A stretch of 64,000 bases of DNA, from NCBI RefSeq assembly GCF_000003815.2, contig NC_049983.1:19992338-20056337 (forward strand). Reading direction: 5' to 3'. A model generated the notes under the pieces. It was not told the DNA's origin and ran no database searches. It saw only the letters and a list, made by a program, of their open reading frames with translations. Each line of letters starts with the position of its first letter. Positions within the stretch are counted from its first letter, which is position 1. A program made the translations under genes and the position numbers. The DNA is from Branchiostoma floridae (taxonomy: Eukaryota > Chordata > Leptocardii > Amphioxiformes > Branchiostomatidae). Positions 1-64,000 of this stretch are shown here, piece by piece.

Positions 1-162
1 GGAATACTGCACAACCCACTCAAGGTGACACAAGTCAATTCTGAGAAGGCCTCTATAACATCATTGTTTTTTATGTGGCATCATTATGCCACCTGGTGGA
101 ATTACCGGTATGATGTTTTATATACATGCAAGTAATAATATTTTCTATTTCCATTCGTTTAG

Positions 163-827
163 GACCAGTTGGATGAGATGATCACGCAGCTAGACACTGA
201 CAAGAATGGCAGGATAGACTACCAGTAAGTACAATGGTTCTGAGTACTGTACATTCCTATCATCTTAAAATAAGGTATTAAAAGTCTGGAATATGCTGAA
301 TGCACATGTCACAGTTGCCATGTTGGTTAGTTGAGCCTTTATGAGTTTGACTGTGGGCTGTGTTCTTAGTCAAGTAGAGTTTCAGGTCAACACCTGAACA
401 ATTTCACAAAGTTGCCAGGCCTTGTCAAACATAAATTTCAATGCATACTGTTAGAATTTGTGTTAGCAATAACATGTAAGTTCAAATTAAATTGGCAGGT
501 CCAGGCATAACAAACTATTTTAACAAATTAGTCACAGAAGTGCAAGCATCACATAGATAATAAATACTACAGTACATCACAATAAGGAGACTACTTAATT
601 GTGTGTTTGTTTGAACTTGGTTCTGAGTTAGTCATGAAGAAAAGGGCACAACAACTCACATGTATTGTCTCCTACGTCCCAGGGAGCTGATGACAGGAAG
701 AGTCATCTTCCGCACGGAGCAGAGGTACAAGGCCAGGAAAGCTGCTGTGGCTGAGAAGTTGGAGAAGGAACGAGAACGGCACCAGCTACAGCTGCCTACA
801 CCGGAGTTTAGGGGTCTCTCATTGTAG
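163..827 (+). CDS. EF-hand protein, last two exons (5' part outside window)
   Basis: Two exons can be read: 163-224 (after an AG acceptor, ending at GTAAGT) and 683-827 (after CCCAG, ending in TAG). They join in phase. The first gives a canonical EF-hand loop, DTDKNGRIDYQE, with acidic residues at loop positions 1 and 3, Asn at 5, the usual Gly at 6 and Glu at 12. The second exon gives a basic, helix-prone tail (RTEQRYKARK, then EKLEKERERHQ) and the C-terminus PTPEFRGLSL. Calcium binding by this loop is a family-based expectation. The upstream exons are not in the window, so the protein cannot be named. The last coding bases are the first unit of the minisatellite that follows. Both exon boundaries look sound; identity beyond 'EF-hand protein' is open. 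Confidence 0.75.
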
Positions 828-1430
828 CCTCACTCAGTTGCTATGCTGGAACTATGGGGCTTCTGTTGCCCCACACAGTTGCTACAGTCAAGCTATGGAG
901 TCTCTTTTCTGTAACCTCACTCAGCTGCCCACACTGGAGCTGAGGGGTCTCTCCCTGTAACCTCACTCAGCTGCCTACACCGGAGTTTAGGGGTCTCTCC
1001 CTGTAACCTCACTCAGCTGCTTACACCGGAGTTTAGGGGTCTCTCCCTGTAACCTCACTCAGCTACCTACACCGGAGCTGAAGGGTCTCTCTCTCTAACC
1101 TCACTCAGCTGCCTACACCGGAGCTAAGGGGTCTCTCCCTGTAACCTCACTCAGCTGCCTACACCGGAGCTATGTGGTCTCTCTCTGTAACCTCACTCAG
1201 CTGGCTACACTGTAGCTATGGGGCCTCTCCCTGTAACCTCACTCAACAGCAATGCTGAAGCTATGGGGTCTCTCTCTGTAGCCCCACACAGTTGCTACAG
1301 TCGAGCTATGGGGTCTCTTCCCTGTAACCTCACTCAGCTTCCTTTTCTGTAGCTATAGGGTCTCTCCCTGTAACCTCATTTAGCTACCTACACTGGAGCT
1401 ATGAGCCCTGTCTGTAACCTTACTACTAGT
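789..1430 (+). repeat. 46-bp minisatellite that begins inside the EF-hand gene's last exon
   Basis: A unit of the form CAGCTGCCTACACCGGAG, then a GGGGTCTCTCCCTGTAACCT core, recurs head-to-tail. Unit starts at 922, 968, 1014 and 1060 are exactly 46 bases apart; later units are more divergent, and the array fades near 1410-1430. The first unit (from 789) is coding and holds the stop codon (TTG TAG); later units have CTG TAA at the same place. An AATAAA at 1431 just beyond the array is a possible polyadenylation signal. Confidence 0.9.
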
Positions 1431-1436
1431 AATAAA

Positions 1437-2580
1437 TGCAATACTACAACATGTAAATGTCTGACAGATTAATGTCATTATAAGCAAGAAAAGCCACTGA
1501 GAGTTTTGAAAGCCAAATGGTCAGATATGACTCATAAGACTATTAACTGCTATAATTATTGTGTGTTGTTTTCATAAAGATCTGATTGAAATCAATGAGA
1601 ATATTGTACAGTTGCATTTACATATTTACAAGAGATTTTTGCACTTACATGTGTTTTTGTGCTGCACAGGAATAAGCCATCATGTATAGGGTCTATTACA
1701 ATTGCACTCCCTTACTCTTTTGTAATAAACAGACATTGACAAGAGATTGACAATGCCCTGCCATTTGAGAGACAAGAGATTAGATGAAGAAATAAAATTA
1801 TTGTTTACTTTTGGCAAAAAAATGCATCATTTGGAGTAAGAAAGCTTGCTGTGAAAAGCCAGCTTCAATTGTTCATGCTCTAATTTATATGTTATATGGT
1901 TGCTTCGATTTGCAGTGAATCAGAAGAAATGTAATGTGCACTCTACAGTCCTTAATTCTGTAGATATTGGAGCAAAGTCCACAATATCTTTCCTATCAAG
2001 CGTTGATGCTATATTGTGATTGAAATCTAGACTGTCATATTTTAAAACTATGTTTTGTGTCCATCATCTAACAGTACAAATGTAATAAACTTTGTCATCC
2101 TTCAACTTGGCTTGCTTGCTATGGCTTACATCTTTCTCTAATATATATTAGCAAAATATGGAGCTGAGATATGGGTTATCTATTAGTTAAGGTCACCTGT
2201 TCCTTTTACTTTTCAAAACAAAATGGCAAAGATAGCTTTTTAAAGTAGAACCGAAAACAAAATTTCAATACAATTAAAGTATTTCTCTTCACACTGTCAG
2301 GACACTTAACTATATATGATACTATATTGTATTATACAGTCTATCATGTAGTAAACTCCATAATATTTACCACACATACAATAGATTAAATGTACAAAAC
2401 AATAGTAGAGCACATGGTATTTCATTCAGGCTGGTATAAAAAATCTGCCCCTATCAAATATATCCATACAACACTTTGCTGTCCCATCAATTAAGTAAAA
2501 AATTATGGTAATGTGAATCTGTTCAGTCTTAGAATTTGTGCTGTCTGCTCTGTGATGATATTTTCATTATCATTTATATG
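1437..2580. other. Intergenic space between two converging genes
   Basis: AT-rich sequence between the end of the EF-hand gene (+) and the end of DDX20 (-). No coding exon is supported here. AATAAA-type signals on the + strand near 1721 and 2083 could also serve the EF-hand gene as alternative 3' ends. Part of the stretch next to 2580 should be DDX20 3' UTR, since the genes are tail-to-tail. Nothing else was recognised. Confidence 0.5.
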
Positions 2581-5500
2581 CTACCTAAAGTGTCTATTGC
2601 CCAGCATGGCTGCCATGTATAAGCACTGTGAGGAGTAGGCCCGTGCCCAGGTGGACAGCCACCTGTTCCTCACACAGTCTCTCCTCCCACAGCAGCACCA
2701 GGTTTCACCTATGGCTGTCCTTTCCGGAACACTCCAATAGGAGGCGCTGCTGTACTGTTCACTGAACTCCTGTGTATTCATGTTTTCACCATACTGCGAA
2801 TATTCTGCATAGTATGGGGGCGGGGCATGGTCAGGGTACTGAGAGTAAGTTTTGTCAGGTCTGTAATTGTAGTTCTCTTGGTTGTCAGGATGGAAAGACC
2901 TTTGTTGGTCATCGTAGCTGCTATAGTCCTCATCACTGTATTCTTCATCAGTCTCTGTTTCATCACTCTCATCCTCCTCCCATTCGTCATCAGTTTCTTC
3001 TCCCTCACTCTCCTCCCACTCCCCATTACTAACTTCTTCCCCCTCAAAGTCAATGGTTTCTTCCTCCTGTTGTTCCCATGAGCCATCAGTGCTGGAATCA
3101 CTGCCCTCTCTTTCTGTTCTTTTGAGCCTTTGAACGTCACAATTGTTTACTCCACTGAATTTTGATGAATTTTCTTTAGGTACCTTACTTCCCTTTGGCC
3201 TTGCTCCTTGTTTTGTCCAAGTCGACCAGGTCTTTTCACCAGTTCTCTTATCTATTTCTGTTGCTACTTCAGAGTTTTGATTCTTTGGTTCTAAGTGTTT
3301 TAGATATTCTTCCTCTTGCTGAGCATTTAGGGCCTTAGCACTGGTAACCTCACCATAACTGTTCAAAATCTCTTCTATATGGTCGCTCATGTTGGAGAGT
3401 TCATCCACCAATCGTAGCCTTCCACTTCCAATTCTCTTCTCACGTTTGAGAACAGTTTCATGAACCCCACTACTTGGACCATCCCCAGTATGCATAGTTC
3501 TCTCAGACTCTTTCATTGTTTGTTTTATAATGGATTGTTGAATATTGTGGGCTCCATACTTTTCTTCACCGTGAGTTAGAAAATGTTCCAAGTCCTCTGC
3601 TGCCTGTTGGAATGTTAGCCTTACTTTCTGAGGTCTTTTGAATGATGCTAGAGATGGAATCCTAACTTCTCTCAGAGGCACCTTTCTCTCAATGTTGCTC
3701 TCCAACTTTATTTTAGTTTCCTTTTCTATTTCACTTTCGTTTAAGAAAACCTCATGTACTGAGTTATCAAAACTGGACTCATCCCCATTGAGGGAGTAAC
3801 TGCCTTGACTAAAACTATCGGATAGTGTCAGTGATTGAGTTGATCTTGATGCTATTGAGGTGCTGCACTCACTACTGCTGTTGGATAAGTTTCTTGGTTG
3901 TTGATGAAACTGACCACTTCTTGTCTGCTGTGATTGGTTGTTCAAAGGCTCCTCTGAGTGGTTGTTCAAGAGTTCCTCTGATTTTTTGCTCAAAAGCTCT
4001 TCTGGTTGCTTTGTGAAGGACTGCTCTGATTGGTCATTCATATGCTGCTCTGCTTGTCTCTGAACTCCTTGCTGTGATTGACAGCATGCTTCATCCCTTG
4101 TTGGAGTGTTTACGTCTACAGCTCCATTTGTTTTAGTTGAAGTGGAAAATTCAGGACTGGCCCTACCTGTTATAGATGTATCAGGGTCATTTCCATGATC
4201 TATTACATTGGTAGGTGATTCCACAGCATCTTTTCCTTCACAATCCTTCGTCATGGTGGAAAGAGTTGTCACAGTAACCTGATCACCTGATGACATCACC
4301 TCCCATGTCATATCTTTGCTGGTGATTAGAGTTGAAGGGATTGGATCTGAAACAAAAATTTCCTTAAGTTTTCAGAATGCCCCATACACACTAGAGTATT
4401 AGCAATATACCCGCTTTAATACCAAGAAATTAATTTGTTTACGGTACATAGGAAAGAACAGACTTACTGGGAAGAGTCTGTAGGGACAGACGACAGTGTT
4501 TGGTGATGATCTCCAGCCTGCTCTCCTCTTTCCCACTGTACACCAGTGTCACAGCTGCACCTTGGGTACCTGGAAACAAATAAAGCTCAACTGTACAATA
4601 TAGCACATGATATTTTGTATCTGTATGTAGAAATGGTAACAACAAAAACTATCTGCTAATCTTATTGAAAATTCACATACGCAACACATACAAATCCCTT
4701 TATCTTTAATAATTTTGACTAACATCATTCCATGGGTGGGGATGTCAAAATAAAATTTATGTAAAAAAAGCCCTCCATGCATGAACTTTAAAATGCCCTT
4801 AAATCAAAATTTAGCTTTGCCCAACATAAATAAAGAGTAAGGAGTTGGAAGGAAGGTACAGCTTTTCACAACCTCGCTTTCAAAGTCAACAGTGGTTTGT
4901 CCCTTACCAAACCTGCCAGCCCTGCCTATCCTGTGCATGTACGTCTCCCAGTCCTGTGGTACATCCAAGTTCACCACCAAGTTCACCTTCTCCGCATCAA
5001 TACCTCGGGCAGTCTGAGGAAAAATAACCATAGAACATCAGAACTATTTCTCCATTTTACTGCAGTCATATTTGACATACACGTGCGCTCCACAAAAGAC
5101 TTGAGTATTCTATTAGAAAAGACTGCAAGCTTCTGGTGAGGAAATTTGAGGGCAATTCTAAAAGCAGTCTCTCATTGGTTCTACCCATAAGTGACAGTAT
5201 TGGCCAATCAGGACACTGCATATGATAATGTCGCCTGCCTATTGGATATTGTTTCCCAAACCAAATATGGTAAAAAAATAGCAAAAAGTTCCGTCAAAAT
5301 CCCAAACTAAATCATTTTGAAGTGGTCTATGTCAGAAATGTGAACGGGGTCCTTATATGCCAATACCTGTGGTATGGAGTGAAATATACATGTAATGAAT
5401 GGTATGGACAGGAATTAGAAACTATAATCTAAGAAATGATTAAAGTCTTACCAGATCTGTAGATACCAAGACTCTGCACTGGAAGTTCCTGAGTTGGGAC

Positions 5501-8500
5501 ATCGCATTCAGTCTCTCAGTCTGCTCTTGACTTCCTACAGTAGGGAGCAACAAAAGACGTCAATCACACATACTGAGTAAAAGTATTGTGAAGAAAAACA
5601 ACTTTGTAAAGTAGAAATATTTGAGGCGCTTACCTGCAATGTATGCTGTTGGCCATCCCTTGGAGTTAAGGTCCTTACACAGACTCTGTGCTCTGTAATA
5701 ACAAAATGTCAGGTGCTACCATACACTTCATATATCAAACCCGTTTGAATACTACCTATGCTTAAAGATTGTATTTTGGCCACTTTCTGGTGGTCCCTCC
5801 AATTAATTGTACCTATAACTGAAGCAGTACGAAGTCATTACAGTCGCCTGCATATCAGCTGACCGATGATGATAAAGAAGTTGTCTACATGCATAATAAG
5901 TGGTTACCTGTCTACAGTGACCATTATATTCAAATCCCTCAAGCAGTGACTATTGAGAGGTTTGAGTGTACTCATTATTTTCATCAAGATGAGTACATAA
6001 AACTTAAGAGTCAGCAATACTGATAATGATAGCGTATTGAGAATCTCGCCTACCTTCCCTGGTCATTAGAGAAGACGAGACACTGGTGGAAAGGCACCCT
6101 GGACAGGAGCTTGATCAGCTGGTCTGTCTTAGCTTGGAAGGCCTTGGACATTGAAGACTGCTGAGATATTACACTGTAAAACTGTTTGATCCCTGGAAAA
6201 CAGATTCAGCACAGCACACTTATACTGTGTACAATCACTCTAAGGTAAATAAACATGTTTGTATGTACAAGGTAGCGTGCGTAGTCCAGTGGTTAGCGGC
6301 CCTGCCTCTGGAACTAGAAGCCGTGGGTTCGATTCCGGCTGTGTCGCTCACCCGACATGAACGCTACCGGAAAGGGTTGCAGTCCTTAGGACAGGACGTT
6401 AAGCCGTGGTCCACTGTTCATTGTGCTTGTCGAAAAGAGCTAGGGGAATTTCCCCGGTACAATGAACCTGTAAATACTGTACATAGCGTCTGTTGTCTCT
6501 ATCACGACTAGTGGAAGACTAGCTCTTCAGTGAGCTAAAACTGGATCGAGATCACTTTCCTGTACTGGAAATTCACTTGATTACCTGGTACATTGTAGAC
6601 AAAATCAAGAACTGGATGCATGACTTGTAAGAGTTGATGTTAAACAACACAAAAACTAATAAGGGTGCATATTTTTAACAGAAATTTAAGTTCATTGACT
6701 AATACTTATGATGGTTGCTTGTACTCAGAATCTGTTGTATTTTTGTGCCATAGGTAACATAAGCACTTTGACTTGCCATGCATTTGTAATCTAAACAATA
6801 AATGTAGAATCAGACATAAAATGACTATGTTAACATTGGGACTGCTTTGTTAATCAGAACCTTTGCTGATTGGTCGTTTAGTAAAATTTGATTACCTTTC
6901 AAGGAAAGGTCCTGGATGTCCAGCCTGACGAAGGTGGGGTCCCGCATGTACACCTGCAGGTGGTGGGCAAGGGATTCTGGGTAGGTCGCTGACAGGGCAA
7001 CCATCTGTTTGTTGTCAGGTAGTGATGAGTAAATCCAGCTGTCAATCAAAAACATTCCAGTCAACTTCATTAGATTATGATATATGATAGGGATTAGGTG
7101 TTAAAAGTCACATTTCTGTAGATCTAAAGTTATGCTTTCAAGTTTAAAGTCATGCTAACTCCTTGATAAAAGCACAAAACTACAATCAAATAGTTGTCAA
7201 ATCTGCAATCCAAACACAAAAATATCTGTCACCTTTGTCTATTTATCCTGGAATCCAAACCTATTGTAGCTGTCAAGTGTCTTCCTTCCTTTTCTACATG
7301 TATTTGCTGTAAGGACGTCAGAGACTTCATAGCTATTTAATATCAATAGAAATCCAGGCTTAAGTCTGTCACCTTCCTCTGTCTCCATCCCTTGCCAGGC
7401 TAAACATTACAGATTGATTTAAAGCTAAGTAAGTACAGTAGAATTATGTTACATACTTAATCTGTTCCTGAAAGCTGCCAGTCTCCAGGAGTTTGTCTGC
7501 CTCATCTAAAACAAAAAGCCTGATACTGGTGGTCTTCAGCACACCTAGTTCTATCAGCTGCTTGATGCGTCCTGGATACAAAAATAAACAATGTATTATA
7601 AAAAGTATTTGTAGCGTCAAGAGGCCGATGTATCTTCTTCAGGGATCATACCCTGGTTCCAAAATAATATTCACACACTTTAAATTCATATATAATAGGT
7701 TTTGTGTGTGAGTGATGTTTTAAATATGCTGTTAAAAACGTTTTGTAGTTAATTAGTCATAGACTCCACAATTAATCCATGACAGCTGTATCATACAGCT
7801 TTGTCATGGTAAAGATGTCACCGCAAAAACAAAATGTGAAGCAAAACCACTGTAAACATGTCAAGATATGCAGTACATAATTGCAAGCCCTCACACTGTT
7901 ACAGATGTACATGTACCTGGTGAACCAATGGCAACGTGACATTTCCTGAGTCTCTGCTTGTCTTCATGGACAGGTAGTCCACCAATGAACACATGGCACT
8001 TCAGCCCTGACATGGCCTGTCCTATAGACACCACCACATCATGGATCTGTACAGCTATCTCTCTGGTGGGAGCAAGAACCAGCACCTGAAAAAAGCATCA
8101 AGTCACATAATTCATTGTACTGTAAGAGTAGATGGGTTTAACTTCTCGGGGACTAAAATCTATCATAAATTTTGTAGAGGGAGGGGAAAGGCAGTGCATC
8201 CAGTTCGTCACAGTGAAAACTGCAAACACAAAACCACCAGGCACATTCCTCAATTTACTATAGCTGCAGAGGCAAAAATGCCAATTGGAGTATTTAATTT
8301 TTTTAGGGACATTCTAAGATTGCCACTCCATCTAAAGATGAAGAAAGGGTAGGGAAGCTAGGGACATCCAGAAACCTAAAAGGTTCAGCTTGGAGCCAAC
8401 AGGACTGGAAATGTCAGCTTCTGCCAATGCATCTTTCTACAACCTTGTAACTTATGGGCTAATGTGTAAAGGAAAATATGCCCTCTTTAACAGTAAGCAC

Positions 8501-9439
8501 TGCAATATACCCACCACTACTCAAGCACAACTTCACAAGTTACCTGAGTACTGAAGGTTTCTAAGACCAGACTCTCCAGAGCAATGACTGCAAACACACA
8601 GGTCTTCCCTGTCCCAGACTTGGCCTGGACAATCAGATCTAGAAAAAGAATAACAACTATATACAGTCAAACCTGTATTAGGGGCCACCTCTGCAGAGGG
8701 GCCACCTGTCCATAGTGGCCACTTTTTGTCGGTCCCTTGGGTATTTTATCTACAAGTTGCCACCTCTATACAGAGGCCACCTGTCTATAGTGGCCAAATT
8801 TGTCCGGCCCCTTGAGTGGCCGCTATAGACAGGTTTGACTGTATGTCTACAGTCCAGGCTAGACAAATACTGGGAGTGTCGAAAGTATGTCACGTGAAGA
8901 ACGAAGATCAGGACACAACAGGCTGGAGCCTTCTCTCCTGGATGCAGTATCAAGGTATCAACATGGTTTAATATGTACTACTACCAGTAACGTTAGATGA
9001 TCATCACTTCAGTTGAAACTGTGTAAGGTGCAGCGCAGCAGTTTACTGAGACTGCTAGATCATGTTCGGAGGCTTATACATTTTCAAAAACACAGAGGAA
9101 ACAAAGTCTACAGATACGGTCTTAAAATTTTCGTTCAATTTGTATACAAATGTATTTCATTCTACTCCGCTCATGGTGGTGGTGATTTACATGTGTATGA
9201 GGTCTCTAGTCTAAATATATTTACACGTTTTTGACAATACCTAAACCACATCTTCCTAGCGGAATGGCCTTGAGTTGAATAGGAGACGGCCGTTCGAAGC
9301 CAGCCAGGGTAAGTCCACGCTGTACCGGCTCGGACAGAAGCAGTGAGGCGAAGTCTGCTCCCTCTGTGTTCAAAACGTCTTCAGTCCGGCAGCCCTCCCT
9401 CAACTTGTGCGCCGGCTTCCAGACAGTTGGCGAGCTCAT
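2581..9439 (-). CDS. DDX20: DEAD-box RNA helicase DDX20 (Gemin3), 11 exons
   Basis: Gemin3 is the DEAD-box helicase of the SMN complex, which loads Sm proteins on snRNAs. Exons in transcript order: 9241-9439, 8544-8638, 7917-8085, 7457-7571, 6896-7038, 6054-6192, 5634-5692, 5452-5534, 4908-5013, 4468-4569, 2581-4346; all phases agree and give 991 residues (human is about 824). Visible motifs: Q motif GFERPSPIQ, Walker A AKSGTGKT (72-79), APTREIA, SPGRI, DEAD (177-180), [24 protein letters not shown] (361-370). The DEADKLLE context and the [16 protein letters not shown] stretch are typical of DDX20 rather than other DEAD proteins. The last exon encodes a long low-complexity tail with SEE/NNQ-rich repeats, a region like the vertebrate LSSFK..LTF motif (IPSLASFK, then [15 protein letters not shown]), a strongly acidic block, and a Tyr-rich, Cys-containing end. 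The start at 9439 gives a short N-terminus before the Q motif. Confidence 0.95.
6271..6570 (+). mobile_element. tRNA-derived SINE in a DDX20 intron
   Basis: The head resembles a tRNA: box A TAGTCCAGTGG at 6282 and box B GGTTCGATTCC about 45 bases later match pol III internal promoter consensus. A non-tRNA body of about 200 bases follows, so this is a SINE and not a functional tRNA gene. It is inserted opposite to DDX20 transcription, between exons 5 and 6. The body may belong to the deuterostome SINE groups known from lancelets and sea urchins, but I cannot confirm the family. Ends are approximate. Confidence 0.8.
8662..8843. mobile_element. Palindromic MITE, family copy 1
   Basis: Terminal inverted repeats TACAGTCAAACCTGT and ACAGGTTTGACTGTA bound a 182-base element in DDX20 intron 1. 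The interior repeats GGCCACCTGTC.ATAGTGGCCA in two places, so much of the element can fold on itself. TA at both ends suggests a TA target duplication, as in Tc1/mariner-type MITEs. No ORF. Two relatives lie in the twinfilin gene. Confidence 0.8.
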
Positions 9440-9901
9440 TCCGGAAAAGTTATCAACAGCACAACTTCACAATATGATTCCCTGTTGCATTTCTTATAAT
9501 ATACTTCAAATACCAATGAATGTACCCTAGATATCACACAGAAAATAGAGAGAAATCACATTTCGACGTTTTACCAACGCATGGTGGTCGCCATTTTGAA
9601 TTCCCGCCATGCGTACTTTTGTCACTTCCTATCTGATTGGTCAAAATGAAACATATGGATAGCCTCTATCCAATCAACAGGCATTTGACAAAATGTGATA
9701 ACCTTTGACCTCTAGCCAATCCTATACCTCTCACATGACCAAGTGGAAGTGTCACACAGACATTCGTGTACAAAATCAACTCTCGCCGGGCTAAATATAT
9801 CCTAAAAGACCGGCCTCTGGCAACGGATCTAGCTCCCAACAGGCCAGCTTCTTGACGTAGTTGAACACGCGCAGATAGCAAGAAGAGAAAGCAGAGGGAA
9901 A
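9440..9901. promoter_or_regulatory. Divergent promoter between DDX20 (-) and twinfilin (+)
   Basis: The two start codons lie 462 bases apart and point away from each other. The space holds CCAAT boxes in both orientations (GATTGGTC near 9635, TATCCAAT near 9669, AGCCAAT near 9714) and a CGCCATTTT motif near 9589 that resembles a YY1 site. I see no clear TATA box. This looks like a TATA-less housekeeping bidirectional promoter; transcription starts are not visible from sequence. Confidence 0.65.
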
Positions 9902-12900
9902 ATGTCGCATCAGACTGGAATATTGGGTGAGTTTTCTCGTTGAATTTTCTCAGACTTATCTTCCGGAAATTTTGGTCGACGTTTTTTGTGGGAGGGGCTG
10001 ACCGTAAGGTGGGTTTATGTATGCTAGTATAGGAGGTGGATCTTTTGTCTATATCGTCTTGTGTATTTCTGTATGTCGATGACTTCAGTCTGAAATCGCA
10101 TCACCAAAAGGCCATAGAACTACACAGGACTAAGTTTAAAACGTAATGCTTCCAAAACATTTGTTTAAAAAAATAATATTATTTTTAAAAAATCAGTGTA
10201 CTTTGAAGTAGGCCATTCAAGCTCAAATTAGGATAAAACTAAAGCGGATATAGCTGCGTGAATATTCACGAAGGACAAATGTTTATAAGGATGAGTCATT
10301 CAAGCTTTTCAGTGCCAAAGTCAACATGTCAAGAGGATGACTACACTACAGTAGATACATTCTAAATTGCAAAAACATCCCATCACTTAATCATAGACAA
10401 ATAAAGAGAAGTTGTTTGTGTTAGGGAGTCCATTTCCTGACCCAGCGTAACCTGTTGTATCATGTTCCTCCGCCTTGACTTAATCGGTCCAGACGTATAT
10501 ATGACGCTATGGCAACCTTGAGCCCTTTCATGGCCTTCTTGCGCAACTGGAATATATTGGGAAGATGGCGGGCCTAAATATAGAAGCCAGTCTAGTGTAC
10601 TACAATAGCTTATATGTTGGAAAACGTCAGCTCAGATATTCATGTTATCTAGTGATACATATGTTGTGCTAAGAACCATGAGTCTTATGGTTAATGTTTT
10701 ATACAGATGAACAAAAGCATTATTCATATATCACTGTGATATCATTTGCATTTACTTAGTAGATGTCTGACAAATTTCTGTAAACATATCTGTATAGTTT
10801 TGTTAAGTGTATGAAGTAACATATACAGTGAATATACTATATATATGTATGAGTCATACAGTATGACAATGTGATTCACAGTGTAAAATTAGATTTCTGG
10901 TTCTGAAAGATTTAGGTCGGAAACCTACTAATTCTATGGCTTGCTGAATTATATCTAAAGCAGTTCAGAAGTGTTAGATGATCAGTAGTAGTAAAATGTA
11001 TGTAGGTCAGCTAGATAGATTCAGCATGAGATAAATTTTAGTGCCCCAAGACCTTGTTACAAACCCCAAGGCACAATTTAAATCAATTATACGTATAGTA
11101 TGTTAGTCCCCCTCCTGTTTATTTTAGGATGATAACTCTTTTACTTTTCTACATCCAGCTACTGATGAGCTGCGGGAGTTCTTTGCAGCCTGTAAGGAAG
11201 GTGGTGCGAATGAGGGGAGGTACAGGGCGATCAAGGTGTCCATAGAAAATGGTGAGTGTATGTGTAGTCTGTGTGGCACAAACTCCAATTAGAACTGTAA
11301 CATTTAATGACATTACAGTCAAACCTGTATTAGTGGCCACATTTGCATAGCAACCACCTGGCCATTGTGGTCACTTTTTGTTGGTCCCTTGGATTTTTCC
11401 CATTGACCTAAGCATCAAATAGTCTGTAGCGGCCACCTGTCCAACTCGGCCACGGCCACACGATTTCCAGTCCTGTAGATACAGAAACAACAATAGCTCG
11501 AAGTGACACATTTGAAGTAGGGCTGGAATTGTGGCTTAGGTATTTGTAGAAATATTTTTCAGAATCAAATCACAGGAACAATTTCGAACAACATTCAGTA
11601 TTGCAGTACCAGGAAAACAGCTTTTAGCCTAATATAGATGACCCCGGTCAGTTCTGAAAATAGGAACCTGTCCTATCTGTTTTTCTGCTGTAATATTGGA
11701 GATGAACAGAGATATTCCCTCGGGACATCAGGTCAGGCTGTGGATTATTGATTTTTGATGAGGCATAACTGATACCGTGATACGGTCAATTTAGATGTCC
11801 TCTGATGTATGGGGCTGTTCTTTCATATCTGATAAAGGATTTATCATATATTTATGGATTACCCAACGCTTCAGAGGTACAGATAAACATACTGTAGGTG
11901 ACTCAAAGAAAAGAATCCTTGCATCAAGTTGCATGTGATGTTATGTACATGTACGTATATAATGTAATACAGTCCTACTAGACACAGGTGGGCCTAAGGT
12001 CTACTAGGACATCAGATTAGATTAGATGCTGGTTTGTATATTTTTTATTGCAGAATCAAGATAATATGATAGTAAAAGAGTATCTCATGCATTATGTTAA
12101 TGTAATAGAATGAATTAATTATTCATCTATTTTTAAAGAATGCAAGCAATATTGTGTCATACAGTAACTTGACAGTAGGTCACAGACTAAGTACTAGTTT
12201 GGTATGTGTCATGTCCAGTCGAGTATAACCTCTGACTGTGTGGCATTGCAGGTCCCTTGGACCACCCGAGGGCACAAAGTCATAAATCAAGTCAAACATT
12301 GACAGTGCACATGACTTGGTATTTCTGGTGACATGATTGTAAACAAGATACACGCACCTCCTTTTATTTTACAAAGAACATGATGAATGATACAAATTAG
12401 AATATGTGTGTTGTGAAAACTTTGCTTGCTAGCAGAGGCACATTACTGTTCTTTTACATCTGTGTTACTTTATGATATTGTAATATATTGTACATTTGTC
12501 TTTTCATTAACATACACATCTTTTGATTCAATACTGGTACAATGATGATAATGTGTTTCTAGAATAAGTCCTAATATAGCTATCATATTTTGTTTCCTCA
12601 AATTACAAATCATTTTTTCCTCCAACTTTCAGAGACTCTTGTACTGTCTGACTCTGGCTTGGCTGATGGAACATTTGAAGATGATATCCTTTAAAAGATT
12701 TATGTGCTTTTTTGTTTTGTTTCAAACTATGTTCATATTTCTTTTCATAGTGAACTGTTGTGCATGCGTGGGTTTCCTAAGGACAGTAGTAATGTCCATT
12801 TACATAAATTATATTGCACTTGCACCTGCAGTGATGACATGTAAAAAGATTTTCCAACTTCTGTCAATTTTATATTTTGATCCCATCCCTGAGCAGAATT

Positions 12901-15900
12901 TTAAACCTCCCGCCTGGTATTGATAGTAGTCCTTAACCAGCCCACATTGGGACACCCTGGTGCTGCCCATGTTGGAAGAGAAGCAGCCATGTTACATCTT
13001 CTACAGGCTGGACAGTCGGGAGAGCCATGGGGGGTTTGAGTGGCTCTTCCTCGCATATTCTCCTGACCATGCTCATGTAAGTCTTGTTGTAAAAACCCAG
13101 CTCCATCCTCGTATGCCCTGTGTGTAGGCACACCTGTGTCTCAGCATTTGGGCTACTATCCCACCTAATTATAATAAGATGCCATTGATGTCATCATGAA
13201 GGACATCCAAGACAAGATATACAAGAAAATGTGACCTTGTGAGTCATGATTAAGTTAGAATCTACAATATTGTAATACATACACTAGCAAGCTCCAATAT
13301 TAGAATTGTATTTTATATCAAATCAAAATGATAACAGTCAACCCTATCAGTCTGGTTTTATGCAGCTACTGCTTTTGTACAAAACTTGTGCATTATGTTT
13401 ATGCCTCAAGGCAGTTTGCCAGTTAGGTAACAAAGCCAACATTTTATCTTTTGACCACCAAAACTATTGCTTAGATCTGGAACCCTGCCAATACAAAACC
13501 TTCAGTAAATCACCAAGGATACTAAAACTAGTTACACTGCACCAAATTGGTTTGGGGATAAAGTGACTTGATTACTGGCAGGAAATGGTCTTTGGCAAAA
13601 TCTCAAACTGTCCCCTGGAGTTTGCAAAATCTGTATTTATTGATTTTGGCAATGGGTCGTCATATGTCGATGCCAGTCACCTAAGCCTTCAGTTCAGGGG
13701 TGTCCGTGCTTGCAAGGACAATAGTGAAAATTGTTTTGCTTTTCCTTTATTAGTAAATTGTACCAAAAACATACAATTTTTTCAAAGCCTCACAAAGGGA
13801 CTTAACCTTTTTATGATTTTTGTATTATAGATAAGGGAAAAGATGACATATGCTGCTACAAGGGCTACCCTGAAGAAGGAGTTTGGACAAAGCCAGATCA
13901 AGGAGGAAGTGTTTGGAACAACACCGGTAAGTTCTGCCATGGATTCATAGCACTTGAAAATCAAGATTATGCAGTATCTTTGACTTTGTGATCGAATCAG
14001 TGGAAGTAACACTAGTTCACCTTTATCAGTGGAATAGTCAATGTCAGTTGCTTTAAAAATGGTACTTAGGGATACCAACTTGGCAGTCACTTCAAATTGA
14101 TCTCCCTAAATACTTACTTACTTCGACTTACTTACTAAATACCCAGTTTTTTTAAACAATGGATATAGATTACCCCATGGATAAAGGTGAACTAGTGCTA
14201 GCAGATTTATACATGTTGTCTGTGTAATGGTTATTTCATATGCATATTTGTTCCATAATATTTCCATTTGTTTATGTTTGTGTAGGAGGACATCTCTCTT
14301 GCAGGGTACCACAAACATTTGCAGGCCCAGAATGCACCTGCACCACTGACCGAAGCGGAGGAGGAGCTTAAGTACATCAAACAACAAGAGGTGTGTGTCA
14401 ACCATTGTGATTGGTCGAGACTGTGTCAGTCACCATGATTGGTTGAGTCTGTGTCAACCATCATGATTGTTTGATTTTAGATAGTAAAGATCTTAAATCA
14501 GGGAAAGTTGACTGTGACAGTGTATTGTGACTTCTTGCAGTCAGCAAAAATACAAGATATTTCTTTTATACCTTCAATATCTTACCTCAGAACTGATGTT
14601 TGCATACAACAATGTACCTCTACTTTCCATGAGGATAAAACTTCTAAAGCTATTTCCTACATGTACATGTACAAACAGCCATAATAACAGAATTCTACTC
14701 CAATACAAGGTATTCCTTTCACTTACTATTGCAAACTTCTAACCTATCCCTGCTACATGGCTTCATCATTAGAAACACATGGTGAGCCAAATTTTCTCTG
14801 TCATGTGCACGATACTGTCTCTGTTGTTATACCACTCTATGTTAAAAAGCTTCTTGTAGGATTCTGTATAGCTCCAGAATTTCTAGCTGCTAATTTTTGT
14901 CTCAACTGATAGATGGTAGTAGTTTTAAATGTATTACTATTAGGAAAGTGCTTGTCTTTGCAGCATAGATTATTTGCTAACTCTCCGACTCCTATATCTA
15001 ACTCATACTTTATCTATGCATTCATGTTTCTTGCTGCACGGCATGGTAGAAGTTTCCGGTGAGCCTTTTTTGCACCCCTGGTATAGATTGTTGTTCTGTC
15101 GTCATGTACATTTCTGTCACTCATTCTGTCCTATCATCTACAACTTTTTCTTGGTTGTCACGAGCTGTATCTTCTCTGTCTCTTCTTTTTTGTTTCTCTG
15201 TGTGTGTGTTTGTGTGTAGCTTCAAATGAGTTGCATTCAGGACTCACGGTTTTCATACTACAATCGCGAGATGCCACCACCCGTGGCACCACGGCCTCGC
15301 ATGAGGGTGAGTCCTGAGCCCTTCCACTAAAGTACTCCTGGAGGCATCTTTTTTCATGATCATTTCCCCTTGGATGTCATGTTCTTCATTGCCTTATTCT
15401 CTCACACATTTCACAAATGTTATACAGTCAAAACTACATAAGAAGACCACTCAGGAGAAAGTGACAGGTGGTCACTCCTGAAAAAAGTGGCCAAATTGGA
15501 CAGGAGGTCCTTGTGTAGAGGTGGTCACACTTGTACAGATTTGACTGTATCCTGTAATTGCCTTATATATATATATATATATACACATGTGTGTATGTCA
15601 ATAATACAGTAGTTATGTCAAATTTAGTATGTGCTGTGACTAGCACCAGTGTGTTCCTTCAATGCAGGAAAATTATTTGGCTAACACTTTTAGCTGCAAG
15701 CTGTATTCTCCATTATTCAATGAGAATTCTCAGAGAGGTAGATTTTCATGGAAGATTGTATCAGTGTATTTACTAAGTTTATAGTGTTAAATTAGGGCTT
15801 GTAGATTCTGAATACACCAGTGTTGCCCTAGCTTGAATGTGAGGTTGAATATGTTGGATTGTGTTTCACTAGAACACACTAAGAGTGTACTAACAGTTTT

Positions 15901-17865
15901 ACAGTCATGATTTTTGGAAAACATTTTAATTTTTAATTTTTTCTTTTTTTTTGTATTGCCAGGGTGTGAGCACCCACATCCATGTGGAGACCCGGCAGCA
16001 GACCGTTCAGGGTGTGGCCTTCCCCATCGCACAGGCTGCCATGGCCAAACTGCAGCAGCTGAAGTTAGGACAGATCGACTATGTCAGATTGGTATGCTGG
16101 GCATTATTGGGGGCAACAATAGTGATGAGAATAGAAAATCTTAGTACAAATGAATTGTATGAAGGGAAGGATATGATGGCCAAGATTTGTCAGAAAGTTG
16201 CTGGAGTATAGAGTGGTGAAGTAAAAGGAAACAGATATTGATGATTTTGTTTAGAACAGATACAATCTGAAAGAACCCTCCCCATTTTTTCATTGATGGA
16301 ATGAAGAAGTCCAAAAATTAATGCGCTTATAGAATGCACACAAAGATTGTAATTATTCTGGAAGTGGTACAAGTTTGGATATTATTTTAGTGACTGTTAT
16401 TCCACAGTTTATTCCCCAGAAGACAAATACCTTTGTTGGGTTTCCTCAACCATTGGTGGCACTAGCATATACAACATTGCTTGAAATACTCTGCACTTTT
16501 ATCAACATACTAGTAACACCAGTACCTGTTGTTCTTGTTCCCCAGGAACTAGACATGGACAGGGAGACCATAGAGTTGTCGGGTGCTGAGGACACCACAG
16601 TCCAGTCTCTGCCACAGAGGGTTCCTGAGGACCACCCCAGATACCACTTCTTCGTCTTCAAACACACACATGAGGGAGACTACCAAGAGTCTGTTGGTAA
16701 TTACTGTACTGAATTTATTCAGTAAATGCATTGAAGATTAAAGCGAGGGCAAGGATTTTGTTTTGTGGTGGGAGGGAAAAGACGTTTTTATGATGTTTAA
16801 AATTTGCAGTTCTGTACTGTAATATAGAAGTCATACATACAAGGAAGACATATTTACAGTGTCATGAGTGGTGGAGAGATCTCTGCCAAAGTACAACCAC
16901 TGTGAATGCTCCAAGATTTACACTTAGCTAATATAGTTTGATCCTAACTTAGACTCCTAAGTGAGAGTGTTGTCTTTCCCTTTAAATTTTATGAAGTATC
17001 TAGGGTGACATTCCTTCAAGAAGATGTTGTTACATTTCCTGTTAAGATCAAAGAAAGACCTTTTCCAGTGATGTAAGACCGTAGCACTAATGTTTGTCCT
17101 TGTTTTATAGTTTTTATCTACTCAATGCCGGGGTACAAGTGCAGCATCAAGGAGCGCATGTTGTACAGCAGCTGTAAGGCACCACTGTTGGACCAGACAG
17201 AACACAGCATCGGCATTACTGTCTCCAAAAAGGTCAGTAAAACATTATGTAATAAGCTATTTCATGGATTGAACTGGCCATGCACAGGTTAGAGGTGAAA
17301 GCCCATTACTTGTAAACAGTTCTTGCTAGACTATGCTTAATATGTGTCCCAACATTTTTGTTTTGTTCAAGTCAGTGCAGCCAGTGACTTGTACAACCAC
17401 CATAAGCCTACTTGATTGCTTGCTATCTTGTATTTGTTCCTTTCAGAAAATATGTATGAGAAAGCAGTGAATGCCAGTTTGAAACTAATGTGTGTGAGTG
17501 TGTACATACATAAATCAGATAAAATTCACCCAGAAACTGTCCAAGATCCTGATCTTTCTATAAGATACACGTCTTGAGATAGAGCTTAATGATGTACTAC
17601 TAGTAGTATTATGTACATTCAGATGATGTCTAAGACTTCTTTGCAGGGACGTTTGCCTTCAGTATTACTTACTTCACCATGTGATTTTGTTCTCTGTCCG
17701 TAGGTTGAAATCGATGATGGTGCTGAGTTGACAGAAGAATTCCTGATGGACGAACTCCACCCAAAGAAGAATGCGTACCGGGAAAAGTTTGCGCGGCCGC
17801 AGGGTCCCGCGGGAAAGAGAGGACCAAGGCGGATGATCAGGGGTGCAAACACGCCTTCCAGTTAA
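9902..17865 (+). CDS. TWF1: Twinfilin (two ADF-homology domains), 11 exons
   Basis: Twinfilin binds actin monomers, caps barbed ends and binds capping protein through its tail. Exons: 9902-9926, 11159-11251, 12633-12683, 12946-13076, 13831-13926, 14286-14390, 15220-15306, 15963-16091, 16546-16696, 17111-17232, 17704-17865, giving 383 residues (human about 350). Recognition: N-terminus [30 protein letters not shown] and [16 protein letters not shown] in ADF-H 1; [30 protein letters not shown] in ADF-H 2; basic tail [14 protein letters not shown]. Exon 15220-15306 adds 29 residues with a proline-rich stretch ([12 protein letters not shown]) in the linker; it is phase 0 on both sides and could be skipped to give 354 residues. 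Exons 3 and 4 are separated by an AT-AC intron. The symbol is for the family; vertebrates have TWF1 and TWF2, and this single gene probably corresponds to both. Confidence 0.95.
11314..11462. mobile_element. Palindromic MITE, degraded family copy 2
   Basis: Starts TACAGTCAAACCTGTATTAG and continues with TGGCCAC blocks and TTGGTCCCTTGG like the copy at 8662. The right terminus is no longer recognisable, so the end is approximate. It lies in twinfilin intron 2. Confidence 0.65.
12684..12945 (+). other. U12-type AT-AC intron of twinfilin
   Basis: The 5' end is ATATCCTTT, the consensus of the minor-spliceosome donor, and a branch site TCCTTAAC stands at 12930-12937. The intron ends CCCAC. Splicing here joins codon 'G' + 'AT' to give Asp and the peptide [14 protein letters not shown], which lines up with the ADF-H core of vertebrate twinfilin. 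No GT-AG choice at these positions keeps that alignment. Length is 262 bases. Confidence 0.9.
15423..15549. mobile_element. Palindromic MITE, short family copy 3
   Basis: Bounded by TACAGTCAAAACTACAT and GATTTGACTGTA, 127 bases, with inner GTGGTCACTCCTG and AAGTGGCCAAATTGGACAGG segments typical of the copies at 8662 and 11314. Flanking TA at both ends. Located in the twinfilin intron after the 29-residue linker exon. Confidence 0.7.
15564..15583. repeat. (TA)n microsatellite
   Basis: About ten TA units, followed by an imperfect CA/TG stretch, in a twinfilin intron directly after MITE copy 3. Confidence 0.9.
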
Positions 17866-20111
17866 ACTTTCAGTTTAGGCAAAGCTCTTTCACTACTTGC
17901 TAACTTTTAGAAATCTCAGTTCTTCTGTGTAGATAATCAATGGACTGCTATAAGGCCATGCTAGAACATGATTTTAGATTTTACAAAGATTTTGATTTCA
18001 TCAAAGTGCTGGTATGTGCATTTAACAACAACCTGCTATTTTTGCAATATCATTGTTGAAGGAAATATGTCCTAAGTGAAATTTGATGCCTTTGTCAAGC
18101 TTTCACAGTGATCAGACAGACCTTTTTGACATTTAAGTAGCATATTTTGCTTTGACAGGTAAAAAATAGAGTAGCATATATTTAGGCGTTCTGATTGGTC
18201 AGGAATCAGCCAATCACACAGTAATATGGTTATGGCCTGGCCAATCACATTAAATCTGTGTCACTATGAATTTTTACATACATTAGAAAAGGTGTAGGCA
18301 GATGTTTACAAGGCAACCATTGGTCCAGCTTGTAATTTTGGACTGCCAAGAAAAGTTGGGAAAATAGAATACAAAGTGATTCATTCCTTACAAAATACAA
18401 TGTAGGATACTTCAAGCAGAGTTAGGCAAAATAAACCTTTAGATAGTGAGTTAAATGAAAAAAAAAACACCAATGACTTGTACAACTTTTTATGATGACC
18501 AAGCCATTGGTTGTTATGATAATCATGTGATTAGTTAGGCATGGAGTGGGCTGTCTATATTGTGCACTTTATTTTAATATTGCACAATTATGACATGGAG
18601 CTTAACAGAGAATTATGAAAAGGGCTGATCTAGTCCATAGTTACAAATGACAACAACACTTAAAGCACACAAATAAATGCAACAATGCACAATCTCTACT
18701 ATTCTATATTCAGATTGCAACAGTGTGTAATGAATTACTTGTTAAGGAAAAAATGTGTCTTTTCTTATTGTGTATTATGTATGTGTACACATGTATTAAT
18801 TCGTTAGTAGGGGTACAAGCTGTGAAAATGTAATGCTGTGTTTGTAGTGAATTGTGAAAGATAGTAATCCATGTTTTGAAGTTTTTCAAGTCAATCAAAA
18901 AAAGAACTACAAGGGTTCAATAATGTACTATTGTGATGTTTCTTTACCCTAAAGTAGCCTTTTCTCTTATATGTATATGTGCATTTATGTAATAATTAAT
19001 GTCAAGTCTGTAAAAAAAATATGAAAAAAGGCTGTGAGATGAAAAAAAAGAAGGGGTTATATGATGCAATTTTGAGGTGATTTCCTGGACATTTGTAGCA
19101 ACTTTTGTTGTATTATGGTATCACAAGTGATTGTATCAAAATATATGACTGTATGATATGGTGTATTCCTACATTTTGTATGTAAATGGTGGTGAAATTC
19201 ATTTCTACACAAACTCAAACTTCTGCCGGCCGGGCTATATTGCTCTCCCCACAAGGAAAACTTCATGTATAATACTCCATGTAGTCCAGATAACAAACTA
19301 AATAGGAACCTTGAAATTTACATAGGGATTGGCATGTGTCTGGTTACATGTATGTGATTGTATGATCAAGTTGGTGCTCATAAGCATAATTATTTCAGGC
19401 TTTGTGAACTGGGAAAAGGTTTGAGAGTTCTGTGGCATTTATAAAACATTTTTGCCTTACAAAATATTTTTGCCAGTGATATCTAAGTTTAGAGTCAGAT
19501 TGTCAGAGGATTTGGACATTCCCATGTCTTGAGTACAGCTCTAAAAGCTCATCTCTTTCCTATGATTCAATGGAAAAGTGTGGAGGTAAAGGTAAAAATC
19601 AGTCTTCACTATGCAGTAACCATTAGCTGAGGACATTGAAATAAGAATCATTGCAAATTTCTACATCAAGTAAAGAAAACCTTTTCTACATTAAAGGGTT
19701 ACCTGAAGTGTAACTTGTGTGGCAATCTTTCTAATTTAGCATAAGCCTGAACCATTTCTTGAAACTTTTGCAAATGAAGACACTTTTGTAATATTAAAAA
19801 AATTAGGAAACTGGTGTGTTTGTGTTGTTTAATCCATGACATCTACTTGTAATCATACCAATGGTACTTCACATTATCATCATATATGTACAAGTATGTA
19901 CAATTAGGCATAGATATGAATGTAGGGAATTGCAGGATCAACTTAGAACTGTCACATCAAAAGATAACACATGGGGAAAGGGCATTTTTTTTCAAATTCA
20001 GTAAAGTTCTATGAATATCATCAAATTCCATCAATATCATGCACATTTCATTTTTTGTGACGGACCATTCCATTTTTGGAACTTGGCTCTACCATTAAAT
20101 TTCTACTTGTA
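17866..20111 (+). other. Twinfilin 3' UTR and intergenic sequence
   Basis: AT-rich noncoding sequence between the twinfilin stop and the mariner-like element. AATAAA-type signals occur near 18431 and 18671, and an A-rich tract at 18460; any could mark the twinfilin 3' end. No exon, RNA gene or repeat was supported in the rest. Confidence 0.5.
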
Positions 20112-21048
20112 CGAGGGTGAGTCAGAAAGTAATGCAAGTGGTTTCATAACAGACTCGATTTTTAATCAATTGAGTTGAAATTTGGCACAAAAGTAGAGAT
20201 ATATATCTTCTTGAGATTGAATGTTTTACATTTGGTCTTTATCATTTTTTTGAGCAACTGAGTTGATTTCAAGATGAACACACCCTTGGTAGCTTGTCAG
20301 GCTATCAATTCCTCTAAATATGACCCACTGAAAATCACTGTAGGAGGTTGAAATTATACAGGAAATTATACATGTATAATACCAAATGTCTCTATAGGTT
20401 GCGTGCCAATTTTCATCTCTAAACTCGTAATGGTTCTTTATTTACAGCTGCTAGGATGTGATAAGTTGTGTTATAGAGCTGTTGGATTTATACGCGAATT
20501 CGTAAGTTGTTGGTAAAAAGACTACTTTTTCATTAATCAAAAGAAACGAAACTTTACACAGTTATTAACTGTTTAAAGTCCAAAAAGTGTGCTAAGTTTC
20601 ATTGTTCTTTGTTAATGGGAAAGAAGGCTACAGGCAGTTTTAATCAAAACACCACAGATCTCATGACCCTGACGACCTCTTATACCTCACTCTATACCAG
20701 CAACGAAAAAAGAAAAACTGCTCGGATTTCAGAGTTGAAATTAAGCATGTGGCTTATAGAAAAATGCAGCTTATTACATGTGCAGGCTCTATCTCCTACA
20801 ATAGCAAAAATTGGTTTAGGGAAATTCTTAATTGTACGTTAATTGGACCTCACTTTTCTTCTGACGGGATACCAAGGGTGTGGTCACATTGAAAGCAGCT
20901 CAGTCACTCATAAAATAATGAGCAACAAATTTAGATATTTCAACCTCAAAAGGAGATATGTCTTAACCTTTGTGCCAAATTTCAACTCATTCCATCAAAG
21001 AACGACTTTGTTATGAAACCACTTGCATTACTTTCTGACTCACCCTCG
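20112..21048. mobile_element. Non-autonomous mariner-like element
   Basis: Near-perfect terminal inverted repeats of about 42 bases start CGAGGGTGAGTCAGAAAG and continue TAATGCAAGTGGTTTCATAAC; the reverse complement closes the element at 21048. Each end is flanked by TA, the Tc1/mariner target duplication. Shorter inverted matches continue inside (GTTGAAATTTGGCACAAA near 20173 versus its complement near 20973). At 937 bases, with no transposase-sized reading frame, it is a deletion or MITE-like derivative. Confidence 0.9.
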
Positions 21049-21093
21049 TACTATTATCAAAGATCAACAAGATAACTAAGAATCAGTGATCTT

Positions 21094-24000
21094 TCATAAA
21101 TTTTTCTGTTCTGAGTTAGTAGGCTGTGTGACTTGACTAGAGGTGCTGGGCTCTGTTCCCGCTGGCTGGCAGGAAACAACCATTGCCCGACCAGTGACGG
21201 AGGGTCCTGACTCCGTTTCTGCAACCTGTTTGGCCCCACCAGAGGTGATGGGCTCTATTCCCGCTGGCTGTTCCGAGGAGGCGTCAGAGATGAAGTCATC
21301 CATCAGCTGAAGGCGAGCTTTCCTAGGAGTGAAAAATGTACAAACCAAAACTCAGTCCACAGCCACTTTTCACCAGCTTTTCACAAACTACACAAATGTG
21401 CATGATTGTCTATCCAAACATCTGATTGGGGATTACCACTGCATCAATGTAAATTTTTTAACTTTTGCAGTGATTTATTCTTACAATTTTCCAGAAGAGA
21501 CTACAAATATGTCCCCTAGTACATGATGTGTGACTTCTGCACTACTCAACTGTGAATGTAAAACACTGAAAACCTAATTTTCTTATCTATTGCAAAATAA
21601 AACCACTATAACAAAACAAAAATCAGTACGCCCAAGTCCTGCAAATTCTTGGACAGAAGCGTAAAAGTCTTGACAAAGGCACAAAAGTTACCATTCCTCC
21701 TTCCTGAGCTCCAGGATGTCCTTCCTGAGTCTCCGTCTCCTCTCCACGTACGTCTCTCCCTGTATGGTCTGCCCTAGCTGGGTCAGGAGACCTGTTGGAA
21801 CACTGTAATGGAATAAATCACAATGTTATTGAAGCACATAAAGTGAGCCTTCATCTATGAGCTCATCATGGTCCATAGTCTAGTACTAAAAATGAACAGA
21901 TGCAACTCTACACTACACATTTTTGTAATGTGCATTATGTACATATGATCAGCCCTGCTACTGCTTCTGCCCAACAATTGCACTACATCATCCCAATCCA
22001 TTTACAAAACATGGCAAAACAAAGAATGTAACCTACAGCATTGCCTTCAGAAAGGGACATAAAAACCAGCCATTGCCTATCCCAATGCTTGCCCATGCTA
22101 TTATACATGTACTGCCTTGCTGTGTCAATAATTTATATATCACTACGTGTACTTACCCCAAGAGAATCCCCAGGAATGCCCCTCCTATGATTCCTCTCAG
22201 ACCCAGAGTGATTTTATACAGACCACCAGCTAGAGCTGTGAACAGAGTAAGCATTGTTACAGTACTAGTACAGCAGTACAAAATCATGAAACTCCCAGTC
22301 ATTCCACTTCAATGTTAGATATAGAATGTACATGATTCTTAAAGAGAAGGCAGCATGTACCTTTAGACAGCGTCCCACAGTCTGATAAATGTATATCCTC
22401 TTCTTAAACCGATGACAATTGGCTGTCCTTAAATATGAGATAAGAAGCTGGATACAAGTTACAACATCAACAGTTTTAACAAACCTCCAGCAGCAGAGTA
22501 GTTCAGAGCATCATCCTTGTCCCTGTATACAGCTAGACACGTGGACACCCCACTGAAAACAATAAGGCACATGTTTACTGTAACAATCAGAGTGAAGAAG
22601 TGATATACAAATGTACCTGTATATAAGTATACGATTTAGGCAGCTGATCTTAGGTTTGACTCTCACCATCATGATTAAAATTTTACGAATGTTACAAGCA
22701 TTATCCTATTGATACCAATGACAGTTGTATACTTGCAACATAAAATATAACTTTAAGCATATACGGCTAAAGTACATATATCTATATGCACTGTACCTAG
22801 AGGATAGGGAACATTACAAAATTGACTTTCATGAGCTTCTCTTCACTAGAATACATAGAATGATTTCATTAAAATGATTCTCCCTATAGTCGGAGTCATG
22901 CTGCATTTTTTGGTAATGCCTCAGTGGCAGAGGCAGATTTTGAAAATCTCAGGTCTACTTACTGGAATATGCCAGCAAACACAGCCACCCTCCAGCCCCA
23001 CCTGTAGCCATATCTGATCAGTCCCCTGTGGGCTGCCTTGTGGGCATCTCCCTGGTAAAGAAAACCCCACAAAATTAGCTTGATACAATGGACAAACAGC
23101 TTACTACCAAATGTCACTGCCACAGACCGCTGAGGCAAATTTCAATGGGAAAAGGAAAGAGTGTACTTAATCAACGTCTTCTGTTCAACTGAACTACATG
23201 TTGGTGTACTTAGACATGATATTCATGTCTCCTATGTGAATGTTTTAAAGAGTAAATGAAGATTTAGGGAGAGGAAATTAACAATAAGAGAAAAGGTATG
23301 TTTCAGATTTCAATATGTGGCTAATAAAACAATACCAGTTCTTCATGCACTCCTTTTATCCTTCCTAACTATAATCAGGCAGTTTACCAGTTTACTGTGG
23401 TACTACTATAGACCCACCACTGCATCACGGCGCCCCTGGTAAACCTGTGTGTGGCTCAACTCGATGTACCGTAGTCTCGCCTGGCGAGCGGCGGGGACAC
23501 CTCCGTACACAAACCCCATGATGAACCCCGCTGCCATCACGTTGATCCAGTCTGTAACCTCTCTACTGTACTTCTCAAAGTATCTGCACAATGTACACAA
23601 GTAATAGAAATTGAAACAATGATTCATTGTTGTTAATAGTGCATGATTTGTATGTCAACATTACAAGTCTAGGTATGAGCCTCTTGTAGTTCCCACTGGT
23701 TCTTTTAGTGTCCTTGGCAGACTTCTAGAGTGGCAATATTTTTTGTTGAGCACTGATTTGTGATTTTCAACATGGACTGAGGTTGGCAAAACTCAAAGAG
23801 AAACTTAGGCCTTGTTGAAAATTGCACATCAGCACTCTCCAAAAAGTTAACATCCCTGCTCCAGAAGTCTGTGAAGGAGGCTAGGGTCTCTGGGGCCCAA
23901 CTGTCTAATTGTGTAAACCACAGAGTATGAAAGCAAGCAAAGAGGGAGCGTGGGCAGCAACTACAGATGGTACCCATGCTATACTAACATACTAACAATG

Positions 24001-24796
24001 ACACAACTAGCACTGATAGTTTAATGACATAAATTTTTTAAATACATGAGATATTACAACAACTGTTTATCTTACGATTATCGGAAAATATTCATACATG
24101 TACATATACGTCTTGATTGATAATGATGTAGAGCTACATTTTTCCTGTCATTATGTGCACTACATTACTATAATATTCATAGTAACGTAATTTGTAATTC
24201 AATGTGTCATGTAATGTAAATGTGTAGTTAACTCACAGTTTCGTGTTCTCTTTGGTCTCAAAGAGTTCTTTCAACCTCTCCCAGCCTGTCTCAGGGTGAG
24301 GCTTAGTCCCTAGGAACCACGCCGGCACTACAATATCGTCATCCTGTGTGTGCCCCTCTTTTGTATCATCTGTGGCTCCATCTGTAGTAAGCTTCTTTGG
24401 TACATCTGTTACTTCATTTTCTTTTTTGTCATGTATAATCACTTCAGGTGGCTCTGCTGCATACACATTTGTTTTAAGTAAAATTTTGTTACTGGCACAT
24501 GTCAAAAGTTCCCGTAAGGTTGTCGTAGATGGAAGTACAAACTTCCTATCTGTCCTGTATTGATGATGGCTGGAAACATCAGCTGTCTGAGAGTTCCTGA
24601 AAACAGCTAAACATGGATTTCCAAAACGATGTTTTGCATGCGGTAAAGTCATCAGAAGACTGGGCCTTGACAACTTGTTACTGTTCAGTAAGCGTGGTCT
24701 GCTGCCGTGCAGCCAACGGGCGCTGACAAGGCTACCCGAAATAGATGAGTACTCTTGATGTGTGAACACCATTTCACCTACATGCAACGCCCACAA
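21094..24796 (-). CDS. TIMMDC1: TIMMDC1, mitochondrial complex I assembly factor, 7 exons
   Basis: TIMMDC1 is a Tim17-like inner-membrane protein needed for assembly of respiratory complex I. Exons in transcript order: 24237-24796, 23418-23583, 22963-23051, 22485-22552, 22157-22235, 21692-21802, 21094-21322, all phases consistent; 433 residues (human about 285). Diagnostic stretches: [28 protein letters not shown] then [57 protein letters not shown] (glycine-rich membrane helix); RKEEWKARLQ. The first exon gives about 160 residues ahead of the conserved region, including an Arg-rich, acid-poor start that looks like a mitochondrial presequence; the human protein lacks such a long lead. A second Met at residue 9 is an alternative start. 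The last exon repeats QPAGxEPxTS twice in a tail that is not conserved in human. Confidence 0.93.
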
Positions 24797-26231
24797 ACTA
24801 ACTGTGGGTCAGACGACGCGACATAAACATCGAAGACGATTGCTTCAAGTCCACACCCTTTCCTCTGTCGAGACTTTGTACAAATTATTCAAGACTGTCA
24901 GTATATCATCTTAGGTAATATTTGCAAGGAAGTTACGCGTAGAGACTGAATATATGGCAGGAAAATCACAAAATTTCTGTCACCCGGCGGATTTTTCACA
25001 TGGGCGCAGCCATCTTGTTTTCCCGGTGGCTGACGGGGGTTCGCAAAGGCTCTCGGGATGTGGACATCTGAGACTAGGGTAAATTATTTGCCAAGCCGCC
25101 ATCTTGGGACTTCTGTGTTTTCCCGCGAAAGTGGCAACAGAAATCGTCCAATTTTGCAACAAATTACCTCAGTTGAAGCCTAGTTCGGTAGGTAAAGATG
25201 ATCTTTTAAGTTTCAGGGTCAAGGGGAGAAAACTATAGGTATAAAAAGCTAGCCAAACTGTGTTTTTTGATGGTTGATTTGGAGAAAATTGGACGAGATA
25301 TAACTCAAGATAATTGGTTTTGCTGATCAAGCTTGGCTTGGTTTGTGTGGGCGTTGCTCTTTCTTCACGATATAATTTTGTCCAAGGAAGTGCTGAGATA
25401 TTTGGCTCTTTCGTATGGCTCTTCAACTTGTTACAAATGGGCCGTTCCAAAAAATAAATGTGGAGGGGGGGTTGAAGAGGTCGGATTTTCCAATTGCTTC
25501 ATCCCCCCTTTGGATTTCATCCGAGGGCCTGACCCCCCCTTTGAATTTCATCCGAGTGCCTCGACCCCCGTCTAATTTCATCCGAGAGCTCCGACCCCCC
25601 CCCCTTTATTTCATCCAAGTTCCAAATGCCTCTTATACCCCTTTTATTTCAACTGAATAACCTTACCCCCTCATAATTTTCATCCTAGAACCTTGCCCTT
25701 ACAGTACTGTAACTAAGATAGGAGTAGAAGTATCTAAATCCAGATTTTCTTGACTTTTTTGTAGAAAAACCCATATCCAGACCTATCTCGACCCCCCCGT
25801 TCAAACGAAATCCATATCCAAGATTTGCTTGACCCCCCCTCGGTAAAATCCGACCTCTTCAACCCACCCCCCACATTTATTTTTTGGAACGGCCCAATCA
25901 GTGCCACCAAAATATGTCGAGAAACCCACGACTTGCTATATTTTTTTACTGACCAAGTAGTACCCTCTATTTTTGCAGTCTTCTATTTTGATCCCCAGGC
26001 CAAAAGTTGACGAACTAAAGGAATGTGACATCGTAAAGATTTAGACCTCGAATACTTTTAGTTCTTTCAGTTTGGGTATCTTAAAAAGATTTTGATACTC
26101 TATTGATATGGTTTACATGTATTCAACAATGTAATGCAATGTTAACACTATATTGCTGACTATTTTGTTGTTTATTTTGTATATTTCCAGGGTTTATTAG
26201 TTTACAGTAGCTTTAGTTGGGCTTTAGAAGA
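24797..26231. promoter_or_regulatory. Divergent promoter region of TIMMDC1 (-) and RBM5/10-like (+), with likely RBM 5' UTR exon
   Basis: Two GCCATCTTG motifs (about 25008 and 25097; complement CAAGATGGC, the YY1-type element of housekeeping promoters) sit in a GC-richer patch around 24980-25140. A donor-like GGTAG|GTAAAG at 25191 and an acceptor TTTCCAG at 26190 suggest a noncoding first exon of the RBM gene spliced to 26191, 41 bases ahead of its ATG at 26232. The proposed intron holds a transposon (25439-25895). The UTR structure is inference. Confidence 0.55.
25439..25895. mobile_element. MITE with long inverted repeats and C-rich core
   Basis: The left end starts GGGCCGTTCCAAAAAATAAA and continues TGTGG, a G run and GTTGAAGAGGTCGGATTTT; the complement closes the element at 25895, giving TIRs of roughly 50 bases. 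AAT flanks both ends, a possible 3-base target duplication. The interior carries degenerate units of about 33 bases, TTTCATCCGAG followed by a C run. 457 bases, no coding capacity. Confidence 0.85.
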
Positions 26232-29200
26232 ATGGCTAGGTACAACAACAACAGTCGCGGCGGATCAAGCCGGAATCATTTTGAGGAGGAGGAAAATTTC
26301 GAGGCCGTGAAAGACGACTACTACTATGGAACCGATCGGTAAAGAGTTCGCTTGAAAAAATATTTGTTCAATAATGTTCTCTAAAGATACAAGAAATTAT
26401 GTTATGATATGCCGGCTATTGATTTAAAATTCACTATAAATACGGAACAAGTTCATGCTACTCTATGTAGAAATGAGAAAAAACAATGCAGCTTTACAAA
26501 GAAAACATTTGCTCCTTTCATACTTGTGGTGTCTTTTGTACTTGAATGCAACCTAAACTGAAGTGTGAGACCATTTACAGTAGCAATCAAAAGTCATTAC
26601 ATTAGCATTTGTTTGTTTTGTAGGGATGAAAGAAGGAGGGACAGAAGAGAGGGCCGCTATGGTGACTTTACGAACCGCGAGCGCGGACCAGAGTGGGACC
26701 GGGAGCGATACCGGGACCAGGGAGGAGACTACGACTACCGGCGAGCGCCCAACAGGGAGAACAGGGACTGGGACAGGGAGCGGGACTACAACAGAGAACG
26801 AGACAGGGACAGGGAGAGAAATGACAGATATGAGGTTAGCTTATAATGTGTATTTAGTGGGGTTCAAAAGTTATCGTAAAATATGCATATAAATGTGGTA
26901 CAGACCGTACGTATAGTCAGTGTCATGCAAATGCAGTATTTGCATATGAAAAACAGTGCTAGACACTGAAAGCTATAATTGTCAAAGAAAACAAATGAAT
27001 AAAACAATAAATCTGTTATCATTAGCTGATAACAGCAAAAAAGAGTTTAAAAGAGTTAAAAACTTTAAAGTCACATCTAAAAGGAGCTCATACTCATAGA
27101 AACATTATCACTGTGGTATGTATCGTGTAAATGACCATTCCAAATGTATGTATCCTGGATGGATAACTGCAGCAAGACTGTTACATACAAATGTTGTTCT
27201 GTTTAGGACCGCCAGCGTTACGACCAAAGAAACTTTGATAGAGAATATGACCAGCGAGATCGTGACTCCCGAGGTCCCCCAACGTCAGCCAGTGAGAAGC
27301 CCAGCAAGATCATCATGCTGAGGGGACTGCCACAGACAGTGGATGAAGATGAGGTACGTTTGGGCGACTGACATTGTTGTGCATAGTCACAAACACAGTA
27401 CTAGTAACACATACATACCAACACAGTATACCTCACATACACTCTTTGTCAGCACTGTTACCATCACCAAATGTGTTTGGTTATGCATTCTACAAGAAAA
27501 CACATACAGCTAGCTGGTTGTTGAAAGTTGGAGTAAGTTGCAGTGTTAGAAGTCAAGTGTTTGAAGTCAATTGTCTCAATTTCCATTTCACTAAGTGATA
27601 CTTAAGTATTTTAAACTCAGCAACACCATCTTGCAACACATAAAGGAACTGCAACTGTCATTTAGTTAGGGCCTTTGCTGTATACTAGTGCCTGCAGTTA
27701 TTTAGCACAGAACACTGGTGTTACATAGCAATTGGAATTTAGAGATTCTGTGTGTAAATTTTTGTATCTGGAGCTCTGGAATTTTCAAGAGCTGTTCATT
27801 GTCTGAATGGTAACAATTGAATATGTAGAGCAAAAAAAGTTGATATTAACCATATGAGCTGTGGAAAGTAGTCCTTAATTGACTGATGTGACAGTGCATT
27901 ATGGCCACTTCCGCTACAGTTAACACATCCACCACCCGTGACATTTTACGAGGACTTTCCATTCCTGCTATGCTAAAGCCTTCGTGTTATGTGGTCCAGA
28001 GAGAGGTGTCCCTGTACTACTTGACGTCAGAAGTCCAAATATAGGACAGTCTTGCCTTTGCTCTTTATAGCAGGTATCATAGGAATGCTTCTCTCAGTAC
28101 ACCATGCAGCCAGAGCTTAGCCATTCTGTTAAATGGTGGTTCTATCAGCACTGCCAAAATGTCTAACTACATGTCTTGACCATCTGTTTGTATATATTTA
28201 ATTTATAGATGGTATTACTAAATGTAATGTTTATTGGAGCTACAATTTCTCTGGCCTAATCCCTCATTAAGTTGTGATTATGTTTGTAAACCTGTATGAT
28301 AATAGTTGGGTAAGTGTAATCTTAACTTGAGATTTTATTGCTAATGCTTGGAAATGGTGCTACTAACCGGCTGCTGGCGTCAATATGCCGTGCTGCGTTT
28401 CCTGTGATGCCTGTGGAATACAGCGATTGTTGTCGCATCTTCCGGCTTTAAATCGCGCGCTCCAAATTTTCTACACTGGAATCTTGCGCAAAATGTCGGT
28501 CAGCATTGCGAGGTGTACGTGATAGATCACTTAACCCTCAGTCGGGGTTGGCATGGCGTTTTTATAAGTGACGACGTCTGGTATGTTTACAAATGACGTT
28601 ATCGCTTGGTCGGGGTCACATGACTCGCATCTACGACATCACACGTCAGTGACGTACTGACAAGTGAAGCTTGGCCTGTCAAGAGTCCAGTAAATTATCG
28701 CAACACGATGGTTTCCTCTGGCAGTGGGCAGGAGGAATGAAAAGGCAGCAGTTCGTTTCCGTATCTCACGGCGGTGATGTGGATTCATGACTCTCTGATG
28801 ATGATGACTTGGCGAGAAAACCCATGTAGGAATAATGTCCTTCCAAATGCTTTGCTGTGTTCTCCTGCTTCCTCATTGCGCTTAGTACTAGTAGTTGATC
28901 TATGTAAACTGGTACAGAATGACTGCAATATTAAAACACCAAAGATTTACTGTTTAACGTTAGCTGCTTTCACTCCTGTGACTACAGTCTGGTCAAGTGA
29001 TGCTTCATTCTGGTGAATGGTCAAGAGCCTGTCAGACTACATGTATTCATAGCTGCTGTTGTATCTGTCCTAAAAATACCCATGACCTTCATCCACTCCC
29101 ACCCTGATGTGCCCTTGCTTTAAAGCCTTGACTATTAGGAAGGGCAGGGACTATGATTAGGCTGCCTCTGCCATCTTTGTGGTTGCCATGCCAACAGTTG

Positions 29201-32200
29201 CTAGGACAACTTCTGCTGGGACATGTCTTCGCCTTGGTAACAAGAGCGTGCCCTCAGCACGTCCGGCAATCAGGTATTACCCCTTCTCTCCTTTTGCAGA
29301 GGGATGCTATGTATAGGAGAATAATTATAAATATGTGGGGAGGCTTAGACTGGCGACTGTTAGGGGTAACACTACAGGACATCTGCTGAGCCTAAATCAC
29401 ATCTGACAGTTAGTGCGCTAGAGTATGTCACCCCTGAATCACTCACGTCCATATATAAAATTGGGACCCGTATTTACGGGGTGCCCGCTGCGTGATTTAT
29501 TGAAATTTATCAGATATTTTTATCCTTGCATTTAACCCGGTGGCATCGGTCACCACTTTTCATGGTTTTGTCGTGTAGTTGGACACGAACAAACAAGCCC
29601 TGGAAACCGACAAGTCGTTTTATCACCATTTGAACAAGTCTTTTACAAGATATTATTTGTCAGCGTCCAGGCTGGTTAAGCTGGCCCTTCACCTTGAATA
29701 GTTGTGAACAACCCCTGGGTGATTAAGGATTGATCGCACAGTGGGAGTAATGCCACAGAGTGAATCCTGTTTCAGAATTCCTTCTGAGTTACAGGTGGTA
29801 TGTGGTTTCCTTGTCTGGACCTGTGGTTGCGTGATCAGGCCCTGACAGAAGATCCATTGGGAACTTCAAGCCTAATTTGGCATCCATGACACTCTGCCTT
29901 ATAGGGATGTCTCTTGCACTGACCCTGTGGGTTGTGTTGCACCCTAGTGGTTCACCAGTGTTACAACAGGCACTGGTTTGTAGGAGTGCACCCTTACTCC
30001 ACTCCCGTTCTTTTGTGAAGTTCAGACTTCTTCTGTATTTCCTGTTTCATTCCCGTCGCAGTTCTTTCATCCGTTTGCTTCCAAGGTCAGTCCCGGTGTG
30101 TCTCTTTGAATATCGTTTGTTTACATTTCTTGTTGCTGTTGTTGTGAAGTGTCTGAGATTTGTAATTGGTTGCTTCATGTTTATCAAATGGCCTCCTGTG
30201 TTGGTTTCTCGCTGTTTTCTTTCTGTCCCATCACACAGAATTGGAACGCGAAATCCGTCGAACATGGCCATGGACGTGAGGCACTGGATTCATCTCGGGG
30301 ACGGCGTTTACATGCAGTCATTTCTTACACCCTCTAGTATCAAAAAGGCTTGTCATTACTTTACTGTCTCCAGTCATCCAACTGATTATTGCGCAGTTAA
30401 TGAGAATGGTGGTGAACTCACTGCTAGAAATGGTCATGAGTTCCTTGTAGAGAGGCCTGACTATTTGTAACCCCTCAGAAAGTATGGGAGCTATGGTGAA
30501 TACACACAAATGTGTGTTTTTGGTTTACCTCCAATTTCCCAGAGACAGGTGCAGATATGATTTGAGACAGGTGTTGGTAAAGCATGGCCCAGAGAGATTT
30601 AGAATGTGTGCCTGGCTTTCCTTTTCTACTCACCCATGAAACAACTGTGAAGATTGCCATTTTTCACTGTCAGTTTAGTCTAGCACCAAGGGAGCAGCAG
30701 GCAGTTAACTTTTGGTAGTGATGAAGGAATGCATACATATCTAGGGGAGTCGCTTGCTATCATGAATGTTGGAAGATATTCTTCATCAATCTTTATGTTG
30801 TTAGATACTCTCATAATTGTTTAAAAGAATGGCATGTGAGAAAAGACAGGTCTCAAAAAAGGAGGGTCTACTATTTACAAGGGAGATAGCTTGCAAACTG
30901 TGCTTTGTAACAGGAGTTAGTTCATGGATATCAACAATACTGTGGTGTGTTAGAAAATGATAGGTGCTTTGCCATAATGTCTCTTGTAAATGTTTTTAGT
31001 TGGAAAGTCCAGTGGAGGAACCCATCATGGATCCAAAGGTTTGTCCTAAGTAGAGTTGAAGCTCAAGTTAACAATTTATGTGAGCACAGATGCCTTATTT
31101 ACGACACACAACCTGACACACACTTGACATGTACGCAACCCTCTTAACATTTTTGGTTGTATTTTTCTGAATGACAATTATCTTTGCAAAATGTTCTTTG
31201 AGTTGTTTCAATATCTTTCTATTGAGAGAATTGTTATCATTCAACTTGCAGCTGCTTTTGGGCGGTAGTATGGACTGCTAACTTGTGCTAAGTCATTGTT
31301 TTCTTTGATTCCAGATACGTTTAGAGCTGCAAGCTTTCGGTGCACCCCTGAAGGAAGTGAGGCTCATGAAAAGGAAAGAAACAGGTGGGATACAAACACT
31401 GTTCCTTTCTCTGTGTTTTGTATTGTACTTGAGTTTGAAAGAAAGGCATCATGGCAATATTGGGCAGGCAGCTAGGCAGTCACTCACTGAAAAGCACTAT
31501 GTTGTTGGGTCTGGGGGAACGTTATACACGGGGCTGGGTTTCACGTGGAATGCTCTGTCAAAGACAACTGGCACCACTGGGTCACATTTCAGAATGAACC
31601 AGTATCATAAATAGTATCCTTGTTGTTCACTTTGACTGTGGTGCGGATCTATGACAATGAGGTATAGTTAGCCCGTCACGTTTCGGGGGCATAGCGAAGG
31701 CGCCCCCTCACGTCTGCGCCCCCGGAAAAGGTAAAGCGAGAATGTTGAGCGCGCTCCCGCCCAGTTTCATATTTGGCGAATGTGACAGGTAAAGATGATT
31801 CTTTGTAAGGTGATAGCATATTTGTGCATCTGGAGTGGTAAGTAAGGGTGAGTATACTCTTTCCCTATGTTATGCCAAAGCTGTGGTGATTGTATCAGGC
31901 CATGTAATTCTATCTCATGAAGTGCAGGGGATTGAGTTCAAGGGTACACTAGGGGTTACTACTATAACTGTGCTTGGCTGTAATCCAGAACCTACTGTAC
32001 ATCAATATCAGTAGTATGTAAAATTGAGAAATGTGCTTTACATTTGTTATTGGTGTTGGGCATTCATTCTCGTATAAATCTTTGTGATAGGGAGTTTTGA
32101 GTGCTCTTCAGTGAGTGATGATTTTGACGAATTTGTAAAGAAAAGGGAAAAAAAGAGTGCCTGCACTGCCATGCCTTTACAAGTGTTGTCCGCAATACCG

Positions 32201-35200
32201 CAGGGTTGGACGACCCCACACTAACACCCCACGTTCTGAATGCCTGTCCCCAGGTGCCTCCCGCGGCTTTGCCTTTGTGGAGTTTGAAAACTTGCAGGAC
32301 GCAACTCGCTGGATGGAACAGAATCAGGTTTTGTCATAAGTTTACACCACTACTGCAGTGTCCACTACTCTTCCCAAGTCAAGTCAAGCCTCCATTGGTA
32401 GTTCAAACTGGAATCACCAGGAAAAAACAAAACAGAAAAACAGACGGAAACTCTTATCATTTCTGCAAAGTTCTTGGTGTCCTTTTCTTTCATTCGTTCG
32501 TTTGTTGTGTACTTTCACACTTGTGATTCAGTGGGACTGAATTCCCCAAAAGGGGTGCCAGTTACGGAGACTTTTTTTTCAAATCATAGAGTAGACTGCT
32601 TCATCTGCATGTGCTTGTTGTCTTCCATATATGTATTATAAGGTAGCTAGGTGGGGGTTAGAGTACTGGGCAACCCATACACTCTTAAATGACACCCAAC
32701 GTCACACTGTGATTGGCTCGTAACAGGATAGATGCAAAGATAGAGGTACCAAGGTGCGCCGTACTTGTGTGCGTCCAGGAAGATGACACTCCACCTAAAA
32801 GAAAAGCAGATGTTACACATCTTGACTGTCAACATGTACACGTTAGCCTATCACACTGTGACAAGGATGCACGCCTCAACACAGGAAATAAAGGAGCACT
32901 GCTCGTTTTTGGAAAGACTACACCAAAATTATGACCATGCCATGCAATGAGTGGCATTCACTTTTATACTGACACTGTTTTGAAGCTATACAACTACAAA
33001 TGTATCAGCCAGAATCATAAGTCAGACGTATCTTTGATAAATTGTAATTCTTATGGACAAAAGTATAGCTGTTTTAAAGCTGTACATTCTCTTTCTTTTT
33101 TTTAGAGTATTCAACTTTCTGTATCTGTTAAACTTTGTCAGTGCTCCTTTAAAGTTAACACACAATCAACACATTACATCTGCTATCCTAGACAGATCTG
33201 TAAGTTTACTCAAAATAGAAGTGTTAAATTGACTTTTCATTATATTTCATCCTGAAATCTGATTGGACAAACTAATAACTTGATTACAGGTCTGTCTAGA
33301 TGTGCAGTGAGATGAGACTATTATGGGTTGCCTGTAGTGAATCAGTAGCCTACTAGTATATTCTCTTCATCTCTGGGTGGGAGCATGCTGCTTTTATGTC
33401 ACGTAAAATCAAAAATTGTCCAAACTCACCAAAACAGTCTTCAAAATATCCTGTGGTCACAAGTTATGCCGTGGAGGCAACAGTTTCCATATTCTTGCTG
33501 TCACTGTTAGCATTTTCAACAGGGGTATTGCTTGGGTGGTCTGGTCATGGGGCTAGGGAGCTGGCAAGAATCGTGTGCTACATGTGAACTGTCCAAAACT
33601 GCTTCCTCTAGTCTTAGCAACAAGTCCAAGCTAATGCTTCATGATTTTTCGTAATATTAGGAAAAGATTCTGAAAATGTAACAATAAATAAAGTTGCACA
33701 TTTTGGTAGAAAAGAAGGAAATGATGCAAGATGTAACTAAAATTTGTGCAAAGCAAATATTCTAGATGAAGCAGTTGACATTCAATCTTTTAAATCTGTC
33801 TTGACAAGACTGAGCTATGAGGGAGGGGGTCTCCTTGTATATATCCTCTGTGAAGTTCAGAACACCAAGCACTGTGATATCCGATAACACAGTCCAACTG
33901 CCGATGTAAACAAGCTCTGCCCCCCCACCCCCTCCGCTCTGTCATGGATGTGCTTCCCACCGCTTCTACCCCGTGAGACGCAGCAACAAAAAAATGGACC
34001 AATCAATGCATGGATGGCATGAGGCCCGACACCGCCACACTCACCCGTTCTCTTCGCAGGAGGAACAACTCCCAGAAGCTCCCTCTACCAAACCAATGAC
34101 TAACTGTCCCCCTGAAGGTTGAAGGGTTTTCCATATTACGCTATTGTCTGCGCTGCGTTTGTTCCTGTACTGACGACCGTTATCATTGTCTCCCCCTTAC
34201 AGCACCAGCTGATGCTGCGTGGCCAACGTGTGAACATGCACTACAGCACGCCCAAGCCTCAGAAGGAGGAAGACTGGCAGTGCAGTAAGGTGTGGATCCC
34301 TACAAACTCTAAGTTAATTGAAAAACATGTGTCAGCCCCCCACCCCATCCATGCATACACACCTCATTAAACTCAGTCTCTACAGCATTGTGGTCACTTA
34401 AAGAGGGCATAAAAACTCTTGAATGACAACCAGAATTTGTGAGCTTTTTACAAAGACACCTAGGGCAAAGAGAAAGGACAAGATTTTGTGTGAATGTTCG
34501 TGGAGTGATAGGTAAAAATTGTATTAGGAGCATGACTAGTGTGTTTGTAAAAGAAAGTTTTCTGAGCGATAAATTAATTTACAATGTACAAAGTAATTGC
34601 TTGAAAAAGAAAGAGACCGTGGTAACTGCAAGTCGTTGGAATATGTCAGTAACAAAGACTGAATGAATGTTGTCTGAGTTGAGGTGACTGTAAGATTTAG
34701 GGACTGTAAATGGTTGTAGCAGTTTGAGGTTGCCCAAAACAATACAGCCCTCTCTAGCCCTCTTGCCCGCAACTACGACATCTACCCTTTTGCTGCAAGG
34801 TTTGACCACTGCTGTGGAATAAACTGTATCAAGTTGTGCATAACCACACACATAAAATGTTATGTTAAATGATCTCTTATAGTGTGGGGTGCACAACTTC
34901 AAGCGTCGAGACCACTGTTTCAAATGTGGCATATCCAGAGAAGGTGAGTGCTCCCCATAGCATAGAGGAAAACCAACCCCCTGTTGTGGAGTAAGTACAA
35001 CAAACTAGAGCTCTCTGGCTAATGCCATGTGGTTGCACTAACACTACTGGTTGTTATGTCTCTGGTTCAGCTGACCAGTACTAAGTCATGCGTTCATGGA
35101 GGCTGCACTCCCATGCTGTGGTTTAAGAGCACTGCTTGGTACACAGTATAGCGTATCGTCCTGTTGTAACAAATCAGAGCAAGCTGTAAGTTAATGCAGT

Positions 35201-38200
35201 CGGTAATATGTTGTTCATGGACTAAGAATGGGGTTCATCATATTGTGGACTTTGGTTGAATTGTCAGTTGAGAAATGCATAGACTTGACAACATCCATTC
35301 CACACATGTCATCCATTGAATATAGTCTGGTGGGGTTAGAACGTGTATATGATGCTCTTAAAATAAATGTAGTTAGGAAAAAGAGTTGGCATATCTTGTG
35401 GCAGCATCATTGCACAGCTTTTCTGCACTTTGCTGGTTAACATTCTGTACACAGTGTTCATTCCAACATTGTGTATCAGTCGTAAATTGTCTCTTTCTTG
35501 TGCTTGGAGTGACTCAGAAGTGTGTCTTGGAGAGTTCCATAGAAGGAGCAGCAGTTAGGCAGTTCCTTTGTCTCTCATATAGCATGTCATAGAGGGGTTT
35601 GCTAATAAGAAAAGTTCCTGGTAAGTGTCCGTGTGGCCAATGCTCAGATAGCCACAGCATGGTAGTGCAGATGAGAGGGTACAACGGACTCCACACTCAT
35701 GGCGATAACAACAACAGTGTTCTTTTCCACAGAGTCATCTAAGACGCTGAAGGAGGGAGAAGGATATAATGAAGTGGGATCACAGCCGTCCAATAGTAAG
35801 TCACTATCCTAAGTAATGAAACTAATAGTACCATACAATGATGTGCTTATTACTCCACCCAAAGGAACTGGACTATTGCTTTTTCTTGTGAGTCTATGGC
35901 CTAGTATGGGTATGTTTTTCAATTGCAAATGTAGTGTTTCCATGCAAATATACACTGTTGGCATCTGGGACGGTTGCAAAGCCTGTGACTGCCATGTTTT
36001 TAATTGTGATGTGATCCACTTGTTTGCTTGATTCATCTATGTTTTGTTATTTCTCTAGTTTTGTATACTTATTCTCCGGACCAAAATGTTAAAGTTTGAT
36101 AAGCCATTTTTCATTGGTCCGCGCAGCTCTCATCTTCCGTGGTTTGGACACCCTGACGACGGAGGAGACTCTCCGCTCGACGCTGGGCGCGCTGTCCACG
36201 GTTCACATCCACAGCATCCGACTCATCAAGGACAAGCTGACGCACACTTCCCGCGGGTTCTGCTTCGTGGAGATGAACACGGTGGAGGAGGCTGCACAGA
36301 TGATGGACGTGTTGATGGCAGTCCGACCGGCCTTCGCTATCGATGGGAAACAAGGTACCTTCCTATGATTCAAACCAGTACATAATCTATACTTGTCCCT
36401 AAGACAGCTTTCAAATCTTTGTCTCACAGTTGAGTTTTCCAGAAAGTAGCCATATAGAAAAATGAAGCACATTTTCCAACTGCAAATCTAACCATCTAAT
36501 TTGATTGGGCTCTTTTTCATGTACCATGACCAATTCATGGCCAATTAGACCTGACTTTGCTATTGATGGGAAACAAGGTACTGTCCTATGACTCAAACCA
36601 GGAAATAATCAATATCCGTTCCAAAGGCTTTAAACCCATGTTACACTGGAGTTTGCCAGAAAGTTGCCATATAGAAAAAGCATATTTTTCACCTCCAAAT
36701 CTACACCATCAAATTGGATGAGGCTTTTTTTTCACTAAACGATATACTATGATCAAGAAAACAAAGTTGTATAATTATAAAAAATGTCATCTACAGCTTT
36801 TAGACACATTGATTTAATCAATTTTCTTGCTAGTAATACAAATACGATTTCCCAAATGCTTATAGACTAAGTATGGACGTTTATTTATTCATTGTGCCAA
36901 CATTGCTCAACCTTTTCTGTTTCTTTTTCAGTGAATGTTGCCTTTGCCAAACAGGGAAAAGCAGGGTAAGTTTGAGTTAACTTTGTCATCTTTTGCACAC
37001 AGTGTCCATATATTTCCGTCAGTCTGTTTCCTAGGACATTGTATCTCCACACATCGTTTAACTGGTAGTTTTTAATGCATTTTTCTTTGTGATTTTATTG
37101 CAGAAGTAGTGCTCCGAGTGGTGTAGCCGCCGCTGCAATAGAAGCTGCCCAGTGGTCACAGGCACAAGCACAGGTACGAAATCTCAGTCCTAGCTGTTAC
37201 AACTGTGGCATTTTAAGCTTGTTGCCTGTAGCTATTATTGATGTTACAAATTTGTCTGTATGTGGCCACCTGTGGAGACTACGTGGCCTCAGTTTTTACT
37301 AGTAACATATCACCAAGCAAGAACGTGAACTCTGTCAGAGTCTATGGCTTCGCCAGCTGTGGTCACGTTTCATAATCCCCCCTAATCGCTGACTTTAGAT
37401 TAACTTTATTAAAAGACACCAGTGTCCAACAATGCTTTGAAAGGAAATAGCATGCGTATGTGCCCTTTGTAACTACATGGCTAACGCCTGCATTAGAAAG
37501 AGATATTTCCTGCATTATACAGAGATATTTACGTCAAGAATTTCTTAATGATACCAGTGATAAGAAAGCACAAAACAGATGTGTCACATGGTGAATGCAT
37601 TAATGCATTGGAACAAAATCAGATAGCTGTCTCAGAGGAAGATGAAAGCATTACAGTTCAAAAGAATACTGTGTAACTTGACACTAAATTTAACTTAGCG
37701 TTGTGCTGGAAATAGAGGGGATATCGAACATTAACAGCTGTATCTTATAAGTAAAGTTTGTTGAACTTGTAGCAGAATGTTTGCTATGAAGCATAATACT
37801 TTTTCGTTAGCCATAGTGCAACCTGGCTTTGCTACGGCTTGACTTTTTTTTTGGCCAAGTACAACACGACTAGTCTACCTGCCCTACACGTCTTGATGCA
37901 TGTTGGGTTCTTTATGTGCAGAGGTTGGACACCATAAATTCTGTCATACATGGGCTGGCTGGCTTTATGTCCCCACTCTGAAAAAAATGTTGAAGTTTGG
38001 GTTGTCAAGTTTTGAATGAATCATCATGGAAACGTCTATCTTTTTACCAGGGGACGGACCAATCGTGGGACCAGACACAACAACAGCAGACGTTCGCTGC
38101 CGCCCAGGACGGACAGTTCAGCCAGGACCAGACTACGGACTATGCCGCGTACTTCCAGAGCGGAGACTACGCTGCGTACTACCAGCAGCAGGGCATCGAC

Positions 38201-41200
38201 CTGGCCCAGTACCAGCAGCTGGCAGCAGCTGCAGCTGCAGCTCAGGCCGCGGCCGGTTAGTCCCACATGTAGCTTACACATGCTCTAGCCAACATTCCTT
38301 TGCCATGTCATATATCTACGGATAATTAACTGTGATAATGACATTGTGGTTACTATAGTGCACTTAATAAAGAAGAACGAAACTTTCATTTACTGTTAAG
38401 GAGATGGCTTCAGAGTGAACATTGTGGAAAGCTTTCATAGTTTGGTTCGAACTTGCTTGAGTGCGCCGCAGTCGAAAATTTGAACAAATGTTTAGTTCCT
38501 TTGCCCAAAGTTGTTAAAGTGATGTGCAGTTGATGCCACAGCCATCCTTTTTTCACAATAAACTTGAGTTTTCTCAGGTTGGCATGATAAAAATAGAATA
38601 CAACACAGGGTATTACCTTGGGCGGTACGGAATACCCTGTGTTGTATTCTATATTCCTGGATGTCTAACCTTCATCAATGCAAGTAAGTGAAACAATCTG
38701 ATTTCTTCAGCAGCTGCAGGAGGCACAGGTGCCGCCCAGACTGCCCTGGAACAGGTGCAGGCGGCACAGCAGTTCCAGAAGCAGCAGCAGATCATCCAGC
38801 AGCAGATCGTCACCCAGATGCAGCAGCAGCAGAAACTCAGCGAGCTCACCACGGAGGAGAGACTGGCATTGCAGGTGGGTGAAATGACAGCACAAGAGCT
38901 CGGGCGACAGGTGGGTCCCTTACACTTGCTTCCATTCAACGGCTTCTCCGTCCTCTTTGGTGTGGAAACTTGTCTTGAGTTCGGTTCTTGTCTTTCTCTT
39001 CGGCTGAATTTCTTTAATCTGAAGCTGAGTAAAGTCTTTATGGATAAAGTAAACTTTGCTTACCAACAGTTGGTTAGTTAAAGTTACTGTTTAGTTTATC
39101 CATAATGTCATTTACCAACACAGATGAACTTTCATGCTATGAGTTAAGTCTTGTTTCCTTAGTGCTTGTCAAATCTGATTTCGTTGTTGTGTGTCCATCG
39201 TCTTTTGAAACTTTGCCAATTTCTGTTACAAGATCAATTTTTGTGTTTGGGTGTGTGTAATTTTGTTGTACCCTTGAATGAGGAACAAGTATACCTAGTA
39301 CACCCACTTCTTGCTTGAGTCTTCAACCACAGTAAAGTTTTTTTGAGTAGTCGAAGTGGTTAAATGACAAAATAAATCTTTGTAACTTTCACTTGTCTAG
39401 AACCATTGCTCATGTCACTGCATCTTTCCTCCACAACTGCCAGTATCTTCAGTGCAGTGAGTCCCTTTAAGCTTTAAGCTTTCACCATAGTATAATAGAA
39501 AGAAAAATAAACAAGAACTTCTTATAGTGTACTCCATAGTCTCTCCTTTTTCCTCTCCTACTTTCTATCAAAGTGTCTGTCAGGTAGAAATTTTAGCATT
39601 AAAATTTATTACAAAGTGTAGGCGGTCGAAAGAAATATCGAATACCGGGTTCTCCATTTTATTCAGTCATTTTCTTTCCTTGTGGTAGTCTTATGATACA
39701 GAGGTTGAGCTTTTGTTACCTATGTTCTACTGTACGGAGCTCGTTACTAACCCAGCTGTATACTGACAGCTGTGGGCACCTGGAATCTTACAGGCGCAGC
39801 AGTGGTCTCAACAGGTGGCCCAGTACCAGCAGGTCATTGACCCTGCTGCCGTGGCAACGCAGGTTGTGGCCGCCACCACCGCTGCTGCCGTGGCAACCAC
39901 CATCCCTGTTTCCACGGCAACCGTCGCAGCTGCAACGACCCAGGCTGCCGTCTCGGCGGCTGCCACTCCCACCACTCCAGCCCTGACCATCCCCTTTGTT
40001 TCATTGGACCAACCAAACTACCAAGTATATCGTGAGTACAGGCTTGCTTCACCCATGAAAATTGCAAAATGTTCAGCACATCACTTTCTTGGGTACTTGG
40101 AAGCATCTAAATTAACCCTCAGAGAGCAGGAACCACATAATTTTGCTTGGTGCAAATTTAAGTGCAGCAAAGAAACGAGGAAAAAAAGGCTAATTATAGG
40201 TTTACTTTCCACAGCCACTCCTGATCTGTCCACCTTCCAGTATGACGAGACGTCAGGCTACTACTACGACCCTCAGACAGGACTCTACTATGACGCTAGC
40301 ACACAGGTCAGTACTCACTCAATCCTAGCAGCAAGCTTTTGCTAGAATGTTTGTGATTTTTTTGTTTGTGAAGTCTAGGAATGGGTTTAGCTCTTGCTTA
40401 GGAAAGAAAAGTAGGTATGAAAGACTGGTATTCTGAAAATGATTAAGAGTCCCTTTTTTAATGTCTGTATCTGTATTAAAAGATGCATTCTTTCTTCCTA
40501 GTACTTCTACAACTCTCAGACCCAGCAGTATCTGTACTGGGACCAGGAGAAACTATCGTACCTACCCGCACCTACTGATGCAGCAGAGCAACAGGGTGGA
40601 GATGGCAAGGACAACAGAGAAGAGAAGAAGAAAAAGAAGGAAAAATCAGCTCAAAAGGTAATTAGATTATAGTGTTCCTGCCCTTTTTGACCAATCGCTG
40701 ATGTTGAGTGTCACATGACCTAAGTGATTGGTCATGTTGACCTGATTAAGGTTGAAGTAGGGGAAGTTTTTGAATTGTATTGGAACACAGTTTAGCTGTA
40801 TTGTAATTTGTATAAAAATTGTAGTCTTTTTGGTCCAGAGATACACCTTTTCTTTGTTCTCACCTTTGGTTTGAGGTTTTATTCGTTGGGTTGGTTGCTC
40901 AGGTGAACAGCCAGTGCTGCTTGTTTTAGGTGACCAACTTTTTAATCCCACCTGCTTAAGCACCCTATCATGATGAATAGACTGATTCTTGCAATACCCT
41001 TACCATTAGCAAAAGAACCAATGAGAGAAGGGCAATAAGCAGTTGGACCAATGAGAGAGTGACTGCACGTCAGCCAAATGTTGACATGTCTATTTTACAT
41101 TTCTACATTTTGACAGGATACTGTAAATGCAGAAATGTTCGCGGTGGATTAATGTTCGCGGTTTTCGCGGTAGCCGCTTCACCGCGAATTTAAAACCACC

Positions 41201-44200
41201 GCGAACATTTTTCCATAACAGTAAGAGACTACAGTGCATGGTGCTACCGCGAAATTAAAACCACCGCGAAAAGTCCATTTTCCCGCTACCGCGAAATTAA
41301 ATCCCCGCGAACTTAAATGCATTTGCAGTATTTTTCTAAACAGCTCTTCTCTTTATCACTAAAAGCAAGAAATTTTGCCACCCCCTGAAATATAATCGAA
41401 TGGGCTAGTCTGGAGGATCATGCTGTGAACTTTCTACAGCCCTGTTCCTGCTGACAGAAATGGGGCACAGAACACTTGTTATCCAGTTGTTCCCATCGTT
41501 AGATGACAGGGGGGATCGGATTCTTCTTCTCGTGACCACCAAACATTTTAAGTGGGCTGTAAACACAAGAGTCTGTTACAGTAAGAGTGTCGCCTTCCAC
41601 CAGACAAATTCCTATCTATGCGCATCATGAACAGAATCAATCATAGGTGTCAACTTGTTTACCATTCTATATGGGTTTATGTAAGGATATATATGGGTTT
41701 ATGTAATTATATATATAAGAGGAATTAATAGAAGGCCTTGACAAGGGAGATTACATTCTAAGTGGTTCCAAATATTTTTGTGGTATGTTACTCTGTGTAT
41801 TGAGAGGGAAAAAATTCCTAAGATATTTATCATATTTTTCTCACTAGACAAACAATTTCGGAGAGCCCTTGATACGTACGATACGCTATACTAAATCATC
41901 TACTTTTTAGCTGTAGCTGCATGTTTTCTTTAGTTGTTATAAGGATTTTTCATGTCTTTGAATTAAAGTTTGTTACATATCAAGTCGTTATTAAGCAAAT
42001 GACCTCTTCCTTAAGGAACTGAAAATATCTCTTGGTGTATCTGGCAGATTGCTAAAGACATGGAGAGGTGGGCCAAGAGTCTGAACTCGATGAAGGAGAC
42101 TAAGAAGTTTGTACCCATCGGCATCGGTATGAAACCTTCACCAAAGTCTGCGGAGGAGAAAGTGTCAGCAACTGCTGATGCTGGTTTTGCCATTCTAGAA
42201 AAGAAGGTAAGGTCCAAAATTATCTCTAATATATATACAATGTGAAGGCTAATTTGACTTTGCAGTAGAGCTGACATTTTTGGTTTTAAACTTATTCTTT
42301 CAAAGAAAATGAAGATATAAAAAGTGGGTACTAAAACATACATTTTTTTATCAGGCTTCCCTGGCAGAGAGACAGCAGTCAGTGTTGGAGGCTATGCAAA
42401 GAAAAAAGGAAGAAGATGTGAAGGTATGTCATGAAGTCATAATAGTGTGTGTTTGTAGTGATTCATATTAATGATTCATTCTCTTGTATTGATCCACATT
42501 GAAGTTGCAGTGGTTCTGTGCAGGACTATTCATACTTTGAAAATTTGGTTAACCTTGATATTTGGCACGAATTCCACTTTTCCCAAAGAGAAATGAAAAC
42601 GGCAGGAGAAATCAAAATGATTTGAATGGCTTCTACTAAAATTGATAAAATAGGTTCTCACTCAACTGAAATAAAACCATGTCCTGTCCTATTCCGTCCT
42701 CAGCCCAGCCCCGTGGCCCAGAACTCCCTGGTGGATGCCTACGGAGGTGGCAGTGATAGTGAAGAGGAGGAAGATGACCCCCAGAAGAGACAGACATCTC
42801 TGGCACCAGACGAGGAACAGCTGCTGGACTGGAAGAGGATGGCCTGTCTGCTCTGTAAGAGACAGTTCCCCAGCAAGGAGGCTCTGTCCAGACATCAGCA
42901 GCTGTCAGACCTACACAAGGTAAGATCGGACTCTCATATCAAAACCACAGGGACATTTTTTTACTTGTGGGCTAAGAGAAGCTGACTACAAAAGAAGTGA
43001 TGCAAATGTATCATACAGACTCGTGTACAGTCATTGTCATCTTTGCCTAAAGTTGAACCATGTCTTGTGAATAGCTGAAGGCTAGTTTTTATAAATGGCT
43101 GGCTCGATTTCCAGATACACTACTAGAAAGTATTAGCCAAAAGTCTATCAAAAGAACCTTCTGGATGTTACTTTTACAATATAAAAGCAATGTAACAACA
43201 TCATGTGTTACAATGTGTACTATTGTGTGTTAACTTTGTTCCCATAGACTAATCTGGACATGAGAAGAAGATCAGTGATGACTGCTGAGGAACTGGAGGC
43301 GCTAGAGAAAAGAGAACGAGATGTGAGTGGGCATCTTAAGTCTTTTTAAGGTTCATGAATAAATTTCTATGACTCATACATTGTAAAATGCAGCCTGAAA
43401 CAAATGCTGTTGTCTTTCACAGAATGTTGCTGAAATGATCAAACTATTACCACCTCTTTCCCACTAGATGAAGTACAGAGACAGAGCAGCAGAGAGAAGA
43501 CAAAAATTTGGCATTCCAGAACCACCACCTCCCAAAAGGAAAAGGGAGGACTATATGGGCAAAGTGCAAAGGTGAGTAGTAGAGATCCTCACTATTAAGT
43601 TAAACACAGTCCATGTCTGTGTACCTATCTGTCAAACCACTAACAGTAAAAGTAGGGTGTTGTTTGTAGACCACAATATGGAAATATTTTGGCCTAGTAA
43701 CTTGTTTTGTAGTCAACAGAAAAACTTGTGTTCGAACTTGATATTATTACAGTATATCTTGCAGTGGTTTTATTGTCACGTTGACCTCTCCACAGCACAT
43801 TTCCAATTCACATACATGTATAACGACAATACTTCAGAACTGTTTCACATGCAAATTGGAAACACTGCAGAAACCTCCTTTTCCCTTCTACACTGAAATA
43901 AAACCATGCCAAACTAGATGCGTTTACAGTACTTCTTGTGTACTTTTACCATGGAATGCTTGTGTTGAAGTATAATTAATTGATCTCTGGCCTACAGTAA
44001 ATACGAGGAGCCCACCAAACATGGGATCGGCAGTGAGAACATCGGGAACAAGATGCTGAAGGCCATGGGGTGGGCAGAAGGCACGGGGCTGGGCAAAAAG
44101 AAACAGGGAATAACAGCACCTATCACGGTGAGTTTCAGGCAGATATTCATCATAACTTCAAACTGTGTGTTGTAAGTCACTGTGGTGCAAATTTGAGAGT

Positions 44201-46258
44201 TTATGCTTTGTGAAATCCTTTTCTCGTATGAATTTTCAACATCAGTTTGTCTGAAATATTTAGTGGCCATTAACACCACACTTGACTGTTTTCTATTTTG
44301 TCATTGCTGTAGATTACAGTACTGTAGCTTGTATATTTGTGTTTGTAAACTGTGTCATTTGAATACACTGTCAGTGGAGTAGCAGTAAATGAGTGGGAAA
44401 ATGACTGCAAAGGTCAGACTTCCATGGGTGGCAGGAAGTAGAAGTAGTGGTAGGTGGTTGTAGAGGCAGTTGTGTCCTGTACTTACTCTCACCTCTCAAA
44501 TAGAAGTACCCCCTGGAATAAAAGTACCCCCCGGACAAACCTTCAAAATCTAATAAAAGTACCCCCTGGAATAAAAGTACCCCCCGGAAAATTACCAAAT
44601 TGACATGTAAACTGTGCCCATGCTACTTCAGTCCAAGAGAAGATGATAAGCAGGTAGGCTCTTTTTATTTATTTATGCCTCAGTACCATATCAGTTATTT
44701 TTTATTTTTTAATTTTTTATTACCATATCAGTTAATTGTATAAATAATGAACAGCATAATCCCCATGTTATTGCACATATTTTCTTTATCTGAGTGTCAC
44801 ACCATCAACAAAGGTTAAAATAAAAGTAAAAAGATGACTGAAAATAAAAATTGAAGAAATGAAAAAAGAAGTTTATTTTATAATCATTGTTACAAAATAA
44901 CATTTTGAAGAAACATTCCAACTTAGAATACCTTATTCACCACTTGTGCTATTTTCAATGTTGCAGAAACCAAGGTCATAGACACTGCCCCCTATCGAGA
45001 AATACCGGTACTGCAGAAAATATATGATTCTCTCGCGCATTACCGCGAGATTCGGCGTGAGTTGATGAATCCAACATGGCGGATCTTTTCGAGCCGATTG
45101 AACGCTATGCTTTGTTTTGGAATGATTTTTTCGTTGCTGGAACATTAAAACAAGTTGACTACGGGTGAAAAATAGTGGAAAAGTATTGGTAACTTTTTAA
45201 TTTGTTTGGTTGGTGGTTAATTTCTGTGTTTTGATAGAGAATTTACGAAGGTAAGCGACTGTGTGTGTAGCATGTGACCTCGATGTTTTCGTCTTTGTTC
45301 AGCGCAACATTTCAAGATTTTTGGAAGGTTAAAGATGGTCTAAAACGAAAAGGATATATTTTTTTACGAGTCCAGTACCGAATCACTTGTGTTCCGCTAT
45401 TTTTGGACCTGAACCGAAACGTTTTTGCAAGTCCAGAACTGGTCCTGCGTACCGGTACGCATCCCTAGTTATGTTTGGGTCATAGCGCTAGCGGCAGGGA
45501 AATCCGCGATGCCTCGTCCGAAAAATAGTGAATATTAAGCAAAAATACAGCGGAAATATGGGCAGAAAATACCAAACTTTCAATATTTGTGGGGTCCCTG
45601 GTTAGTAAAGAAAGCCCCAATTTGAAAAAAAAAATAAACGTACCGTCTAAAATAAGGACGTACCGGGTGGATTTTGAGGCGGAAAAAAATAAACGTACCG
45701 GTACGTTTATTTGAGAGGTGAGAGTAGCTCAATGGAACAATGATGTTCCTTTAGGATTTTCAATCTTAGTTTCAACCACAAACGGTTTTGTAAATTTGTG
45801 ATTTGCACCATACTCCCAAATTTCCGATACTTGAATACCACGGAAAAATTTATATTTCTCATGCAATTAGATAAGCCATATATTATTGATTCCATTTGTC
45901 CTTATGTTTATAACTGTTTTAAGAAGCGAGAAGAAGTTGAACTTGTACATACTTGAATGTATTAGCATATGTAGAGATGATAAGACACCTTTTTTGTCAA
46001 AATTGTACCTTATCACTAGCGCTACGACCTGTACTTAGCTTGTTTGAGCACAAATGTACAATAAAGGTCATTCATTCATTCATACTGCTAACTTCCATGA
46101 ATTTACATTAATAAGAATGGTTCCTTTTGTAGGCGGAGAAACGTACCATGGGTGCAGGCCTGGGCATGAAGGGGAGCTCCTACGGCACCGAGGCCGGCGA
46201 CACTTACAAGGAGTCCGTCAAGAAGATCATGAGACAAAGATACTACGAGACATCATAG
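26232..46258 (+). CDS. RBM5: RBM5/RBM10-like splicing regulator, 23 coding exons
   Basis: RBM5 and RBM10 act in the early spliceosome and control exon choice. Coding exons: 26232-26338, 26624-26834, 27207-27353, 31315-31384, 32254-32327, 34203-34289, 34883-34943, 35733-35795, 36127-36354, 36932-36965, 37104-37173, 38051-38255, 38711-38874, 39794-40031, 40215-40306, 40502-40657, 42048-42206, 42355-42423, 42704-42919, 43248-43322, 43468-43571, 43998-44127, 46133-46258; phases agree; 961 residues. Order of domains: RD/RE-rich start; RRM1 (IIMLRGLPQ, then GFAFVEFE, ~138-220); RanBP2-type zinc finger ([18 protein letters not shown], ~230-250); RRM2 (TLIFRGLD, GFCFVEM, ~273-360); Gln/Ala-rich region; OCRE repeats ([18 protein letters not shown], ~590-650); C2H2 finger (CLLCKRQF, H-x5-H, ~793-815); G-patch ([17 protein letters not shown], ~880-930); end RQRYYETS. 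This order is exactly RBM5/RBM10; length is nearer RBM10. Probably the single ancestor-type gene. Confidence 0.94.
27354..31314 (+). other. Long RBM intron (about 4 kb), no supported exon
   Basis: The largest intron of the gene splits the RRM1 coding region. Part of it (28370-28700) is GC-richer with CpGs and TGACG half-sites. A 197-codon frame at 29877-30470 lacks family similarity and splice support. No transposon ends were recognised. Confidence 0.5.
32328..34202 (+). other. RBM intron 5, about 1.9 kb
   Basis: Intron between the end of RRM1 exon 5 and the exon starting CACCAGCTGATG. It contains short frames only, a C-rich tract at about 33921-33931, and no recognised mobile element. Confidence 0.5.
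36336..36750 (+). repeat. 223-bp imperfect tandem duplication including an exon end and donor site
   Basis: The end of RRM2 exon 9 (GATGGGAAACAAG|GTACC) is echoed at 36559 as GCTATTGATGGGAAACAAG|GTACTG, 223 bases downstream, and the following intron sequence is repeated too (CTATGA.TCAAACCAG; AGAAAGT.GCCATATAGAAAAA). The second copy is intronic and more diverged, so it looks like an old local duplication carrying a spare donor site. Confidence 0.85.
38594..38651. repeat. Perfect 21-bp inverted repeat (hairpin) in an RBM intron
   Basis: Arms TAGAATACAACACAGGGTAT(T) at 38594-38614 and its exact complement at 38631-38651 enclose a 16-base spacer, ACCTTGGGCGGTACGG. A stable stem would form in RNA or DNA. 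It sits about 50 bases upstream of the next exon's acceptor (38711). It could be a tiny MITE remnant or two facing transposon ends. Confidence 0.9.
41119..41330. mobile_element. CCGCGAA-type palindromic MITE
   Basis: Ends TACTGTAAATGCAG and ATGCATTTGCAGTA are imperfect inverted repeats bounded by TA. Inside, TTCGCGG/CCGCGAA blocks recur at least eight times in both orientations, making most of the 212 bases self-complementary. No ORF. It is in the RBM intron before exon 42048. Confidence 0.85.
44484..45726. mobile_element. Non-autonomous DNA transposon in the last RBM intron
   Basis: Inverted termini TACTCTCACCTCTCAAATA and TATTTGAGAGGTGAGAGTA, perfect over 19 bases including flanking TA, bound about 1.24 kb. 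The left end has direct repeats of AAAAGTACCCCCTGGAAT / AAAAGTACCCCCCGG; the right end has AATAAACGTACCG repeats. No transposase frame. The centre (45010-45170) differs in character: it has CGCGAGA-like motifs and an ATGGCGG start codon context, perhaps captured host sequence. Confidence 0.85.
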
Positions 46259-48100
46259 CAGGACTGGCATTGTTCCCATCATAGGCCTTTCTGTATTGTA
46301 TGTAGTAAATTTAAATGTTGAAAAGTCTTCAGAAATCATTCCTATGTGTAAAACAAAGTTCATAAACAGGGCAGAATATGTGTTGGTTAGGCCTGTTGAT
46401 TTTTCCTGGCCTTCACAACTTATAGGCAAAATCTTCGGTAGATCCACATCATGTGTTTTACAACATTAGCCCTACCATCCCACATCATCACATGGAATAG
46501 ACTCTGATGCTTGTAATTATCCAATCATTTTGTAAGCTTAACTCTTGTTCGATCATAGGTTGTACATATTAAGAGTTTATTTCTACTAAAGGACTAATTT
46601 TTCATGACAACTCTACAGCACTTTTATGTTTACAGCCTCTTAAGATAGCTGAATCATGTCAGATACAACACACATAACTAATGGTGCTTTGGTGATTAGT
46701 TTGCTGGAGTTGTTTAGCTGGTAGTTATACTATTATTAGGAAAAAATTGTGTAGCTTACTACCAAATGCAGTCCCTAGTTTCTACTCTTGTGTAGCACTA
46801 AGATGTTCCACTAAAATTGTTAGATGGTAAACACATTTGTGTAGCCTATTACTAGTATTAGGTTGAGAAGAAAAATACAGTACCCACTTCAGGGTAATGA
46901 TGAATGCATTGTGCCATACACTTTCATCAGGGCAAAGATTCTGTATACAACTATCATCCAGTGGTATAACTGTACTTTCAAGGAAGATAGAAGATAAGTA
47001 TTTCCTTATAGTTGGTAATACAGTATGGGTACACTACAGGCATGTCCCAGCCTTGTAAATACATGTACATCCCTTCATCAGTTTTCATCAGTTTCATCAG
47101 TTGTTACAAGGGACTCAATCACTGCCAACATGTTGCACCTTTTGGTTTGTATTAAAAGGAAAACAGTGCTGAATGATACTTTGTAGCTGTCGTTTCGGGC
47201 ACCACTTGAGTGTTGTTCTGGTTGAAAGACTGATGAATGTGTTATTGCGTGATGTTGTGTGTATCACAAAAACAATGGAACACCTTAAGTAAAAACTGTG
47301 TAATCCTGCACTGACTGCAGGGTTGGGCAAGTGCATTACCTGATTGCTTGGGGCAAGTGAGAGTGCAATCAGGAAAGTGCCTTTTCATTCCTGTAATGGT
47401 CCTATCAGGCCAGTTGGATTGTTACATACACGTAGAAACATGTAGACAAAGGAAGCTAACCAGACCTTGAAGCTTATCACCAACTCTGAGTCAATATCTC
47501 TTTGTAGGTTCAAGTAAAACTGCATAGAAGACAGTTAGTCAGTCCCATAGCTTTTTAATCAGCCATATAGGGGCAGCACAACAACAACTGTAGAAGTACA
47601 TGTATGTTTTTTGAATTTCTGGCCAGTGAAAATTTTGTTATGTACAAAAATCTTGTATAGCAACTAAAGCAAGTGTATTATTTCTAACTTGTCCAACTCT
47701 GGATTGGCTTAACACTAAAGGGTGTTCCCTACACATTCTCGACATAGGGCCTCTATCTGTAGCTGCTACTGCAACAACAATTATTAAAAAACTAGTACTG
47801 TAAGCACCTAAGTGCAATTGTTACCATCTAAGGACCTGCATAAGCAGTTCACTGAACCAGGCGCAAGTTATGTATTTCCTAAGAGTAACTTACAGCACCA
47901 ACGAAATCAAGGAAACTATGCAGAGGAAAGATTAGGACCGTAGTCCACTTACATAATGGGAGGATGTAGGACCGAAGTCCACTTAATTGTCCCTCGGTGG
48001 ATATTATGCAAGTGAACTTTGGTCATGCGTACGTGACACCACCTCATACCATAGTTCTAGCTTGGTCATCTTCATAACACCACTCCATCGTACCTGAAGT
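46259..48100 (+). other. RBM 3' UTR and intergenic sequence upstream of secreted gene A
   Basis: No exon is supported. Part must be RBM 3' UTR, but no strong AATAAA was located close to the stop. Two near-identical copies of TAGGACCGWAGTCCACTTA lie at 47933 and 47966, about 140-165 bases before gene A's ATG, and may be promoter elements. Confidence 0.45.
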
Positions 48101-51100
48101 ATGGCTATTACCTCTACCATAGGTTTCACGATATTGGCAGTTTGCCACATTTCAATACTTCTTCAGGTTCAAGTGAACGGAGACGTCCGATCAACTATCA
48201 CTGCCCTGAATAGAAGGATTGCGGATCTACAGGTGTTACGCAATGAGGACTCCATACCTGGACAGGCTAAGCAGAAGGGACTATACCCTAGCATGGTACG
48301 TTTTGTGAATGTTTCACTCTTGGCATCATCCTTTAACTTCAAAAGAGGATAGATCCGATAGAGCTATTGGGTCCTGCATTAGTGGAAACTGAAGTAAAGT
48401 AGAACAAGTTGCCTGACAAATCCATGCGAAGACTATACGTACGGTATAAATAAAGCTAAAGCATGCCGACGGTATATATATGCTAATGTTAAAGATGATG
48501 TACATCAGACAGACGCAGAAGATTAGCTGTTCCTTTATTTTTGGTTACTTAAATCATTCAATTCTGTCCGATTGTAACTTACGTCACCTAGCTGAACGCC
48601 ATGAAACTAGAGCGGGAGGAACCGCCACCAATGCAATATTCCAATAAATACTAGTACCTCATTGAAAACTTTTCTATCCGTATCTTACAAGTCATGTCAA
48701 AACAAGTCTTATCTAAGAAGAGCTGAAGAAAAGGCACAATTTTCTTAACCGTTAAGTTCTTTCGCGCGACTGTATTTGCACGGGTGTTGGTTTGTTTGCG
48801 GACAGGATAAGTCACGAGGGTGTTTAGCTTGGATGTTTGGAGGTAGGTTTTTCGCTTCAAGAAGAAGCTAGATAAAAAATTCGCTAGATATAAGATCTTG
48901 ATAAAAATCCGCATTGAAGATTTTGTGATAAGGACCTTTCAAGGGGACAAGATATGTGAAGTTCTTACTTTAACTTACCGACTAGAAATGTCAGCGTGAC
49001 CTGCCCTTTTGCCTGACCCCAGGAGAAGCATGCTAGGTCAGGCTGACCGGTGGGTCACTTCTCTTAGTTTGTCGCTTTACAAGATATGGTTTATAAGTTG
49101 TCAGGAATAATTGAAAAGTCAAAATTGTAATATCTATATTGTGTAAGGTAACAACAACTGAAGAGAAACTTAGTACATACATACAAACTGTAACTTTGAT
49201 AATTTTCAACAAACAGTTGCAGCTGCCGTACAATGCTGTTTGCATGTTTTTTTTTTCAGGCTGAAAACTTTTGATTCTTTATGTTTGTATCTGCACTTAT
49301 CTTTATTCCGGTTTTCTTTGCAATTTTAGGAATTTATTTTTCGCCCTGTCGCTCCATATTTTTTGCAAATAAAATCAAGAAACAAAAAATTGAATTGAGG
49401 TGGTGTTTTTATCCATATACATCAGATACGGCTAAACGTCCATGGCCCGCCAGGCACGTCCCTCGCCCGAGATGTCGGTCTTTACGACAACAACGCGTTC
49501 GCCACGCTGTGGATCGTCACGTGTCTGCTGGAGAGTCACACCTACGGCACGGCACCTGCACCGGACCCCAACCGGCTGCAGCTGGCTGTGGACGCCATCA
49601 ACACCTTCCACTCCAAAAACCTGCCCGTAGGTTCAGTCGCTGTAAATGTTTCGCTGACATGTATGCTCTAGTCTTGGGATTCATAAAGAATAGCCAGATA
49701 GTTACGGCATTTTTAAAAGTCATTAACAAACGGGACGTAAGCCCGTTCAAAGATTATTAAACTGCGAGATACTAGTACATCATGTGTAATATTTCAAAGT
49801 TCAAGTCCCCTGAGACATAAATCCGTCTGGTTTCGATAGGAGGTCTTAAGGTCCTTCACATTGACATGTTACCCGCAATGCATCTCGCCGCTCAGGCGCA
49901 GTTAATCCCGTGAACCGGCTTATTGTGCAGTCTTCCGTCATTCTCAAGGAAAATGTCCCACAAATTTGAACATTTGATGACCTAAAAGGCATAAAGGTCT
50001 TTATTCAACGGCGTTGCTCTCATTGTGTTGAACTTGTTGACAACAAAGTCATCATTGTCCTTCCATGCACCTGACAGGGCGAGTCGGCCATGGACTTCTG
50101 GCCGCAGGTGTACAACAAGACGTCAGGTGTGTGGGTGCAGTCACCTGAGAACCTGCTGCAGGCACTGGAGCTGGGGGAAAACGATTTTCCATGGAACACC
50201 ATTAAAAAGATCCTGTTGGACTTCGGTCTGGACAAGCTTTGGAATGACGTGGCATCGATGCATAATTTGATGTACGTTATTTGTATTCTTTACTTTCTCA
50301 ACTGATGATATCTAAGCAGATGTTGGGTGGCAGCATCATGATGGTTTGGTTGCTCCACGTTTCTGATGCAAACTATGAAATCTCGCTGACCACACAGATG
50401 CCAAGTTTCGTAAATGACAATTATTCCTAGCCTCCTTCACAGCTTCTTTCAAAGAACGGCAACATTTAATTTGTAGGAGCGCTGGTCGCGACTTCTCAAT
50501 ATCGGAACCAGCTTCTTATGTCGGGAATATCGTATTCAGTGCCGCCCTATAGAAGCAGCAAATATGACATTCCCAGCTCGCCTGGCATCGGTATACAAAA
50601 TCGAATCAGCTCTCCCCCTCCATAAAGATAAACACGGCAAGTTCCATCCCCTTAAGCATGGCTACAAACCTGCATTCAGATTGACATATCTCCTTTCCTT
50701 CTAGTAAGATGACAGAGCATGCATACCGCATTCCGCCAGACTTCGACGACTCTTCCCTGAATCTGGGTCTTGGTGCCCAGTTGCTCCAACTCAAGGACAG
50801 TTTCCCTCTAGCCTACCAGTCCTGGGCGTCCAACAACACGGACCTACAGTCCCTCCAAAACCACCTGAAGTCCTACGCGTACCGTCCGCTGTCGAAAGAC
50901 AACAATGCCAACACGATCGACCCGAGAACGTACTACTACATGCGGCCGTTCTTAGAAAAGGCGGCAAAAACAGGAGACCAGGTCGCCTTGGTAACCACAT
51001 GGGTGAGTCAGAAGCAGTCATCGTGGTTATTCGTGACTGATATTTCTTCACAAAAATTACTTTTGGTTCTGCCATGCTCTCCTTTTTTTGGTATCAAACA

Positions 51101-54100
51101 AATGATAGGCAGCAGATTAGAACTAATGGAAATTAATTTTACATCAAGAGGAAATTGTCTATATTGCGTAGATCGAACTATCAAACGGATAAGGACTAGC
51201 CTGATTAAATCTTACTTACAGCAGCCCGTCCAACATCCGGCGGCCTCCTAGAAGTTACAGCCCCGGACAGCTGAGTTTGCGTTACACAGACTAGATAAGG
51301 CCAAGGACGGGTATTGAACGAAATAATCACGGTTATTGCTGTTGGCGGTTCTGGACTAGTATTTCCTTTGCGTCTGGATGCAATAGTACTGTTGCAGTGC
51401 CATTGACAAGTCTCCAATGACTGTCCTTATACTGTTTTCTAGCTACAAAACCTTGCCGAGTTGCGAGTGATGGTCGACAAGGGCGTGCTCATGCCGTACA
51501 ACCTGAACAACGTGGACGTGACCGTGGCCGCCAACACCCTGGCCGGCATCACGGAGGCCCTGCTGGCCGGACTGGTACACCCCGATAAATGGTTTGACCA
51601 GGACGTGCAGGTACAAATCCCCTCAGTACACAGTAATGATCGTGACATACTACTTCCAAGAAGAAGGTGCTCTTTACAGCCCTAACGGTGTTTGTAATCC
51701 CAGTTTTAAAGATCCCTGTCTTCACTGTTCGCCTCAATTTAATATTGTCTTCTCTCTTTTCATATAAGACTATGAAGTCAAAACATAATCAGGGAATGCA
51801 ATTCAGAAATGCTTCCGCCCCTGAGCATTCGCCAAAGAAAAACTTTACAGATTCATCACAATTCAGCAATACAGGATTAGAAATGACGGCCGAAAACGTC
51901 TCATGTAACGTTGAAGAGGACAATAACCCACAGTCGTACTTGATATCCTGCCTCACAATTGTCATCGTCCGTGTAGGAAAGTCAGATTAAAAACTAACTC
52001 GCCGTTTCCACCCAGAGAATCTACCTGAACACCACCGCCATGATTGCTTGGGCCGTGACGTCAGAGGCCATCTTTACCCGTCCTGACCTGGTGATGACGT
52101 ACTACCCATCTCTCTACAACTTCCTGTGGTACTCCTCCCGGACCCTCTTCCTCCTGCAGTCCAACCAAGACAAGCTACAAGACTACCCTGATTGTGTCAC
52201 TGATGTACAGCGGCTTCTTACTACGACTTTCAGGTAATTTGGACTTATTATCTCCGTGAAACTGGAGGTATTGTTTTTGGTCTATTTGTCTTTTTATCTT
52301 GGTTTGTGTCCGGCCTTGTCCCCACTGGCCCGGATCCAAGTTTGTATCCGGGATGTGGAGTAACCGGAGACACGTAGCACATATTTTGAGCTGGCCTGCG
52401 TCCAAATTTCTTCGGCAGGCCGACAGGAGGTGACCACTGGCACGTGGCCAAAACTCAAACGAGTGCACCATGTAACGTTTGAAATGGACATGGTTATGGT
52501 ATTTGTTTAGTTTAGAAAAAAAATTTCTTCAGTATGAGATCGTAGATTATTTGTTAGACATACAATGTTTATATTGCTGGTACATTGGTTCGAGTTCTAG
52601 GCTTATATATCTAATCCATGTCTTTAGATAAGTAACCAGTCAGATCTGTATGGCGAGTTATTTTGTGTTGCCACAGAGATCATGTTACACCTAAGCTGTT
52701 GGACCGTGCCCAGACAGACCGCAGAGACGAGGCGTTTTTTGACGACTTCCTGGGAGATGGGGACAAGGACGCCTTTGGACGGCCAAAGGTCTTGCACTAT
52801 GAGACGTTGTCAATACAATAAAATCCACATAGACATTTTCAAGACCAAATCTTTAATGTCAATGTTGTGTCTGTGGCGTACTTGTACTTTGAAAATCTTG
52901 ACGTTTGTAGTATTTTATACTAGATTCATTGATTTGTGGAAAGCATTTGGCGACGGCTTTACTTTAGCATCAAACGACTGCTCACTTGCTGTAGTTTTAT
53001 GGGTTTATACCGAATTTTAAGTTTCATTTTAAGTTCTATGTGCTTACATTCGAAAGCGTACAAGAAGCCTTGCTGTTTTCTTTTAGATCCACGGGGAAGA
53101 CCGGATCTTCAGCACAGCACAGGCGGTAAACACACTTCTGGCAACCTGGACAACGTTTAATAGGACCTCAAAGAAATTGGTGTGGATAGACGGCAAGTAT
53201 ATCTTGCTAGAACGAATCGGTAGACTGTGATGATTTGATATCACGGAGGGAATCTTATATGCGGAAATGGAACTTAAGTAATCTTCATAAGCCAGACAAT
53301 TAGATTTATTTCCACGCATTTCTTGTTTTAGAAACCCATTCAGACGTCAAGACTCTGGTGTCTCAAGCCGTGTCTTGGTTAGAGAAGAACACTCTGAGCG
53401 GCAGGTACAAGACGTACAACGCCTTCTTCTCTGGTTCTACCAAGGGATTATCCGTGAGTGTGCACTCGTGCTTTGTTCAATACCCAGTGTTCAAGATTCT
53501 CAAGGCTTCTTGGCGGCCATACGATTCCTGAAACCCAAAGTCTTAATAATTTCTTGTTATCCGATATCCCACCGCTGCCACCAGTTGAGACATACGCTCT
53601 TTTCTTGCTTGGTCAAGACTAGAATCTGTCTGAATCGTAATAAGATACAGATGTGAGGTGATTTTGTCACAGGGCCACCGATTGACAGTATAAGTGATAT
53701 TCCCATTATTTCAGCTGAAACATATTCCAACACCCAAATGTGCTACCAACACTTGCAAGGCGAATCAATGATTTAGAGATCTTCTTTTTGACTGTGGAAT
53801 CAGAACATGACCCGGCAATGTGTTTGTTTCCCTTCGTTACAGTCCGTGCCTTTCCTGTACCCGGCTAACTTCATACAGTACCTGAACGGTTCGGCTGTTC
53901 CACCCACTGCCAACGTCTCTGTTGACGTCATAGCGGGAGTCACCGGTGTTATCGGTACGCGTGCTCTCTAAATATCATCAATGGGGATAATGTTCATATA
54001 ACCCCTTTCAAAATGTCGTATTTTCAAAGCTTTGTTCCAATTTTTTTCTTGGAGATCGCCCATCAAGTCTTTTGTTCGACATACTCGAGCTGGGATAAAC

Positions 54101-54465
54101 TTTCATAGTTTCCTTAAAGTCACGTGGTTGATGACGTATTTTGTGTTCTCTATAGATTACTGTGTCTTTTAGAAAACCTTATATATATTGTATTTATTAC
54201 ATGGCCTGCATTTAGCACATGTAATTCTGTTTTCCGTATGAAATGTTAAATTTCAAAAGGGAGTTAAAATTCAAGTTTGTTCTTTCTCTTCCCAGATCCT
54301 GCTGAATACCAGAAGATGATTGACCAGCCCCATTTCGGATACGCCACGCCTACTAAGTTTGAAGGGTTTAACGGCCCGGAAACATTCTTTCCTTTCTGGT
54401 CCTCGGAACCGTACACCTACGCCACCGTCATGTTGGCTCTTGCGCAGTACGACAATATAGCATGA
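48101..54465 (+). CDS. Secreted glycoprotein of unknown family, tandem copy A, 11 exons
   Basis: I do not recognise the family. Exons: 48101-48295, 49426-49626, 50078-50271, 50705-51002, 51443-51610, 52016-52233, 52677-52788, 53087-53192, 53332-53453, 53843-53954, 54296-54465; phases agree and match copy B exon for exon; 631 residues. Residues 1-27 form a hydrophobic signal peptide (ILAVCHISILLQVQVNG), after which DVRSTITALNRRIADLQ begins. N-glycosylation sequons include NKTS, NNTD, NTTA and NRTS. The mature chain appears to have only two cysteines (VTCLLES and YPDCV). An acidic stretch FDDFLGDGDKD is at 446-456. Trp/Tyr-rich helical blocks recur (MDFWPQVYNKTSGVW; YYPSLYNFLWYSSR). The end is YDNIA. 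No transmembrane segment is apparent after the signal. Exon 8 ends at a GC donor (53193). The introns (the first is 1.1 kb) hold no recognised element. Function cannot be inferred. Confidence 0.85.
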
Positions 54466-54520
54466 TCAGTGTATCGTAGTCAACATAAAACATACCAATG
54501 AAACTACATGTACAAGGATG

Positions 54521-54526
54521 AATAAA
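54521..54526 (+). terminator. Candidate polyadenylation signal of gene A
   Basis: AATAAA 56 bases after the gene A stop codon, ahead of the microsatellite; the only close candidate. Confidence 0.55.
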
Positions 54527-54667
54527 TCATGCTAATGAGAATTTCATTGTGTCTTCTAAAGAATGATAGCTCATGATAGTTAGTCACCACCTACCGTACT
54601 GCACGTACTAAAGTATTCAAAATTTAATTATGAAGCTCTTGATCTCATCGTGTCCGCACAAGCATTT

Positions 54668-54739
54668 GAGATAGATAGATAGATAGATGATGTTAGATAG
54701 ATAGATAGATAGATAGATACTGTAGATAGATAGATAAAT

Positions 54740-54772
<33 letters not shown>
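54668..54772. repeat. Compound microsatellite (GATA)n then (GA)n
   Basis: GATA units run from 54668 to about 54735 with two interruptions, then GA units from about 54740 to 54772. It lies between tandem copies A and B. Confidence 0.95.
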
Positions 54773-54776
<4 letters not shown>

Positions 54777-55106
54777 CACCATCCTCGATGATGCAATCTT
54801 GCTATAATGCTACTTCAACTGTTAGTCTAAACCAGGCGCACTTTGTGCTCGATATACGTGCAGTGTTACTTACAACGCAACGTGACGTCATAACTTATCA
54901 GCCAATTAGGTGCTACTACCTATACCTATACCTAATTACATATCCATGACGTCATATCTGTTGCGGAAAGTTCGTCACGTGCTATGACTTACACTGGACG
55001 TCCGATCGAAGTCCAAGGGCATTTGTATGATTTATGAAGTCATAGGAGGTCATAGGCGGCACATGCATACAAGATTTGAGTCATTCTCGGAACACAACAC
55101 CAGAAT

Positions 55107-58100
55107 ATGGACAACAGGTCTTCGGTAGTTTTGAACCTGTCAGCAGTTTGCATGACTCTGTTGCTTCTTCATGGTCAAGTGAACGGAGACATCCGATCCA
55201 CGATCGCTGCCTTGAATAGAAGGATTGCGGATCTACAGGTGTTGCACAATGAGGACTTCGTACCTGGCCGGTCATGGGCACGGCAGTTGGGACTATACGC
55301 CAGCGAGGTAATTAATGGCTGTTAGAATCACCGATACTAGTACTTTAGGTTATCCAGGTAAACAATGGCGGCACAACGGTGCGTTGTATACAAATACAAT
55401 GGCCTGGTTATATGCAATAGGTCACATGTCGTTCGAGAGCACATCGAGAGCATTCCTGGAACGGTCGTGGCGAAATCGTACAAATTCAGCTGTCTTGTGT
55501 CGGTGTCTGGTGTTGTACATCGTTGTCGAGAGTCGGTTCAGCCATAGCCTTGCTGAAAATTTTAGGACAGTAAAGATCAGGTATGCAGGTATGCATACGA
55601 CAAATGTTAGTGTGATTTGCGCACGTTGCTTTTTGACTGGTGACAGCATAAAACTAACAAACCCTTAATGTGTCTAAAAAATCGCCAGTATTGCAATCTA
55701 TTATACGGAGTCAACAGTCCAAACATTTTCAATGTTACCTGTAAATTCTACCTGTAAGGCGGGGAGCTTACTTCCGGGTTCACGGCACTGACACCTGACA
55801 CCACCTGTAGAACATGACAACACCGGCGTTTCTGCCTGGTCGATAACGTTATAGGGTACAGGTAGGCTTTTAGACGGGTACTATTTTTCTTTTTACGCTA
55901 AAGGAAAAAAAAACACCATTCGCAGCTGAATCTACATCTTCAATATGATTAATTTGCTAGAAAGAATGAACGGAAGATTTTTGTTCTGTATGTTTCTGTC
56001 CTTCCCAAACCAAACTACACGAAACATTGTTAAGCATAATCTCTTACTACATGTTCCACCATTAAGTGCTTTTCAGCGCACCAATGGTACTTACTCCTCT
56101 GGCTCACATCATCACCCTGCCCACGCACCAGTCACAAAGGCCTTCTGCAGCAACAAGTTCTTTCCACAGACTGGACAATTATGGAACCCGAGTCTACCTG
56201 GCACTGAGTGTTTTCATCGCAAGCACTAGTGCAACCCACCAGCCTTCAAAATCAACCAACGTCACCGCTATCTACTAGGATAGTCACCTATATCTCCATA
56301 TGTGGTCTTCTGATAGACAAAAACCGTGTACATGAGAAAAGAACCCTGTTTTTTCTCGTTACCTCTAAACAGGTTCGGCTGAACTTCCACGGCCCACCAG
56401 AGATGTCCCTCCTGCGAGACGTCGGTCTGTACGACAACAACGCGTTCGCCACGCTGTGGATCGTCACGTGTCTGCTGGAGAGTCACACCTACGGCACGGC
56501 ACCTGCACCGGACCCCAACCGGCTGCAGCTGGCTGTGGACGCCATCAACACCTTCCACTCCAAAAACCTGCCCGTAGGTTCATGTTATCATGAATTATTG
56601 GCATTATCTATATGTCACCAATGCTATAGGATATAGCGGCATACTATTAGTTAATGTAACATGCATTGGCATAATACCGGCCGTAAGACTTATACCGGCC
56701 GATCAAAAATAATGGAATTTAAAGAGATCTACACATGCAACAATAGTTATTTCTGAGGTGTGCACACTTCAGACATCTAGGTGTCCAATACATCATTTAC
56801 AAAGCATCGATAACAATGTATTCGAAGACAACAAGGCCAAACGTTTTCAGTATCTTTTTCGGGGTAGGCAGCTCGTCGTGGGACGAACACACTGTCACAT
56901 TCATTGCCAGATTTGTAGATCATAATTACACATGCTCATGGCACAAGACGAACATGATTCAACAACAATCTTGAATTTCTGTTGGTGACCTACAACTCAT
57001 GTAAAAGTGTGAAGAACCGTTGCATAATAGCCCGATCTACGACTGAATGGGCAAAATTGAACGTACTCAGCCATTTTCCCGCCATTTTTATCATACGCTA
57101 GCAGTGATGTGTTACGTCATAGCGGTTGTGCCGGACAGAAGTTAAATGAAAATTCTTGACAGTATACGTCCGTTTTCTCATGACATTTTGTATGCTCATG
57201 TAGGTTTATGTTTTATGCATTTACTCACAGAAAAGGAAGGAACATCAGAGGATGTGTAAAGGTACATAGCAGCAGTTAATTTAATTGTGCCGTGTTTCTT
57301 CCGGCCGGTATTTTTACCCCCTCCCAACCACGCGCCCGTTCGCCGTGTAATTCCGCGGCGTGTTACAATTACAATATTACGCTTTTAGCAGGACAATAGT
57401 GGCAGAAAAGTTACACAGAAGAAGTGGCAAGGGTAACCTATAACAGCAACATGTAACTGGAGAAAATGATGCGTTGACAATTTGTCAAATCAGTATGGCT
57501 AGAGAAATCGTCGTAAACGTCCGGTATTATGATAATAGATGTTACATACCATTTTGTCCGGATCGCCAGCCTTTCGCACACAGAATGACCCAGTAATTTG
57601 TCACGTGACTTCATCCGTATGTCAAGGGTACCTGGAAGTTAGTACCCCCTGATCCCTCCATTGATCGGTAGTGGGCCTTGATTCTTAAGCTAAACACCGC
57701 TTTAGGGCGCGGTCACATAGGTAGTGCGATCGTCGTACGCCATAGGAGTTTCAAGCAGACCCTACCACCGACATGGATCCAAAACAACATTTTTGTACCA
57801 AGACAGTTAAACTTTGCAGGATACCTAGTTTTTTTGTCCTGCAAAATGCCCGAAGTTATCGATCGCCAACGATCGCACGACCTACGTGACCACGCCCTTA
57901 CGTACTCCTGTATTTTCCCTTTGCAGGGTGAAGCGGCGATGGACTTCTGGCCGCAGGTGTATAACAAGACGTCAGGTGTGTGGGTGCAGTCACCTGAAAA
58001 CCTGCTGCAGGTGATACAGCTGAGTGAAAACGACTTTCCATGGAACACCATAAAGACCATCCTTTTGGACCTCGGTCTGCATGACTTGTGGAATGACGTG

Positions 58101-61100
58101 GTGACAATGCAAGAGTTGATGTAAGTTGTTTTAGAAACTTTCTCTTTGTCAAGGAAACATATACATGGAACAGGTTAGGCTAGCGTCACATTTCCGGTCG
58201 GACTGCTTGCGGAAACGAAAAATATAAATGGATACGTAAAAATATACAGAAATAATGCCCACGACTATTCTCTTTACGCCTTGTGTAGTTTGGTGTATTT
58301 TCTATCACACTTTTCGTTCCCGGAAGGGTTCGGAAATTTGATGTAGGCCTAACTAGATTTGATTATGAATACTAGTTCACAATGGGAAAAAGCTTTGTGA
58401 ATCCAAAGGCTTTGTGCTTTGCCATGCTTTCTTGAGCTTCTTTTCTACATGCCAACCTCTTGATCTTTGTGAAATTAAAGTTTTCGTACATGGTAATCAA
58501 TACTCATTTCGTTTTCTTCCAGGAAGGATGTGTCAAACGCGTACAGAATTCCCCCCGACTTCGATGACTCTTCCCTGAATCTGGGTCTTGGTACCCAGTT
58601 GCTCCAACTCAAGGACAGTTTCCCTCTAGCCTATCAGTCCTGGGCGTCCAACAACACGGACCTACAGTCCCTCCAAAACCACCTGAAGTCATACGCCTAC
58701 CGTCCACTGTCGAAAGACAACAATGCTAACACAATCGACCCGAGAACGTACTACTACATGCGGCCGTTCTTAGAAAAGGCGGCAAAGACAGGAGACCAGA
58801 TCGCCTTGGTAACCACATGGGTGAGTCAGGCTTTCTAGTATAATCATTACTTTCATCAATTTTAAGGTACGTTTGTTTGTAAGGATGTTTGCTTGTTTTC
58901 TGACATTAAATTGTGTCTCTATGAAAGGATGACCCAAGAAGTTATGAATGATGTCTATAAGTTTGTAGCAGTTGTTGTGCTGTGTGAGTTTGACCGTAGA
59001 TTTTCTTTAATAAAGATAGACAACATAGCCTGTTCTAGTATCGTGTAGCCTTTATTTTTGTCCACCAGATTCAAAATCTCGCAGAAGCTCGCGAGATGGC
59101 CATGGCTGACAAGGGCGTCATCATGCCCTTCTTCCTGAACAACGTGGACGTGACCGTGGCCGCCAACACTCTGGCCGGCATCACGGAAGCTCTGCTGGCC
59201 GGCATGGTGAAACCTACGTGGTTTGACCAGGACCTACAGGTATAAAAGTCTCTCTTGACTGCCTATACTACAACTAATTATGACACAATAGTTGTTAAGA
59301 ACTCCCATTTACGACCAATGTATTTCTGTCGTTTGTTTATCATTTAAGGTAGACCGGATCTTGATTCTGAGGTCTGTTTTCCTAACACTCCCTCCAGGTC
59401 TTTGTCCTTTCAAAAACTGGCTATAGGTACAACAAAGATTCTGGTCGGTCTGTGAAAATACTTGATGTTCTCTCTGGCGAAGGAAGCGCGTACGGTGACA
59501 ATTGTCATCGTCTGCTGAGGAACGGTAGTGGCAGAGACTAACTTGTTGCAATTGTTATTTGCACAGAGAATCTATCTGAACACCACCGCCATGATTGCTT
59601 GGGCCGTGACGTCAGAGACCATCTTTACCCGTCCTGACCTGGTGATGACGTACTACCCATCTCTCTACAACTTCCTGTGGTACTCCTCCCGGACCCTCTT
59701 CCTCCTGCAGTCCAACCAAGACAAGCTACAAGACTACCCTGATTGTGTCAAAGATGTACAACAGCTTCTTACTACGACATTCAGGTAACTGAGATTTTTC
59801 ATGACATACAATACCCAGCTTTATGCCAATACTTTTAGCATGCGCCATGTGACACGTTTACAGACATGCTTTGTCTTACCTTACCACAGGTACCACGTCA
59901 CACATAGACTAATGAGTAGTGCCCAGACAGACAAGGAAAAGGAAAGTTTCTTCGACGATTTCTTAGGAGACGGGGACAAGGACATCCTTGGAAAGCCAAA
60001 GGTTAGGCGAAGTCTCTGTCACACATGTCGCACGAGAGGTTTACGGAGGCAAATAGAGATAAATTCAGCTGTCTTGAACGGAAATATTTGGTTCTGTCAT
60101 AGGTTCGCTGAAAATTGCACAACAAATGTTGTACGACGTAAGTGACCATGCCAATATTCCATAGAACAGAGAACATGGAACTAGTTAAGACCACAACGTA
60201 AACTTTTAGTTTTCAGTTGTTTTACAATTTTAGATCCACGGGGAAGACCGAATCTTCAGCACAGGACAGGCGGTGAACACTCTACTGGCAACCTGGACAA
60301 CATTCAATAGGACATCGAAAAAACTTGTGTGGATAAGGGGTGACTATTTATCTACGCCTTGCCCTCTAGATAAAAAATAAAGGGAAGTCAGACAAATGTT
60401 CAAAAGTAATTATACTAGTTTCAAAACGTAGCTGTGTACGTAGTTCCGCACGCCTACAACAAGAAGAGTCTTTTGATAACTGTAATGACTATGATGTCTT
60501 GCGACCCCATAGAAACCCACGCAGACGTCAAGACTCTCGTGTCTCAAGCCGTGTCTTGGTTAGAGAAGAACACGCTGAGCGGCAGGTACAAGACGTACAA
60601 CGCCTTCTTCTCTGGGTCTACCAAGGGATTATCCGTGAGTATGCACTCATTCCATTACATATTGGTTGTTGTGTTTATGTTTGTGCAATTTAGTCGGAAA
60701 TAGATATATTTACAGATTTATTGATGGGTGGTATGCTTTCTGCTGAACAAAAATATCTGAACAACATTTTTCATTTTTGCACGGTAATTGCTATGTCACT
60801 AGTACTAGATAAATATTCAATTCAGCTGCTTCAGTGTTGATCAAATGTTGTTAACCATTAATATTGAGGAATGATACGTTTGTTCTTGTCCCAGTCACTG
60901 CCTTTCCTGTATCCGGCCAACTTTCTACAGTATGTGAACGGTACGGCACTGCCGCCTACAACTAACCTCACTCGTGACGCTCTGTTCATCGCAGGAGTCA
61001 CGGGCGTCATCGGTACGTGTTCATCAAATCAGACAAGAGCAAAAGAACGGCAAATAAGAAAGGCCTTCTCCAATGAAGCGCCACCAAAATACACATTCAA

Positions 61101-61590
61101 CAGTATACAGTATTTTAAGCTTCAATGACAGCATTTTAATCTCCGTTATGTCGCTGGAAAAGTTGGTGCATTTAGTAGAAAGGAAAGATCGTGGCAGTCA
61201 GAAGACGTTAAGATCTTCCATCCCAACATCTGCTTGGAGAACAAAACCATCTCAATTGTGATCAGAGTAAAACAGTCTCCCTGTCCATAGACCACGTGAC
61301 ATATGTCACAAATCACCTGCATGCATTCTAGTTGCAGCTGTTGCCCATTTTCAGACAGTCAGTTACGTCTCTCTATTTCGTTTCAAGGCTAATCACCCAA
61401 GTTCATTCCTTTGCTTACAGATCCTGCTGAATACCAGAAGATGGTTGACCAGCCCCATTTTGGATACGCCACGCCTACTAAGTTTGAAGGGTTTAACGGC
61501 CCGGAAACTCTGTTCCCTTTCTGGTCCTCGGAACCGTACACCTACGCCACCGCCATGTTGGCCTTAGCGCAGTACGACAATATAGCATGA
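55107..61590 (+). CDS. Secreted glycoprotein of unknown family, tandem copy B, 11 exons
   Basis: Paralogue of copy A with the same exon-intron plan. Exons: 55107-55307, 56373-56573, 57927-58120, 58523-58820, 59069-59239, 59567-59784, 59890-60001, 60234-60339, 60513-60634, 60895-61012, 61421-61590; 636 residues. Signal peptide VLNLSAVCMTLLLLHGQVNG, then DIRSTIAALNRRIADLQVLH. It shares the two mature cysteines, most sequons (NKTS, NNTD, NTTA, NRTS; NGTA and NLTR near the end) and FDDFLGDGDKD (449-459) with copy A. The protein differs mainly in exons 1, 5 (first half), 7 and 10; exons 4, 6, 9 and 11 are nearly identical. Exon 8 ends at a GT donor (GTGACT, 60340), unlike the GC donor of copy A. 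Introns do not resemble those of copy A. No domain was recognised. The pair looks like a recent local duplication in a family that may have more members outside the window. Confidence 0.86.
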
Positions 61591-62092
61591 CCCTTGGCCT
61601 CCGTGTTTTATAACATAAAAGGGAAATGACAACTGTTCAAAATCTATTTCTACCTACACAATCTGGGAGGCTTGACTTCTGTTTCGTATGCATTCCATTC
61701 TGTTCCCAAAAGTTTATCTCCCCCGAAAAATTACGAAAACTACGGTGGTTGAAGAAACGGAAACTCGGTTGTTGTTTAAGGTAGAGGGATATCCTTCATT
61801 TTCATCTACGGCTTTTCTACTTCAGAAGACAGTCCATAGGCTTAAGAAAGCCCCAAATAAACTGGGGTGTGCTCCGTTTAATAGGAAAGTGATATAAGTA
61901 CTGAGAAATCGTTCTTGGATACACCCATTCCTTCCCTACAAAAAACCTGCGATCAAACCTTAAATGACCATGATTGTTGTTGAAAAGTTGGCCTTACCGC
62001 CCATTAGCAGGAAATTTTACCCCGGATTGGCCACCGGAAAAACCCACCCCTAGTAAGGGCCAACATAGGGTTTTTTATTTTAAAAAAGGCCC
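61591..62092 (+). other. Sequence after gene B, up to the assembly gap
   Basis: Probably gene B 3' UTR then intergenic sequence. No strong AATAAA close to the stop (ATATAA and CATAAAA only) and no exon seen. Base quality near the gap may be poor. Confidence 0.4.
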
Positions 62093-62380
62093 NNNNNNNN
62101 NNNNNNNNNNNNNNNNNNNNNNNNNNNNNNNNNNNNNNNNNNNNNNNNNNNNNNNNNNNNNNNNNNNNNNNNNNNNNNNNNNNNNNNNNNNNNNNNNNNN
62201 NNNNNNNNNNNNNNNNNNNNNNNNNNNNNNNNNNNNNNNNNNNNNNNNNNNNNNNNNNNNNNNNNNNNNNNNNNNNNNNNNNNNNNNNNNNNNNNNNNNN
62301 NNNNNNNNNNNNNNNNNNNNNNNNNNNNNNNNNNNNNNNNNNNNNNNNNNNNNNNNNNNNNNNNNNNNNNNNNNNNNNNN
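62093..62380. other. Assembly gap (288 Ns)
   Basis: Unbroken N run. Reading frames that cross it have no meaning. It abuts a pure C run, which suggests assembly failure in low-complexity sequence. Confidence 0.99.
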
Positions 62381-62505
62381 CCCCCCCCCCCCCCGTGATC
62401 TCGCCCCCCCCCCGGGGCGAAATCACTAGCGACCTCGCCCTCCCCGGCTAGTGATCTCGCCCCCCTACCTCGCCCCCCTTTAGCGATTTCGCCCCCCCCA
62501 AAAAA
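62381..62505. repeat. C-rich degenerate repeat beside the gap
   Basis: Units like GTGATCTCGCCCCCC, AGCGACCTCGCCCTCCCC and AGCGATTTCGCCCCCCC follow one another after a 14-C run. The C tracts probably cause the adjacent gap. Confidence 0.8.
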
Positions 62506-62515
62506 AACGGGTTTT

Positions 62516-63023
62516 ACATGACATTTTAGAAGTTGATTGGTATAAATCACAAAATTCAATTTCAGAATGATATAAGTACATGCGTTTGATACATAACTCC
62601 ATTCATAGTATCAATATTAACGTAATTACATGGTAATAAGATAGTTGAACTTGTTTCAGACAAGGAGGGTTGGGTCCCTTGTATTCCCACTATTGCATAT
62701 ACCTGAGTCTTGACATAAGATGTATTTCATTGTATTCACCTGTCCTCAAGCAACCTATATATCTCCAATATGAAGTCTCTACCATGAAGTGACCACAAAA
62801 GAACTATGTAATGTCTTTATTAATTATGCAAATATTAGGTATTAATTAGAATAACGCACATTTTGGTATATGCACCTGGCCAAGGGATATCTTCACCTCC
62901 AACATGACTGTGTTTTCTAGTATTTAGGGACTGATGCATTTACCCGTGTTTCTCAAGACTGGTACTTTACCAGTGTTTGTGTGGCATTTAGCAACAGCTA
63001 TATCAACTTGCGCGTAGATAGTT
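62516..63023. other. Noncoding AT-rich sequence
   Basis: No gene, repeat or mobile-element end recognised. Confidence 0.5.
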
Positions 63024-63430
63024 ATATTTCAGCCATACCATAGGTATGGTGAAATATATTGTATTGAATTTTCGTAATGTTTCTTCTTTCTTCTTTCTCC
63101 TGTCAAATCTTCAAATTGATTCAACTCCGTCGTTCCTGGACCGAATTACTTGCAATTTGGCACAAGGGTAGAGTGGGTCAATACCCATGTGCTTTTTTCT
63201 CATTTTTATATTTCAGCCATACCATAGGTATGGTGAAATATATTGTATTCGTAATTATATTTCAGCCATACCATAGGTATGGTGAAATATATTGTATTCG
63301 TAATGTTTCTTTCTTTCTTTCTCCTGTCAAATCTTCAGAACACGGTATCTCCGTTGTTCCTCAACCGAATGACTTGAAATTTGGCACAAGGGTAGAGTGG
63401 GCCAATACCCTCGGGAGTTTTTTTTCATTT
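63024..63430. repeat. Palindrome-bearing repeat block, two long units
   Basis: ATATTTCAGCCATACCATAG, continuing GTATGGTGAAATAT, is almost fully self-complementary and occurs three times (from about 63024, 63208 and 63256). Copies one and three are each followed by the same about 130-base segment (TAATGTTTCTTTC..., CTCCTGTCAAATCTTC, GGCACAAGGGTAGAGTGGG). The units are imperfect direct repeats of about 180-230 bases. Confidence 0.85.
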
Positions 63431-63477
63431 TTTCCATATCTGTCTCTTAAATGATTTTATTAAGGTTTTTTGGTCAT

Positions 63478-64000
63478 CTTAAGACCAAAACTGTATATTT
63501 GGGCCCCCTGTACCCTGGTATTATAACCGAATGAGCTGAAATTTGGCACAGATGTGCCTTGATAAGTCCCCCATATAGATTCAATATCAGTTTTGGTGTA
63601 CAGTACAACAAAATGCTTATTTTTGCGATTTTTTCACCAATTTTTGACCAAAAAAGGACACTTTTGGCCCCTGTACCCTGGTATTACAACCAAATGAGCT
63701 GAAATTTGACAGAGATGTGCCTTGATAATGCCCCCATATAAATTTAAGAACACTTTTGGTGTACAGTACAACAAAATGCTTATTTTTGCGATTTTTTGAC
63801 CAATTTTTTTACCAAAAAAGGACACTTTTGGCTCCTGTACCTTGGTATTGCAACCGAATGAGCTGAAATTTGACACAGATGTGCCTTGATAATCCCTTCA
63901 TATAAATTCAATAACACTTTTGGTGTACAGTGCAACAAAATGCTTATTTTTGCGATTTTTGGCCAATTTTTGACCAAAAAAGGACACTTTTGGCTCCTGT
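63478..64000. repeat. Satellite-like tandem repeat, period about 162-164 bp
   Basis: GGACACTTTTGGC recurs at 63656, 63820 and 63982 (spacing 164 and 162). Each unit has CCTGTACC.TGGTATT, GAATGAGCTGAAATTTG, GATGTGCCTTGATAA, TTTTGGTGTACAGT and TGCTTATTTTTGCGATTTTT. At least three units are visible and the array leaves the window. Confidence 0.9.

Follow-up and report, generated by a model that had tools for sequence, protein, structure and literature searches.

A tandem gene pair in Branchiostoma floridae encodes apparently secreted, probable relatives of class II (DXDD-type) terpene cyclases

INTRODUCTION

Animals use class II cyclization for sterols. The squalene-hopene and oxidosqualene cyclases (SQHop_cyclase, TIGR01507) present a DXDD motif followed by a helix. 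In the HAD-fused drimenol synthase of marine bacteria, a TC-beta domain (9m7d, 9mhs) is preceded by an N-terminal HAD-like phosphatase domain. The DxDTT motif of the drimenol synthase spans residues 331 to 335, with D333 essential (PMC9128629, excerpt). The variants D331A, D331N, D333N, and Y427F lose all activity, D331, D333, and Y427 being the catalytic residues and Y427 forming a bond to D333; the merosterolic acid synthase MstE, in turn, is a monodomain class II cyclase (PMC12365925, excerpt). Linalool dehydratase-isomerase (Ldi; PF18566), which is periplasmic, carries a signal sequence, and has the architecture of an (alpha,alpha)6 barrel, provides a precedent for the export of an alpha/alpha-barrel enzyme that acts on a terpene (PMC6600392, excerpt).

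The locus described here lies in a window of 64,000 nucleotides (the whole stretch of DNA that was analyzed) from the amphioxus Branchiostoma floridae and holds two genes, A and B, whose products very probably are related to the class II terpene-cyclase beta-domain superfamily, judging by comparison with bacterial relatives. Like the squalene-hopene and oxidosqualene cyclases, which resemble these relatives over the catalytic half, A and B carry a DXDD motif followed by a helix, but they are unmatched by the models of that family (Pfam for both proteins, NCBIfam for A) and have a signal-like start. The motifs DxDTT/DXDD, (V/I)D-A-x-V-x-x-N-V-L, and YYP of the drimenol synthase occur in A and B in the same order, whereas its HAD domain has no match in either protein in Pfam.

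RESULTS

Two complete spliced frames, of 631 residues for A and 636 for B, each made of 11 exons, lie in tandem (Table 1). The phases after exons 1 to 10 are 0,0,2,0,0,2,0,1,0,1 in both genes; all 20 introns end in AG and 19 start with GT, the other starting with GC. The proteins are identical at 535 of 633 positions in BLASTP (85%), with 7 gap positions. Hydropathy in a 19-residue window peaks at the N terminus, from residue 3 in A and residue 7 in B, and the best later windows average 1.43 and 1.33, respectively. There are six N-glycosylation sequons in A and eight in B, two of the latter within the putative signal peptide, and by these features both proteins are apparently secreted and glycosylated. 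Each contains three cysteines, including one within the signal region. No internal repeat was detected in B, the best self-match (35) lying inside the range of 12 shuffles (33 to 47). The preliminary description of this stretch had proposed a tandem pair of 11-exon genes of these sizes, with shared exon boundaries and phases, strong similarity over the full length, and the look of secreted glycoproteins, all of which is borne out.

Between A and B, dS is 0.365 and dN is 0.094. Silent change varies so strongly from exon to exon that the overall ratio (dN/dS of 0.26) is blurred: dS is 0.07 to 0.26 in exons 2, 4, 6, 9, and 11 and 0.41 to 1.79 in exons 1, 3, 5, 7, 8, and 10. Differences were found at 53 of 262 fourfold sites, and none of 10,000 permutations gave an equal unevenness among exons. 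The dN value is below dS in all 11 exons, and selective constraint at the protein level therefore remains the preferred interpretation. The simplest reading of the patchy silent divergence is exon-limited gene conversion. Identical runs of 153 and 132 bases span most of exons 2 and 6. The exons align, whereas the introns do not (a single 15-base match across 10 intron pairs); a recent duplication of the entire locus would therefore not by itself account for the similarity of the exons, and conversion would have been confined to exons because the introns have diverged.

A search of the genome with B (513,431,437 bases in 431 contigs, the window lying on contig C5), which may miss distant paralogues, gave 23 matches, of which 22 are the exons of A and B (11 each) and one is a lone last exon. 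This last match starts in mid-exon, and no further exon was found in the flanks of the window (40 kb on the upstream side, 80 kb on the downstream side), and because of this the lone exon reads as a relic. The sole SQHop_cyclase_C match in the genome is located on contig C10, away from the pair, and is probably the sterol-making lanosterol synthase. The neighboring pieces are animal-like, including a DDX20-like helicase and RRM, OCRE, zinc-finger, and ADF-domain pieces. Searches of the window for tRNAs and Rfam families retrieved nothing.

Table 1. Features of the gene pair and of the related lone exon (window positions unless a contig is given)
Feature	Position	Strand	Basis or remark
Gene A, 11 exons	48101-54465	+	Complete spliced frame
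Gene A, exons 1-6	48101-48295, 49426-49626, 50078-50271, 50705-51002, 51443-51610, 52016-52233	+	Spliced frame; found again in genome search
Gene A, exons 7-11	52677-52788, 53087-53192, 53332-53453, 53843-53954, 54296-54465	+	Spliced frame; found again in genome search
Gene A, intron 8, GC-AG boundary	53193-53331	+	Splicing of frame
Signal peptide (putative) of A, approximately residues 1-27 (...QVQVNG)	48101-48181	+	Inspection; most hydrophobic 19-mer
DXDD motif of A, D209-F-D211-D212	50739-50750	+	Aligned with DxDDT of bacterial relatives
Helix motif N-N-V-D-x-x-V-x-A-N-x-L of A, N318-L329	51506-51541	+	Sequence inspection; alignment
YYP motif of A, Y381-Y382-P383	52100-52108	+	Alignment with relatives
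Gene B, 11 exons	55107-61590	+	Complete spliced frame
Gene B, exons 1-6	55107-55307, 56373-56573, 57927-58120, 58523-58820, 59069-59239, 59567-59784	+	Spliced frame; found again in genome search
Gene B, exons 7-11	59890-60001, 60234-60339, 60513-60634, 60895-61012, 61421-61590	+	Spliced frame; found again in genome search
Signal peptide (putative) of B, approximately residues 1-27 (...HGQVNG)	55107-55187	+	Inspection; most hydrophobic 19-mer
DXDD motif of B, D211-F-D213-D214	58557-58568	+	Motif of relatives aligned to squalene-hopene cyclase PDVDD
Helix motif N-N-V-D-x-x-V-x-A-N-x-L of B, N322-L333	59138-59173	+	Aligned with drimenol synthase 9m7d 366-375
YYP motif of B, Y384-Y385-P386	59651-59659	+	Aligned with RYYP of drimenol synthase
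Identical run of 153 bases, exon 2 plus 9 intron bases	A 49483-49635 = B 56430-56582	+	Probable conversion tract
Identical run of 132 bases, exon 6	A 52068-52199 = B 59619-59750	+	Probable conversion tract
Lone last exon, relative of A and B	C5:20074367-20074519		Match begins inside exon; genome search with B

None of the searches made with A or B alone gave a significant match to a named family. Pfam returned no family for either protein up to an E value of 10, in agreement with the earlier statement that no domain could be named directly, and NCBIfam returned none for A; the curated squalene and oxidosqualene cyclase models were thus unmatched by A and B in Pfam and by A in NCBIfam. There was no usable match in PHROGs with B or among PDB sequences with A and with an A/B profile, where two cytochrome c prime matches (E value of 2.3) were set aside as chance. 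Nothing useful was retrieved from plasmids with B and with one bacterial relative (L009), from phages with B (one match, E value of 0.4), or from viral contigs, and 78 pattern matches to the A/B alignment in prokaryote genomes included no relative. For amphioxus (terpene cyclases, horizontal transfer, and new families of secreted proteins) and for animal class II cyclases, no paper among the best literature matches listed was recognized as describing the A/B family.

The lead came from the motif N-x-V-D-x-x-V-N-A-N-V-L, carried by some bacterial toroid proteins and close to NNVDVTVAANTL in B. A degenerate DNA scan for this motif, in one bacterial or archaeal genome per species (84,980 species), gave 75 loci; one of them (L025), a chance frame of 42 residues, was left out, and 74 frames of at least 150 residues were used. 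The profile of these relatives scores 48.8 bits with A and 44.1 bits with B, compared with at most 2.3 bits for 100 shuffles and the two reversed sequences. With the search motif masked the scores are 38.3 and 33.1 bits, and with the DXDD and YYP motifs masked as well they are 27.4 and 22.5 bits, whereas the highest score among 1,000 shuffles is 4.3 bits. When 4,735 six-frame segments of the window and its flanks were ranked, the first five places went to the relic and to four exons of A and B.

The signal is uneven among length classes of the relatives. Subset profiles score 41.9 bits (A) and 33.0 bits (B) for relatives of 380 to 520 residues, 11.5 and 13.8 bits for long relatives, and 9.4 and 11.2 bits for relatives of 300 to 379 residues, the last being close to the best shuffle (8.1 bits). 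In profile-profile comparison, A/B match the relatives of 380 to 520 residues with a probability of 96% (E value of 2e-9) and seven long relatives with 64% (E value of 6.5e-5), with none of 10 column-shuffled controls exceeding 0.7%. In the reverse direction, the profile built only from A and B missed the family genes in eight bacterial genomes that contain them; neither of its two matches there (E values of 0.0024 and 0.089) is in a frame compatible with the family gene.

The identity of B to the bacterial relatives is 15 to 22%, and the homology begins shortly after the signal-like segment. The best-matching relatives retrieved are bacterial proteins of about 380 to 670 residues, most with a hydrophobic, export-like N terminus: in the 34 complete relatives of at least 380 residues, a hydrophobic stretch near the N terminus is present in 30 and a lipobox-like cysteine in 6. 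Inspection by eye of seven loci revealed no conserved neighbors of the bacterial genes. In a tree of 65 rows, A and B group with long and mid-length relatives (support of 86/88). Their branch, which measures 3.34 changes per site, is too long for horizontal transfer or its direction to be argued from the tree.

Conservation was read in two alignments, A2 (B and 51 of 69 listed relatives, 52 rows) and A4 (B and 21 long and mid-length relatives, 22 rows). In the numbering of B, D211 and D213 are aspartate in all 52 rows of A2 and D214 in 42, and Y384 and Y385 are tyrosine in 48 and 51 rows, respectively. D211, D213, Y384, Y385, and P386 are unchanged in all 22 rows of A4, and 42 of the 57 complete relatives carry a strict DxDD[T/S/L] motif. 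The earlier guess that took an acidic motif as a hint of an enzyme is supported. D211, D213, and Y385 lie outside the search pattern; N322-L333 lies inside it, and its invariance proves little because the relatives were fetched by that motif.

Searched against PDB sequences, A2 matches squalene-hopene cyclase (E value of 1e-16), ent-copalyl diphosphate synthase (3e-11), drimenol synthase (1.5e-9), MstE (1.6e-5), and also lanosterol synthase, matches that are mostly carried by the C-terminal repeats. All those with E values below 1e-4 are named as terpene cyclases or come from such enzymes. The best match of A4 is again squalene-hopene cyclase (1.5e-4), but MstE is weak here (0.38). In Pfam, up to an E value of 1, SQHop_cyclase_C matches 19 of the 52 members of A2 (best 4e-9) and SQHop_cyclase_N matches 8. 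A search for hopene cyclases in 10 of the relatives' genomes gave six loci in five genomes, three of them above the family cutoff and with a D-x-D-D-x-A frame, and only these three were used for alignment. The relatives of 300 to 379 residues align with these squalene-hopene cyclases over 260 columns (E value of 5e-15); PDlDDT falls on PDVDDS/T there, and VNANVL matches a later helix. The DXDD stretch by itself scores only 3.1 bits (A2) and −1.8 bits (A4) against squalene-hopene cyclase.

The link to the drimenol synthase residues comes from two alignments. The match of A2 to 9mhs starts at profile position 166 and chain position 316, and by inference the DXDD of the family falls on the DxDTT of this chain, provided that there is no gap in between. 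A further alignment (A3) places VDavVnANvL...YYP...R on drimenol synthase with an E value of 0.49. The numbering R425-Y426-Y427 in the excerpts of PMC9128629 and PMC12365925 fits the segment aligned to the family YYP, and in this alignment the residue that supports the catalytic acid has its counterpart in Y385, on the second tyrosine of RYYP. D211, D213, and Y385 of B (D209, D211, and Y382 of A) would thus correspond to D331, D333, and Y427 of drimenol synthase.

DISCUSSION

The preliminary description had left A and B as members of an unrecognized family. That end point no longer holds, as the bacterial relatives place both proteins, with high probability, in the class II terpene-cyclase beta-domain superfamily. 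They are predicted to adopt an alpha/alpha-toroid fold, akin to the catalytic half of squalene-hopene cyclase and to the drimenol synthase cyclase domain. The explanation favored here, with a confidence slightly better than even, places A and B in this DXDD-type superfamily as secreted and glycosylated proteins that work as follows. An isoprenoid or other alkene would bind in the presumed cavity of the toroid, and D213 of B, assisted by D211 and by the YYP-motif residue Y385, would donate a proton to a double bond. This protonation would start a cyclization, isomerization, or hydration, either extracellularly or within the secretory pathway. That A and B retain catalysis on an isoprenoid within the secretory pathway is hypothesized at about even chances. 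More tentatively, and with rather less than even confidence, the pair may represent a secreted DXDD-dependent class II terpene cyclase of a chordate, distinct from its sterol-making one, that makes or alters cyclic terpenoids, again extracellularly or within the secretory pathway, and whose nearest kin are a widespread, poorly named family of bacterial toroid enzymes that are exported and share its catalytic residues. To our knowledge no secreted DXDD cyclase has been described, which argues for novelty and also for caution.

The same fold could serve another chemistry, with a secreted toroid enzyme hydrating, dehydrating, or isomerizing a small alkene or alcohol along the lines of Ldi, without forming a ring. 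The periplasmic location, signal sequence, and barrel of Ldi agree with this (PMC6600392, excerpt), as do the hydrophobic N termini of the longer bacterial relatives and a weak match of one of them (L035) to the Ldi Pfam family (E value of 0.077). However, the active site of Ldi lies between two subunits, and Ldi needs four essential cysteines (PMC6600392, excerpt), whereas A and B have three each, counting the one in the signal region. PF18566 is also unmatched by A and B, and an Ldi-like chemistry is considered unlikely, if not strongly so.

A second alternative is a toroid that has no catalytic role and binds a hydrophobic ligand or a protein, as a carrier or in immune recognition, its acidic residues being kept for structure. 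Toroid domains serve as binders in complement (TED) and in cobalamin carriers, and the corresponding Pfam families match 10 (best E value of 1.7e-6) and 2 (best 0.021) of the 52 members of A2. Local duplication, relic exons, and exon-wise conversion are common in recognition gene families; A and B show local duplication, what reads as a relic exon, and probable exon-wise conversion. The retention of D211 and D213 in every row of A2, and of Y385 in all rows but one, nevertheless seems beyond the need of a scaffold, and a pure binder is regarded as decidedly unlikely.

The signal-like start, the sequons, and the richness in tryptophan and tyrosine would also suit a polysaccharide lyase or glycoside hydrolase that is secreted and has an alpha/alpha-toroid fold, and Pec_lyase matches five members of A2 (best E value of 0.0044) and Glyco_hydro_88 one (0.091). 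These matches are weaker and rarer than those of SQHop_cyclase_C, and the better PDB matches of A2 are terpene cyclases throughout, making such an enzyme highly improbable. That the likeness to bacterial toroids is an artefact, the loci having been selected by a motif close to the query rather than by a derived one, is hardly credible given the scores that persist with this motif masked and the top ranking of A/B exons and the relic among the six-frame segments.

A family that direct searches left unnamed has become reachable through its bacterial relatives. If A and B are exported class II proteins as favored above, the finding would suggest a function for a widespread exported bacterial family that is thinly covered by Pfam and NCBIfam, and a second, exported DXDD protein besides the sterol-making one, its catalytic residues intact, would open terpenoid chemistry in the secretions or the defense of a chordate.

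Surroundings of genes A and B

An isolated exon lies downstream of the tandem pair (genes A and B) and corresponds to most of the last exon, with 90% identity to B at the protein level. It stands without other exons and is the probable relic of a third gene copy. Within the pair, one intron of A has a GC-AG boundary, and the intron of B at the same place is GT-AG.

Several pieces of neighbouring genes were recognized in the window. One matched the sequence of a DDX20 helicase structure (E value of 2.3e-13), and two nearby frames, which retrieved no match in a Pfam search, may belong with it to one gene. The RRM, OCRE, and zinc-finger pieces perhaps form a single RBM5/RBM10-like gene, and the piece of an ADF/cofilin domain (E value of 7.9e-5) is perhaps twinfilin. 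A tandem repeat of three copies, with a unit of 163 to 164 bases, reaches the window end.

Features around genes A and B (window positions unless stated)
Feature	Position	Location
Lone last-exon copy	L077 (C5 DNA beyond the window):8033-8182 = G000 C5:20074370-20074519	~20 kb downstream of gene B
Intron of A	53193-53331	
DDX20-like piece	6825-7100 (- strand)	
Frames near DDX20-like piece	2581-4371, 9221-9466	
ADF/cofilin piece	16333-16725	
RRM, OCRE, zinc-finger pieces	36093-42985	
Tandem repeat	63505-64000	

Toroid-like family in prokaryotes

The toroid-like family, comprising the motif-scan loci L001 to L075 without the chance frame L025, is widespread: its members come from numerous bacterial phyla, and three of the records are archaeal (L038, L039, and L050). 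Most long and mid-length relatives (30 of 34) have an export-like appearance. A hydrophobic stretch starts within the first 30 residues in 25 of these 34, whereas this occurs in 9 of the 23 complete relatives below 380 amino acids; the shorter forms thus have an export-like appearance less often.
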